64,000 bases of DNA. It comes from Semisulcospira habei (Eukaryota > Mollusca > Gastropoda > Semisulcospiridae). The notes under the pieces were generated by a model, which was given only the letters and a program-made list of their open reading frames with translations, was not told where the DNA came from and did no database searches. The translations under genes were made by a program, and so were the position numbers. Where the stretch lies: assembly GCA_036245525.1 (NCBI GenBank), contig BTPG01000001.1, forward strand, positions 217,189,621 to 217,253,620, written 5' to 3'. Position 1 is the stretch's first letter, and each line of letters opens with the position of its first letter. This document shows, piece by piece, positions 1 to 64,000 of the stretch.

Positions 1-87
1 AACGAGCTGATGTAAAGAACAAACTAAAATCAACTAAGCACATGAAGGTCATTTTACAGACAGATCAGCCCACTGGGTATGGATTAG
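1..87 (+). pseudogene. 3' end of packaging ATPase gene, copy D
   Basis: The first 87 bases encode the last ~29 residues of the FtsK/HerA-type packaging ATPase seen whole at 22303-22914, including the ending TDQPTGYGL. The rest of the gene lies outside the window. The final codons are cut off by the insertion starting at 88. It is followed (after the insertion) by the small MTD gene array and then the polymerase on the same strand, which is the gene order of copy B. Confidence 0.75.
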
Positions 88-1670
88 CAGGGGCAGATCC
101 AGGGGTGTCTAGACAGGGGGGGAGGGGGAGGAGGCCCGACAGCCCTCCCTTCCCCCTCCCCCCTGTTTTTCAAACTGTGTCATACAAAAGAAATCCAGAC
201 CAAAACAGTGACTATCAGGTGAGCATAAATTCATAATAAAGAAAGAAACGCACTTAAAAAGAACAAATTACAAATTAGTTGTGTTGAAATTATTCTTTCT
301 TGGTGCTTTTCTTTTTGGGATTTTCTTTATAAATTGTACTATAGTGTTGTAACCGTTCGCTCTAGGCTTGTTTCTTTTTTTCTTTCCTTTTTTTTTGTGT
401 GTTTTTTTTTTTGTTTGTTGGGGTTTTCTGAGAGATATTTAGAGTTTGCAGAGGTTACGATTTTTATTTGTTAAAACATTTCTTCTTTCATCTCGGGACA
501 CAGCACCACTTTTGGCACTTTTTAAAAAGTTTAAATGGAAGGGCTAATCATATCTACATGCACTTGACCTCCTCCCCAACTACACCCCACCTCCCTAACA
601 AAACAAGATTAATCTGGCACTTCTGATTCTTATATGGTGTTAATTTTATTATTGAAAAGAATGTTCTACCTAGAGTTTCTGCAGGAGCAATCACCTTGTG
701 TTTGAAAACAACACTGCACTACCAAGTACTCCTCAGTCTGAGGAACAACACAGTCATTTGTAAAAATTGTGATACTGCTCTATACACCCACAAACCTCCT
801 CCATATGAGGAACACGATCAGATCACAGAAATAGTCATGATCACTCATGATGTATACCTCTTACACTGGATGACGATTACTTAAGGGTTAGTTCAAGGTT
901 GATCAAAATCAAGACATTTCACACCTCCCCTCTGGTGACACGCAGCATTGACCACATTGCTACTCTGATGGGCACTTGTGCATGTCCATGGAAGACAAAG
1001 CTATGCAATCTGTGTGAGGCTGTGCTCAGAGAGTGTTGTGTGACAGGATTAGGGGATTAGCAATTACTTGTGACACTCGGGCCATTTGGCTGCTCGCAGC
1101 GCAGTTGATTTCTCGCTTTCTGATCACAGTTGGCGTGTACACAGGCATAGACTTATACCTAGATGACTGCCACGTATGAGGATGCAATACCATTCATATC
1201 GAACAGAAAGAGGTAATGCTTTTCATGAGCCCCTGTGACTGAAGGGGCACATGAAACTCTATGCCTGGATTATGGACTGAGCTGGGCCCCAGTTCAGCAA
1301 TGATTGGACACTTTTCCACCCCTGGGTTGAGCAGCAGTCAGCGGCTTATTGCCTCAGTCTGAGGATGCATTGAAGATTGTATCGCACAGCAAGAGGCACT
1401 GATTTACATGAGCCCCTGTGAGTGCGGGGCACATGGCACTCTATGTCTGCATGAAGTACTCTGACAGGTGCATGTAAGGAGTGCCAAGTGAGGATATTTG
1501 ACTATAGGCCCATGAACACACTATGTTCACCCACCGATCCCATGGGATAATTGTAAAATACACCGTACAAGAAAAGAAGAATCATTGAATTGTAAAACAG
1601 AACTCCACAAATAACCATCCCCAAAAAAATTTTGGTCAGGCCCCCACCCCCACCCCTGGATCTGCCACTG
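88..1670. mobile_element. 1.6-kb non-autonomous DNA transposon with 20-bp TIRs
   Basis: The segment opens with CAGGGGCAGATCCAGGGGTG and closes with the inverse of CAGTGGCAGATCCAGGGGTG (1651-1670), so 20-bp terminal inverted repeats with one or two mismatches. It interrupts the ATPase stop region; TTAG occurs on both sides (84-87 and 1672-1675). The TIR sequence resembles hAT-like elements, but an 8-bp duplication is not visible, so the superfamily is unresolved. No transposase is seen. Inside, a ~67-bp segment is repeated directly at about 1200-1266 and 1382-1448. Confidence 0.65.
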
Positions 1671-1709
1671 TTTAGTAAATTAATGTATTCTTTTGTTTTG
1701 ATCCTAAAA

Positions 1710-2036
1710 TTGACGGACAGACAAGTTGATATTACAGACTGCTTCAGAGATGTTCGACACTTTAATCAGATAAGAGAGTCCAAACAACCTGACATAAGTC
1801 TCTCAGCGCAAGCGATGATATACATTACATATAATGTGACTTTGGAATATATTGATGAGAAACCCTTTATAGAGTACATGACCATTACTGTTAGTCTTAA
1901 GACACATACTTTTAAAGTTGATGATAACTGGTTTAAGACAGTGTGTGAACACATACACTTATTCAAACAATTATATCAACCAAATCTGTTTATTGTAGGT
2001 GTTACAGTCAATAAAGTGTTATTACACATACAGTAA
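1710..2036 (+). pseudogene. MTD small gene, array copy 1 (start codon lost)
   Basis: This 108-codon reading frame belongs to a small gene family that starts MTD and ends in a conserved VTNKV-like/LHIQ block. It is the first of five tandem copies between the ATPase end and the polymerase of copy D. The ATG present in copies 2 and 4 is TTG here, so the gene probably cannot start normally. No transmembrane segment or known domain is apparent; the protein looks beta-rich. Function is unknown. Single homologues stand beside the polymerase in copies A (29028-29372) and B (53087-53442). Confidence 0.6.
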
Positions 2037-2057
2037 TATTTTGTTTTGGTCATAAAA

Positions 2058-2360
2058 ATGACGGACAGACAAGTTGATATTACAGACTGCTTTAGAGATG
2101 TTCAACACTTTAATCAGATAAGAGAGTCCAAACAACCTGACATAAGTCACTCAGTGCAAGTGATGATATACATTATATATAATGTGACTTTGGAATATAT
2201 TGATGAGAAACCCTTTGTAGAGTACATGACTATTACTGTTAGTCTTAAGACACATACTTTTAAAGTTGATGATAACTGGTTTAAGACAGTGTGTGAACAC
2301 ATACACTTTATTCAAACAATTATATCAACCAAATCTGTTTATTGTAGGTGTTACAGTTAA
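2058..2360 (+). pseudogene. MTD small gene, array copy 2 (3' frameshift)
   Basis: The gene begins MTDRQVDITDCFRDVQHF, nearly identical to copies 1 and 4. The preceding bases are GTCATAAAAATG, the AT-rich start context seen for most genes of these elements. About 20 codons from the end a one-base change shifts the frame, so the family's conserved ending is read out of frame and the ORF closes early. The following 40 bases match the ends of the sister copies. Function unknown. Confidence 0.6.
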
Positions 2361-2406
2361 TAAAGTGGTATTACACATACAGTAATATTTTGTTTTGGTC
2401 ATAATA

Positions 2407-2664
2407 ATGACAGACAGACATGTTGATGTTACAGCCTGCCTCAGATACATTCAACAGTTTAAACAGTTAAAAACACATGCTAAACAACCTGACATAAGCC
2501 TCTCAGTACCAACAGTAATATACATGACAGGAAATATAACTTTGGATGTCCAAGATATCATACCTCAATTCATACTAACAGTGACTCTTGATATTAAGTT
2601 GCATACTTTTAGAGTTATTGATGCCGCCTGTAACTGGTTTAAGACAGTGTGTTCATCTACATGA
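2407..2664 (+). pseudogene. MTD small gene, array copy 3 (divergent, truncated)
   Basis: This copy starts MTDRHVDVTACLRYIQQF and is clearly related to copies 1, 2 and 4 but much more divergent, with a different middle. It most resembles the broken copy 5 (3247-3453); both share a QFKQLKTH segment. The frame stops about 20 codons short; the downstream bases still resemble the family's 3' end. The pairing (1,2,3) and (4,5) suggests that a unit holding at least two different paralogues was duplicated. Confidence 0.55.
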
Positions 2665-2775
2665 ATTAAATCTTAATTTTGTCAGTATTACAGTCATTAA
2701 AGTGGTATTACACATACAGTATTTTTTTCTATTTATTATTTTGTCAGACAAATAAAAATAATCAACAATGCTCAA

Positions 2776-2868
2776 CGAGACGATGTAAAAAACAAATTAA
2801 AATCAACTAAGCACATGAAGGTCATCTTAAAGACAGATCAGCCCACTGGGTATGGATTAATAAATTAA
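2776..2868 (+). pseudogene. Duplicated 3' end of packaging ATPase gene
   Basis: These bases repeat the last ~30 codons of the ATPase gene with its TAA stop, matching both the window's first 87 bases and the end of 22303-22914. Immediately upstream, 2755-2775 matches the leader and first codons of the polymerase gene (AAAAATAATCAACAATGCTC). The join at about 2775 is therefore a tandem-duplication junction: polymerase start fused to ATPase tail. It marks the second unit of the MTD array. Confidence 0.7.
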
Positions 2869-2895
2869 TTTATTCTTTTGTTTTGGTCATAAAAA

Positions 2896-3225
2896 ATGAC
2901 GGACAGACAAATTGATAGTACAGACTGCTTCAGAGACGTTCAACACTTTAATCAGATAAGAGAGTCCAAACAACCTGACATAAGTATCTCAGTGCAAGTG
3001 ATGACATACATCACATATAATGTGACTTTGGAATATATTGATGAGAAACCGGCCTTTGTAGAGTACTTGACTATTACTGTTAGTCTTAAGACACATACTT
3101 TTAAAGTTGATGATAACTGGTTTAAGACAGTGTGTGAACACATACACTTATTTAAACAATTATATCAACCAAATCTGTTTATTGTATGTGTTACAGTTAA
3201 TAAAGTAGTATTACACATACAGTAA
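2896..3225 (+). CDS. MTD small gene, array copy 4 (open)
   Basis: An intact 109-codon gene, the only copy of the D array with a proper ATG and full conserved 3' end. The start follows GGTCATAAAAA. Family hallmarks are MTDRQIDSTDCFRDV at the start, a KTHTFKVDDNWFKTVC centre and VTVNKVVLHIQ at the end. No signal peptide or membrane segment is seen. Sequence change among A, B and D versions is far greater than for the neighbouring polymerase and capsid genes. Role unknown; a fast-changing element-host or element-element interaction factor is only a guess. Confidence 0.6.
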   Translation: MTDRQIDSTDCFRDVQHFNQIRESKQPDISISVQVMTYITYNVTLEYIDEKPAFVEYLTITVSLKTHTFKVDDNWFKTVCEHIHLFKQLYQPNLFIVCVTVNKVVLHIQ

Positions 3226-3246
3226 TATTTTATTTTTGTCATAAAA

Positions 3247-3453
3247 ATGACAGACAAGTTGATGTTACAGACTGCTTCATATACGTTCAACAGTTTAAAC
3301 AGTTAAAAACACATGTTAAACAACCTGACATAAGCAGACTGTAACTGGTTAATGACATCGACAGTGTGTGAACACATATACAAACGTCTACGTGAATTAA
3401 ATCTTAAGTTTGTCAGTATTGCAGTCAATAAAGTGGTATTACACATACAGTAA
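3247..3453 (+). pseudogene. MTD small gene, array copy 5 (degenerate)
   Basis: It starts ATGACAGACAAGTTGATGTT and follows the family, but about 100 bases of the middle are missing and frames are broken. The end (CAGTCAATAAAGTGGTATT) is still recognisable. It resembles copy 3 most. Directly after it come the leader and start of the polymerase gene. Confidence 0.5.
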
Positions 3454-3491
3454 TTTTTTCTATTTATTATTTTGTTGGACAAATAAAAAAT

Positions 3492-4284
3492 AATCAACAA
3501 CGCTTAAAGCTCGCAAAGCTTACAAAACGTATTTCACACAACAAACTTGCCTATATCTAATGTTCACAATGTTTATGAATCAATAGAAAACCCTTTTATG
3601 GTAGCAAGAGATAATCTTCTTGCTAATAGTGTAAAGATTCAGGTTGTTGCTAAAATAAAATTTAACAAGATAGATGGTGAAGTGTTAGTATCATTTATCT
3701 CGACAGGACAACAAAGTGTTAATGCAAAAAGAGAACTAGAGAACGTGTTTAGAAACAAAATGTTGCCTGACTTCCTATCAGCAATTGATAAGCAAAAATT
3801 GAAGGGATCTGGTTCACATGAACATGTGTACATGAACTACAACTAAGGCAGTCAATATATCATCCTATTTTAGGCAAATCATGGCTACAACTACCAACAA
3901 AGGTTGCAAACAAAAAAACTGTCGTTAATATTCAGAACAATGACAATCACTGTTTTATGTGGTATGTGCTTGCCAAACTGCACCTTGTAAAAACAAAACC
4001 TGAGCATGTATCCAACTACACCAAATTTGTAAATGAACTCAACTTCAATGGTATAGATTGTCCTGTTAAGGTGGAAGACATAGACTTGTTTGAAGAACTA
4101 AATTCTGGTATATCCATAAATGTGGGACACAGAATGTTGACAAGTTACAACCAATTAGAGTATCACCACTTACCCCAACCTACGGACAGTCAGAAGATAA
4201 ACATGTTGACATGTTACTAATAAGCTCCGGTGGTAACTTTCACTACACAATTAACAGAAACATGTCACTGCTAATTCACGGACA
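3492..4284 (+). pseudogene. Protein-primed DNA polymerase B, 5' part, copy D
   Basis: In broken frames this matches the first ~260 residues of the polymerase at 25490-28983. NVYESIEN is near 3560 and the ELENVFR region near 3735; the frame then breaks around 3845 and resumes (NNDNHCFMWYVLAKLH). The initiator region is mutated. The match ends exactly at 4284, where a Tc1-like element has inserted, and resumes at 5874. Confidence 0.75.
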
Positions 4285-4288
4285 TATA

Positions 4289-5869
4289 ATAATGTTCAAA
4301 ACTTAAGGGCCACCCCACTTTTTTGTGTCATTGTTTATCGTCGCAAGTACGCTAATAATATACAATGTTCCTTCGATCCAAATGTTTTAAAAGTTACCTT
4401 AGACAGTCCACTTTATAGGGAACAATAGACAACAATTCATCAATTTCCATGAACGTGTCAAATGCACGTAAAACATCGTCAGTTTTTGTGAAAAGCTGTG
4501 CGATATTGGCAAGTGTACCAAAGGCAGGCAAGTGGAAAAACTCGGTAAAGTCATGATGCACGTGCTAAAGGGGTCAGTTGTGAACACTGAGCACTTCTGT
4601 TTAGCTACAAATACCGGTACAGTAGGGGCATAAGTGTCACTTTCCTAACCATGCCACCACAACGAAGCCTAAAGCCAGTAGATCTAGGCCGGGCACTAGC
4701 ATGGCTGCAGGATGGAATTTCCGGATGAGAAGTTGGGAGACGTCCTAGGGGTGTCCCATTCAGTGATCCAGAGGCTGCTGGCACGATTCCGACAAACTGG
4801 AAGGGCAGAACGACACCGATGTGTGGCAGCTCTGTGCAACCAAACTGTCACGTCAACCATTCTGCAACATCAACTGATGCAAGCTGCAAACGTTGACGTC
4901 AACAGAAGCACAGTCTGCCGATGTCTGCGCGAAATTGGCCTGGCTTCATGCAGAGCAACAATGAGAATACCACTCACTCCAGCTCATCGCAGAGCCAGGT
5001 TGCCTGGTGTCGTCAACATGTGAGGTGGAACAGACTCCAGTGGACTCAGGTTCTGTTTACTGCTGAGTCACGGTTCATTGTGTCCTTCGACGACGGCAGG
5101 GTGAGGGTCTGGAGACACCAGGGCGAGCGATTCATGGATGGATGCGTCCAAGAGGCGGATTGCTACGGAGGGGGCTCAGTCATGTTCTGGGCAGGTTTCA
5201 GCTGGGAAGGCAGGGACCCCCCCCCCCCCCTCCACGTCATCCGAGTGGCACCCTCACTGGACTGCGCTATCCGGACGAGATTCTGCAGCCCCTCATCCAG
5301 CCAGCTCTCCAAGCCATAGGCGACAATGCTGCTCTGCAGGACGATAACACTCGACCTCATCACGCCCGTGTGGTGGATGAGTATCTTGAGCAACGGGGCA
5401 TCATGAGGATGGAGTGGCCAGCTCATATATTCGATCTGGTGCCCATCGAGCACCTCTGGGACGTAACAACGTGTAATCAGCAACCACCACCCCCCCCCCC
5501 CATCCCCCCCACCTCAAGGCGTCCCCAAGCTGACTCAGTTCCTGCATCAAGAGTGGGAGGCGATTCCACAACATGTTCGCCGAACCCTGGTGAACTCCAT
5601 GCGTCAACGCTGCATTGAATGCTTGGCTGCAAACGGTGGGTACACTAGCTACTGACTGGCCCAGTCTTGTGTGACTTTTCAAATGGGGGGTGGGTGAACA
5701 TTCTAACGTACTGCTGTTGTTACAATTGCTTGATTTACTCAAAACTTAAATGAAATTGTTACTGAATAAATTATTAAAGTACTAACTCTAAGTATTGTGT
5801 AACACATTATTTGTGTGGTTTTGTCGGTGCGTCTGCAATAAAAAGTGGCCCTGAAGTTTTGACCATTAG
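4289..5869 (+). mobile_element. Tc1-like DNA transposon inserted in polymerase pseudogene
   Basis: The element has ~25-bp inverted ends: ATAATGTTCAAAACTTAAGG on the left and, read inward from the right, CTAATGGTCAAAACTTCAGG. TATA stands on both sides (4285-4288 and 5870-5873), consistent with the TA target duplication of Tc1/mariner elements. The polymerase pseudogene is continuous if the element is ignored, so the insertion is younger than that gene copy. Confidence 0.85.
4650..5640 (+). pseudogene. Tc1-like transposase (decayed)
   Basis: The start MPPQRSLKPVDLGRAL (4650) leads into a helix-turn-helix region (GVSHSVIQRLLARF), then an R-L-P-x-V segment, WTQVLFTAESRF, VWRHQGERF, GGGSVMFWAGF, DDNTRPHHARVVDEYL and PIEHLWD. 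These are the order and motifs of Tc1-family DDE transposases. Frames change at about 4720, 5020, 5215 and 5490, the last two beside long C runs. The first catalytic position, normally D in FSDESRF, reads A (TAESRF). D of DDNTRPHH and E of PIEHLW remain. It cannot be active as it stands. Confidence 0.85.
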
Positions 5870-6186
5870 TATAAAACAAAACACAAAGAGAAACAGGAAT
5901 TTTGTAGGAAATGTTTACAAAGGTTTTCCTCTATTAAGTTAGCACACAAACATGTTCAACATTGCAGGTCAGCTGATGACATTGAAACAATACTTAGGTA
6001 TCCAGATCCTGGTAGCAAGGTATATTTCAAGAACTATGGGAATCGGCAAAAGCTGCCGTTTGTAGTGTATGCTGATTTTGAATCACTGGTTGTACCATAC
6101 GAAGGACCTGTTCCAAAAGCACTGCGGAAGACCGTAAAATTAAGTGACCAAGTGGTGTGCTCCTACGGATACATTCTTGCTAAGTC
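5870..6186 (+). pseudogene. DNA polymerase B, exonuclease-start region, copy D
   Basis: The polymerase pseudogene continues after the Tc1-like element. It holds the zinc-finger-like segment that ends KHVQHCR and the exonuclease I motif VYADFESLVVPYEG (about 6062-6105), then the VVCSYGYI stretch. Frames are mixed. The match stops at 6186, where a SINE-like retroposon has inserted. Confidence 0.75.
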
Positions 6187-6442
6187 TCCACTTTGGTATC
6201 AGTTTCAGCCCACTTAATCAAATTTCAAATACAAACGATTTTGAATTTCCAAAAACTACAGTAGCTCGCTTGAGCTTGCCCTTAGCACCACGTGAATGTT
6301 CTGTGTTTGTACAGTGTGTGAGTGAATGCGCGTGATTCACGTGAGCGTGCTTGTTGGGTTCAGTTCGCGGCGGCGCTTTGAGCCGATTTTCAATTGGGAT
6401 AAAGCGCCTATTTAATGCGCTTATTATTATTATTATTAAGTC
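6187..6442 (+). mobile_element. SINE-like retroposon with (TTA)n tail
   Basis: About 250 bases with no homology to the polymerase interrupt it. The insert ends in ATAAAGCGCCTATTTAATGC followed by (TTA)n, and TAAGTC is present on both sides (6181-6186 and 6437-6442), a target-site duplication. A related partial copy lies at 40691-40850. The GCGC/(TTA)n tail resembles a repeat type widespread in marine invertebrates; I see no clear tRNA-type promoter boxes. Confidence 0.65.
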
Positions 6443-7550
6443 AGACTGCATACCAAACCTGTTATCAACAGAGGTGAAAATGCAGCAGGTGAGTTTTTAA
6501 CAGACATTAGACAACTACACAATAGCGTAGTACATTATCTCACAACGTGTCAAAAGCCTATGGTGATGACACAAGTGGATAAACTAAATTTTAATACAGT
6601 GGAGGTATGTTGGATTTGTGAACAACACCTGGGTGGTGATAAAGTTCATGATCACGATTACATAACTTGATGTTACAGAGGTGCCCGCTCATAGTGCATG
6701 TAACTTAAAGCTAAATTAGATTCTAAGACATATAAACTACCTATCTTTTTCCACAATCTCAAAGGATATTATTCACACATTATCATGCAGGCTGTAGACG
6801 AGTCTTACAAGAATATTAAGTGTATTGCCCAGACAACTTAAAGTACTTGACTTTTAGGTTACACAACAAATTAATCTTTTATGACTCTATGCAACATTTG
6901 TCCTCAGGGCTTGTGTGTCTGGAAGAAGGGCTGACAGCGTTTCCAATAACAAGTAAATACTTTGAGCCAGAGTTAACCAAGAAAGGTGTCTATGAGTACA
7001 TTAGTGACTGGGTTGCATTTGAGGAAACGTCTCTGCCTCCAAAAGAGAAATTTTATTCTACACCAAATGGTAAAAGAATTTCTGACTCTGAATACCAACA
7101 TACTCTTGATGCTTGGGGTAAACTAGGGTGTCAAACGATTGGTGACTATCATGACCAGTACTGACGTTTGCTTGCTAGCAGACATATTTGAAAGTTACCA
7201 TGAAAATGGTTTGTTGCACTACAGTCTTGACCCAGCTAGCTACATAACTAGTCCTGGCATGATATGGGATGCATTTTTTAAATCCAGTAAGATACAGAAA
7301 GACTTGCTGTCTGATCGCATGATGGTTGACATTGTGGAACGTGGTTTGAGAGGTGGCATAAGTATAGTTGCAAACAATTATGCCAAAGCTAACAATATCT
7401 TGACCTTGACGCCATAAGGTCAAGGTCATATATTACGTACCTGGACGCTAATAACCTTATGACTGGGCCATGACTGAATTATTGACCTTGAAACACTTTC
7501 AACTGCATGATTTGTCACATTGTGCTATAACTCACTTAAAGTGTGACTAA
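6443..7550 (+). pseudogene. DNA polymerase B, central part, copy D
   Basis: It matches residues ~370-730 of the copy A polymerase: CWICEQHLGGDKV with the HNH-like DHDY..., the exonuclease II-like FHNLKGYYSH region, then FYDSMQHLSSGL, KLGCQTIGDYHDQY and GLRGGISIVANNYAKANN, and a damaged YVDANNLYGW (polymerase motif A) near 7435. Several stops and frameshifts are present. Homology fades at about 7550, so the palm motifs B and C are absent. A 27-base palindrome-like segment (ACCTTGAC...GTCAAGGT) sits at 7402-7428. Confidence 0.7.
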
Positions 7551-8025
7551 CGTCAAATTTGTATTCCCAAAATTACTAAAATTTTGTTTCCGTTATGTCT
7601 TGAAATGTCTTTTTTGTACTGTCAAAATTATGATGTGGGGTGTGTAAGCGGAGAAAACGCCGTTGACATGCAGGTGAAGTTGCAACGAGAAGTAACTTTA
7701 AGGCACATCCGGCAAAACGGTACATGGGCTAGATGTCCCTTGGGGGGGGGGGGGGGGGGTCTAAATTCCCCCAGAAGGGAATTTGTTATAGCATTTAAAA
7801 TATTTTTTCCCAGATTGGCGGGGGGGGGGGGGGGGTTAAAACTCCCCAAAAGGGATTTTGTTATGGCATTTAAACTATTTTTTTTTTTGGTCCCAAATCA
7901 ACCCTTGCTTACACCACACTGACTGGCAAGAGGGAGGAGGGTGGTGATGGTGGGTGATGAATGGAGGAGGGCTATCAATATATATATTTTGTACAGAGCC
8001 TTGTAAACAATAGATGCAAAGTGCA
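7551..8025. other. No gene; G-run tandem duplication
   Basis: No coding region is recognised. At 7738-7890 a ~75-base unit occurs twice in tandem: a run of 15 or more G, then an A-rich stretch containing AAGGGA and TTTGTTAT.GCATTTAAA. The duplication and G-runs look like a repeat remnant. Confidence 0.5.
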
Positions 8026-8029
8026 ATAG

Positions 8030-8205
8030 AGAGTGGAACCACAGTTGCAAGGATCGTGTGATCCACTGTTGAAACAATACATAGCAGCGTATGATTTCTT
8101 TCAGAGCATTGGTGATTTCGATGATTATATAGCCAGGTCCCTGGAGCTGCTATCACCTGTGACTAGGGGGCGTCATGCTCAGCCTAAAATCAGTGTGAAG
8201 CCAAG
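8030..8205 (+). CDS. Possible host exon, unidentified protein
   Basis: An open stretch of 58 codons reads smoothly as ordinary protein (PLLKQYIAAYDFFQSIGDF, then DDYIARSLELLSP). It is bounded by AG at 8028-8029 and by AAG|GTATTT at 8203-8211, which would serve as splice acceptor and donor. The acceptor lacks a good pyrimidine tract. Base composition is more even than in the flanking DNA. I do not recognise the protein. It could equally be a fragment of a retroposed or decayed gene. Confidence 0.3.
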
Positions 8206-8578
8206 GTATTTTACTACTATTTTAAACTGTGTTTATATAATTTAACTGATTCAGTTATATTATAAACATGCAGATGGCCCTTGTTGTTGACTCATGTGAT
8301 AGCAAAAAGGAGTCTATTTGCTGGTCCAACGGCTGTCTTTGTCTATTGTAAACTGTAATGTTGACATTTTCTTCCGAGACTACTAAAGCCACAATCTTTA
8401 TAATTGACCCAACAAAAAAACTGTGAAACGATTATTTTAAAGTAGTTGATTTGATTTCATTTTGATGTGAAATTCTTATTATTTATGGTTTTGTGTAGGT
8501 TTACACAGCCACAACCGTATTTTTTAGATTTGAGAAGAAATTTTGTGAAATTTCATTCTAAAGAGGGGGGGGGGGGTA
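8206..8578. other. No gene recognised
   Basis: AT-rich sequence without coding signal. The stretch 8355-8412 (CTTCCGAGACTACTAAAGCC) resembles the core of the 164-bp repeat family at 10.4-14.3 kb and the repeats at 9.75 kb. A run of G lies just before 8577. Confidence 0.4.
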
Positions 8579-9596
8579 ATGTTACGATTGTGGTTGTGTT
8601 GTCCTGTGAGAGCATACATGTGTTAATCGTAGGAAACGATCTGATATTTATTTGAGCTATCATGGTTACGATTCACGTATCTTTTTAGTAAGATTTTCTT
8701 TTGTTCGCGCGTTGAGAGCGGAAGTTGCTTTGTTATTATGTTAAGTTTAACCGGAAGCTTCTAGAAAAGTCGCACGGAGAACAGCGGTCGATCTTTGTTT
8801 TGCATAGATTCGAGGAGTATAGATTAGAACCTTGGAGCAGGTCGCTCTGTCTTGTGGCCGCGTACGTGTGTCGTCAGAAGAGTAAGAAACATTTCGCTAC
8901 TTTGTTTTATAGACGAGTCATAGTTGTTTACTGTTCGCGTGAAGTTGGCAGCCAGTCAGTACTGTTTTTGAAAGATCGTGAAAGTTCTGGAAGATTCCGA
9001 CTAGGTCGTGAACTGCCTACCATACTTTTGTGAGACGTCATTTTACATTGGGATTTGGCGCTGAATTGAGCAGCCGAATTTTTGTAGCCTATTGTAGTTA
9101 TTCCAGAAAATTCCTTCTTTATTAATATTTATGAGTTTCAGTTACGGGTTCCATTCTGATTGGTTGCGTTGAATGATTTTCTTGGATTATTCTGGAAATT
9201 GGTTGTACTATAAAAGATTGATGCTGGGAAGCACATATATACATTGTCTTGCATTGTCGGTTGTAGAGACACACAGTTTATCGTAGGTACGTGGCCCGTA
9301 TAGGGTGTACATTGTGAGAGACACAGCGTAACGGTGTGGTGTACGTTGTATGAGAAACATTGTGTCGCCAGTGTGGACATTTGCAGAAGAGACTTTGTAT
9401 CAACATTGGTGCATTTGGAAATGCATTGTGTGGAGATCGCATCGCTGAATTAAAATATTGTTGGAACTGTTACTCCAGTATTGTCTACATCCTTAAGCCA
9501 CGTGTGACGGGTTGCAGCTGAATGAAGTTTATTTAAAAGAACCTTACGTGCGTGCGTCTGGTGTGTTTACCACACGACTACGACCCCACCACGTAA
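8579..9596 (+). repeat. Candidate solo LTR
   Basis: The segment begins TGTTACG and ends CGTAACA, an exact 7-bp terminal inverted repeat of the TG...CA type. It holds a TATA box (CTATAAAAG, 9208) and a downstream ATTAAAAT (9449), the usual LTR order of promoter then polyadenylation signal. No matching 4-6-bp duplication is visible at the flanks and no second LTR or internal coding region is present. The call rests on structure only. Confidence 0.35.
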
Positions 9597-10360
9597 CATC
9601 GATACATTCTGAAAAACTATTGTCAACCTCACACCCAAAATACCTGATGGTTAGACCTGCCTACCCAGGGAGGGGGGATCCTAAGGCCCTTTCTGGGGTA
9701 TTACTACCCCCCCCCCCCCCCCCGTCCACTTTCTGTATGGTAAACTGTGTAATGTTGACGTTTATTCCGAGACTACTCAAACCACAATCTTCATAATTGA
9801 CACGATACTTTGTGGACATAATTGACCCAACGATACTTTGTGGCAAGACCTGTGTAGACAAACATGTACAAGTTTCATCGACTTTCTAAAAAAGGCCGTA
9901 TGTCGATACATTCTGAAAAAAACTATTGTCAACCTCACACCCAAACTACCTGATGTTAGATCTGCCTATCCGGAGAGGTGGGGGTGGGGGTCCAAAGGCC
10001 CTTTTCGGGGTGTTACTATCCCCACCCCCCACCCCCCGCCCCCTTATTAGATATTTCGGCCACTGGAAGACAGTCTAGTGTTGGGGAGAACTCTTGTCTT
10101 GTTATGAAAGTCCTACACAAAAAGTTGGACGCCCCCCCCCCCCCCCCCCCCCCCCGAGGTAAATGACTAGCACCTACTATGCTTATTAATTTGATGACTG
10201 CTTCGAAAGGTCAAAGGCAGCAAGAGGTCGGCGGTTATGTAAAAGAGATGCCTAACTGGGTACAATATAATTATTTCTAGAAACTTAGTAGTACAATTTG
10301 GCACAAAAGTTCCTGATGACAAGACCTATTGGGAGGGGGGAGGGGGGGGGGGGGCTCACA
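9597..10360. repeat. Direct repeats with poly-C tracts
   Basis: A segment starting CGATACATTCTGAAAAA and running through CAACCTCACACCCAAA, CCTGATG and AAGGCCC to a C-run occurs twice, at about 9599-9723 and 9904-10040. A still longer C-run lies at 10130-10155. The spacer holds CCGAGACTACTCAAACCACA, related to the 164-bp repeat family. No gene. Confidence 0.55.
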
Positions 10361-12420
10361 TGCGATTGCAAAAGTGAGTATGTTTCGTCATCTTAAAGTT
10401 TCTAACATTTGCTCAGAGACTGTTCAAGCCAGTCTTTAAACTACTTTTGGGCAATACTTTTCTAAACATACCAATTTCAGTGCCCTGCTTTTTTTTAGGT
10501 CATGGTCACGGGGTAGCAGAAACTCGGTTAAAAAAAGCCATATTTTGACAATTTCTTTCTCAAATACTATTCACACATTTAGTCCTCAAATTGGTACAAA
10601 GAGACCTGATGGTAAGACATTCAGGCTTTCCATCAGGATTTAAAACTGTCCATATCAGGATGAACAGGATGACAAAAAATCTGTCCCAGGTGCTTTACAG
10701 CCCATCGTGGACTTGAAAGGGGCAGGGATAAGTTCTTTTTTGGGCTCACGTGTTAAGCAAAAGTGAGTCTATATTCTGGGCTAGTGGTCGTCTGTCCGTC
10801 TTCCGTGGTAAACGTTTAACGTTGGCATTTTCTCGGAGACTATTCAAGCTACAGTCTTCAAACTTGGCCCAAGGATACTTCGTGGCAAGACCTTTCTAAA
10901 CATACCAATTCAGCGACCTCTCACAAAGGTCAAGGTCACAGGGGATCAGGAAATATATAAAAAGTAGCTATTTTGGGACATAATTTATTTTTTCTCAAAT
11001 ACTATTCACAACTTCAAACCCAAACTTGGTACAAAGATACCTGATTGTAAGACCTTTATTCGCACACTAATTTGGTTGATCCCTTGGAAAGGTCAAGGGT
11101 CACAAGCGCTCAAGAAATTGTCCAAAATGACCATATTTTAAAAAAAAGAAGTTTTTTTTTTCTCAAATACTATTCACAACTTCAAACCAAAACTTGCTAC
11201 AGAGATACTTGATGGTAAGACCTATCTATGCATACTAATTTGGATGACCCCTTGGAAAGGTCAAGGGTCACAAGAGATCAGGAAATGGGTTAAAAAAAAA
11301 CAGCCATATTTTGACAAGAAACGTTTTTTTTATCAGACATGTGTGGATCGGTCGATACACGTCATCCATAAGGGCTTTGCCCCTCTTGTCTTAAGATGTG
11401 TCCGTCCTGGTGATGGACAGCCTTCCACTTTTTTTTCTGTCCCTGTCAATTTTTTTTCCGTGAAATACGGTGAACATTCCTTTGGTGGAGAGCCTGGATC
11501 TTTCACTGCACACTGATTTTGATGACCCGTTGGAAAGGTAGAGATCAGCAAATAGTGTCATAATTGTCTGATTGGTTGATGCTTGTAAACCATGAGGGTC
11601 ATGAGGCATTGACAGATGTGCAGAAAATGTGTTCTTTTTGGCAAAACGTGAGTTACCTATGTACAAAGGCCAGCTTTTTACTTCTTTTGCGTCGCTTGAA
11701 CATGTACATTGTCATTTCCGGCCAAGGCCACAAAGGTCAGATTATACATAATTCGGTGGATCAGTTATGCACTTCAGCCTTAAGGACTTTGCCTTTTTTT
11801 TTTTTTGCTCACTTGTGAAGCAAAAGTGAGGAGTCTTATGTTCTGGGCCAGTGGTCGTTCATCTGTCGTCCTTGATAAACTTTAACATTGGCATTTTCTC
11901 TGAGACTGATCAAGCCAGTCTTCAAACTTTGTCCAAGGATACTTTTATGGCAAGACCTTTCTAAACATACCAATATGAGTGACCTCTCTCAAAGGTCAAG
12001 GGTAACAAAAGATCAGGGAATATTTGAAAAATAACCATATTTGTTTTTTTCTCAAATACTATTCACAACTTCAAACTCAAACTTGGTACAAAAGTAAGAC
12101 CTATCTATGCATACAAATTTGGATGATCCCTCGGAAAGGTCAAGGATCACAAGAGGTTGACAAATGTGTTTAAAATGCCAATGTTTGCATATAATTTTAG
12201 TTATTATCAACATTTTTGCAAACTTTTTCTTGCGCAAAGGTAGCTGATGATAAGACCTTTCTTTGCATACTAATCCGGGTTTGACAGATGTGTGAGAAAT
12301 GCTTAAATTTTGAGAAAACATGGATTTTGCTAGTGCTGAAGCCAACCCTTTACTTATTGTCACAAAGGTCATACATAAATGCATCTGTCATAAACGTGAG
12401 CCATAAGGGCTTTGCCTTTC
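10361..12420 (+). repeat. 164-bp tandem-repeat elements, + orientation
   Basis: Two or three related elements follow one another. Each opens with a hairpin of the form CTCAC...GTGAG around AAGCAAAA (about 10744-10768 and 11808-11830). Then come TTGGCATTTTCTCGGAGACT, GGCAAGACC and several units containing CAAATACTATTCACAACTTC and AGGTCAAGGGTCACAAG. Units recur at about 164-168 bases (10928, 11092, 11260). Ends read AAGGGCTTTGCC (11371, 12407). The same family is inverted at 35777-36905. This architecture (short unique ends, ~160-bp core repeats) recalls Helitron-related and 'pearl'-type elements of bivalves; that assignment is inference. Confidence 0.65.
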
Positions 12421-13330
12421 TTGTTTGTTTTAATGTTGCATCATTCCTGTAGTTGAATGCACATTGAATTTGTGTGTGTGTGCAGATGTCCGAGTCATCA
12501 AGCATTGGTGTTCATTGTAATATAGCGCATAGGTGTCCAACACTTAGATGCCTGGCACAACTGATGTAAATTGAAATGGGACTGTCATTGGTGATGGGAA
12601 CGCACAGGAAGTTTAGGGCCACAGAATATTACATATTCTTTCGCTCGTACATTTCATGCATTTAGTAAATCTAGTTGCTTTTATTCTGTGCCTCATCTTT
12701 GACATTATGGCGGACAAGAGACATTAAGCCCTAAACGCTAATGTTTAACTGTTGTGCAGTATTTACAGAAACATGAAAACTTGTGTGAATATTCTGTAGA
12801 ACATAATTGTTGACTCCATATGTCAATTGCTATATTCAAAGTCCTCTTATTTTGTTGTGCAGTCTTATTGAAACATCATAATTTCTGTAAATAATTAATG
12901 TAGAATATGAATGTACTGATATGATTGGCCTCCCTGTACATTCAATCTCCAGTACTGTGAGGCCACTGGTACTGTGAACAGTACCGGTGGCTGCGTGCAT
13001 ATTCACATCATTTCTATTCTTTCGACAATTTGGGCTTAACTTCGTTTATCCATTACAAAGGTGATTTTAAACATGAGACACTGGATAGGGTTTGAACACA
13101 TTTTTACCCCAGCTGGATTCAAACCCACAACCTTTTGGACAAAATTGGAACGCACCCAGATAAATACATTGATGTGATTACACCTCTGCCATGCCCCCTC
13201 CTGGCATGTCAAACTGTGTTTCCAATTACACTAAAGCATAACCTAGACTGCAAAAATAGTGCATCTGACAGATGAGACCTACAGAATCAATCCCTGCTGA
13301 AAATGTGTCAAATACGACTTGGAAAATTCT
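12421..13330. other. No gene recognised
   Basis: AT-rich DNA without coding signal. A short imperfect palindrome around CAGTACTGTGAGGCCACTGG and its partner GTACTGTGAACAGTACCGGT lies at 12950-12990. No other structure noticed. Confidence 0.4.
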
Positions 13331-14260
13331 GCCATTTTTGGCTCAAGTCAAATATGAAAGTGGTCGTCTGTCCATGGTAACTTTACAGTTGGCATTTTCT
13401 CAGAGAAGCCACAGGGATACGTTTTGGCAAGACTTTTCTTAACATGGGATTTTCAGTGACTTATCTGAAAGTCAAAATCACAGGGGATGAGAAAATAATT
13501 TTAAAATAGCTTTATTTTGAGAACATATGTTTTTTCTCAAATACCTTTCATAACTTCAAACACAGACATACAGTAAACTCATGATATAAGCACCAGCAAT
13601 TATTCTTGTAAAGTTATATCCGGTGTTTGTTATAAACAAAGTAATTTATGTTGAAAAACTTCTGTTTTGACCTTTAAAAAATTGCTGCTAGATCTGACTT
13701 TTGTTTTATCTGACCTTGTTGTAAGCGGAGTAGAATGTATAATGATACCCAGTGGTTAGATCTTATATGCATACCAATTTGGTTGACCTCTTGAAACGGT
13801 CAAGATATTAGGGAATATGTAACAAAAAGCCATTTTAGACCTTGTTTCAAAAATACTATTTACAAACTTGATGCCTGATGATTAACACCTTTTATGCATG
13901 CTATTTTGGGTGTCGTCTCTGATATGTGAAAGGTCACAAGTGATCAGAAAATGTAAAAAAAAAAATGTTTTGTAGAATGATAACTGTTATATTGCTTTTT
14001 TTTCAAAAGTTTACAACCAAAATGTGCAGAAAGGTCAGTAATTGGACCTTTCTATGCATACTACTTTTCACTGCTCACATGGTCAAGGTGAAATTGGTGA
14101 ACGTGTGACAAATGCACAAATTCTGAGACTTTGAAGTTGCAAAAGCCAACCCTTTACTTATTTTAGAAAATTTGAACACTTAAAAGGTCGAGATCTCAAA
14201 GATCAGATTAATTATGTGGACTGGTCATGCACATGAACCTAAAGGCCTTTGCTGTTCTTG
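13331..14260 (+). repeat. Divergent 164-bp repeat element
   Basis: A further, more decayed member of the family at 10361-12420: TTGGCATTTTCTCAGAGAAG at 13390, CAAATACCTTTCATAACTTC at 13538, AGGTCACAAGTGATCAG near 13929 and an ending AAAGGCCTTTGCTGTTCTTG (14241). Unit spacing is less regular. Confidence 0.5.
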
Positions 14261-14514
14261 TTATTTTTGTTAGTTGTTTTGCAAGACTTACCATGTATGG
14301 GGATATGGGGATACAGCTTGTGCCATTTGATCTGTGTGTGCCAGTGTGCAATCATCCAGCACCCCCCCCCCCCCTCCCCCCAGAGAGAGAGAGAGAGAGA
14401 GAGACTCAGACTCAGACAGTTTATTGTTCAGACAAATTGTCCATACAATGGAGTGAGACATTACATAATTTATAATTCAGGTGTATATAAAGGCCATAAG
14501 GCGATGTTTATATC

Positions 14515-14515
<1 letters not shown>

Positions 14516-14592
<77 letters not shown>
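14516..14592 (+). repeat. (CA)n microsatellite at the 3' end of a LINE
   Basis: About 38 CA units. On the minus strand it is (TG)n and directly follows the 3' untranslated region of the LINE at 14724-18549, so it probably is that element's simple-sequence tail, later expanded. A C-run plus (GA)n lies nearby at 14361-14403. Confidence 0.7.
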
Positions 14593-14593
<1 letters not shown>

Positions 14594-17500
14594 TTCCATT
14601 CGATCTACGCCAGCACATAATAGCCACTTTTGACCTACATGTAAAATGCGGTATCCAAATCCAGGCCACAGCCGTGTACTACACAGACCAGGTCGGAGTA
14701 AGAACCACAGTTTGCACGTGGAATCATACAAGCATGCTGCTACGGAGTTTAAAAGCATGAAATACAAATCTTGCTAAATCGGCAATAGACTGAGGGTTGG
14801 TAGTGTCTAGGATACACAATTCTTTCTTTCTGAGTTCCACAAGGTCAAACTTACATAGGTATTTGGCACGCAGTTCATCATAGAATGGACAATAAAACAT
14901 AAAGTGAACTTCATCTTCCACAGCCTTGGCACACAATGGACACACTTTCGTTACAGCATTGGGAGTACTATATCTTTGTTTGTTACTTTGCAATTCGGTT
15001 ATGCCAAGTCTAAATTTAATGTATAGATTTTTGACATAGGTTGGCTTAACCAGTTCAAAATAATTTTCTTGGACAAGTGTATGTTTAAAACTACGATACA
15101 CAGTAAAACGTTCACTCTCAGAAAGCTTCGATGACCAGTTTTGTTTGGCACAATCAACCATCCTTTGTTTAAACTTGTTTATAAAAGCATTCCTGTTTCC
15201 AACACCTTGTGAAATCCATACATTACCAAACCCATTTCGGAAAAGCAAATTATTTATCTTTGACACCCATGTTTCTTTCCCTTTATCGTCTAAATCCTTA
15301 AGCATATGATAAGCCATATTTGCAAATCTAGTAACAGGTAAAGTGCAGAGTTGAAGCCAGTAGGAAACACATCTTACTGACGTTAATACTGACAGGGGAT
15401 ATCGACCAAGTTCACCATAAACCATCAGATTCAGTGTGCGGAAGTTGACATTAAGAAAACGTTTACATGCAAATGTATGGACTCTTTCAATTTCGGCACA
15501 CTCGTTTATACCCCAAATTTCCGAGGCATACAACAAAATTGGGACAACCTGCGCACCAAACAGCTTGAAAAAAACATCAGGACTAGCGCAGTTAATTTTC
15601 TTCAACATACAGAAAATATCGATTACACATTGTTTTGCCTTAGTCACTAAGTCATCAATGGATGTGTTTAAACTCAAACATGTGGTAAAGTTTAACCCAA
15701 GGTACTTATACATATTGACAACTTCTACCCTCGTTCCCCCGTAAATCCATTTTTCATATTTTGACAAATACCCACCATTTCGAAACACAATTATTTTTGT
15801 CTTGTCTAGGTTAACAGACAAACCAAGCTTAGATGCTTCTTTGTATAAATTGTTCAGCTGAGTCTGAAGGCCATTGGGGGTTGATGAAAACAAAGCAATG
15901 TCATCTGCAAACATCAACAAAAACAGTTCTGCTGCATCGGCTTTTAGTTGGAAACCATGTTTACCATTTTCAATAATGTACACAGCAAGCTCGTTAATCA
16001 AAAAGGAGAACAATGTCGGCGATGCTAAACATCCTTGTTTTAAACCTTGGAAACACTCCAAAAACGCTGTACAATTCAGGCTGTCTCTAACACAAAATTT
16101 CACCGAGTCATACATTGCCTTCATAGCTGAAAGCATTTTGCCGCGCACTCCAGCCTTCAATAAAATATTCCAAAGCACACCTCTTTTAACAGTATCGAAG
16201 GCTTTGCGGAAGTCAACAAAAGCCACATAAAATTTCTTATTTTGTAGAAGTTGTTTTTGAACAATAGCATAAAGTGTAAATATATGGTCCACAGTAGAAT
16301 AGGATTTCCTAAAACCGGCTTGTGTTTCAGACAGAATATTATGTTCCTCAGCCCAGTCTGTTAACCTTCTGTTCAAAATGTAGGTATACAGTTTACTAAC
16401 ACAGCTAATCAGAGCAATACCATGATAATTATCTGGATTATTTACATCTCCTTTCTTGTGGAGTGGGAAAATAATAGCTTTAGACCATTCGCTGGGGAAC
16501 AACCCTTTGTTGAATAGAGCATTAAAATACTTAGTGAGAAAGGAGATGATAGCTGGGTTGGAGACTTTAAGAACTTCATTTATAACTCCATCAGGCCCGG
16601 GGGCCTTTCCTGCTTTGGCATGTTTTATAGCAGCAATAACTTCTGCTTCTTCTATGTTGATATCTAGGTCATGAAATAAGGCTTCATCAGACTCAGAGTC
16701 TTCTGAAAAATATACATCATCATTATTCTCTTGCTGTGCTATGTTTTCATTTAGAATGCTAGAGAAGTGATCAAACCACTGCTTCTTTGTTATATTGTTT
16801 CTTAAACGACGTTTTCTTTTCCACTTCTTTATTTCCTTCCAAAATGCCTGAGAGTTATGTCTATACTCAAGAATTTTGTCAACAGCTTCCCTCTTAAAAT
16901 TAACTTCTTTAGCTCTAAGTAATCTCTTGTATTGTTTTCTCTCATTAACAAACGTTGCTTTATTTTCCATGGTTTTATTTTTTGTGTATGTACGTAAGGC
17001 TTTACGCGTTCGCATTTTTGCATTTCTGCATTCCTGGTCAAACCAGGGGTGACTAGCGGTGTTTGTTTTGTGTGTATTGCCTGTGGAGGAATGAAATTGT
17101 TTAGTCATGCAACTAGCAGCGTCTTTGATAGCACATGTGAAAATGTCTAATGCACTATTAATATCATCATCGATCTCAGCAGTAGCAGCTACTAGAGCAT
17201 CCTGGAATGCAGGAGTAGTTAAACTGTCGCTGAGCGTTTGGGCCTTAGCAGGTTCCCAGATAATCTTATCAAATGAAAAACACTGCGTATCGTCATCAGA
17301 AACATCGTTGTGGGGTGATACACGTACACAAGACACAGTAAGGACCAGTGGCATGTGTACAGACTCTATCCTCTCGCCAACTTCAAGTTTGTCACACAAA
17401 CAAATAAAGTCAGGAGATGCAACAAAATAATCATTAATACTGCAACCAGTGGGAGAAATAAATGTCAGGTGCTTTGACAGATCAGGGCTACAGAACCCAT

Positions 17501-18546
17501 TCAAAATCATCAGTTCAAAACATGCACACAAATCTAATAGTTTTCTTCCAAATGTATTTACAGTCATATCTTCAGTAAATCGTGAAGGTTCAAATAGAGC
17601 GGTATTAGTTAGTAGTGTTTCATCAGGATCAAGCTTAAACAAATATGGATTAGGCTGTAAATCCCCAGTTCTACCATTAAAATCACCACACATTAGGAAA
17701 TGAATGTCTCCAAATTGCTCGAGGGCACTAGCAAGACACTGTTCTAATTCTTCCAACAGGCAGTCGTAGGTAATTGTCTATAAAATGGTGAATCCTTGGG
17801 CGGAACATAGCACGCGACCAAACGCACATCACATTCAGTACCAAACAATGATCTGTCAAGTTTGAGAAAGACACTTTGAGCGCATGTCATGTTCACTTGG
17901 AAAACAAACTTGGCATACACATTTTTTATTAACACAACAACACCTCCCGAGCTTCTTCCTTGACGTGACAGTTTGACTGCAGGTAAGGAAAAACACGTGA
18001 AATCAGACCAGCAGTCAGGCGGGACGAAAGCATCGTCTAAAAATGTTTCAAACAAACACACAATGTCATAATTACTTACATATTGTAGAAAGTCTGGGTC
18101 AGATAGCTTGCTTCACAGTCCATCAACATTCCATGACAGAAAGGTAAGTGTATGCAACACATTATCTACTGGCTGCTCTACAACACACGCGCGCATCGGT
18201 GACACATTCCGTGCAATTGAGGTGGGAGACGCGGCTTGGCCGACATACCACAGGTGACTGGATTCGTCCCTAACCTCAATTGTAGGGGAACTGTGTGGCC
18301 GGCGCCGTTTCGCTGGTTTAGGTGAAGGCTGTAACAGGGATACCGAGTGTGATGCACGTGCCGGTGTTGCGTTGACCTGCTGACCAGTAGCTGCGGCGGC
18401 ACCGAGTTCTTGGATACGGTTGTCCGGTCGTCTGTTGACGCTGTTGTCTGTTGCATGACGGCGGCCGAAGTTGTCGGTGTCGTGGTTCCGTTGCACTAGG
18501 GGTCCAGCGACGACCAGCTTGTTTCCCTTGTAGTACGCCCGCATGC

Positions 18547-18549
<3 letters not shown>
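14593..18549 (-). mobile_element. APE-type non-LTR retrotransposon (LINE), nearly full ORF2
   Basis: The unit runs from just inside a (GA)n tract (18550) through endonuclease and reverse transcriptase to a 130-base 3' region and the (TG)n tail. Only one 5' reading frame precedes the endonuclease. The domain set is AP endonuclease plus RT, ending in a CCHC-like C-x2-C-x8-H-x4-C knuckle; no RNase H is seen. The YGELGRYPL segment after the RT is common in invertebrate LINEs. Clade undecided (Jockey/CR1/RTE-like groups possible). Confidence 0.75.
14724..18547 (-). pseudogene. LINE ORF2: AP endonuclease and reverse transcriptase
   Basis: The endonuclease starts at LSWNVDGL (about 18115). An in-frame TGA follows at 18113-18115, the frame continues to about 17750, then one frameshift leads into a 1010-codon open frame (17756-14724). 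Visible motifs are CGDFNGRTGD, then ESVHMPL where the usual SDH has V for the catalytic D; RT domain A (FRKAFDTV), domain B (GLKQGCLASP) and domain C (FADD at 15901-15912, about residue 615 of the long frame). The C-terminal knuckle starts CPLCAK. With one nonsense codon, one frameshift and the altered SDH it is inactive but young. Confidence 0.85.

Positions 18550-18589
<40 letters not shown>
18550..18589 (+). repeat. (GA)n microsatellite
   Basis: About 20 GA units at the 5' edge of the LINE above. Confidence 0.85.
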
Positions 18590-18595
<6 letters not shown>

Positions 18596-19426
18596 ACACT
18601 CAGACAATTGTTTTGTCTTTAATTATCTTTATTAGACCTACTTAATTAGCTATTTTTGGCAAACAGCGCTCATATGATCACAGCCTTCGAAAAAAAACCG
18701 GATCCCTTTTAATGCACTCAGTAAAAATATTTCCAGATCACCTAAATTAATGATACTATTGACCTATTAAACAAAGATTAATTAGTCTATCAATGCCGTA
18801 AGCCTTTTCCTTTCTCGATACACTCAAATCAGCAATCGGCTATTATCAGGAAATCATTAGCCAGCCCTGAAAGTCTAAAATTTTGCCCACCACTCTTTGC
18901 TTAGTGACCTCCAAGTTTTATTTTACTAGCCAAACTGAAAATCGAAAACTGATGGCTTACCCGATCGGTTCATTGTTGTTTGCTAGCATAATAATAACGC
19001 TAACAGAAGTGAAGGCTGAAGGTTCAACATGCCACTTGCCAAAAAGAATGTTTTTAAGAAGTCTTAAATTCCAACTGCTGTCTTGATTTTAAACTCTTGT
19101 TCATAACACCATGATATATGTGATCTACTTAACATCATCTCTCCTATCTTGGGACAGATTGCCTTTGATAGATTGCTGCAATGATAATTTTCATGGAATG
19201 TTCTTGTAGTGTTTATTAGTGTCTTGTATTGTTGTTTTATGATGAGCCAAAAGGCAAATATATGTCGAACAAACAATAAAGTTGTATTGTATTGTACTTT
19301 CGGATTGAGAACTGAAAAACTACGGATCAGAAAACGCATATATCGATAGCTGTCAAATGTAAAAAAAAATGTTTTAATGCACTCACCAAAAATGTTGTTG
19401 TAAAATTTGCAGGGCTTTTGTTTTCA
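18590..19426. other. No gene; LINE-like 3' tail at 19225-19297
   Basis: Mostly AT-rich unique-looking DNA. At 19225-19297 the sequence ending AACAATAAAGTTGTATTGTA with a short (TTGTA)n repeat looks like the 3' tail of an unrelated LINE or SINE. No coding region. Confidence 0.35.
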
Positions 19427-19819
19427 CAACAGGTTAAAGGTTGTTTGGTTGGTTGTACATTGCTTAACGTCCCGACAGCAACAAAACTTTCTCAGGACGT
19501 GCCTGCACTGCTTGTGAAAAAAAAAAGAAGAAACAATATTGAATGTATGTCGCCAGCCGGTCTAATACGCTAAATAAACCTAAGACCATTTAGCAACACA
19601 CACCCATTATCAAGAGCTACAGGCAGCACAGACAGTAGGGAGAGTTTAAAAAAGTAAAATACAGGTGAATGGACCAAGGGTAGACAGAAACACATGCCCC
19701 AGAATAGAGGGGAAAACCCACCCTGTGGGGCTGACCAGGGTAACCCTGGGAACTAAAAAGTAGTTAACCCCACCCAAGTCCTCCAGGGCAGACCCTGGTG
19801 GGGGGCAACAGGTTAAAGG
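19427..19819 (+). mobile_element. SINE-like retroposon, copy 1, with 14-bp TSD
   Basis: A 365-base unit (19441-19805) beginning near TTGTACATTGCTTAACGTCC is flanked by the exact 14-bp duplication CAACAGGTTAAAGG (19427-19440 and 19806-19819). A second copy lies at 30922-31301. Shared internal blocks include TTTCTCAGGACGTGCCTGCA, an A-run, ATTTAGCAACACACA and CTGTGGGGCTGACCAGGGT. I find no clear tRNA-type A/B boxes and no coding capacity. Confidence 0.8.
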
Positions 19820-20148
19820 GTCTGTAGACCGCCAGGTATAAATTTTAGAGGGTACACATACTCCCATCTGAGCATAATAGAGGGTCCGCAAATTTATTTA
19901 AGAAAAACTGCATCATCTGTATGTTTTGTTAAAAATAAATTAACTCATTTTGCTCTCTTTCCTCTTTAATTTTGATGTGACACTGTTTGTGTCATGATAC
20001 TGATTTTTTAACTGTTGAACAGCCTGTCTCCCTCTCCCTCTCTCACAGAAAAACATGCATTTATCTGCATGATCATTTGATAATGTATTGTAACAGAGAA
20101 TATAGCCTTTCTGCTCAATGCAGATTGACAACCAAAGTCTGACTAATC

Positions 20149-20150
<2 letters not shown>
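19820..20150. other. No gene recognised
   Basis: AT-rich flank of element A. No homology to the matching flank of copy B is seen, so the left end of copy A is lost. Confidence 0.4.

Positions 20151-20232
<82 letters not shown>
20151..20232 (+). repeat. (CT)n microsatellite cutting copy A
   Basis: About 40 CT units. It replaces the 3' part of the coiled-coil gene of copy A; homology to copy B ends exactly where the tract begins. Confidence 0.9.
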
Positions 20233-20235
<3 letters not shown>

Positions 20236-20958
20236 AATCTGCAAATCATTTAATCTGTGTTGGATTCTTTCTTTCATTTCTGTGTCTGCTGTAGCCAGTT
20301 TCTCTTTTTCACGTTCTATGTGTTTATCAAGCTCACCCAGTTTGGCAACATTGTTTACCATCTCACCTCTTATTGTCTGCAGTGATTTATCCAACCCTAT
20401 AATCTCCCGCATTGACAAAGGTGGGTCATCTATTGTTTTCAAAGCGTCATTTATTTGTCCTTCAGTAAATGAGGTTTCTTGTATCACAGTGTTTGCTATT
20501 TCTGGTAGGCTTGTTACAGGTGCCATTTCAATTTGTTGCCCTGTTGGCAACTTTGTTTGCGTGTCGTGGAGGGCACTAACCAGTCTTGGCGTGACAGGAG
20601 ACCCACCAATACCAAGTTGACGCAAGGCACCAACACCACCTTCATTTTTTATTGTACTTAAAGCCCTAAACCTACTAGGGTCTTTTTTGTTAGTCAATAG
20701 TACTTTTCCTTTGTCAACAGTATTTAAATATAAATGACCCTTGCCATCAAGTTCAAACTGATTAGGATCTACGTTGTCTGGGTGGCCACCAACATGATCA
20801 TAAAATGAGTTCACTTTGGTTTCTAAAAGTTCGTGACGTAAACTGTAAATATTTCTTGTACCAGTCATATCTGCCATATCTGTCATATCTGTTGTATTAC
20901 CAAAATCATACGTGTCATCCATTTCAAAATCTTCATGATTAAATCCTCCCGCGGCCAT
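20233..20958 (-). pseudogene. Coiled-coil/membrane structural gene, 5' part, copy A
   Basis: The first ~242 codons, from MAAGGFNHEDFEMD, match the gene at 55419-56661 of copy B closely. They hold the ALHDTQTKLPTGQ and SFTEGQINDALKTI segments and a coiled-coil stretch (GELDKHIEREKEKLATAD). The 3' third, with membrane segments in copy B, is replaced by the (CT)n tract, read here as an artificial ER/ER tail. The gene is divergent to the capsid gene with 41 bases between the starts. It is probably a minor virion protein; this is inference from conservation beside the capsid gene. Confidence 0.75.
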
Positions 20959-20999
20959 TGTTTTATTAATTTATTATTTTTTTATTGTGCATAATAAAA

Positions 21000-22283
21000 A
21001 TGGCACAGTCTTACGGATCAAAGTTAGACCCATACAGAAAACTACGTGAGCCTCTGGGTGTTAAGGGCGTTAGACAATCAATCGTCATCACAAACAATCC
21101 AAGTACCATAGACCAGAATCAAACACTTACAGTCAAGTTTCCAAACCTAGGTTCCAGTGACGTTATTGTTCCTGGCACTGCTCGCCTAGCATTTAATATC
21201 GAACTATCATCAGACGCAGATGTAAACAGAACACTGGTTGACAATCTTGGCAGAGCAATTGTTAGGACTATTAAAGTAAAACTTGAAGGACAGGAAGTGT
21301 TTAGTCTTGACGACTCCGATGTATTTTACTGTTACAAAGACCTTTGGCTCACAAGAGAAGAACGAGAAGATCGTATTTACCAAGGCATACAATCTGATAA
21401 TGTTGGTAAACTTCGAATCAATGCTGGAGATAAATCAACGTCAGCAGCCCAGGACGTTATTATAGCAGAAACATATGGAACCAGATTTTACATTCCACTT
21501 GAGTTTGAAATCCTAACAGCTCATTTGCCTTATTATCAAGGGGCACTGAATGACCGTCTGAGCTTTGAACTAACTTTCAATGACTACTCCAAAGTTATAA
21601 AATCATCTGCCACAGATGCAACATATAAGATCTCTAACATTTCTTTGGAATATGAAATTGTCACACATACTGAACTAGCCAGACTCATTCAAAATCAGTA
21701 CCAGTCAAGACTTCCAATTTATTATGACCGTGTGATTAGACATAGTTTAATACCCAAAGACAAAAGCGACCCAATGTGGAACATAAACTTGAACACACCT
21801 GCCAGGTCACTGAAAGGTATTCTTATGTTGTTTGTTGAACCGGTGAGTCCATACAAAAGAGATTCAGAAAAAGTCTACAATCCTAAGATTACACATTTGT
21901 CTTGCACAATTGAAGGCCGCCCTAATCAAGTGTATGCTTCTGGAATGCTGCCTTATCAACACTACGATGAGATCACAAAGTTTTTTGCGGGTGGAAGGAT
22001 TAGAGATAAACCTGCAAACATTGCGTGCAAAGATCTACATCTGTATGACGTAAGGATTGGTCAATACCTTACAAACAAATATGCTCTTTGGTTAGACCTT
22101 CGTAGTACAGACGACGACTACCTTCATGGGTCAGGTCGAACTGTTGAGAACGGCAGTGATGGAATAACAATTCAGATACAAAAAAAGGTTGAAACTGCTG
22201 CAGCAATAAATATATATTTGTACCTGATATATGACGCACAACTCAATATACAAGACAGTAGACTGAGTGGACACATATATTAA
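21000..22283 (+). CDS. Major capsid protein (double-jelly-roll type), copy A
   Basis: An intact 427-codon gene. The start is the ATG in AATAAAAATGGC at 21000. Family marks include a glycine- and proline-rich opening, NNPSTIDQNQTL, the DLWLTREERED segment (about residue 120), and a C-terminal half with LARLIQNQYQSRL, NTPARSLKGILMLFVE, CTIEGRPNQVYASG and ALWLDLRSTDD. This is the capsid family found with ATPase and polymerase in invertebrate Polintons/adintoviruses; it would form hexameric capsomers. It shares a 41-base divergent intergenic region with the coiled-coil gene and is followed after 19 bases by the ATPase gene. It is ~90% alike by eye to the broken gene of copy B. The double-jelly-roll fold is inferred from family, not seen. 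Confidence 0.8.
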   Translation: MAQSYGSKLDPYRKLREPLGVKGVRQSIVITNNPSTIDQNQTLTVKFPNLGSSDVIVPGTARLAFNIELSSDADVNRTLVDNLGRAIVRTIKVKLEGQEVFSLDDSDVFYCYKDLWLTREEREDRIYQGIQSDNVGKLRINAGDKSTSAAQDVIIAETYGTRFYIPLEFEILTAHLPYYQGALNDRLSFELTFNDYSKVIKSSATDATYKISNISLEYEIVTHTELARLIQNQYQSRLPIYYDRVIRHSLIPKDKSDPMWNINLNTPARSLKGILMLFVEPVSPYKRDSEKVYNPKITHLSCTIEGRPNQVYASGMLPYQHYDEITKFFAGGRIRDKPANIACKDLHLYDVRIGQYLTNKYALWLDLRSTDDDYLHGSGRTVENGSDGITIQIQKKVETAAAINIYLYLIYDAQLNIQDSRLSGHIY

Positions 22284-22302
22284 AATTATATTGTGTATTA
22301 AA

Positions 22303-22914
22303 ATGAACCGTAGCTTGATGACCCTTGACCCACACTGTGGATTATTTTGTGGCACCACAGGGTGTGGGAAAACTGAATTTGTTCTTAACCTCTTACAAAC
22401 AAGATACATACACCACTTTGAAAACATTGTAATATTTTGTCCTACAATCAAACACAACAAAGCTTATCACAACCGTTTATTCATTTGGACTGACAGTAAC
22501 ATATACTTAGTTGACCCTGAGAAAAAACTGAATGACTACCTACAATATTTTTACAAGCAATTTGAAGGACAGTCAACTTTGTTTATTGTTGATGACTGCT
22601 CTGCAGAGAAAGACATTGTCAAGAAGAGAAACACATTAGCAGAACTTGCTTTCAGTGGTAGACATGCAAACGTCAGTGTATGGATTCTCACTCAGAAATA
22701 TAATGCTGTACTGAAAGATTTTCGAGAACAGTTAAAGTTTATCTGTTTGTTTTACTGCAAGGATCGTGACAGCTTTGAAGACTGTCTCAGAGAAAATGAT
22801 GTCATACCAAATAAACATGAACGTGATGATGTAAAAAATAAACTGAAATCAACTAAGCATCTAAAGCTCATTTTAAAGACAGATCAGCCCACAGGGTATG
22901 GGTTAGTAAATTAA
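22303..22914 (+). CDS. FtsK/HerA-A32-like genome-packaging ATPase, copy A
   Basis: An intact 203-codon gene; the ATG at 22303 follows GTGTATTAAA. The Walker A motif is GTTGCGKT at about residue 18, right after DPHCGLFC. Walker B is TLFIVDDCS near residue 95. A conserved R/K-rich segment, SGRHANVSVWILTQKYNAV, follows and may hold the sensor region. Small ATPases of this type pump DNA into preformed capsids of Polinton-like and other double-jelly-roll viruses. Both this and the copy B gene are open, which suggests recent origin or selection. Here it is followed by the small-gene block, whereas in copies B and D it is next to the MTD gene. Confidence 0.85.
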   Translation: MNRSLMTLDPHCGLFCGTTGCGKTEFVLNLLQTRYIHHFENIVIFCPTIKHNKAYHNRLFIWTDSNIYLVDPEKKLNDYLQYFYKQFEGQSTLFIVDDCSAEKDIVKKRNTLAELAFSGRHANVSVWILTQKYNAVLKDFREQLKFICLFYCKDRDSFEDCLRENDVIPNKHERDDVKNKLKSTKHLKLILKTDQPTGYGLVN

Positions 22915-22954
22915 TTTTTGTTTTTTGTTTTGTTTTTTTAAAATAACAATATAG

Positions 22955-23482
22955 ATGAACCCTGATGAAATCCTTCTATTGAATGATATTAATGCTGTAG
23001 AGAACAAAGACTTAGACTCGAAAAAACAGCGTCTTTTGTCTGTAATTGTCTCAGGCAAGTCAAAGACTTATCTCGGTAAACAATACATGACAGAGGATAT
23101 TGAATCTCTTACGGCTGATGAGCTAATCAAGCTTCATTCAAAATATGAAAACCACATCGCTTCACTAATGACACGTGATTTAAGCCGTTCTCTTGTATGC
23201 CTATACACAAAAGCAGTGAGTCACTTTCTACCTGTGGATAGTGACAGTCTTTCACATGACCTTGAAAGCAATCCTATTGTTTCAAGTTCAATTGGCAAAT
23301 TAGCATGCATCATGTTTTACAAGTTTGGAAATTACCTTGCACCTGTCGTAACATTGCTTGTTACCGGGAGTCATATTGATTTTTCGAAAATAAATTTTAC
23401 TGCAGAAGAAAATGGACGAAACCCAGACGACTCCACAACTGAACCCCGACCCTGTTTTGACACAGGTTCAAACTGTGACTAA
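22955..23482 (+). CDS. Conserved Polinton-associated protein of unknown function (MNxDE gene), copy A
   Basis: A 175-codon gene starting MNPDEILLLNDINAVENK. Features are a Lys-rich KTYLGKQYMTEDIESLTADE region, a DLSRSLVCLYTKAVSHFLPV helix and a C-terminal hydrophobic LAPVVTLLVTGSH. Homologues open copies B (46797) and C (39373, minus), each next to the terminal repeat; here it follows the ATPase because of the inversion. Its last 71 bases overlap the next gene in another frame, and its tail after INF is variable. Similar proteins occur in other invertebrate Polinton-like elements, but the role is unknown. Confidence 0.65.
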   Translation: MNPDEILLLNDINAVENKDLDSKKQRLLSVIVSGKSKTYLGKQYMTEDIESLTADELIKLHSKYENHIASLMTRDLSRSLVCLYTKAVSHFLPVDSDSLSHDLESNPIVSSSIGKLACIMFYKFGNYLAPVVTLLVTGSHIDFSKINFTAEENGRNPDDSTTEPRPCFDTGSNCD

Positions 23483-23876
23483 GGCTAAAAGTCCAGGCAG
23501 GGTTGATGCAGGAAAAAGATTAGCCGAATGGAACAGGCAGAAAAAAATACAGCTTCAAGCACAAACAGAAAAGACTCATGTAACTGATCCACCGTCAGGA
23601 CCGTCAGGACCGTCAGGACCTGTGTCAATACCGTCACTCCCTCATCAAAGTGAGAGACAAACAACCCAGTCTAACCCTGACCCCGAACCTCAAACAACAA
23701 AATATATAATTGCCGGATTTGTTGTCGGATTTGGTTATGTAGGTTATCAATTATATAAAAAATACAAACCACAGACTCGTACAGTGACCAAAAAATCAGA
23801 CACTCCAAAAACAAAACCAGAAGTCGCCACATTACCAGTAACACCCAAAGCCATTGACCCATTTTATATGCAGTAA
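23412..23876 (+). CDS. Pro-rich single-pass membrane protein, copy A
   Basis: A 154-codon gene starting MDETQTTPQLNPDP. The N-terminal part has KSPGRVDAGKRLAEWNRQKK, a basic motif found at the same place in the copies at 47263 and 38530. A (GPS)n-like Pro/Ser/Gly linker follows, then a membrane segment (YIIAGFVVGFGYVGYQLY, about residues 97-114) and a basic tail (KKYK). The linker length differs between copies. Small Pro-rich membrane-anchored proteins of this kind accompany capsid genes in Polinton-like elements and may be virion components; function not established. Confidence 0.65.
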   Translation: MDETQTTPQLNPDPVLTQVQTVTKAKSPGRVDAGKRLAEWNRQKKIQLQAQTEKTHVTDPPSGPSGPSGPVSIPSLPHQSERQTTQSNPDPEPQTTKYIIAGFVVGFGYVGYQLYKKYKPQTRTVTKKSDTPKTKPEVATLPVTPKAIDPFYMQ

Positions 23877-23911
23877 ATAAAAATATTATTTTAATTTTTC
23901 TTGCCTAAGAA

Positions 23912-24142
23912 ATGAATGACACAAAGAACATAATGAACCTTGTGTATCACTCTGCCGTAATCAGTGGATTAGCAGTAGCTTATTCTATGCTAGGAAAAAG
24001 TCTACTCAAAATGAAATCAGCAGACCTCAGTAGACTCGATTTTGAAGACAGCCCTAAGCTAATTGTAGTTGTCACAGCGTCAATTGCGACAAAAAACTTT
24101 CTTGTCAAGCAGGGAATTATTCCTGAAAATGTTTCTATGTAA
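23912..24142 (+). CDS. Small conserved membrane protein (MNDTK gene), copy A
   Basis: An intact 76-codon gene, very similar to 47788-48018 and 38264-38494. It has two hydrophobic stretches (VYHSAVISGLAVAYSMLG and IVVVTASIATKNFLV) separated by a polar KSADLSRLDFEDSPK and ends QGIIPENV. All three copies in the window are open although their neighbours are broken; its small size makes that partly expected. Probably a membrane or virion membrane-associated protein. It lies 35 bases after the Pro-rich gene and 9 bases before the next. Confidence 0.65.
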   Translation: MNDTKNIMNLVYHSAVISGLAVAYSMLGKSLLKMKSADLSRLDFEDSPKLIVVVTASIATKNFLVKQGIIPENVSM

Positions 24143-24151
24143 ATAAAAACT

Positions 24152-24585
24152 ATGGCGACTTTAGCAGTAATAATTGGAGGCGCGATGGTCAACGCCCTAG
24201 CATTTAGTGGCTCAAACTATCTCTTTTCAAAAGTAGGCAGAGAGGAATCTGCAGAAGAAATGAAACGTCACAATGAGGCATCTGAAAAACTTGCTCAAGC
24301 CCAGCAGGATTATGAAAAGAATAGAATTGAGAAACTTGATTTCATCAATGAAAAACTGAGGCTAGAAGGTCACGCACAACATACGTTTTCAAATACAGAC
24401 GAAGCAATCAGGGAATATTTTTAGTCACAGGTGAAGACATGTCTATACCGAAACCAAAACTAAGTGACTATTACAAACCAAGCTCAGAACAAAGAAACGG
24501 GGAGATAATCTTTGTTCTAGTGGGAATGACATTTGTTTATTTTACAGGAGTTTTCATTGCTAGAAAAAATGACAGCCGAAAATAA
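24152..24585 (+). pseudogene. Membrane/coiled-coil small protein with frameshift (MATLA gene), copy A
   Basis: The gene starts MATLAVIIGGAMVNALAFSG (an N-terminal hydrophobic segment), followed by a charged helix with RHNEASEKLAQAQQDYEK, FINEKLRLEGHAQHTF and, beyond the break, LSDYYKPSSEQRNGEI and a C-terminal membrane segment. The open frame stops at 24424 because a T-run at 24417-24422 is one base shorter than needed; other copies read through. The distal frame would end at 24585, overlapping the integrase start by 17 bases. Real mutation or a homopolymer sequencing error are both possible. Confidence 0.65.
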
Positions 24586-25534
24586 ACTATCGAAAATATA
24601 TTACTCCCCATCAGGGTACTGGAAAAGTAACACCGCTATTCAGAAATTACATGCCGCTGTGGGCGGAGATATAACACTCAATCAGGTCAAACAATGGTTA
24701 CAAAGACAGGCAATTTGGCAAATATATCTCCCTGCTCCAAGAAAGATATCTAGACCCCATTTTCAAAACACATCACCAAATGACACACACCAAATGGACC
24801 TCCTGTTCCTACCACATGACACAATAAGAAAGAAACGATACAAGTATGCACTGACTGTTGTAGACATTGCTTCAAGATATAAAGACGCTGAACCCATATC
24901 TGACAAAACAGCTACCACTGTTGCTACAGCATTATCAAAAATATATAGTCGAGGCCCTTTAAGATACCCCAGACTAGTGCAGGTTGATGACGGATCTGAA
25001 TTTAAGGGCGCTGTTAATCAGTTATTTGCTAAGCATGGCGTACTGGTCAGACGAGGCATTCCAGGTGTGCACAGATCACAGGCAATTGTAGAGAACTTTA
25101 ACAAACAGTTATCAGAAAGACTTTTCAGCTATCAGTATTCTAAGGAACTCATGCATGACACACGTAACACTGAGTGGGTTAAGAGATTACCACATGTGAT
25201 AAAAGCAATGAACAATGAAGGTCATCCTAAGCCAGCTGATGCTATTAAATTGAAATCAATTGCAGAGCCAAAAACAGGACCAACCCCCGCACCAGACACA
25301 AGTTTATTTACTAAACAGGTGAGATATTTATATCAACCAGGTGAGGCTGAGAATGACGACAGACGCAGGGCGACAGACCCCATCTGGTCCACGTCTGTAC
25401 ACAATATAAAAAAAATAATTCCTGGTGCTGACGCAACAATATATTATCTGTATGACCCTGCACCCCAGAGGGCATTTGTCAGAGAAGAATTACAGATTAT
25501 TCCCCCAGACACCGTTACTCATTTCAGTAACTAA
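24569..25534 (+). CDS. rve-family integrase, copy A
   Basis: An intact 321-codon DDE integrase. The ATG at 24569 (MTAENKLSK) is preferred; the upstream frame has only a TTG. The catalytic core shows D77 (HQMDLLFL), D140 (VQVDDGSEFKG) and E175 (SQAIVENFNKQ), giving a D-x62-D-x34-E spacing typical of retroviral-like integrases of Polintons. The N-terminal region (YWKSNTAIQKLH, residues ~18-30) resembles a winged-helix part; no HHCC zinc site is seen. The C-terminal part has YLYQPGE and IYYLYDPAPQRAF. It would join element ends to target DNA. The stop at 25532-25534 overlaps the convergent polymerase gene end. Confidence 0.9.
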   Translation: MTAENKLSKIYYSPSGYWKSNTAIQKLHAAVGGDITLNQVKQWLQRQAIWQIYLPAPRKISRPHFQNTSPNDTHQMDLLFLPHDTIRKKRYKYALTVVDIASRYKDAEPISDKTATTVATALSKIYSRGPLRYPRLVQVDDGSEFKGAVNQLFAKHGVLVRRGIPGVHRSQAIVENFNKQLSERLFSYQYSKELMHDTRNTEWVKRLPHVIKAMNNEGHPKPADAIKLKSIAEPKTGPTPAPDTSLFTKQVRYLYQPGEAENDDRRRATDPIWSTSVHNIKKIIPGADATIYYLYDPAPQRAFVREELQIIPPDTVTHFSN

Positions 25535-28500
25535 CTCATTAATTAATTCATCAACCAGTTCATCAGCTATGTCTTCAGATAACTTGAGCCTGTAATGACC
25601 AGGTGCATAAGCTTTTTCCTTAGTGTGAAACACACGCTTTGTGTCCCCAACTGCAAGTGACTTTTTTGTGTGTTTGGATCATTTCAAGATTATGTTTGTT
25701 TGATCTCAGTGACTTGTTTGGATAATCAGGCATCAATGCACCATCTAACACTTGCTTGTAATGTTCATGACGAATGTCTTTATTTTTTATCGCTGTTTTT
25801 TTTATTCCTTTGGCTTTCGACTGACTTCCCTTCTGGTGCAGTATAGAATACATTTTTGATCTCAGTCCAACGTACTCAACTATTGGCACACCATTTAGTT
25901 CATCTTTAAACTTACCAGGCACTTTTTTGTTTTGTGTGCTGAACAGTGGGTGGTCTTTAGGATAGTCAGACGTGTCATACATGTGTAACTCTGTTTTCAT
26001 GTCTTCATAAAAGTCTTCAGTACACACATCAATGATCATAGAGTCAGTGTCAGTGTATAGCAGACGACACTCAGGATATTTTGGTTTGAAGTAATCATAA
26101 TAAAATTCAAGCATCAACAGTTTTGAGAACTCAAGAATTGCCATACCAATGAATACTGGCTTGTCCAGTTTAACAATCTTTTTTTTGAGTGACACAGCAT
26201 ACAATGATGAATGAAACTCTTTCTACCCTGTGTACTGTGGCTTACCTGTAAGTTTAATTGCACCCGATTCAGTTGTGACCAGTCTCACATGTTTGCGGTG
26301 ATGAGGATTTTCCATAGTCTTACCAAAACAGGCATTGTTCATAAGCTTAAAGAAGTCTTTGTCAAATGCAGTGTTGCCGTCCCTGGCACGCAATGTTGTG
26401 TTCTTCATTATGTAATCTTTCATGAAAGCACTCTGATCAAATTGAATACCCCTGTGAACTTTCTTCAGTACTAACCCATGTCTGATGTAAAACTGAAGCA
26501 AGCAGTAGTGACAAACGTAATTAAATTTGTCATTCAGATTTGGTACAAGTTTAGTGTCTTCTTTTTTCCCTGTCATACTCATTTTCTCAACAGCTAAGGG
26601 ATAATCATTATGGTAATCATGTAGATGGTGTGGGTACTCTAGGTCTACTTCAAAGATCCAACCCTTCGCGTCGTTTCGGTCAAGATTCATAATATTGTTT
26701 GTTAACCCTGACTCTGTTACATCATACTGTGACAAATCATACAGACAAAAGTTTTTCAAGGGCAATAACTCACACATTGCCCAGCCATACAAATGGTTAG
26801 CGTCTACATACGTAATGAATGACCTTGACCTCGAGGGGTCAAACCCAAGGTCACCATGTCCGTCCAGATATTTGTTGTTGGCCTTGGCATAATTGTTCGC
26901 TGCAATACTTATCCCACCCCTCAATCCACGTTCCACCATTTCACCCATCGTACGATCAGACAACAGGTCTATAGATATCTTACTGGATTTCAAAAATGCA
27001 TCCCATGTCATGCCAGGACTAGTTATGCAACAGGCAGGGTCAAGCTTGTAGTGCAACAAACCCTTTTCACGGTAACTTTCAAATACGTCTGCTGGCAAAC
27101 AAACGTCAGCTTTCAAGTACTGGTCATGATAGTCACCAATTGTTTGACATCCTAACTTCCCCCACGCATCAAGTGCGTGTTGGTATTCAGAGTCAGAAAT
27201 ACCTTTACCAGTTAGTGTAGAATAAAATTTCTCTTTTGGTGGCAGTCTTGTTTCCTCAAACACAACCCAGTGATCAATGTACTCGTACGGATAAACACCT
27301 TTCTTAATCAAGTCTGGTTCAAAATATTTACTCGTTATTGGATACTCAGTCAGTCCTTCTGCCAGACTAGCAAGACCTAAAGACAAATGTTGCATGGAGT
27401 CATAAAATGCTAATTTGATGTCCAATCTAAAAGTCAAGTACTTCTCAGTTGTCTGGGCAATGAAACTAATTTTTTTGTAAGACTCATCTACAGCCTGCAT
27501 GATAATGTGTGAATCATACCCTTTGAGATTGTGGAAAAAGATTGGTAACTTATATGTCTTAGGATCTGTTTTTAATAACAAGTTACATTTGTTATGTGCA
27601 GCACCTCTGTAACATCCAGTTATGTGATCATGGTCACGAACTTTATCACCCTGGAGGGGTTGCTCACAAACCCAACACATCTCAGCTGTATCAAATTTCA
27701 GTTTGTCTTCTTCTGTCATCACCAAAGGCATCTGACATGTTGTGAGATACTGTACTACCTGACTATACAGATGTCTCATTTCTGTTAAAAACAGACATGC
27801 TGCATTTTCACCCCTGTAGATAACAGGTTTTGAATGCTGACCATCTGACCTAACAATAATGTATCCAAAAGAACACACCACTTGGTCACTCAACTTTACA
27901 GTCTTTGGTAATGACTCTGGAACAGGACCTTCATACGGTACTACTAATGATTCAAAATCAGCATACACTACAAACGGCAGCTTTTGTTGATTCCCATAGT
28001 TCTTAAAATAAACTTCACTACCCGGTTCTGGATACTTAAGTACAGTCTGTATGTCATCAGCCGATCTACAGTGTAGGACGTGTTTGTGCGCTACTGAAAT
28101 AGAGGAGAATCTTTGTAAACATCTTTTACACACTTCCTGTTTGCCATTGTGTTTTGTTGTATGTCCATGAATTAGATGTGACATATTTCTGATAATTGTG
28201 TAGTGGAAGTTATTGTTATCACCGGCAGGGCCTATTAGCAACATATCAACATGTCTATCTTCTGACTGCCCATAGGTTGGGGCAATTGGGGACACTCTAA
28301 TTGGTTGTAACTTGTTCTCAGATTCATTATCCCACACAAACACATTTACAGATATACCAGGATTTAATTTTTCAAACAAATCTATGTCTTCTATTTTAAC
28401 AGGGAACTCAATGCCACTGAAGTTGAGTTCATTTACAAATTTAGTGTAGTTAGAAACACGTTCAGGTTTTGATTTTATAAAGTGTAGTTTAGCAAGCACA

Positions 28501-28983
28501 CACCACATGAAACAATAGTTGTCATTGTTCTGTATGTTAACGACAGCCTTTTTGTTTGCAACCTCTGTTGGCAGTGGTATCCATGATTTACCTAATATAG
28601 GATGATACCTTGACTGCTTTAGTTGTAGTTCATGTACATGTCCTTCGTGCCAACCAGATCCTTTCATTCTTGCACTGTCAATTGCTTGGAGGAAGTCAGG
28701 TAATAGTCTGTCTCTAAACACGTTCTCTAATTCTCTTCTTGTGTTAACTGTGTGTTGTCTTGTTGATATGTACGATACAATCACTTCACCGTCTACTCTA
28801 GTAAATTCTATTTTGGCAACAATCTGAATTTTCACACTGCCTGTAAGAAGATTTTGTTGTATTACAGAAAAAGAGTTTTCTATTGATTCATAGACATTGT
28901 TAGTATTAGATATAGGCAAGTTTGTTGTGTGAAACACATTTCTTAAGCTTGATGAGCCTGATGAGCCAGGGTTTTGAACATTG
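25490..28983 (-). pseudogene. Protein-primed family B DNA polymerase, copy A (three lesions)
   Basis: About 1,150 codons. The initiator is ACG at 28981-28983 where copy B has ATG. Counting from the GTG at 28937, motifs are: a C2H2-like finger (CKRCLQRF...HVLHC, ~270-290), exonuclease I YADFES (~325-330), an HNH/endonuclease VII-like CWVCEQ...RDHDHITG...AAHNKCN (421-452), exonuclease II FHNLKGYDSH (~468-477), exonuclease III YHDQYLKAD (~603-611), polymerase A YVDANHLYGW (~710-719) and polymerase B NNACFGKT (~867-874). An in-frame TAG stands at 26223-26225 and the frame continues; polymerase C YTDTDSM is at about 26037-26057. A one-base A-run insertion near 25668 shifts the C-terminal end. These are few lesions for 3.5 kb. 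Confidence 0.9.
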
Positions 28984-29027
28984 TCCGTCGTTTTTATTTG
29001 TCCGACAAAATAATAAATGAAAAAATA

Positions 29028-29372
29028 TTACCGCTGGCTCACCTTGTGTAATACCACTTTATTAACTGTAACACTGTCAATATAAACATTTAGTTTGCGT
29101 AGTTGTTTAAATATGCTATAACAAACTTCCCCTAACCAACCATAGTTGGTATCATCAACTTTAAAAGTAGGTGTCTTTAAATCAACTGTCATGCACTCCA
29201 CATCTGGATGCTCATCGACATAATCCAAAGTCACACTATATGTAGCATATATTTCTGATGGTGCTGAAAGGCTTATGTTAGTCTGTTTGGGTGATATTAA
29301 ATCAGTAACGTGCATAACATCTTTGAAGCAGTGTGAGATATCAAGCACTTGTATGATTTGTCCGTCTGTCAT
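29028..29372 (-). CDS. MTD small gene, copy A
   Basis: An intact 114-codon gene starting MTDGQIIQVLDISHCFKDV and carrying the family centre (TPTFKVDD) and end (VTVNKVVLH). It lies 44 bases upstream of the polymerase on the same strand. By eye only about a third of positions match the copy B version and somewhat more match the D copies, although polymerase, capsid and ATPase of A and B are nearly identical. Because of the inversion the gene is next to the terminal repeat here. No recognisable domain. Confidence 0.65.
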   Translation of the reverse strand: MTDGQIIQVLDISHCFKDVMHVTDLISPKQTNISLSAPSEIYATYSVTLDYVDEHPDVECMTVDLKTPTFKVDDTNYGWLGEVCYSIFKQLRKLNVYIDSVTVNKVVLHKVSQR

Positions 29373-29396
29373 TTTTTATTAGACAAACAAAAGAAT

Positions 29397-29450
29397 AAAT
29401 TGTTATCAAGCAAAATCATGTTTTCTAGGAAATTACACTGAACAGTAACT
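29397..29450 (+). repeat. Terminal inverted repeat (right end) of copy A
   Basis: Read inward from 29450 the end is AGTTACTGTTCAGTGTAATT and continues through CATGATTTTGCTTGATAACA. This matches the inverse orientation of 46687-46743, the left end of copy B, over about 53 bases with few differences. Homology stops outside. The 5'-AG terminus fits Polinton ends. The left TIR of copy A is missing. Confidence 0.8.
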
Positions 29451-30796
29451 TTTTACGTTTGCACCACTCCAGCAATATTGCCAATAGTTTTTGAGTTTAC
29501 CCCAGACAAGACTTGCCCTGTACTATATTATCTCTCTCAGTGGGCTTATTAATATCATGCTTCATAGATTTCAATTGTGGTGTCATGTACAATAATCCTG
29601 TCCTTTAAAGCAAACTGGTTATCACTGTGTACACACTGTACTCGCCTATACATAAATTCTTTTCACACCTTTAGAATTCTGAGTGCAGATGGTTCAATCA
29701 TGTGTGAACACGACTAATATCCTTTTTCGAGTATATGTCTTGTATGACAAAAAGCCTTCCTGTTGACTACATCATTCACTAAAATCCAGACTGTGTGTTA
29801 AATTTCTGAGCAGTACACCGCATTGTACACATACTAACACATGCACACAGACAGGCAGACATACTAACACATGCACAAACATGCATATTATCATATTTAT
29901 ACATAAACAAAAACATTAAGCCTACCTTGCTAAACACGTATACCCGTAACATCTCGGCATGGCGACACACTGACAGAGCTGGTTTTTCTCAAACATTTTT
30001 CAATTTCCAAACCAGCCAGCTAACTTTTCACAGTGCCCACACACATACAATTTCAGTACACTATGCCACATAAACCCTTGCGTGCATAGGCACGACTTTT
30101 CCTGAGAAATTATGACGAGACTGATTTCGGTGCAAACACGTGCAGGTGACTCATTGCTAGTAAACAAAATGACAGCTTTTCTATGTTAAATGTACACAGG
30201 TTTAAACAGGGCATGTAATAGCACACACATCTATATAGACGTTTAAATCGGGCCTCTCTCTGTGTGAGGTGACTATGCCTCATTCATGTTACCTACAGAC
30301 GGTACCAAGGGTAACAACACAAACATTAGTAAGCAGACGACAGGCCCATTCAGCCAAACAAAAGAGCGATGACATTATCGCTTGAATATTATGTCGTAAC
30401 AAATATTCATAAATCTTGGAGCCTTCATGAGTTCGGCAGAGTATTCGAAACTGAATTGTTAATCTGTCAAAAGCATGTCGCCAAGTTTCAAAACTTACTC
30501 ATAATGAGGGCCCTGAGAGTACAGCTGACTGAATTGTTGCACAATAGAGTCAAGCCCGGGGGCCCAGGGGCTCTTGAGGATCTGTTGTTTATGTACTCAG
30601 TCAGGTGTCTGTATAAAGCAGTGAGTAATGTGTCTATTTTTAGCTTGAAAGCGTAGTTACAGTCTAAACATGTACACCACCCACCAGTGCGTGAACTTGA
30701 ATAAAAGTTATTATCGTCTCACGCCAGCTGGTGTGTTTCAATGGCTCGCGTCAGGCATGTTCAGTCGGTTATGCACTCGGAAGAAATATCTTACAA

Positions 30797-30798
<2 letters not shown>
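29451..30798. other. No gene recognised
   Basis: Unique-looking sequence with no convincing coding signal and a few short CA-rich patches (29830-29870). It contains a CpG-poor, AT-rich start and a short GGCCCGGGGGCCCAGGGGCT-like GC patch near 30555. Confidence 0.4.
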
Positions 30799-30834
<36 letters not shown>

Positions 30835-30909
30835 TGTCTGTAGTTATGTGTGTATGTGTGTGCGTGTGTGTGTGTGTGTTGGGATGTGTGTGTGTGCGTG
30901 CGTGTGCGT
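30799..30909 (+). repeat. (GT)n microsatellite
   Basis: Interrupted GT repeats into which the retroposon at 30922 inserted. Confidence 0.85.
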
Positions 30910-31313
30910 GTGTGTGTTAGTGATTGATTGTACATTGCTTAACGTCCCGACAGCAACAAGGCTTTCTCAGGACGTGCCTGCACTGCTTGTGAAAAAAAAA
31001 AAAAAAAAAAAAAACTAAACAGAACATTGAATGTATGTCACCAGCCGGTCAAATACATTAAATAAACCTAACACATGAGGCCTAAATAAAGCTAAGACCA
31101 TTTAGCAACACACATCCAATATCAAGAGCTACAGGCAGTGCAGACAGTAGGGAGAGTTTTAAAAAGGCAAATACAGGTGAATGGACCTCGGGTAGACAGA
31201 AACACATGCCCCAGAATAGAGAGAAAAACTCACCCTGTGGGGCTGACCAGGGTGACCCTGAGAACTAAAAAGTACCTAACCCCACCCAAGTCCCCCAGGG
31301 CGTGTGTGTTAGT
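30910..31313 (+). mobile_element. SINE-like retroposon, copy 2, with 12-bp TSD
   Basis: The unit 30922-31301 is homologous to 19441-19805 and is flanked by GTGTGTGTTAGT at 30910-30921 and 31302-31313. It differs from copy 1 by a longer A-run (about 30980-31012) and a ~35-base local duplication around AAATAAACCTAACACATGAG. Confidence 0.8.
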
Positions 31314-31740
31314 ACTGCTTATAATAGAACGGTGGAGTAACGACCTTGTACTGACTGTGTTGTACAAATATACATAAGACGGCAGTCACCTTTTCAGAAA
31401 TTGTACTTGCAGTAAAATAATATTAAACAGGACCCGTCAACATACTCACTACGAGAGAGCTAACAGAAAAAAGTAGACTAATACTTGTAAACACGGCTTA
31501 TGTCTGGAGTCCGAGACTCTTGAGGATCTGACCTGTGTCCACTTATAAAAATCTAGGCTCGTGAGAATCATAGTCTCTGTAAAACCCCGGTACAAGGCAG
31601 GCAGCTATTGGGGGGTTTTAGTCTGTAATCGAATTATACTTCCTGGTTCAGTGTTTACTGTAACTATGGGTTCAGAGCTTTAGGGTAAAGTTCATAAACA
31701 TGGCCATGGTCGCGATTTTTAAAACAAATTAACAGTACAT
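31314..31740. other. No gene recognised
   Basis: AT-rich sequence without visible structure. Confidence 0.4.
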
Positions 31741-31982
31741 GTTTAAGTGTTGTCAGAGACAATAGTTATAGAGAGAGACAATAAGAGAGTACTAATGTAT
31801 CAAAAATCAAAAAGGCCGCACTAATCATGGTCGCCACTTTTTCAAAAAACAAAAGGGTGATTATGTGGTAATAGAGAGGTTATGTGATGTAATATATTTT
31901 CTTATCAATAAAGGCGACATTTAATGATGGGTGCGGCCTTATTGAAATTTGATTCTTAGTACTTTCTTATTGTCTCTCTCTG
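31741..31982. mobile_element. MITE-like element with ~70-bp inverted arms, copy 1
   Basis: Inverted arms start AGAGAGAGACAATAAGAGAG on the left (31770) and, read inward from 31982, AGAGAGAGACAATAAGAAAG. The similarity continues for about 70 bases through AAGGCCGCAC and the GTCGCC block, so the RNA or single strand would fold into one long hairpin. A second copy is at 61161-61400. Homology between copies extends ~30 bases left of the arms. No coding capacity, and no clear target duplication. Confidence 0.7.
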
Positions 31983-32050
31983 GAGTACCCGGAGAAAGAA
32001 CCCCCGACGGTCCGCCCGAATTAACGGTGACACTTACTAGAGGAGAAAAA

Positions 32051-32128
32051 TCCGACGCCGGAACCCGTAATCGAACCTCGCACCCTTAGCATTGGTGGCA
32101 GGCGCCTTAACCACTGCGCCACGGACTC
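32051..32128 (-). repeat. tRNA-like SINE head
   Basis: On the minus strand the sequence has an A-box-like TGGCGCAGTGGTTAAGG and a B-box-like GGTTCGATTAC at normal tRNA spacing, preceded by GTCC and followed by GGGTTCCGGCG. The fold is only partly tRNA-like and no 3' pairing closes the acceptor stem well, so I read it as the head of a tRNA-derived SINE or a tRNA pseudogene. It abuts the LINE tail fragment at 32129 head-on. Confidence 0.6.
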
Positions 32129-32231
32129 TTGTCTTAAGACCTTGCTTTTAGTCTGGCTGACCAGATTTTTACCCATCCCTCCGTGAGATGGCCTTAGTCG
32201 CCTGCTCGGCGTTAAACCCAAATAACTAACT
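32129..32231 (+). repeat. LINE 3' tail fragment
   Basis: These ~100 bases (CTTGTCTTAAGACCTTGCTT ... GTTAAACCCAAATAACT) are nearly identical to 33281-33379, the 3' end of the RNase H-bearing LINE immediately downstream. It is either an extremely 5'-truncated LINE copy or a SINE tail borrowed from that LINE. Confidence 0.7.
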
Positions 32232-33379
32232 CCACCCTGGCTGCTACCAGTTCCTGACATCTTGCTGGACTTGACCGCCCACAAGCAGGATTGTACCCCA
32301 CCAGTATATACCAACAGAGCCTCAATGAACTCCTTTCAATTTTTCCTGGCTATTGTCGTCTTTATACGGATGGGTCCATGTCTGAGGATGGGAGAATGGC
32401 TGCAGCTGCAGTGTCCTCTCGTCATCCTAGATGCCCATTTACGCTCCGGCTCCCTGACCATTCCTCTATTTTTAGTGCAGAACTGCAGGCGATTCTGCTG
32501 GCACTCAAGCATGCCTATCAGTCTAGGGAAAGGAACTTACTGATTCTGTTTGACTCTCTTTCTGGCCTGCAGGCCCTTCAGGGAGCGGGAACAGACCACC
32601 CACTGCTGGTGCAGATTAGAGAGCTCTATGCAGAATTGATGAAGGAATATTATGACATCATTTTTATTTGGGCCCCGGGCCATTTGGGCATCGAAGGCAA
32701 CAGAATCGCAGATTCTGCTGCCAACAGTGCCCGCATTGAACCTGTCCCTGATACACAGACTGTTTATAGTGATTTTAAACCTGTGATTAGAGCATACATA
32801 GCCCGCGAATGGCAGTCCGAGTGGGACAAAGAGGAAGGGAACAAGCTGTATGAAGCTCTTCCTACGGTGTGCGACAGTCTACCTTTTTGCTGCGGCAGCC
32901 GCCGTGAGAAGACTGTCCTTACTCGGCTCCACATCGGGCACACGTATGTTACGTACTCTTACTTACTTAAACAGGATGAGCGACCATGGTGTTTTGCCTG
33001 TGATGAGCAGTTTTCTGTTGGACACGTTTTGCTGTATTGTGCTGATCTAATTGACACGAGATATAAACACTTCACAGCAGACTCCTTGAAGATTTTGTTC
33101 CGGGATGTTTCCCCGGACAAAATCTTCAATTTCTTGAGAGAATGCAATATTTTTAACAGGATCTGAGCATTCATAGACTGTCAAGTTCTTTATTTTGCCC
33201 TTTTTGAAAGTCTGTAGACATTTCTTTTAAAGACTCGTGCGACATTTTAGCCTGACATATTTCTAAGATATATTTACATCTTGTCTTAAGACCTTGCTTT
33301 TAGTCTGGCTGACCAGCTTTTTACCCATCCCGCCGTAAGATGGCCTTAGTCGCCTGCTCGGCATTAAACCCAAATAACT
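32232..33379 (+). mobile_element. 5'-truncated LINE with RNase H domain
   Basis: Only the RNase H and C-terminal region plus 3' UTR remain. The 3' end is the same tail as at 32129-32231, and the insertion ends within the polymerase pseudogene of copy C (homology resumes at about 33380). LINEs with an RNase H after the RT include I, R1, LOA and Tad-type clades; I cannot choose among them without the RT. Confidence 0.7.
32291..33166 (+). pseudogene. LINE RNase H and zinc-knuckle end of ORF2
   Basis: An open frame of 291 codons. RNase H catalytic residues are visible as YTDGS (about residue 26), IFSAELQAILLAL (E near 65), LFDSLSGLQAL (D near 88) and HLGIEGNRIADSAA (D near 135). A C-terminal zinc knuckle, CFACDEQFSVGHVLLYC, follows. 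The apparent start codon is fortuitous; the frame is open further upstream to about 32240. The remainder of ORF2 is missing, so the piece is non-autonomous. Confidence 0.8.
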
Positions 33380-33989
33380 TTGACATGGAAAAAAGATGAC
33401 ACAACACTTGTGCCAAATTTAAATGATAAATTCAATTACGTTTATCACTATCGTCTACTGTAGTTTTACATCAGGCATGGTCTAATACTTTAGAAAGTTC
33501 ACAGAGGCATAATTCAATTCAAATCAAAGCTTTGATCAGTGTGCTTTATGAAATTTTACTTAATAAAAAAACACCCATTATCGTGCAAGGGACAGTAGCC
33601 CTGCATTTGAAAAAGACTTTTAAAAGCTTATAAACAATGCCTGCTTTGGAAAGACAATGGAAAATCCTCATCACTGCAAAGATGTGAAATTAGTCACAAC
33701 TGAATCAGGTGCAATAAAACTTACAGGCAAGCCACAATACACAAGGTATAAAGATTTTCAACAGTCACTGTATGTGGTGACACTCCAAAAAGTTTGTTGA
33801 TCTCAACAAGCCAGTATTCACTGGTATGGCAATACTTTAACTGTCAAAGCTGTTGATGCTTGAATTCTACTATGATTACTTTAAACTGAAGTATCCTGAC
33901 TGTCGAATGATATACACTGATACAGACTCTATGATCATAGATGTGCCTACTGAAGACTTTTATGAAGACATGAAAACAGAGCTAGAGCA

Positions 33990-34034
33990 CTATGACACGT
34001 CTGATTATCCTAAGGATAATCAGACGTGTCATAG
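33990..34034. repeat. Near-perfect 45-base palindrome
   Basis: Two 22-base arms (33990-34011 and 34013-34034) are exact inverse complements around a single A. The left arm is ancestral polymerase coding sequence (YDTSDYPK); the right arm replaces the codons that follow in copies A and B. This is the signature of a snap-back or template-switch copying event. Confidence 0.85.
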
Positions 34035-34147
34035 CACTATACAGCACACAAAACATGAAAGTGCCTGGGAAGTGTAAAGACGAACTGAATGGAGTGCCAA
34101 TATTTGAGTATGTGGACTGAGGTCAAAAATGTTACATGCTACACCAG

Positions 34148-35422
34148 GGGCCGGATGCTTAACAGCGTTCTAAATTAAAAGCATTTTAAAGTTAAAATCG
34201 TTTTAGTTAACAGAGGTTTTAAAACACTTTTAAAACTGATGCACGACACGTTTCTACAAAAGGTTAACAATGTTTTAGCTAAAAATTGTCTATCGCACTA
34301 CCTCACCGATATATAAATAGACTGATAGGGGGTTTCTTGAATAGTTCATTCACAGTAAAGATTTATGATCACTATTATGGAGAGAAAATCCCAATGAAAA
34401 AAGAAACATGATTAGCAAAGACAATCAAACCACAATTGAGTAATATTTAGGCCTGTTCAGAATATAATTATGCAGAAACAATTACACAATTTGCAACTTA
34501 TTTTTTCTGATAATGGGGATGTAACTGCAGGTATGACGTGAAACAATAGCTGACGAACTGAAAGTTCATAATAAAAAGAACTAACACCTATAAGATTGAC
34601 GTTAATTAACTTTATTGCGTCACTCGTCAGTTCTATTCCCGCCAAGATGGCTGCTCCAAGTCCAGTGGAGACTATTTCCACACACCAAAATTAAAAAGAA
34701 AACAACAATTTTTTCTCAGCAGAGGGAACAGTCCTGCTGAAGGAATATGGAAATACTTAAAGGCGTGCAGCACAATAACAACAAACAAACAAGAAAAAAA
34801 CAAAACGGAAAAGCTGTGGCTCGAACCACTCCAGTCGTGGTTTCAAAAGTGACATTTTTTACCGAGAGTCTTACTGACTGCACTATTGAGGCATTGATGG
34901 CAATCGAGCGGATTATAATTATATACAAAGTCAGGTTGTGTTATGCCGGCTGACCTCCACCGATCTCTCCGACAATATTTCAGTTCCCAATGCTTTTCAG
35001 CCCTTCTCAGTAAATCTCAAATGCTAAAACCGATGTTGTTCGTCTGAAAGGATGCAGTGATCTCTCTTTTCTTCACTGATGTTGTCGAAATCAATGAAGC
35101 AGCTGATAAAAAATGGCGACCATTCAGCGTCCATTCAATTTTAAAAGCGTTTTAGCGCGTTTACAATAGCTCCGAGCACTTCTAAAGTTACAAGCGAAAA
35201 TCGTCGCTAAAACAGTGTTAAACGTTCCGTGCATCGCATCTAAGCGTGCTAAGCACGATTTTTTAAAACGATTTTTAATTTTCACTTTTAAAACTGTTTT
35301 ACAATTTAGAAGTCTGTCGTGCATCGCATCAAAGTGCGCTAAACACGATTTTTACAAAACGTTTGTAAATTTTCACTTTTAACAGTGTTTTAAGAGTTAG
35401 AAGGCTGTCAAGCATCCGGTCC
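34148..35422. mobile_element. 1.3-kb TIR element inserted in polymerase copy C
   Basis: Ends are GGGCCGGATGCTTAACAGCG and, read inward from the right, GGACCGGATGCTTGACAGCC, with continuing looser similarity. CAG flanks both sides (34145-34147 and 35423-35425). The polymerase sequence is continuous without it. Subterminal repeats of ~115 bases (GTGCATCGCATC, GCTAA.CACGATTTTT) occur near 35232 and 35322. A 3-bp duplication and GGGCCGG ends suggest a PIF/Harbinger-like MITE, but no transposase is present. Confidence 0.65.
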
Positions 35423-35776
35423 CAGAAAGGCTGAAACAAAAGGTATTAAAACAACAGCGATAAAAATAAAGATATTCGTCATGAACACTATAAGCAAGTT
35501 TTAGATGGAAAACTAATGCCTGATTGTCCAAAGAATACAATGAGGTCGAATAAACATAATATTGAAATGATCACTACACATCAGAAGTCACTTGCCATTG
35601 GTGACACAAAAGAAGTGTTTCACAGTAAGTAAAAGGCTTATGCACCTGGGCACTACCAGCTTAAGTTATCTAAAGAAATATTTGATGAATTATTTGATGA
35701 ACTGATTGATGAATTAGTTAACAAGAAAGGCAAAGCCATTATGGCTCACATGTATGATCAATTTACATATGTGTGA

Positions 35777-36905
35777 TCTTTGTGACAAGGCCTGGCTTCT
35801 GCAGCAACAAAATCCATGAAAATGTAAGCATTTTTCACACATCTGTCACCCCCCCCCCCCCCCGCCCCCCGGTGACCCTTGACCTTTGTGATGAGTCGAC
35901 TAAATTAGTATGCATAGGAAGGTCTTATCATCACCAATCCTTGTACCAAATTTGGTTGAAAAATTTCCAAACATTTGGGAATACCTACAATTTTATCAAA
36001 ATTCAGCATTTTACACACATTTGCCAGCCTCTTGTGACCCTTGACCTTTCCAAGGGGTCATCCTAATTAGTATGCTTAGATAGGTCTTACTACCAGGTAT
36101 CTCTGTACCAAATTTGGGTTTTAAGTTGTGAATAGTATTTGAGAAAAAAAACATCTTTTGTCAAAATATGGATATTTTAGACCTATTTCCTGAGCTCTCA
36201 TGACCCTTGACCTTTCTGAGGGATCAACCAAATCAGTGTGCATAAAACGGCCTTCCCATCAGTTATGTCTGTAGCAAGTTTGGGTTTAAAGTTGTGAATA
36301 GTATTTGAGAAAAAACATCTTTTGTCAAAATATGGCTATTTTGGACCTATTTCCTGAGCCCTTGTGACCCTTGGCCTTTCTGAGGGGTGATCCAAATTAG
36401 TATTCATGGATAGGTCTTCCCATCAGGTATCTCTGTACCAAGTATGGGTTTGAAGTTATGAATAGTATTTGAGAAAAAACATCTTTTGTCAAAATATGGC
36501 TATTTTTCACCATTTTTTTCCTGAGCTCTTGTGACCCTTGACCTTTCCAAGGGATCAACCAAATTAGTACGTATAAAAAGGTCTTACCATCATGTATCTT
36601 TGTGCCAAGTTTGGGTTTGAAGTTGTGAATAGTATTTGAGAAAAAATAAATTATGTCAAAATATAGCTATTTTTTACTTATTTCCTGATCCTCTGTGACC
36701 TTGACTTTGCGAGAGGTCCCTGAAATTGGTATGTTTAGAAAGGTCTTACCACTAAGTATCATTGGGCCAAGTTTGAAGAATGTGGCTTGAATAGTCCCTG
36801 AGAAAATGCCAACGTTAATATTTACCATGGACGACAGCGGGCTGACGGACGACAGACGACGGACGGAAGACCATTGGCCCAAAACATAGACTCACTTGTG
36901 CCTGG
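35777..36905 (-). repeat. 164-bp tandem-repeat element, inverse orientation
   Basis: Six units recur with TGACCCTTGACCTTTC-like cores at about 35872, 36036, 36200, 36364, 36531 and 36695, a strikingly even 164-167-base period. Each unit also has AATAGTATTTGAGAAAAA and AGGTCTTACCATCA-like blocks. The end near 36840-36905 matches the hairpin-bearing start of the elements at 10.7 and 11.8 kb. A C-run lies at 35848-35863. It separates the polymerase and integrase remnants of copy C. Confidence 0.75.
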
Positions 36906-36948
36906 CACATGAGTCAAAATGAGTAACAGTGTCTGTTGAAATAATCTA

Positions 36949-37865
36949 TTATTTTTGTCTGACAAATGCCCTCTGAGGGGCAGGTTCATATAAATAATTA
37001 ATAAATGTGTTATGAGGAACTTTTTTTTTTTTTACATTGTGAGCAGATGTAGTCAGTTGGATTATTATTATTACTGGATCAATTGCTTTACATTTCACAT
37101 CTTTTTCTGCCTTACCAGGTTGATACAGATATCTTACCTGTTTTGTAAACAAACTTGTGTCGGGCGCAAGCAGGGTTTTTAGCCCCGGCATTGTTGGCAT
37201 TGTTTTTAGTTTAATAGGAACAACAGGTTTCAGATGTCCCTTGTTATTTATTGCTTTTACCACAGATGGTAATCTCTTAACCCATTCAGTGTCTTGTGTG
37301 TCATGCATGAGTTCATAGAATACTGATAACTGAAAAGTCTCTCTGATAATTGTTTGTTAAAGTTTTCAACAATTGCCTGTGACCTGTGGATGCCTGGTAT
37401 GCCAAGCCTAACCAATACACTGTGCTTAGCAAATAAATGATTAACTGCACCTTTCAATTCACTTCCATCGTCAACTTGCACAAGCCTAGGATATTTCAGA
37501 GGACCATGGCTACAATACTAGCATTTTTTTCAGTTAGAGGTTCTGAATCCTTATACATTGACGCAATGTCAACAACAGCCAGTGCATACTTGTATTGCTT
37601 TTTTCCTTATAATATCATACGGAAGAAACAAGAGATCCATTTGGTGCGTATTATTAGGGGTGGTGTTTTCAAAGTGTGGTCTTATTATGTCTTGAAGCAG
37701 GCAAATATATCTGCCAAATAGCTTGCCCCTGTAGCCACTGTTTTACTTGATTGATCATAATGGCACCACCTACAGCAGCAGACAATTTTTCTATTGCAGT
37801 TTTTCCTTTCCAGTAGCCAATTGGGGAGTAATATATTTTTGTCAGCAGTGCCTGTCATTTCATCT
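36949..37865 (-). pseudogene. rve integrase, copy C
   Basis: It matches the integrase of copies A and B with several frameshifts: QVDDGSELKGAVN near 37481, SQAIVENFNKQLSE near 37380, HDTQDTEWVKRLP near 37300 and APDTSLFTKQVRYLYQPG near 37150. The first catalytic region (HQMDLL...) at about 37640 is out of frame. A (T)n expansion lies at 37021-37035. Confidence 0.75.
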
Positions 37866-37879
37866 AGCAAGAAAAACTC

Positions 37880-38256
37880 CTGTGAAATAAACAAATGTCA
37901 TTTCTACTAGAACAAACATTATTTCTCCATTTCTTTGTTGTTGGCTCAGCTGGTAGTAGTCACTAAGTTTCGGTTGCAGTATGGTCATGTCTTTACCAGT
38001 AACAAGGTAGTATTCTTTGATAGTGTCAGCAACATTTGAAAATGTATGCTTTATCATGACCTTCTAATCTAAGTTTTTCATTGATGAAATCAAGTCTTTT
38101 TATTCTTTTTTTCTCATAAATTGTTCAGCTTGGGTCAGTTTTTCAGATGCTTTTGCACTCTCTTGTCTATTCATTTTGGAAAAGATATAATTTGATCCAC
38201 TGAAAGCAAATGTGTTAACAACAGCTCTGCCAACAATAACAGCCAATGTTGCCATA
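37880..38256 (-). pseudogene. MATLA membrane/coiled-coil gene, copy C
   Basis: The N-terminal MATLAVI segment starts at 38256, followed by FSGSNYIFSK and FINEKLRLEGH in a changed frame, then KLSDYYQLSQQQRNGEI and VYFTGVFLAR. Small deletions and frameshifts around 38045-38170 disrupt it. Confidence 0.65.
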
Positions 38257-38263
38257 TTTTTAT

Positions 38264-38494
38264 TTAGATAAATACATTTTCTGGAATAATTCCTTGCTTG
38301 ACAAGAAAGTCTTTTGTCGCAATTGATGCTGTGACAACCCCAACTAGCTTAGCATTGTCCTCAAAATCTAGTTGACCAAGGTTAGCAGGTCGCATTTTGA
38401 TAAGACTCCGTCCTAGCATAGTGTAGGTGACTGCAAGTCCACTTAGAACAGCAGAGTGATAGACAAGGTTCATAATGTTTTTTGTGTCGCTCAT
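38264..38494 (-). CDS. Small conserved membrane protein (MNDTK gene), copy C
   Basis: An open 76-codon gene starting MSDTKNIMNLVYHSAVLSG and ending VKQGIIPENVFI, colinear with 23912-24142 and 47788-48018. It survives open inside an otherwise decayed element. The hydrophobic segments and the polar ANLGQLDFEDNAK centre are conserved. Confidence 0.6.
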   Translation of the reverse strand: MSDTKNIMNLVYHSAVLSGLAVTYTMLGRSLIKMRPANLGQLDFEDNAKLVGVVTASIATKDFLVKQGIIPENVFI

Positions 38495-38529
38495 TTTCTT
38501 ATGCCACAAAAATTAAAATAATAATTTAT

Positions 38530-38922
38530 TCACTGCAAGTAAAAGTAAAAGCTTTTGGTGTTGTTGCAAATGTGGGGGCTTCTTGCTTGGCTTTTTGTGT
38601 TTCTGTTTTTTTGGACACTGATTGGGTTTGTGGCTTGTATTTTTTCCATAGCTTGTAACCTACATAGCCAAATCCCACAACAAATCTGCCAATAAAATAT
38701 TTTGTTATTTCAGGTTTAGGCTGTTGGGTGACAGGCTCAGTTGTTAGTCTCTCACTTTATTGTGGTGGTGGCACTGTTGACGGTGGTGATGATTCAGTTA
38801 CATGTAATGACTGTAGTTGCAACTTTTTTTGTTTGTTCCACTCCGCTATCTTTTTCCTGCTTCAACTCTCCCCTGACTCTTGGGTTTTGTTACTGTCATG
38901 ATTGTCTGGCTGTCCTCCATTT
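38530..38922 (-). pseudogene. Pro-rich membrane protein gene, copy C
   Basis: The start MEDSQTIMTVTKPKSQGRVE at 38922 is followed by a frameshift in the basic motif. Remnants of the Pro/Ser linker, the membrane segment (KYFIGRFVVGFGYVGY-like, about 38700-38640) and the basic tail remain. Confidence 0.6.
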
Positions 38923-39373
38923 TCTTCTGCTACAAAATTTATTTTAGAAAAATCAACATGACTCCCAGTGATTAATAATGTGACAGCGGGAGCCAGGTAA
39001 TTTCCAAACTTGTAAAACATAAGGCATGCTAATTTGCCAGTTGAACTTGAAACAATAGGGTTGCTTTCAAGATCATGTGATAGACTGTCAGTGTCCACTG
39101 GCAAGAAGTGACTAACTGTTTTTGTGTACAGACACACAAGAGATTGACTTAAGTCACAGGTTATTAGCAAACTAATGTAATTTTCATACTTAGTGTGTAG
39201 TTTAATTACCTCCTCAGTGGGGAGTGATTTTAATTTCTTCTGTTGTATATTGTTTCCCAAGATATGCTTTTGATTTCCCAGAAACTACAACAGAGAGAAG
39301 ACTTCTTTAATTGACTCTAATTGTTTGTTTTCTACAGCACAGATATTACTCAGAAGAAGTTTGTCTTGATTCA
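38862..39373 (-). pseudogene. MNxDE gene, copy C
   Basis: The start MNQDKLLLSNICAVENKQ at 39373 shifts frame near 39260. From there the frame is open to 38862 with KYENYISLLITCDLSQSL, SHFLPVDTDSLSHDLESNP and LAPAVTLLITGSH. It overlaps the Pro-rich gene as in copy A. Confidence 0.65.
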
Positions 39374-39407
39374 TTTTATAATATAAAAAATAAAATGAAT
39401 TAATAAT

Positions 39408-39434
39408 TCTAGAATTCTCTTTATGTTAATTAAC
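39408..39434 (-). repeat. Possible terminal repeat of copy C
   Basis: Read inward from 39434 the bases AGTTAATTAACATAAAGAGA then CTAG have the same start and CTAG spacing as the ends of A and B, but the match is weak and the CATGATTTTGCTTGATAACA part is missing. Confidence 0.3.
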
Positions 39435-40690
39435 TGTGACAAAAATGGAAAAATGGCAAAAGTCTGCTTGTGGCCTTTTCCCACTCACTCTCACAGAAGA
39501 AGATGCAACCCAGGTTTTGCACACAATTCATCTCCTATGGTGGAGATTATAAACCAGGGGGTTGTGCGTGCAATTCCCCTTTCATGTGAGAGCCTTTGTG
39601 GTGCGGTCTGGCCACTGGTCACTACACTGAAGGAAAGAACGGAAGTGCCTAGAGGTGATTCGAACTATGGCACAAGCATAGGGAGGTAGTTTTGTGTATA
39701 ACTATTTATCTCTATGCTCAGACCCATGGCCAAACTACTAAGTCATTCACAGACACAAGCGAAGCCACAACAATTTATGTACTTAACTGATGACAGGCGA
39801 AGTCTGCTGGCTAGCTGAAGGACTTGGGTGTATTGGTTTTTCAGAATATACTTATGTTGTTGGCAGTCAACTGCAGTCAACTGCACAGGTGTTACAAGTT
39901 AACTAACGTGTCAAATGCATTGGCCAGCCCCCTTGTCCCCCTGCCGGGATAATACCAGCCTATTTAAAACAAACACATTAATAAAAGCTTTCAAAGGCCT
40001 CTCAGTCCTCTCAGTAAATAGCGTGCTTTTGAAAACCGAGGGCGTGCGACACTGAATAGAGAGCCACTTTGAGCTGTGTGAGCTTTGTTTGCTTTAGACC
40101 TGTGAGAACTTTTGATCGCCTCTCTGGGGCTTTTTAGTGCCACATGCTGTAGATCAGTTATATGCACAGGCCTGTCAAGTTATGACGTGTCATTCGGGGC
40201 ATGGGAATGTTGGATCACACTAGTCATTCAATCTCTTTTAAGACCTATTTTAATAAAACAACCTCATTATTAGAAAAAGATACATATTTTGCCCTTGTAT
40301 TGTGAGACTAGCGGCCTGCGTGTTAGTTTTACCGCTTGGGTTGACACACCTCATGACCCTCCATAATGTACATGACCCTCCATGACGCACATAACACATA
40401 TACGTTGTGGTTTGAGTTGAGGCAGCTTTTTTTTTTTTTTTAGAGTTGCGTGTGTTGATGTTTAAAATAACTTTGTTTTAGGTCACTGGTGATAATGGGA
40501 GGAGTGGTTTGTGGTCCTTACTTTCTCTATCTCTGAGTGTAGCAGCTTTGACCCCTGCTTTCCATTATTGTCAATGCCTCGTTTCCATGTCAGTGTTTTC
40601 TGTTTTTGTCAGCACACATAATACAATGTAAATGATGTGGTTTTTGTTTTTGCTCTGTGACAACTGCATTTTGTTCAGGATTGGTTTAAT
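39435..40690. other. No gene recognised
   Basis: Ordinary-looking intergenic DNA. No repeats shared with the rest of the window were noticed. Confidence 0.4.
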
Positions 40691-40850
40691 TTACTAAAGT
40701 ACATTGTGTGAATGAATGCACGTGATTCACATGAGAATGCTTGTTGCTTTCAGTTAGCGGCGATACTTTGAACCAATTTTTAATTGTGATAAAGTGTCCA
40801 TCTAATGCGCTGAGTGAAAAGTGATTATTATTGTTATCGTTTATTACGTT
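40691..40850 (+). repeat. SINE-like repeat, partial copy
   Basis: About 130 bases match 6305-6435: GTGTGAATGAATGCACGTGA, GAGAATGCTTGTTG, TTTGAACC, AATTGTGATAAAGTG and ATCTAATGCGC, then a degenerate (TTA)-type tail. Confidence 0.65.
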
Positions 40851-42685
40851 ACAGGCCTTGTTGGTCAGTATACAAATTTATTTTACACCGCTGCCACGTG
40901 TACAGCTTTAATGTAAAGCAGTGTACCTGAGGTACAGCATCCTAAAAAGTATACGATAGTGAACACTTCAGCGTTAATGTCTTAAAATAATGGGAAACTT
41001 AAGTCATAAAGTTATAAAATTGTGAAATTAAACAATTTTTGCTCTTCTTCTCATTTGTACACAGTTCCTTCTGTTATGCCCAAGATGCAGTAGAAAACCT
41101 CTGATACATGTGCCTGTACTCGCATGGATTGTGGCAAGAAGGGTAGAAAAGTCTCAGTTTAGGTAAGACAACACTGATAACCCGTTGTATCTACAAACTT
41201 TAGCAATGAAAGCCTGCTATGGAGCAGATCGCTTTAAACTCGCTCATACAACTGGCCTATGAACTCGCGCATCGGCACAGAAAGGAGTGTCCACAGGCAA
41301 AGGTTGACACAAGAATACTGTGAAGTCACATCTGCCTGAAGTATGTGACGAGATAAAATGAATATCAAAATACATACATGTAGTTCATTCTCAACCAGTA
41401 GAAAAATCAGGACAAAACACACAGAGAAATAAAATCTGAAATGCACATACATACTGAAGTAAAGTATACCTTCAGATTGTAAAATACAATAGGTCAGAGG
41501 TTGATAATTACCTTTCGTTCTGTTTTCCTGAATAGTGCATGGTTCTAAAGATATCTGAACATATAGGCAACAGGCTTATGTGCGACAACCGCTACCTAAA
41601 GAGAATCATTATGGCCGTGACTCTGTCGTCACCCCCTCCACCACCATACACCCCGCTGCGTTCCAGCCACAAGTCACGTAGTCAAGCTTGGCAAGAGTGA
41701 CATATAGTGCTTACAAAAAGGAGGGGTTAGTGAAATTTGGGCTAGATTTGTAATGAATTTTCAAAATTGGTATAGCTTATATAAAACAAATTTTGCTTTC
41801 TTTTTACTTTTGTTCATAACGTGACATTTTTCTTAAAATTACCCACATCTGGCACTGCCATTTTGGCCCTCTAACCAGAAAATGTTGTTACAATGTACAC
41901 CAATGGCATGGCTAATCAATGACCTAACTCGGGCTATCGTTACAATTTAAAACTGTCCGTCATCGAGACAGACAGCAAAACAAAAAAATCTGTCTCAAGT
42001 GCTTCACCGTCTATCACATATATTGTAAACAATATCTAGATAAGTACATCAGCACTGGTGGCAAAGCTGCACATATACACCAACCAGAGTACAACAACAT
42101 GGGCTGGGTGGGATGCAGTATGGTGGGATGAAGTTCATGTCATCACGCCCTCTGTGTTTCTAAACGAATGGATGTTTCTTCCTTTTTTAAAAAGATTTCT
42201 TTCATACCTTTTGTCTACAAGATACAGAGAATTTTCAGTTAATGGAAAGCATGTAACTCATCACTATTTTCACCTTTTCGTCACTCAACTTATCATGTTC
42301 TCACAACAGGAGGTTACCAAAAAACTCAAACATGTATATTAACTGACAGGGCTACAAGAAAATGTCTTCTTTTTCACTTTTGAAACAGTCAGAAACACAT
42401 GATTTGCTGCTGGTGTAACTTTAGCAGCAAATCCATCACTTTCGGAAACGTTGGTCACTAATCTATACAATATGTGTATACAGGTCTTTGGTCAATGCCT
42501 GATGTTGCTTCATCCTGCTTCGCTTTTTTTTTTTTTCTCCTCAGTTGGCATTTAGTTTCGATGACACAATCACTTCACACAGAACATTACTATAAGTATG
42601 CAACACACTGGCCACATGTGGCAACATGTTGTAACTTTAGTTTACAAGTAATGTTCAATTGCCCTAGCTTAAAGTAATCTGTAGT
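40851..42685. other. No gene recognised
   Basis: No coding or repeat structure noticed beyond a (T)n run at 42523-42537. Confidence 0.4.
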
Positions 42686-42795
42686 AACATAAAAAAGAAA
42701 GAAAAACAAAGTATGCAGCTTTCAAACAAAAACAAAAAAGGCTGGCATCATAGGAATGTTGCATAGAAATTCCCGACACTACACTCTCGCCACAC
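42686..42795 (+). repeat. Dispersed repeat, copy 1
   Basis: The block AGTATGCAGCTTTCAAACAA ... TAGAAATTCCCGACACTAC matches 45105-45180. The remainder to 43043 keeps an open frame but looks like noise. Confidence 0.55.
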
Positions 42796-45089
42796 TGTCA
42801 TATAACAGACACTTGGAAGAAATCTGTGTCGCCCGCAACACCAGGCGTCGACTTTTCGATATGCGTCGCATACTTATAGTAATAGACTGCTACAAATACA
42901 AACCTTTTGGACAACCCATGGAGTCACAATGTCAAATTGTTATCTCCCTCTGCTGGCTTCAGGACGTAAAAATGACATTGAGGCACCATCTGAAAAGGGC
43001 TGCAGAAAACAACAAAGCAATGAATTATGTCTACTTTACTTAAAGAATTTGTGACAGTTCCAATAGATCCCCTAAAAACTTTTAACAGTATGTATCACAT
43101 TACATATGCTGCTGACATTTCGGTATCGGCACCGTTCCAAGATCACCAGGGTTCTAAAGGCGAAATGTTTATCAAAAGGAGATACAGATCTTCTTAAGTC
43201 TCTGCAGCACTGGGGCTCATAAGAATATATGTCTCTTGATGGCATTTATTATGCAGGATGCCTGGTATGCTCATTAACCAAACGTGTAGTTGTAAGCATG
43301 TAACATGTTTCTGTCAGTAACAGCGCAAATCTGAACTGTACTTTTAAACATGTTCATATAATGTGCATTTAAAATGTGAAGCATCTGCACTATATATCGA
43401 GTGCAACAAGGTTCTTAACCCATTAAATTCTGAGACTAAAATTGTTTAAATTTGTGTATTGTCCCATGTAAGATACATTATATATTACTTTTATTAGGAG
43501 ATAGATCAACCAGTTTATTTCAAAGGTGGCAGGGTATACGAATGTACACACTGTACCACAATGAAACACGCTACTGGTCCTGAACTGATCCAGTAGAATG
43601 TAAACAGTGATGCAGAGCTACAAACTTGATACAGCACATGTATAGCAGCCAACACACACACGCAGAGATTCTGTCCACTGGTGACTTTCATACGACTTTT
43701 ACCCGAAATATTAATAAATTGTGTTGTACCCGTCTTTTCTAAGCATGTTTCTTTCTCCGTTGGGTACTTCTTTTCATACGACGTCTCCGGAAATGACTTT
43801 TACAAAATAGTTATAATTGATCATAAATTTTCATTTCTTGAAAGATAGTGCTCTTCCGCATTTTATTCAACTGCCATAATTTTAGCCACAATTTGAAAAA
43901 AAAAAACACGACAGAATCTAGATGTGACAAAAATGTGAAACCGGTTTACTCATGTCCTTTATGTCCTAACGATCATCCGATTGAAATCAAAACTCACCCA
44001 ACAGCCGATGTAACGATCTCCGGCGCATAATTTTTTGTTTTAAAACAGCCGTTTACTGCAACATACCAGGATGATGTGAAGAGCTTTACCTTGTAAAATT
44101 TGATACAGATTCTGCGCAGTTGACAGCTTCGAGCAGGCTGGTCAAATGGATCGCGCCACACGCATTGATAGCTCTGCGTGAAGCAGACAAAATAAGATTT
44201 GTAGCAATTTCCTCTGCGTGAACACTTCAAAGTGCCCGCATCAAGTTTTCGGTTAATTTAAAAAAACATATTTTACATTAAAAATATAAAAACAATTATC
44301 TGTAGTAAAAAAAACTGAAAAAAAATCCTTTGTTGATGTTTTTACTTTTCGTCTGCTTTCGATCTGCGTATGAATATGAGTTCTTGCTTGACGGTGTTTA
44401 CTAAATCTAAGAGTGCATGCTTCAGGAAGCCTGTACTGGTTAAAAACGGACTCTCAGAAGTTCGCAATGAGTAAACTAAATGCATAGAAAGTCGGTCTGC
44501 ACATTTAAGTAGCCTGGAACACTTTGTCGCATTTGGATGAGAATAAACTTGGCGAAAATGCGACTACCTTCACTGACGTTGTCAACATGCAAATCGGGTA
44601 GGTTGAATAATCGCATAGAACAAAGTAACGGAGAGACTGTTGTCAAATTAATGGGTTGCATTCGATTCAAATTACAGATCGAAAAGCGATTAATAATTTA
44701 TATGCATTTTGTGTGTGATTTTTGTTCATAAAGTACACCTATGTTGCAGGTAAAAATTAACCGTTATCTGTAGTGTTAGGCAAAAACTGATGATAAGCCT
44801 AAAAATAGCAAGTTTCAATGAACAAAATGATATATGTGACCCCCCCCCCCCCCCCCCATATCGTTTACATCTGGCCGAGAAATCCATTCCAGAAAAAACA
44901 ACAAAAATCGTATTCAAAGGTCTAAATTTTGGCTCTTTTTGGGACGGGAAATGAGTCACGTGACCCGTTTTTGCGGCTTACTATTGGCTCCAGGAGGAAT
45001 TCCTTTCTACTTTTGGGTGTCACATCGAGGCTCATTAAACATGCATGAAGGAAATTCCTGAGGAATGGGGACTTGTAATGCAGACTGAT
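42796..45089. other. No gene recognised
   Basis: AT-rich. A C-run of ~17 lies at 44840-44857. No supported gene. Confidence 0.4.
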
Positions 45090-45195
45090 AGTGACGTAAA
45101 AAAAACAAGTATGCAGACTTTCAAGGAAAAAAATCAGGCCGTCATCATGGGAAGGTTACGTAGAAATTCCCGACACTACGTCATTATCTCAGGCA
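45090..45195 (+). repeat. Dispersed repeat, copy 2
   Basis: Matches 42686-42795 (AGTATGCAGACTTTCAAGGA ... TAGAAATTCCCGACACTACG). Confidence 0.55.
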
Positions 45196-45218
45196 AGGTG
45201 ATGTAACCAGACAGTATA

Positions 45219-45227
45219 ATAATAATG

Positions 45228-45269
<42 letters not shown>

Positions 45270-45325
45270 GGTATTTATATGGCGCATTTCTCATATTTAT
45301 AATATAACTCAATGCGCAGGCGAAA
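45219..45325 (-). repeat. (TAA)n plus SINE-like tail
   Basis: A (TAA)n run is followed by ACTTGGTATTTATATGGCGC and TCAATGCGC. In inverse this is the GCGC/(TTA)n end type of the insert at 6187-6436. Confidence 0.6.
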
Positions 45326-45326
45326 A

Positions 45327-45327
<1 letters not shown>

Positions 45328-45391
<64 letters not shown>

Positions 45392-45417
45392 CACACACAC
45401 ACACACACACATGCACA

Positions 45418-45478
<61 letters not shown>

Positions 45479-45500
45479 GTGCGCGCGCGCGCACACACAC
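45328..45500 (+). repeat. (CA)n microsatellite with alternating GC core
   Basis: Long interrupted CA repeats ending in GCGTGCGCGCGCGCGC at 45476-45492, an alternating purine-pyrimidine tract able to adopt Z-DNA. Confidence 0.85.
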
Positions 45501-46686
45501 ACACAGAGTCTGCAGGGGGAGGGGGGGGGCAGAAAAACCGTAGAGATTACACGAAAGTCTGCGAGAAAAGGTAAGTTTTTAACTTTGCTTTGAACTGCGT
45601 AATGGGGGAGACATTTCTATGTACCAAAAGAGTATGCAACATGGCGACAAATGCGGTCATTCAATGCTGCTTGAATCTTTCTGAAAAAGATCGAAGACGA
45701 AGAGAAACCACGTGTAAAATGTACCTGGACGTTAAAGATATCAAGGAGGATCAAGCATCTCAACCTACACGGTCAGAAAACTGTCTGAACAGATACTGCT
45801 GACAGGCTATGTGTATGGGTCCTTTGTGTACTATCTTAGGTCTTTATGATGTAAATACAATGCCAAATGTTGAAATTCATCGTTTGGAGGGTGTATTTTT
45901 GTACCCGAGTCGCTAATTTATCGTTTGCATCGGCCTCGTGTTGAATTAATATGCATATTTATGAGCCTACGTCAAAAGGCACAACCCTGTTGACTATCAG
46001 TGTATCACAATACTGCAGGTCAGTGGGCCATCGGTGTGATGTATAAACGTGTCAGGGCACATGTGTATTGATGTTCTCTGGCATCCCTTTGACGTAAATT
46101 TTCACGAGAAAGTAGAACAAACCTTCCGTACTCGCTATGCTGTCAAAATCACAATGCGGGTTCCGCTCGACCTGCTATTTACTAGTAACGATCGTGCCGT
46201 GCACCGAGGGCGTGCGTGTTTGAGTCCACGGTGCCTAATTTGACCTTTGATTCTTAACCTCTCGAAAACACGCACCGGCTTCCATCATTGAAACAGAACA
46301 TTGGTATTTATATCGACTTTCTGCACTGCAGTCAATTTCACGCCTCACACGTCGCAGTCTACGTAAAGCATCATTAGAAACGAAAACGATACACCCCTCG
46401 CAGCAGAAACACTCTGAATCGAGTGAATGAGAGCCGGCACAGACAAAAACGCATGTTACGACCAGCGAGGTGCAAGACTGCTAGTATAGTAAAGCAAGCC
46501 TTTCGACCTTGATTGTTTTAACCATTTTTAGGATGGTATATCTTCTAAAGTATACATTATAGGACCTGTAAAAAAAAAAAAAAAGCCAGTACAAACTAGG
46601 TATTGGATTTAATCTGTACAACACGTGGGGATATTGTCAGTCTATAGATTATATAGTTATACGACCCTAAACTTAGCATTTTATAA
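45501..46686. other. No gene recognised
   Basis: Includes the 6 bases TTATAA (46681-46686) just outside copy B, the likely target duplication half. No coding signal stands out. Confidence 0.4.
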
Positions 46687-46743
46687 AGTTATTGTTAATG
46701 TAACTTTCTAGAAAAACATGATTTTGCTTGATAACAAATTTCA
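46687..46743 (+). repeat. Terminal inverted repeat (left end) of copy B
   Basis: Begins AGTTATTGTTAATGTAACTT and continues CTAGAAAAACATGATTTTGC then TTGATAACAAATTTC. Its inverse matches 29397-29450 of copy A. TTATAA precedes it. Confidence 0.8.
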
Positions 46744-46796
46744 AAATTACCTGCAATTTTGTTTTTTGATGTACTTTTAAAAAATATTATTATAAA

Positions 46797-47270
46797 ATGA
46801 ATCAAGACGAACTTATTTTGTTGAATGATATCAATGCGGTAGAGAACAAAGATTTAGACTCGAAACGACTTTTATGTGCAGTGGTCTCTGGTAAATCCAG
46901 CGTGTATCTTGGAAAACAATATACGACTCAAGATATAGAATCCCTCATGGCTGATGAATTAATTAAACTTTATGCTAAATATGAAAATTATATGGCTTCA
47001 TTAATGACTAGGGATCTGAGCAGATCTCTTGTTTCTATTTATTCATAAGTTGTCAGTCATTTTTTTGAAGTAGATGATACTGACAGATTAAGCAGTGACT
47101 TGGGGTCAAATCCCATAATTTCAAGTTCAATCGGCAAATTAGCTTGCCTCATGTATTACAGGTTTGGTAATTTGCTTGCGCCCATGGTTACTTTGCTTGT
47201 CACTGGGAGTCATATTGATTTTTCGAAATTAAATTTGTTTGGAAAAGAAACTGATGTAGCAAATGGATGA
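46797..47270 (+). pseudogene. MNxDE gene, copy B (one nonsense codon)
   Basis: Starts MNQDELILLNDINAVENK; the ATG follows TTATAAA. An in-frame TAA at 47046-47048 replaces a Lys codon of copy A, after which the frame stays open to TGA at 47268-47270. The last 8 bases overlap the next start (ATGGATGA). It is the first gene after the terminal repeat. Confidence 0.7.
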
Positions 47271-47754
47271 CCAACAGACGACCTCACAACAGAACCCTGT
47301 CTTGACGCAGGTTCAAACGATCACTAAACCAAAAAGTCCAGGAAGGGTAGAGGCTGGAAAACGATTAGCCGATTGGAATAGGCAAACAAAATTAGAGCTT
47401 AAGGCGCTAACAGAAAAGGTTCATGTAACTGACCCGCCGTCAACAGCACCAGCTTCAGCACCAGTGTCACTACCGTCAGGACCATCAGAACCAACACCGT
47501 CAGGACCCTCTTCCCCACCACACCCATATCAAAGTGAAAAACTATCAACCCAGTCTAACCCCGAACCTGAAATAAAAAGATATATAGTTGCCGGATTTGT
47601 TGTCAGATTTTGTTACACAGGTTACCAATTATACAAAAAGTACAAAACACAGACTCGAACAGTGTCCAAAATAACAAGCACTCCATCATCAAAAACAGAA
47701 GTCGCCACATTAACAGTAAAACCCAAAGTCGTGGACCCATTTATCATGCAATAA
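47263..47754 (+). CDS. Pro-rich single-pass membrane protein, copy B
   Basis: An open 163-codon gene starting MDDQQTTSQQNPVLTQ. It keeps KSPGRVEAGKRLADWNRQTK, a longer Pro/Ser linker than copy A (extra TAPASAPVSLPSG), the membrane segment YIVAGFVVRFCYTGYQLY and the basic KKYK tail. One Gly of the copy A membrane segment is Arg here, which would weaken the helix. Expressed from the same strand as the integrase. Confidence 0.65.
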   Translation: MDDQQTTSQQNPVLTQVQTITKPKSPGRVEAGKRLADWNRQTKLELKALTEKVHVTDPPSTAPASAPVSLPSGPSEPTPSGPSSPPHPYQSEKLSTQSNPEPEIKRYIVAGFVVRFCYTGYQLYKKYKTQTRTVSKITSTPSSKTEVATLTVKPKVVDPFIMQ

Positions 47755-47787
47755 TAAATTTTTTATTTAATTTTTATTGCCTAAGAA

Positions 47788-48018
47788 ATGAGCGACTCAA
47801 AAGAATTGATGAACCTTGTCTATCACTCTGCTGTAATTAGTGGACTAGCTGTTTCTTACTCTATGCTTGCAAAAAGTCTACTTAAAATGAGATCAGCAGA
47901 CCTCAGTAGATTGGATTTCGAAAACAGTGCAAAGCTAATAACAATTGTCACAGCTTCAATTGCGACGAAAGACTTTTTTGTTAAGCAAGGAATTATTCCA
48001 GAAAATGTTTATATGTAA
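47788..48018 (+). CDS. Small conserved membrane protein (MNDTK gene), copy B
   Basis: Open, 76 codons, starting MSDSKELMNLVYHSAVISG and ending VKQGIIPENVYM. Conserved hydrophobic and polar segments as in copies A and C. Its stop is 12 bases before the MATLA start. Confidence 0.65.
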   Translation: MSDSKELMNLVYHSAVISGLAVSYSMLAKSLLKMRSADLSRLDFENSAKLITIVTASIATKDFFVKQGIIPENVYM

Positions 48019-48029
48019 ATAAAATAAGT

Positions 48030-48666
48030 ATGGCGACTTTAGCAGTAATAATTGGAGGGGCAATGGTTAATGCCCTGGCATTTAATGGGTCAAACTATCT
48101 CTTTTCAAAAGTGGGTAGAGAGGAATCAGCAGAAGAATTAATACAATACAATACAATACAATACAATACAATACAATACAATACAATAATACTTTATTAA
48201 TCCCTCATGGGGAAATTCACTAGACGTGTAGATTATGAAAAAAACACTAAAACATTGACACAAGGCAGATGTGTCGCCGCTACCGCAGCGCCATTTTATA
48301 TCCAGCCGCTACCGCAGCGCCATTTTATTTTATATTATATAAAGCGACATAATGAGGCATCAGAAAAACTTGCACAAGCCCAGCAGGATTATGAAAAGAA
48401 TAGAAGTGAGAAACTTGATTTCATCAATGAAAAACTTCGTCTAGAAGGTCACGCGCAACATACATTTTCAAATACCGATGATGCAATCCGTGAGTATTTT
48501 CTCGTCATGTGTAATGACATGTCTATCCCAAAACCGAAACTAAGTGACTATTACAAACCAAGTACAGAACAAAGAAATGGAGAGATAATCTTTTGTTCTA
48601 GTGGGAATGACATTTGTATTTTTTACTGGTCTTTATATTGCTAGAAGAAATGAATGTCGAAAATAA
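48030..48666 (+). pseudogene. MATLA membrane/coiled-coil gene, copy B (interrupted)
   Basis: MATLAVIIGGAMVNALAFNG leads to REESAEE at 48137, where a ~208-base insertion interrupts. The gene resumes at about 48346 (RHNEASEKLAQAQ) and runs through LSDYYKPSTEQRNGEI. One extra T near 48592 then shifts the last membrane segment out of frame; the original frame would stop at 48664-48666, overlapping the integrase start by 17 bases as in copy A. Confidence 0.7.
48138..48345 (-). mobile_element. Short retroposon with (AATAC)n tail
   Basis: An (AATAC)n run of about ten units is followed by TTTATTAATCCCTCATGGGG and AAATTCAC. In inverse this is the GGGGATTAATAAAGTATT-(GTATT)n end typical of CR1/L2-group LINEs and their SINEs. 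A 27-base segment (CCGCTACCGCAGCGCCATTT) is duplicated at 48276 and 48306. It disrupts the MATLA gene. Confidence 0.65.
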
Positions 48667-49623
48667 ACTATCAAAAATATATTACTCCCCAATTGGATAT
48701 TGGAAAAGTAACACCGCTATTCAGAAATTACACTTGGCCATAGGCGGTGATGTATCACTCAATCAAATAAAACAATGGTTACAGAGACAGGCAATTTGGC
48801 AGATATATTTACCTGCTCCAAGAAAAGTAATAAGACCTCATTTTGAAAACACAACACCAAATGACACCCATCAAATGGATTTATTGTTCCTACCCCATGA
48901 CATAATAAGAAAAAAGTGTTACAAGTACACACTGACTGTCGTTGATATAGCTTCAAGGTACAAAGACGCTAAACCAATAACTGACAAGAATGCTACCACA
49001 GTTGTGACAGCGTTAACAAAGATATATAGTCGTGGTTCTTTAAAATACCCTAGACTCGTTCAGGTCGATGACGGAAGTGAATTCAAGGGTGCCGTTAATC
49101 AGTTATTTGCGAAGCATGGCGTACTGGTTAGACGCGGCATTCCAGGCGTTCACAGATCACAGGCAATTGTAGAAAATTTATATAAGCAATTATCGGAGAG
49201 GCTTTTCAGCTACCAGTATTTAAAGGAACTCATGCATGACACACGTAACACTGAGTGGGTAAAGAGATTACCATCTGTGATAAAAGCAATGAATAATGAA
49301 GGCCATATGTGAAGCCTGCTGATGCTATTAAATTGAAAACAATTACAGAGCCAAAAACAACAGCCCAGGCCCCGTCACCGCTGACGCCAGACACAAGTTT
49401 ATTTACTAAACAGGTAAAATACCTATATCAACCAGGTGAGTCTGAAAATGACGTCAGACGCAGGGCAACTGATCCAATATGGTCCACGACCATTCATAAT
49501 ATTTAAAAAATAATTCCCAGCGCTGACGCGTCAATATATTACCTGTACGAACCAGCCCCTCAGAGGGCATTTGTCAGAGAAAAATTACAGATTATTCCCC
49601 CTGACACTGTTACTCACTTTTGA
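48650..49623 (+). pseudogene. rve-family integrase, copy B
   Basis: Starts MNVENKLSKIYYSPIGYWKS. Catalytic D (HQMDLLFL), D (VQVDDGSEFKG) and E (SQAIVENLYKQL) are all present. A short insertion at about 49307 gives a TGA and frameshift; the rest is open in another frame to TAA at 49504-49506, which replaces a Lys codon, then open to TGA at 49621-49623. The end overlaps the convergent polymerase stop by 14 bases. Confidence 0.85.
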
Positions 49624-52600
49624 CCAATTCGTAAATCAGTTCATCAATCAGTTCATCACAAATACCCTCAGATAACTTAAGTCTGTAATGGCCAGGTGCA
49701 TAAGCCTTTTCCTTACTGTGAAACACATGTTTTATGCCCCCAACTGCAAGTGACTTTTTATGTGTTTGGATCATTTCAAGATTGTGTTTGTTTGATCTCA
49801 GTGACTTGTTTGGATAATTGGGCATCAGTTGTCCATCTAACACTTGCTTATAATGTTCATGACAAATGTCTTTATTTTTAATCGCTGTTTTTTTTTTTAT
49901 ACCTTTGGCTTTCGACTGACTACCTTTCTGGTGCAGTATAGAATACATTTTTGATCTCAGTCCAACATACTCAACTATCGGCACACCATTCAGTTCGTCT
50001 TTAAACTTTCCAGGCACTTTCTTGTTTTGTGTGCTAAACAATGGATGATCTTTTGGGTAGTCAGACGTGACATACATGTGTAACTCTGTTTTAATGTCTT
50101 CATAAAAGTCTTCAGTAGGCACATCTATAATCATAGAGTCAGTGTCGGTGTATAGCAGACGACACTCAGGATACTTCGGTTTGAAGTAATCATAATAAAA
50201 TGCAAGCATTAACAGTTTTGATAAACTCAAGAATTGCCATACCAATGAATACTGGCTTGTCCAGTTTAACAATTATTTTTTGAGTGACACTGCATACAAT
50301 GATGAATGAAACTCTTTGTACCCTGTGTACTGTGGCTTACCTGTAAGTTTAATTGCACCCGATTCAGTTGTGATTAGTCTCACATCTTTGCGGTGATGAG
50401 GATTTTCCATAGTCTTCCCAAAACAGGAATTGTTCATTAGCTTAAAGAAGTCTTTGTCAAATGCAGTGTTGCCGTCTCTGGCACGCAATGCTGTGTTCTT
50501 CATTATGTAATCTTTCATGAAAGCACTCTGATCAAATTGAATGCCTCTATGAACTTTCTTTAGTACTAACCCATGTCTGATGTAAAACTGCAACAAGCGA
50601 TAGTGGCAAACGTAATTGAATTTGTCATTTAGATTTGGCACAAGTTTAGTGTCTTCTTTTCCCCCATCAAACTCATTTTCTCAACAGCTAAGGGATAATC
50701 ATTGTGGTAATCATGTAGATGGTGTGGGTACTCCAGGTCTACTTCAAAGATCCAATCCTTTGCATCATTCTGGTCATGACTCATAATAATGTTTGTTAAC
50801 TCTGTTATGTCATACTGTGACAAATCATGCAGGCAAAAGTTTTTCAAGGGCAATAACTCACACATCGCCCAGCCATACAAATTGTTCGCGTCTACATACG
50901 TAATGAATGACCTTTTCCTTGAGGGGTCAAAGTCAAGGTCATCCAGATATTTGTTGTTGGCTTTGGAATAATTGTTCGCGGCAATACTAATGCCGCCTCT
51001 CAATCCATGTTCCACCATTTCACCCATCGTACGATCAGACAACAGGTCTATAAATATCTTACTGGATTTCAAAAATGCATCCCATGTCATTCCAGGACTA
51101 GTTATGTAACAGGCTGGGTCAAGACTGTAGTGCAACAAACCCGTTTTTACGATAACTTTCAAATATGTCTGCTAGCAAGCAAACGTCAGCTTTCAAATAC
51201 TGGTCATGTTAGTCACCAATTGTTTGACACCCTAGTTTACCCCATGCATCAAGTGCATGTTGATAATCAGAGTCAGAAATACCTTTACCATTAAGTGTAG
51301 AATAAAATTTCTCTTTTGATGGCAGTCTCCTTTCTTCAAACACAACCCAGTGATTAATTTACTCGTACGGATACACACCTTTCTTGATTAACTCAGGCTC
51401 AAAATATTTACTCGTTATTGGAAATGATGTCAGACCTTCTGCCAGACTAGCCAACCCTAAAGACAAATGTTGCATCGAGTCATAAAACACTAATTTGTTG
51501 TTCAGCCTAAAAGTCAAATATTTTTCAGTTGTCTGCGCAATACAACTAATGTTTTTGTAAGACTCGTCTACAGCAAGCATTACAATGTCACACCCCTTTA
51601 GATTGTGGAAAAAGATTGGTAACTTATATGTCTTAGGATCTGTTTTTAATAGCACGTTACACTTGTTATGTGCAGCACCTCTGTAGCGTCCAGTTATGTG
51701 ATCATGGTCACGAACTTTATCACCTCCCAGAAGTTGTTCACAAATCCAACACATCACAGCTGTATCAAAATTTAGTTTGTCTTCTTCTGTCATCACCAAA
51801 GGCATCTGGCATGTTGTGAGATAATGTACTACCTGACTATACAGATGTCTCATTTCTGTTAAAAACAAACAAGCTGCATTTTCCCCTCTGTAGATAACAG
51901 GCTCTGAATGCTGCCCGTCTGACCTAACAATAATGTATCCAAAAGAACACACCACTTGGTCACTCAACTTTATAGTCTTTGGTAATGATTCTGGAACAGG
52001 TCCATCATATGGAACAACCAGTGATTCAAAATCAGCATACACTACAAACGGCAGCTTTTGCTGATTCCCATAGTTCTTAAAATATACTTGACTCCCAGGA
52101 TATGGGTACTTAAGTACAGTTTGAATGTCATCAGCTGACCTACAATGTAAAACATGTTTGTGTGCCACTGCAATAGAGAAGAATCTTTGTAAACATATTT
52201 TACACACTTCCTGTTTGCCATTGTGTTTTGAAACATGATTATGAATTAGACGTGACATACTCCTGATAATTGTGTAGTGAAAGTTATCATTATCACCAAT
52301 TAATAACATGTCAACATGTTTATCTTCTGGCTGTCCATAGGTTGGAGCAAGTGGTGATACTCTAATTGGTTGTAACTTGTCAACAGACTCATTATCCCAC
52401 ACATACACGTTCACAGATATGCCAGGATTAGGTTTTCAAACAAGTCTATGTCTTCTATTTTAACAGGGAAATCTATACCACTGAAATCGAGTTCGTTTAC
52501 AAATTTGGTGTAGTTAGATACGTGATCAGGTCTTGTTTTTACAAAGTGTAGTTTAGCAAGCACACACCACATGAAACAATAGTGGTCATTGTTCTGTATA

Positions 52601-53042
52601 TTAACAACAGCCTTTTTGTTTGCAACCTCTTTTGGCAGTGGCAACCATGATTTACCTAATATAGGATGATACCTTGACTGCTTTAGTCGTAGTTCATGCA
52701 CACGGCCTTCGTGCCAACCAGACCCCTTCATTCTTGCTTTTTCAATTGCTTCAAGAAAGTCAGGTAACAGTCTGTCTCTAAACACGTTTTCCAATTCCCT
52801 TCTTGTGTTAACTGTGTGTTGTCTTGTCAAGATATACGATACAATCACTTCACCGTCTACTCTAGTAAATTCTATTTTGGCAACAACTTGAATTTTTACA
52901 CTGCCTGTATGACAGAAAAAGAGTTTTCTATCGATTCATAGACATTGTTACTATTGGATATAGGCAAGTCTGTTGTGTGAAACACGTTTCTTAAGCTTGA
53001 TTGACTTGTCGAGCCTGATGAGCTTTGAGCATTGTCTGTCAT
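49610..53042 (-). pseudogene. Protein-primed family B DNA polymerase, copy B
   Basis: The proper ATG (MTDNAQSSSGS) is at 53042. The same motif order as copy A is present: C2H2-like finger (~52200), VYADFESL (~52050), HNH-like CWICEQ...DHDHITGRYRG...HNKCN (~51750-51660), HNLKG (51600, with following residues deleted), YVDANNLYGW (~50890), NNSCFGKT (~50430) and YTDTDSM (~50140). At least five frameshifts or small deletions, at about 52905, 52420, 51360-51160, 50650 and 50273, break it. The C-terminus ELIYELVKSE stops at 49610. Confidence 0.85.
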
Positions 53043-53086
53043 TTTTATTATATGGACAAAATAATAAATGAAAAGAAATACCACTA

Positions 53087-53442
53087 TTACTGTATGTGTA
53101 ATACCATTTTATTAACTGTAATAATGGGAAAATATAAATTTGTTTGGTTTAGTTCTTTCACTAAATCATTACACACTGCACTAAACCAGCCACTGTAATA
53201 TTCAACAGTAAAAGTTTGTGTCTTAATATTAACAGTTATGTTTTTGATTATTGTTGGTCTAAATGGATTATCAACACCCAAAGTTATATTACCTGACATG
53301 TACAGTGTTACTGGTGTTCTAAATAAATTTCCAGGTCTCTCTTTTTTAAGCCCGTTTACATATTTAACATCTTTAAAGTAGTATGTAATATCTAAGATTT
53401 CACCAATAAGCAAAAATATTGTGTGATTTGTCCGTCTGTCAT
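53087..53442 (-). pseudogene. MTD small gene, copy B (frameshift near start)
   Basis: The ATG at 53442 begins MTDGQIT like copy A, but a small indel within the first 20 codons moves the remainder (LDITYYFKDVKYVNGL ... VNIKTQTFTVEYYSGWF ... ITVNKMVLHIQ) to another frame. The rest is open to 53087. Protein similarity to the A and D versions is low compared with other genes. It lies between ATPase and polymerase on the same strand. Confidence 0.65.
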
Positions 53443-53469
53443 TTTTTATGGACAAACCAAAAGTATACA

Positions 53470-54075
53470 TTAATTTACTAACCCATACCCTGTGGGTTGA
53501 TCTGTCTTTAAAATAAGCTTTAGATGCTTAGTTGATTTCAGTTTGTTCTTCACATTGTCGCGTTCATGCTTATTTGGGATAACATCATTCTCTCTGAGAC
53601 AGTCTTCAAAGCTGTCACGATCTTTACAGTAAAACAAACAGATAAACTTTAACTGTTCTCGAAAATCTTTTAGTACAGCATTATATTTCTGAGTGAGAAT
53701 CCATACACTGACATTTGCATGTCTGCCACTGAAGGCAAGTTCTGCTAAAGTGTTTCTCTTTTTGACAATGTCTTTCTCTGCAGAGCAGTCATCAACTATA
53801 AACAAGGTTGGCTGTCCTTCAAATTGCTTGTAAAAATACTGTAGGTAGTCATTCAGTTTTTTCTCAGGGTCAACTAAGTAAATGTTGTTGTCAGTCCAAA
53901 TGAATAAACGGTTGTGATAAGCTTTGTTGTGTTTTATTGTAGGACAGAATATTACTATGTTTTCAAAATGATGGATGTATCTTGTTTGTAAGAGGTTAAG
54001 TACAAATTCAGTTTTTCCACACCCTGTGACACCACAAAATAAGCCACAGTGTGGGTCGAGTGTCATCAAGTTCAT
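53470..54075 (-). CDS. FtsK/HerA-A32-like genome-packaging ATPase, copy B
   Basis: An intact 201-codon gene, nearly identical to 22303-22914 except for a two-codon difference at the start (MNLMTLDPHCG). Walker A reads GVTGCGKT and Walker B TLFIVDDCS. The ATG follows GTGTATTAAA. It is the only large core gene of copy B without a lesion. It ends 27 bases before the MTD start. Confidence 0.85.
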   Translation of the reverse strand: MNLMTLDPHCGLFCGVTGCGKTEFVLNLLQTRYIHHFENIVIFCPTIKHNKAYHNRLFIWTDNNIYLVDPEKKLNDYLQYFYKQFEGQPTLFIVDDCSAEKDIVKKRNTLAELAFSGRHANVSVWILTQKYNAVLKDFREQLKFICLFYCKDRDSFEDCLRENDVIPNKHERDNVKNKLKSTKHLKLILKTDQPTGYGLVN

Positions 54076-54094
54076 TTTAATACACAATATAATT

Positions 54095-55377
54095 TTAATA
54101 TATGTGTCCACTTAGTCTGCTTTCTGCAATATTGTGTTAAGCATCATAAATCAGATACAAATATATGTTTATGGCTCCAGCGCTTTCAACCTTTTTTTGT
54201 ATCTGAATTGTAATCCCGTCACTACCGTTTTCAACAGTTCGACCTGACCCATGAAGGTAGTCATCATCTGTGCTATGCAGGTCTAACCAAAGTGCATACT
54301 TGTTTGTCAGGTATTGCCCCATCCTAACGTCATACAAATGTAAATCTGTACACGCAATGTTTGCCGGTTTATCTCTAAGTCTTCCACCCACAAAATACTT
54401 TGTGATTTCATCATAGTGTTGGTAAGGCAGCAAACCAGAAGCGTACACTTGATTTGGACGGCCTTCGATTGTACAAGACAAATGTGTAATTTTTGGATTG
54501 TAAAATTTTTCTGAATCCCTTTTGTATGGACTCGCCAGTTCAACAAACAACATAAGAATGCCTTTCAGTGACCTAGCAGGTGTGTTCAAGTTATGTTCCA
54601 CATCGGGTCGCTCTTGTCTTTATGCATTAAACTATGTCTAATCACCCGGGCATAATAAATCGGCAGTCTTGACTGGTACTGATTTTGTATGAGTCTGGCT
54701 AGATCAGTGTGTGTGACAATTTCATATTCCAAGGAAATGTTAGAGATCTTATATGTCGCATTGAGATAAGATGATTTAATAACTTTGGAGTAGTCATTGA
54801 AAGTTAGTTCAAAGCTTAGACGGTCATTCAGTGCTCCTTGGTAATAAGGCAAATGTGCTGTTAAGATTTCAAACTCAAGTGGAATGTAAAATCTGGTTCC
54901 ATATGTTTCGGCTAATATAACGTCCTTGGCTGTATTAGTTACTTTATCTCCGGCGTTGATTCTAATTTTCATAATATTGTCATACTGTATGCCTTGATAA
55001 ATACGATCCTCTCGTTCTTCTCTTGTAAGCCAAAGATCTTTGTAACAGTAGAACACATCAGCATCATCAACACTAAACACTTCCTGACCTTCAAGTTTTA
55101 CTTTAATAGTTCTAATAATTGCTCTGCCAAGATTGTTAACTAGTGTTCTGTTTACATCTGCATCTGATGATAGTTCAATATTAAATGCTAGGCATGCAGT
55201 GCCAGGAACAATAACGTCACTAGGACCTAGGTTTGGAAACTTGACTGTAAGTGTTTGGTTCTGGTCTATGGTACTTGGATTATTTGTGATGACGATTGAT
55301 TGTCTAATGCCCTTAACACCAAGAGGCTCATGTAGTTTTCTATATGGGTCTAACTTTGATCCGTAAGATGATGTCAT
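54095..55377 (-). pseudogene. Major capsid protein, copy B (frameshift and late nonsense)
   Basis: Start ATG at 55377 (MTSSYGSKLDPYRKL), divergent to the coiled-coil gene. A one-base deletion in an A-run at about 54592 shifts the frame after DPMWNI; the remaining frame is open to a premature TAA at 54137-54139, 14 codons before the normal stop at 54095-54097. Otherwise the protein is close to that of copy A, including DLWLTREERED and CTIEGRPNQVYASG. Confidence 0.8.
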
Positions 55378-55418
55378 TTTATTATGCAAAAATCAAAAAT
55401 ATTAAATTAATAAAAACA

Positions 55419-56661
55419 ATGGCAGCAGGAGGATTTAATCATGGTGAATTTGAAATGGATGTCACAGATGCATCAGATACCAGTATCACAGATATGATGG
55501 ATATGACTGGAATGGGAAATACTTCTCCTATGTATCACGAACTGTTAAAAGACAAAGTAAACTCATTTTATGACAGTGTTGGTGCGCGCCCAGATGTAAT
55601 AGATCCTAATCAGTTTGAATACAAAAAAGGACACTTATTTGTAAATACAGACAGAGGTAAAGTGTATCTAACACTTAAAAATAGTCTTGCTAAATTTAGA
55701 GCTTTAAGTACAATCAAAACTGATGTAGGTGGTGAGGCAGCACTGCAGCATTACCTTGGTGTTGGTACTAGTAAGAAGTTGACGCTGCGTCTTGTTAGTG
55801 CCCTTCACGACACACAAACAAGATTGCCAACGGGGCAAGATATTGAAATGAGAGCAGAAACAAACGTGACAGAAATAGCAAACACGGTAATACAAGAAAC
55901 CTCATTTACTGAAGGACAAATAAATGACGCTATAAAAACAATAGAAAACCCACCTTTGTCAATGCAGGAGATTATAGGCTTGGATAAATCTCTGCAGACA
56001 ATAAGAGGTGAGATGGTAAATAATGTAACCAAACTAGGTGAGCTTGGTAAAGACATAGAATGTGAAAAAGAGAAACTGTCTACTGCAGACAATGGAAATC
56101 TTGACACAGAAATGAAAGAAAGAATACAACACAGATTAAATGACTTGTATACAGAAAGATCAGGAAGGTTAGAAGCGATTAGTATTGGAAGAGACAAACT
56201 GAAAACACAGGTCAACAGGATTAGGGAAACTATTCAGAAAATACTTCACGAAGACACAACTCTGGCTGAGAGATTGAAAACACTTTTCAGAGAACAAGGT
56301 ATAACAATTGCAAGTTTAATTACTGCTCTTGGATTTATTATCAGTACTGTAGTAATAGCTGTTATGGGAGGTGGTGGCGGTGGTGGTGGTAGCACTCCAC
56401 CAGGTCCACCGGCCCCAACTGAAACAAAAGATTTACAGACATCGGTTAAAAAATCAACTGTCTCATATTTCAGACTTGCTTAAGAAATTGGCTGTAAAAG
56501 CAATGGATGCTTTGCCCGGTATAATAGGCACAGTTGTCAGTTGGATTATCATTACAGCGGCTAAGGTAGTTTGGTTTATGGCAGAGCATGTGTGGGTCTT
56601 TTTGGTGACAGTAGGAGGATTAATGGTGGGTTATTTAATGAAACAGGTAAAGAAAAAATAA
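55419..56661 (+). pseudogene. Coiled-coil/membrane structural gene, copy B (frameshift)
   Basis: MAAGGFNHGEFEMDVTD begins a ~410-codon gene. The first half is globular (ALHDTQTRLPTGQ). A long charged coiled coil follows (residues ~190-290), then IRETIQKILHEDTTLAERL and a membrane segment (ITIASLITALGFIISTVVIA, ~310-330), and a Gly-run/Pro linker. The frame shifts at about 56430-56480. The second part, LAVKAMDALPGIIGTVVSWI ... WVFLVTVGGLMVGYL, has two further hydrophobic stretches. Related genes accompany capsid genes in other invertebrate Polinton-like elements, so a virion or entry/assembly membrane role is likely, but unproven. Confidence 0.7.
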
Positions 56662-57943
56662 CCCTAATCCAGTAAGACCTATTACCAATGCAGTTCTCTC
56701 TGACTCATGTGTGTTTGGTGATGGTGTTGGATCCGGGGCTGACTGTACTGACTGTATGGGTGCCGGTGACAGAGCCGGAGTTGTTACTGTCTGTACTGAC
56801 GTTACAGGCATTATTAATGGTTTTACTGTCTGTACATGTGTGGTTGTGGCCCCCAAGTTCACAGACTGGTTGAGTCCTAATTTTTTTACCAACACCTGCA
56901 ACAATGATTTCATTATTATAATTTGTTATTGTCCCCATTTGGAGTTGAAGGTCAGATTGTAACATGTATAACCCGATGCCAACTACAAAGTCAACTTTGG
57001 ATCTGGCATATCTGAGAACGTCTTGGTAGCGTTGTATGCTTGATGGGAGATCAACCACTGAGTTGATTGAATCTTCTAGGTTAGCAAGAAACTGTTTTTG
57101 TGCTTCAAATTTCCCACTCCCGTTTAAAATGTTTGATTTTGTTAGTGATTGTGCTCCTAGTAAACACCACACATATGTTCTGATAGACTCATTTACCCGC
57201 TCAACTCCTGCTTGAGTAAACCTGTCACTCCTGTCCAAAACAAATGTGGTCCAGGCATTAGACTGTTTCTGTTCTATTGAACCTAACCAGACTTGTGATT
57301 TTGATGAAAATAAAGTGTAACCGGGGTAGTAATCTTGTGGGTATTGTCTGTGACTCATAGCATAATACAATGTACCCATGCCATTGTGATCATCAAGTTT
57401 TTGTGTAAAGTCATACCCGGTACTAATGTTAAATTCATTACAGATGCGTTCAAATGCTTTCATATCCATGGGGTTGTTATACCTGTTGAAACTGGATTCA
57501 GTAGGTAGTGGGGTATTTAGTTCTGACAGTATTCTTCTAAGCTGGTAATACGTGTGGAAATGATAGACAGACCTAATCAGTTTGTTTGAGTGATTCAAAT
57601 GGTCTGTAAATGAAACACCACAGCCTGTAGTTGAACACAATATAGCAAAATTAAGTTGGTTTTGAAACATTTGTAGTGGGTTTGAGGACCACTTTCTTGC
57701 AGTAGCATCATCTGTAATTGGTGGGTTTATGTATTGATCAAAGGGGTTGGGTACTTTGACTTGAAATACATCTTGTTCAGACACAGCTATATCGAGCTGA
57801 TTTAGCTGAATTATTTTTTGTTCATAAGTTGGTGCGACATTGTACTTGGCATCCACATTAAATTGAAATGCGTTTGTAGTCTTGGCATCCACATTAAATT
57901 GAAATGCGTTTGTAGTGGTAATGGTTGGTGATTTAAATTCCAT
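56635..57943 (-). pseudogene. Uncharacterised Polinton-associated protein (MEFKSPT gene)
   Basis: A ~430-codon gene from MEFKSPTITTTNAFQF. The frame is open for 412 codons to 56705, but after GVGKK (about 56884) a 7-A run seems one base too long: the alternative frame gives a Pro-rich linker and a C-terminal membrane anchor (ERTALVIGLTGLGLFFLYLF) ending at 56635, which looks like the true end. Near the N-terminus a 12-codon unit (TTNAFQFNVDAK) is duplicated exactly. The middle has CSTTGCGVSFTDHLNH and YYPGYTLFSSKSQVW. No enzyme motif recognised; probably a virion protein by context. Confidence 0.65.
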
Positions 57944-57968
57944 CCTTCTTTTTTATGAGATAATAAAA

Positions 57969-58718
57969 ATGTTTATTACCTTAACAAATCTTGACACAAG
58001 CAAACCAATGTGGTTAACTAATGGGATTGATAATCAGGATGGTAGCAAGACTGTAGCTATCCATGAAATGTTCTACACTGTAAAATGGTTTAATGTAGAA
58101 GATGATAATATGTATGGTGAATATTCTGTACAGGGAACTGTAGGTACTGCAAGATTTGGCGCTAATCATTTACAGCCTGGGTATTATGACTTTTGTACTA
58201 TAGCTGAATTTTTACAAAATATGTATAAAATTAAAGCAACTTTAAATCCTGCTAACTTGCTTGTTACATTGGAATTTCCAAAAGATAATCAGTTATTATT
58301 ATCTCTTAGTCTTGTAATGCTACTTGGGTTTTTTTTTTTTTTAACCATATTTGATATAGGAATTTTATATGTTAGTGGTGATGAAGATTGGACAATTGAT
58401 GACAAATATTTAAAGCCTAAAATACAAATAATAACTGGAAGATATCCTGTTCATTTGTCAGTACATACAGTGCTAAATGTTTATTTAAAAGAACTGAACA
58501 CGTCTGAGAATGTTCACAATGGAAAGCCATCAACTTTGTTGAGATGCTTACCAACTGGAACTGCTCCCTATTGTGAAAGTGTGGCTGTTAGATTTCCTAA
58601 TTTGCAGTTTAAGAAATTAGGTTTCAGTTTCTTTGAGTCACTGTGTATATCTGTAACTAATCAAGATGACAAACCAGTTGTAATGCATGATTTTAGTGTT
58701 GTGTTGGAAGTTAAATAA
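57969..58718 (+). CDS. Possible minor capsid/penton-like protein
   Basis: An intact 249-codon gene; the ATG at 57969 follows GATAATAAAA, 25 bases from the divergent MEFKSPT start. It begins MFITLTNLDTSKPMWLTNGI. The segment PGYYDFCTIAEFLQNMYKIK and LVTLEFPKDNQLLLSLSLVM is of a kind found in jelly-roll-like minor capsid candidates of invertebrate Polinton-like elements. A 14-T run at 58328-58342 encodes FFFFL and may have changed length. The second half has YPVHLSVHTVLNVYLKEL and SFFESLCISVTNQDD. The penton assignment is inference from context and beta-rich look. Confidence 0.5.
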   Translation: MFITLTNLDTSKPMWLTNGIDNQDGSKTVAIHEMFYTVKWFNVEDDNMYGEYSVQGTVGTARFGANHLQPGYYDFCTIAEFLQNMYKIKATLNPANLLVTLEFPKDNQLLLSLSLVMLLGFFFFLTIFDIGILYVSGDEDWTIDDKYLKPKIQIITGRYPVHLSVHTVLNVYLKELNTSENVHNGKPSTLLRCLPTGTAPYCESVAVRFPNLQFKKLGFSFFESLCISVTNQDDKPVVMHDFSVVLEVK

Positions 58719-58738
58719 TTTTATTTTTGTTTATAAAA

Positions 58739-59611
58739 ATGAGTGCTGGTCCAAAGTCGAGAATCATACCAGTTGCATGTCCAGTAACAGAGTTGAAAGA
58801 TTTGGCTGACGTGCAGGATTTTCAAAAAGAGGGGGAAGTGGGGGAAGTGTATGGTTTTGAACTTGATTCTTTTGGCATGTACAAGCCAAAAGTAATAGAT
58901 GACATGAAGGACTAAACAGACAGACCAATTCCTAAACTTGGTCAGCTGCGTGATGTCACTGTACCTGTTCTTGTAAATAATGTACCCTACAACTTAATAC
59001 ATGTAGGTAATAAGTGGGTAGTTTCGCTTGTACCTACACCTGTAATTGCACCAACAATTGACTGGGACATAAAGTTTGAATTTATTAGTCCTTATGTATA
59101 TAGTGATGATGAAGGTGCCTTAGTGTTTAGGAAAGTTGTTAACTCTGGGCCGTTGATTGTAAGTCTTGTCCCAAGCTTTGCCCCAGACAACATTAGCAGA
59201 AATAAACTGCAAGTGCCTCTGTATGAGAAAAGGAGGTATCTTCTTACGCATAGATCAGATGCAAAAATTGTGTTTGTACCAGCAAACTTTACCATTGCAA
59301 GAGAAGCGACAATAGTATTTGAAATTATCATGAGATCTGTTTCTTCTGCCAAAGAGGCATATTTTGCGCAGGGAATCAAACTTACATGGGATGACACATT
59401 GACAGAGTCAACAAAAGTTTTTATTGCCATTAGAAAAAATCTTGAGGTTTTTGAGGTTTCGAGCAGTATTCCAGCTGTCAAGATATTGGTCGACAAAACA
59501 ACTTTTGTTTATCTAAATTACATAAAACTAGAACACATTTATCTTGTTTCATTTTATTACGCCAGCAAATTGTACACTTTTGATGAGTTGCAAAATGTAA
59601 TCACTGATTAA
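58739..59611 (+). pseudogene. Uncharacterised structural gene with one nonsense codon
   Basis: Starts MSAGPKSRIIPVACPVTELK; the ATG follows GTTTATAAAA. After 58 codons a TAA at 58913-58915 interrupts, and the same frame then stays open for 232 codons to 59611 (RPIPKLGQLRDVTVPVLV ... FTIAREATIVFEIIMRS ... FDELQNVITD). No known domain. Repeated beta-strand-like hydrophobic segments fit a capsid or virion protein. Confidence 0.6.
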
Positions 59612-59637
59612 ATAAAAAATATTTGTGAATAAAAAAA

Positions 59638-59718
59638 ATGGTAAACTTCTATCCGCAAATACCGACGCTTGAGACTGCGACACTTGTGACGACTGATCCG
59701 CATGTGCCAATTGCATAA
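59638..59718 (+). CDS. 26-codon mini-ORF
   Basis: ATG after GAATAAAAAAA encodes MVNFYPQIPTLETATLVTTD and six more residues. The start context is that of the other element genes and the spacing fits, but the size is too small for confidence. It may be a truncated gene. Confidence 0.35.
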   Translation: MVNFYPQIPTLETATLVTTDPHVPIA

Positions 59719-59751
59719 GATAAAACATTACAGGCAGACGCATTCTGATTA

Positions 59752-60300
59752 ATGAATATTACAGAAGCAATTAAATATTTGGAAAGTGAAGAAGCAAAAT
59801 ACTCCAGATGTAAAAGACGGTATAAGACAGTTTTCAATTCTGTTCAAAACACATCTATGGCTGTTGGTGCAGTTTCAGCTGGATGTTCTGTAGGGGGTAT
59901 TGTTCTGTTTGCCACAGGAATTGGAAGTTTAATTGGAATTGCAATTGAGGGTGTTAGCGTTGCTACATGCCTGGCATGTTTTGGTTTGGAAACCCTTAAC
60001 AAGAGATTTCATACAAAATTACAAAAACATGAAGCTTTGAGAACGCTCGCTGGTCAAAGCTGAGCAGTATGAAACTTATTATCAGTAAGGCATTGGACAA
60101 TAATTTTATTGACGATATTGATTTAAGAGAGTGCAGGATGATTTGAACAATTACAAAAAGCAGAAGTCTGAAATACAGAATAAAATGCGTAGTCAATCTC
60201 CCGTGAATGTTGAAGAACTAAAAGCTAGTTTTTTAGTGGAAGGAAAAAAGATCGGTGTTCAGGAAACCACAGAAAAACTACACAATCTTTTAAACAAATA
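59752..60300 (+). pseudogene. Membrane protein gene with frameshifts
   Basis: MNITEAIKYLESEEAKYSRC starts a protein with two hydrophobic, Gly/Ala-rich stretches (MAVGAVSAGCSVGGIVLFAT and GVSVATCLACFGL), then KLQKHEALRTLA. The frame breaks at about 60055; continuing segments in other frames read KLNTIISKALDNNFIDDI-like, then LNNYKKQKSEIQNKM and EGKKIGVQETTEKLHNLLNK to a stop at 60300. A similar membrane-plus-helical tail protein is common in Polinton-like elements. Role unknown. Confidence 0.6.
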
Positions 60301-60357
60301 AAAATCAGATTTGGTAATCAATCAATATTTTTGTCATATGCTTTGCAGAGAGATGAC

Positions 60358-60423
60358 ATGTCATTTACACCACTTGTGCCTGATTATTTAGCCCCATCCG
60401 CTCCACCACCTGAGTATTATTGA
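60358..60423 (+). CDS. 21-codon mini-ORF with PPEY motif
   Basis: Encodes MSFTPLVPDYLAPSAPPPEY plus Y. PPEY fits the PPxY motif bound by WW-domain ubiquitin ligases. Size and lack of a second copy make it uncertain. Confidence 0.25.
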   Translation: MSFTPLVPDYLAPSAPPPEYY

Positions 60424-60497
60424 GAAAAAAAGTTATTTTTTTGTCTTTGTATCTTGTCAAATCTGTCTCAGTATCCTGGGACTGAAGTCAAGTTCTT

Positions 60498-60499
<2 letters not shown>

Positions 60500-60581
<82 letters not shown>

Positions 60582-60990
60582 ACTTGTATAGCGCATAACC
60601 TCAGATTAGAGCTCGAGGCGCTTAACAAAAACTAAGTACAATAATAACTAATTACAAAAATGCAATTTACAAAAAGTACAAAAAACAAAATACAACGCAC
60701 TCTGTAAACAAGCTATAAAGTCACCATTCAAAAGTGCTACGCTTATGGACTCATACTGGCATTCACACACAACACTCACACACATACTACTTCTAACATA
60801 GATAGAGATGACATTAACATGACAGGTGTGTGACAAAGTCATTTGTAGCTGACAGAAAAAATATGGGTCTTTAGGGCTCCCTTGAATGCCTCTCTCGAAT
60901 CCATGTATCTCAGTTCGCGTGGGAGGTCATTCCAAACAACTGGGCTTTGGTATCTGAATGACCTCTCACCAAACGACTTTGTTTTGTTTT
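60500..60990 (-). repeat. (TAA)n and SINE-like repeat
   Basis: About 25 TAA units, then GAGTACTTGTATAGCGCATA and AGCTCGAGGCGCTTAAC, and later TGGGAGGTCATTCCAAAC. This is the inverse of the GCGC/(TTA)n repeat type found widely in marine invertebrates. It abuts the last coding part of copy B and may have replaced its right end. Confidence 0.6.
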
Positions 60991-61160
60991 GTAAGAATTT
61001 TATAAGAACTTACAGTAAGTAATTAATAAGTTCTTATGGTAAGTAATTAATAAGTTCTTATGACAACTCACTTAAAGGTTACCTCTGCAGGTTTTTAAAA
61101 GTTAGTTGCAACGTGTTAATAAGTATGAAGTTTCACTTGACACCACTTGGTCAGGTAAAT
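60991..61160. repeat. Short direct repeat
   Basis: GTAAGTAATTAATAAGTTCT occurs twice (about 61015 and 61039). Otherwise nothing noticed. Confidence 0.5.
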
Positions 61161-61400
61161 GTTTAGATGTTGTCAAAGACAATAGTTATAGAGAGAGATA
61201 ATAGGAGAATACAAATGTATCAAAATTCAATAATGCCGCATCGATCATGCTCGTCACATTTTCAAAAACAACTGGGTTGATTCGGTGATAATAAAGAGGT
61301 GATGCTGTTCAATAATTTTATTATCGATAATGGCGAGATTTATCGATGGGTGCGGCATTGTTAAATTTTGATTCTTTGTATTCTCCTATTATCTCTCTCT
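61161..61400. mobile_element. MITE-like element, copy 2
   Basis: Homologous to 31741-31982 over its length, with inverted arms AGAGAGAGATAATAGGAGAA (61190) and the matching inverse end at 61400, and the central GCCGCA and GGTGCGGC blocks. Confidence 0.7.
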
Positions 61401-61760
61401 TCTCGACACCCGTTGGCCGGAATTTATTGCCGGCAGACGATAGCTTACCGCCCCCGTGGTGCTACCGGCTCGGTAAGTTTACAAACTTGCTATTCATGGA
61501 CAGCCGGTAGCCTTACTAACTGGTCGTTTACTAGTCAAATCTTACCAGCTCGGCATTCATAACGACACGGTAAGGATTTTATCGCCTCGTTAGCGATTTT
61601 ACCGGCCGTGTTACTCTACCGGCCCGATAACTCCATCGGCCCGGTAAGTCTACAAATCTGGCATCCATGGACCGCCAGTAGTCTTACCTGTTGGTAGGGG
61701 AAGGGTCACATTTCTACAGGATGGGGGCGGAGGTGGGGGGGGGTGGGGGGGGGGGGTACT
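61401..61760. repeat. CCGG-rich ~170-bp repeat and G-runs
   Basis: A ~50-base block (GGTAAGTTTACAAACTTGC ... ATGGACAGCCGGTAG) at 61475-61515 recurs at 61645-61688. TACCGGC/GGTAAG words are scattered through the stretch. G-runs lie at 61736-61758. No gene. Confidence 0.5.
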
Positions 61761-61794
61761 GTAACTTTACCGGCGGGGAGCCAAAAAGGACCAA

Positions 61795-61950
61795 ACAGTA
61801 ATAAATTCAAATTCAAATTCAAAAATCTTTATTGTCCATTAAATATATATGTATAAAATGGAAATTTGTCTTCGGCTCACAAACATGAACAAGCAATTAA
61901 ACACATAATTTTATAAAATCCCTCCCCACGCCTGTTAGAATCTAAAATCC
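61795..61950 (-). repeat. LINE/SINE 3' tail with (AAATTC)n
   Basis: Short (AAATTC)n, then AATCTTTATTGTCCATTAAA and GGAAATTTGTCTTCGGCTC, in inverse the GGACAATAAAGATT-type end of CR1/L2-group retroposons. Different family from 48138-48345. Confidence 0.5.
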
Positions 61951-62115
61951 TTGCCGAATCACATTCTGTTGATCACTTGAATCACATTATCACCACTCCC
62001 TCTATCACAGTACCATCCCTTACTATCACAACTTATCACAGCTTTTGGTTTGTGTCGGGGGAAAGGACCATAACCATCGTCCCTAATAGGACGGCTCATG
62101 AGGGTCCTAGGTCCT

Positions 62116-62296
<181 letters not shown>

Positions 62297-62393
62297 AACA
62301 CACTATAATGGGATGGATTAAAATAATTAATAAAAGAAAAAGTAATATATAAAACCGCATTCTTATTTGTCAGTGCATAGATAACATCAGGCC

Positions 62394-63841
62394 TCATCTC
62401 TTAACGCTATCAGAGCTTATCACAGTGACAGCCGATGGCACGAAGGATCGTTTGTACACATTCCTTCGCGCCAGCGGCACTTTGTACCGGCGTCCCGAGG
62501 GCAGCAGTTGGAACTGGCCATGAAGAGGATGTGTTTGATTTGTTGTGATCTCTACAGCCTTCCTCCGGACAGCCCGGTGATACAGGTCCGACAGATGTGG
62601 CAGCTTTACACCAACAATTTTGCTGGCTTGGTTGACAACTTTAGACAGCCGTGCCCTATCCTTAACAGTCATGTGGCCATACCACGAGACAATGTTAAAG
62701 GCAAGGATACTCTCTACTAGAGACCTGTACACAGTCACCAGGATGTCCGGAGAAACGCTGAAACTCCTCAGTTTACGTAGAAGGTACAGTCTTTGCTGGG
62801 CTTTCTTGTACACGTGATCAGCATTTGCTGTGAATGTTATGTTGCTGTCCGGCAATGACGGTGCCCAGGTACTTAAAGGCTGGTCTTTGATTTTCAGAGG
62901 CTTCCTTAACAAGTTCTTACCCTCCCTCACCCGTCCCCCACCCAGCCCCATCTCTTCAGTTTTCCCTACATTCAGCTGTAGAAAGCTGTCATCAAACCAC
63001 TGGGCAACGTCATCGACGGCTGCAAAATACTGTGACAAGGTGGCCTCGTCTTTCAAGTTGGCCACGAGAGCCATATCATCTGCGTATTTGATCAGCTTTA
63101 GTAGGGCTGTGTTGATCTGGAGCTGGTTGGTGTATATGGAAAAAAGTACAGGCGACAACACACAACCTTGTGGTGCACCCGTGTTCAGCACCAGCTCCCC
63201 CGACAGAACCATTCCATCAGTAAATGGAACCATTCCGTCAGGCGAGCCGGCCGAGACAGGGGATCTAGAAGATTCACATGGCCCGACATTTGTTTCGGAG
63301 ACCCTCAGACCCACCCGCTGTGGTCGGTCGCACAGGAACGCCTTAATCCACAGAACGAGATTGGTGTTCACCTCAAGCTCCAGTAGTCGCTGCAGCAACA
63401 GAAATGGCTCAATAGTATTAAATGCACTACTGAAGTCCATGAAGAGAATGCGCGTCTGGTTGCCAGGTGTGTCCAGGTGGCGACAGACCGCGTCAAGAAG
63501 AGTAAGGCACGCGTCCTCCACCCCCCTGCGCGGTCTCTACGCAAACTGGAGCGGATCCATGTGATCGGCCACAGCGGCGGTCAGTTGGCTGCACACAACC
63601 CTCTCCATTGACTTGCACAGCACAGATGTTAGGGCCACAGGCCTGAAATCTTTTAATTCTTTTGCGCCTGGCTTCTTGGGCAATGGCATGATCGTCGAGG
63701 AGCGCCACGTACGAGGGACACAGTGAGTGTCCATGAGGTGCTGGAACAGTCTGGTCATCACACCTCCCAGTTCGGGGGCACACTCTTTTAATACTCTCCC
63801 CTTCAGACCGTCCGGCCCGGCGGCCTTCCTGGGGTTTACAC
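62394..63841 (-). pseudogene. CR1/L2-like LINE reverse transcriptase, 5'-truncated
   Basis: From AAGPDGLKGRVLKECAPEL (about 63815) the RT reads through FRPVALTSVLCKSMER, then a TAG near 63535 in the QFAxRPRRG motif, domain A (FMDFSSAFNTI), domain B (GAPQGCVLSP), domain C (YADDMALV at about 63080) and the C-terminal LPSGRRYKVPLARRN and KRSFVPSA, ending at 62394. The LPSGRRY ending is typical of CR1/L2-like elements. An extra ~25 residues with a repeated DGMV lie just before domain B. The endonuclease is missing because of 5' truncation. Confidence 0.8.
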
Positions 63842-64000
63842 GAGACAGAACAAATGAAATACTTACTGTGGAACAGATTTCTGTTTCTACTCTTAAAATC
63901 TAGATTAATTGCCACTTCTGAATAGGCTTTATAAGTGAAAAAAGCTGAAGGCACACATATAGGATTTACCTGTAGGGGAAAGATCCCCATATTGAGTCAG
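63842..64000. other. No gene recognised
   Basis: Sequence outside the truncated LINE; no structure noticed. Confidence 0.35.

What the first reader, a model, noticed from the sequence alone, without database searches (positions are those of the whole stretch)
22915..29450. Polinton copy A has its integrase-polymerase block inverted relative to copies B, D and C
From the terminal repeat inward, copy B reads TIR, MNxDE(+), three small genes(+), integrase(+), polymerase(-), MTD(-), then ATPase(-), capsid(-). Copy A, flipped to the same direction, reads TIR, MTD, polymerase, integrase, small genes, MNxDE, then ATPase and capsid in the unchanged orientation. Copies D (ATPase-MTD-polymerase on one strand) and C (TIR-MNxDE) agree with B. 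Both breakpoints lie in AT-rich intergenic DNA with short AAATT/AATTT words that pair as inverted repeats. Either two stable element lineages exist or the block can flip, changing which genes lie beside the terminus.
Basis: seen in the sequence. Interest (0 to 1): 0.75.

Follow-up and report, generated by a model that had tools for sequence, protein, structure and literature searches.

The report
Abundant inverted-module subfamily of Maverick elements
In this animal genome a virus-like jumping element (Maverick/Polinton) exists in two gene arrangements that differ by one internal flip of a 6.5-kb gene block, and the flipped form is not a one-off accident but a subfamily with hundreds of copies that most likely descends from a single flip.

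Summary
The inversion is real. In copy A the block MNDE–integrase–polymerase–MTD runs opposite to copies B and D relative to ATPase/capsid. It is not a misassembly: the C3:208.4-Mb element has the same order and junctions and is complete, with TIRs and a 6-bp target-site duplication. Exact junction patterns match 470 (A-type ATPase→MNDE), 483 (A-type outer→MTD) and 1,660 (B-type ATPase→MTD) places genome-wide, controls 0. On contig C1, 42 of 71 A-type first junctions pair correctly with a second one, against 1 wrong pair. Junction uniformity suggests one inversion, then amplification; interiors of the two forms still recombine. Active flipping is not supported: no reverted copy was seen (10 of 20 sampled B-order copies readable), and block-end words do not exceed chance. 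Copy C lacks the ATPase side and does not vote. Orientation differences between vertebrate Maverick lineages are published; here both forms coexist in one genome.

The parts
20146..20958 (-). REV: open frame on the strand opposite to the capsid gene; start of the capsid-side arm; homology of copy A to other copies stops about 20234, beside a CT microsatellite
   Evidence: tblastn map (found in A, B and the nine fetched copies other than C4:144, pieces 56-94%); end of homology
20985..22283 (+). CAP: double-jelly-roll major capsid protein, 432 aa
   Evidence: AlphaFold model pLDDT 76, pTM 0.82; Foldseek best PBCV-1 capsid E 6e-15, mavirus MCP 6e-12; a 58% relative is named Major capsid protein
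22267..22914 (+). ATP: packaging ATPase, 215 aa
   Evidence: Pfam Pox_A32 6.1e-15
22915..22954 (.). Junction J1 (derived): ATPase stop joined to the MNDE start through a T-rich tract and AAATAACAATATA
   Evidence: 470 exact pattern matches genome-wide, control 0
22955..23482 (+). MNDE: 175-aa protein of unknown function, first gene of the inverted block in copy A
   Evidence: no Pfam or PHROGs match; tree groups A with C3:208 at 100/100
23412..23876 (+). ORF2: small open frame, 154 aa, unknown
24533..25534 (+). INT: rve integrase, 333 aa
   Evidence: Pfam rve 3.4e-11
25620..26204 (-). ORF5: 194-aa open frame, unknown, dN/dS 0.01-0.33 against ten other copies
26223..28937 (-). POL: family-B DNA polymerase, 904 aa
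   Evidence: Pfam DNA_pol_B_2 2.3e-10
29028..29372 (-). MTD: 114-aa hypervariable protein, last gene of the inverted block in copy A
29373..29400 (.). Junction J2 (derived): outer segment joined to the MTD upstream spacer
   Evidence: 483 exact pattern matches genome-wide, control 0
29401..31734 (.).
31735..31981 (.). True terminal repeat of copy A; last bases CTCTCT; ends at 31981
46797..54111 (.). Copy B, same genes in the common order: MNDE(+), INT(+), then ORF5, POL, MTD, ATP all (-)
61155..61400 (.). Terminal repeat of copy B on the capsid/REV side

Best explanation
Copy A is a member of a large Maverick/Polinton subfamily that descends from one element in which the block MNDE-ORF2-INT-ORF5-POL-MTD was inverted between the ATPase and the outer arm. 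Both breakpoints fell between genes, so the block genes and the ends survived and the element could still be copied and inserted; it then spread to hundreds of loci. Mechanism of the flip, inferred: a single end-joining or replication template-switch event in a B-order element, not site-specific recombination. Shown: the order, the shared junctions, a complete insertion with TSD, copy numbers. Inferred: single origin for all the copies, direction B to A, and the joining mechanism.
For: Same two junctions in A (C1) and C3:208; C3:208 element has TIRs and the 6-bp TSD CAAGTG, and the B-order C1:40 element has TSD GGTGTG. Genome counts 470 (J1), 483 (J2), 1,660 (B-order J1), controls 0. On C1, 42 of 71 J1 pair with a correctly oriented J2 at 6.4-10.8 kb, 1 wrong pair. 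Of 40 sampled ATPase ends, 9 are A-type and 31 B-type. MNDE tree of 11 copies: A and C3:208 together 100/100. A versus C3:208 dN/dS 0.08-0.12 for POL, INT, CAP, MNDE, ORF5. Compared with the nearest B-order spacers (C1:40, B), 15-17 nt of spacer appear in neither A junction (read).
Against: The immediate parent (A-lineage MNDE start still beside the outer segment) was not found; the search for it did not complete. 3 of the 100 J1 rows listed (of 470) have a clearly different spacer (TTTAATTACATTATAA) and several more differ by a base; of the three, one has the usual J2 (L090), one stretch missed (L091), one is masked (L092). In the 20 A-type loci read at the expected J2, 10 show it, 1 (L082) has other DNA before MTD, 2 lie inside MTD, 1 is masked and 6 missed. 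29 of 71 J1 and 39 of 81 J2 on C1 found no exact partner in range. The C3:208 ATPase has 2 nonsense codons and dN/dS 0.27, so that copy is no longer intact. Interiors recombine, so the low dN/dS is not all post-inversion.
Confidence: 0.87

Rival explanations
1. The block is an invertible segment that flips repeatedly, so one element can exist in both orders.
For: Both orders are abundant and share interior alleles: A's MTD has dS 0.043 to the B-order C6:156 copy; a B-order copy at C1:12.6 Mb has an MNDE 98.7% identical to A's over residues 17-175.
Against: Most of the 100 listed J1 rows and all 100 listed J2 rows are of one kind; none of the B-order copies whose MNDE start was read has the A-lineage start (nine; 10 of 20); longest inverted word at the block ends is 8 nt and not above chance; the integrase matches rve and transposase families, and no invertase was found among the frames scanned.
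Confidence: 0.06
2. Copy A is a local misassembly or two elements joined by chance.
For: Copy A lacks its capsid-side end, and copies are roughly 80-95% alike, a source of assembly error.
Against: Same junctions in a complete TSD-flanked element on another contig and in hundreds of other places.
Confidence: 0.02
3. The A order arose several times independently at the same spacers, because mainly flips that spare the genes survive.
For: Spacers are the places where a flip does least harm; a few J1 rows have another spacer.
Against: The shared AAATAACAATATA plus MNDE start ATGAACCCTGATGAA in most listed J1 rows, and the GATAACAA(T)TTAT joint in all 100 listed J2 rows.
Confidence: 0.05
4. A order is ancestral in this family and B order derived.
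For: The root of the MNDE tree is only a midpoint.
Against: B order occurs with several unrelated outer arms and in both main MNDE branches, A order in one pair; B order is 3.5 times as common in exact matches.
Confidence: 0.05

Closest known systems
Vertebrate Mavericks (PMC8097293; section 7 and search passages read)
   Same: PolB, integrase, packaging ATPase, major capsid protein, TIRs (46-1,447 bp there), 6-bp TSD, (AG)3//(CT)3 as one class of ends, 12.7-24.6 kb; two gene modules whose relative orientation differs between lineages (cane toad modules point away from each other, X. tropicalis on one strand).
   Different: There the orientation differs between host species; here two orders of one family, roughly 80-95% alike, coexist in one genome with hundreds of copies each and exchange interior sequence.
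Adintoviruses / animal Polintons (recalled; only a search listing seen)
   Same: Same core gene set by recall.
   Different: No membership test against adintoviruses was made.
Site-specific invertible segments such as the phage Mu G segment or bacterial phase-variation switches (recalled)
   Same: A gene block in two orientations between fixed flanks.
   Different: No recombinase found among the frames scanned, no long inverted repeats at the block ends, spacer DNA apparently lost at one junction.

Membership tests
Polinton/Maverick | Family-B DNA polymerase (viral/organellar type) | tested here: met
   DNA_pol_B_2 2.3e-10, above cut-off; protein priming itself not tested
Polinton/Maverick | Retroviral-type (rve) integrase | tested here: met
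   rve 3.4e-11, above cut-off
Polinton/Maverick | A32-like packaging ATPase | tested here: met
   Pox_A32 6.1e-15
Polinton/Maverick | Double-jelly-roll major capsid protein | tested here: met
Polinton/Maverick | Terminal inverted repeats | tested here: met
   C1:40 ends 91% alike, C3:208 ends 69% alike; copies A and B have only one end found
Polinton/Maverick | 6-bp target-site duplication | tested here: met
   CAAGTG at C3:208, GGTGTG at C1:40; not testable for A or B
Polinton/Maverick | Adenovirus-type protease and minor capsid genes | tested here: inconclusive
   No Pfam match in the other open frames scanned; not folded
Site-specific invertible segment | Inverted recombination sites at both block ends | tested here: not met
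   Longest word 8 nt, within chance
Site-specific invertible segment | Both orientations from one locus | not testable with these tools
   needs reads

The most novel reading that the evidence does not exclude
The two orders are long-lived alternative forms of one recombining population of virus-like elements inside a single host: the flip puts the polymerase/MTD genes, instead of the MNDE-integrase genes, beside the outer arm and so gives two expression programmes, while interior alleles (above all the hypervariable MTD) keep being exchanged across the inversion.
Probability: 0.2. Interest if true: 0.75.

Novelty: new variant of a known kind. Interest (0 to 1): 0.52.

Why it matters
Differences in Maverick module orientation between host lineages are published, but the searches made here showed no case in which their start can be seen. 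Here both states, hundreds of copies each, with nucleotide-level breakpoints, sit in one genome, so the origin, success and recombination of a rearranged virus-like element can be studied directly. It also warns that treating such a family as one element would mix two gene orders.

Tried and rejected
Repeats first taken for TIRs in C5:78 (a SINE-like repeat found in many stretches) and C6:156: not used. Outside contexts: viral contigs gave no relative; genome contigs gave one distant 40% match on a 4.6-kb contig labelled an archaeal MAG, not used. Breakpoint words as recombination sites: not above chance. Sequence search against the PDB: CAP one match at E 0.65, one B frame none. Paper searches for an internal Polinton inversion, judged by titles and abstract starts only: 6 of 6 listed, 20 of 50, 20 of 269, 15 of 464; none of the listed titles names such a case. 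Passages of PMC11071308 and PMC11071296 gave nothing on gene order. The search for the pre-inversion parent did not complete.

Full report
Setting. The window is G000:C1:217189621-217253620 of a 1.98-Gb genome in 507 contigs; contigs C1 to C8 are 178-344 Mb long. Among the named relatives of the proteins are Elysia marginata and MAGs of bivalve symbionts; eight very large contigs would fit a chiton such as Acanthochitona (1n = 8 in PMC12005716, passages seen), but the species was not tested.

The observation. Self-comparison shows A 20242-22930 antiparallel to B 53454-56147, while A 22916-29193 is parallel to B 46757-53240. The block MNDE-ORF2-INT-ORF5-POL-MTD is thus inverted relative to CAP-ATPase. 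Gene identities: POL, INT and ATPase by Pfam; CAP by fold. Copy D agrees with B at ATPase-MTD-POL; copy C has no ATPase side and cannot vote.

Other copies. The ten polymerase matches were fetched as paired stretches. By tblastn one (C4:144) shows only a distant polymerase; eight have ATPase followed by MTD (B order); one, C3:208.4 Mb, has the A order: MTD-POL-ORF5 on one strand, INT-ORF2-MNDE-ATPase-CAP on the other. Its two junctions equal those of copy A apart from tract length and single bases: ATPase stop, T tract, AAATAACAATATA, MNDE start; and GATAACAA(T)TTATTCTTTTGTTTGTC before MTD. Compared with the nearest B-order spacers (C1:40 and B), 15-17 nt between the outer segment and the MNDE spacer are in neither junction (read); as the real parent is unknown this is an inference.

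Ends. A repeat of about 250 bp ends sharply at window 31981, at 61400 in B, and at the corresponding ends of C3:208 and C1:40. C3:208 runs from just after TSD CAAGTG (C3:208417294-208417299) to C3:208436264, about 19 kb; C1:40 from just after TSD GGTGTG (C1:40022214-40022219) to C1:40040699, about 18.5 kb. So a complete insertion of each order exists. The ends of copies A and B carry CTCTCT, as in one class of vertebrate Mavericks (section 7 of PMC8097293). The two TIRs of C3:208 are only 69% alike, one near copy A's (87%), the other near C1:40's (83-85%), a sign of recombination between subfamilies.

Abundance. Junction patterns over the whole genome: A-type J1 470, A-type J2 483, B-type J1 1,660; the backwards controls gave 0 each time. 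A-type is thus 470 of 2,130, 22%, of exact J1 matches; inexact copies are not counted, and the two patterns need not lose equal shares. An independent sample, 40 of the 149 other ATPase matches listed (a capped list), gave 9 A-type and 31 B-type. The lists of both A-type junctions run through all of C1: 71 J1 and 81 J2, of which 42 each pair in the right orientation at 6.4-10.8 kb; one wrong-orientation pair; 29 J1 and 39 J2 found no exact partner in range. Of 20 A-type loci read at the expected J2, 10 show it, one has other DNA before MTD, two lie inside MTD, one is masked, six missed.

One event or many. Most of the 100 listed J1 rows share one spacer; three differ clearly and several by a base. 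All 100 listed J2 rows read GATAACAATTTAT or GATAACAATTAT. In an MNDE tree of 11 copies A and C3:208 group at 100/100. Of 20 B-order copies fetched at the expected MNDE start (three re-fetched), ten starts were read; none has the A-lineage start or the outer segment. Nor do the nine other copies printed have the A-lineage start, though two of them (B and C1:40) have the outer segment. One B-order copy (C1:12.6 Mb) has an MNDE 98.7% identical to A's over residues 17-175 but a B-type 5' end, so interiors cross between the orders while junctions stay. Along copy A the nearest relative changes from window to window.

Function after the flip. A versus C3:208: dN/dS 0.12 POL, 0.10 INT, 0.11 CAP, 0.10 MNDE, 0.08 ORF5, at dS 0.24-0.41; REV 0.30, ATPase 0.27 with two nonsense codons in C3:208, MTD 0.53. 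This fits selection on working elements, with the caveat that recombination mixes pre- and post-flip time. The named block frames of copy A are open, but it lacks its capsid-side arm.

Mechanism. In B order the left breakpoint lies in a spacer of 32 nt between ATPase stop and MTD, the right one in the DNA between the outer segment and MNDE; most other breakpoints in this compact block would cut a gene. The integrase is of rve type; no invertase was found among the frames scanned. Shared words at the parental spacers are within chance. A single end-joining or template-switch event is therefore the likeliest origin; this step is inferred.

Verdict. Real, abundant, inherited through copying; a new variant of a known kind.

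Noticed in passing
window 29028-29372; 1710-3444 (copy D); L019 6964-7662; L023 6110-7728: MTD is hypervariable (dN/dS 0.35-0.87 between A and ten copies, against about 0.1 for most core genes) and occurs in tandem: 4-5 units in D (with a second ATPase end between them), two in C2:102 and C5:78; A's MTD is nearly identical to that of a B-order copy (dS 0.043), as if swapped as a cassette.
   Followed up: partly
L013 3801 to L031 3764 (C3:208.4 Mb): One complete element whose two terminal repeats belong to different subfamilies (69% alike).
   Followed up: partly
G000:C1:97344196 and C1:97350252: An A-type outer→MTD junction lies 6 kb past a B-type ATPase→MTD junction on the same strand; adjacent, nested or dimeric elements.
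   Followed up: no
window 19446-19789 and 30921-31301: SINE-like repeat, also in the flanks of several other fetched copies.
   Followed up: no
L011 1474-4017: 848-aa frame inside the outer arm of the C1:40 element, partly 98% alike to DNA near C2:102; probably a nested transposable element.
   Followed up: no
window 14724-17756: 1010-aa frame with a reverse transcriptase domain.
   Followed up: no
window 10406-12425 and 35872-36837: Related arrays of about 165-nt units in opposite orientation.
   Followed up: no
and one search lists: Relatives of the ATPase and capsid are deposited in MAGs of Candidatus Thiodiazotropha, probably host DNA in symbiont assemblies.
   Followed up: no
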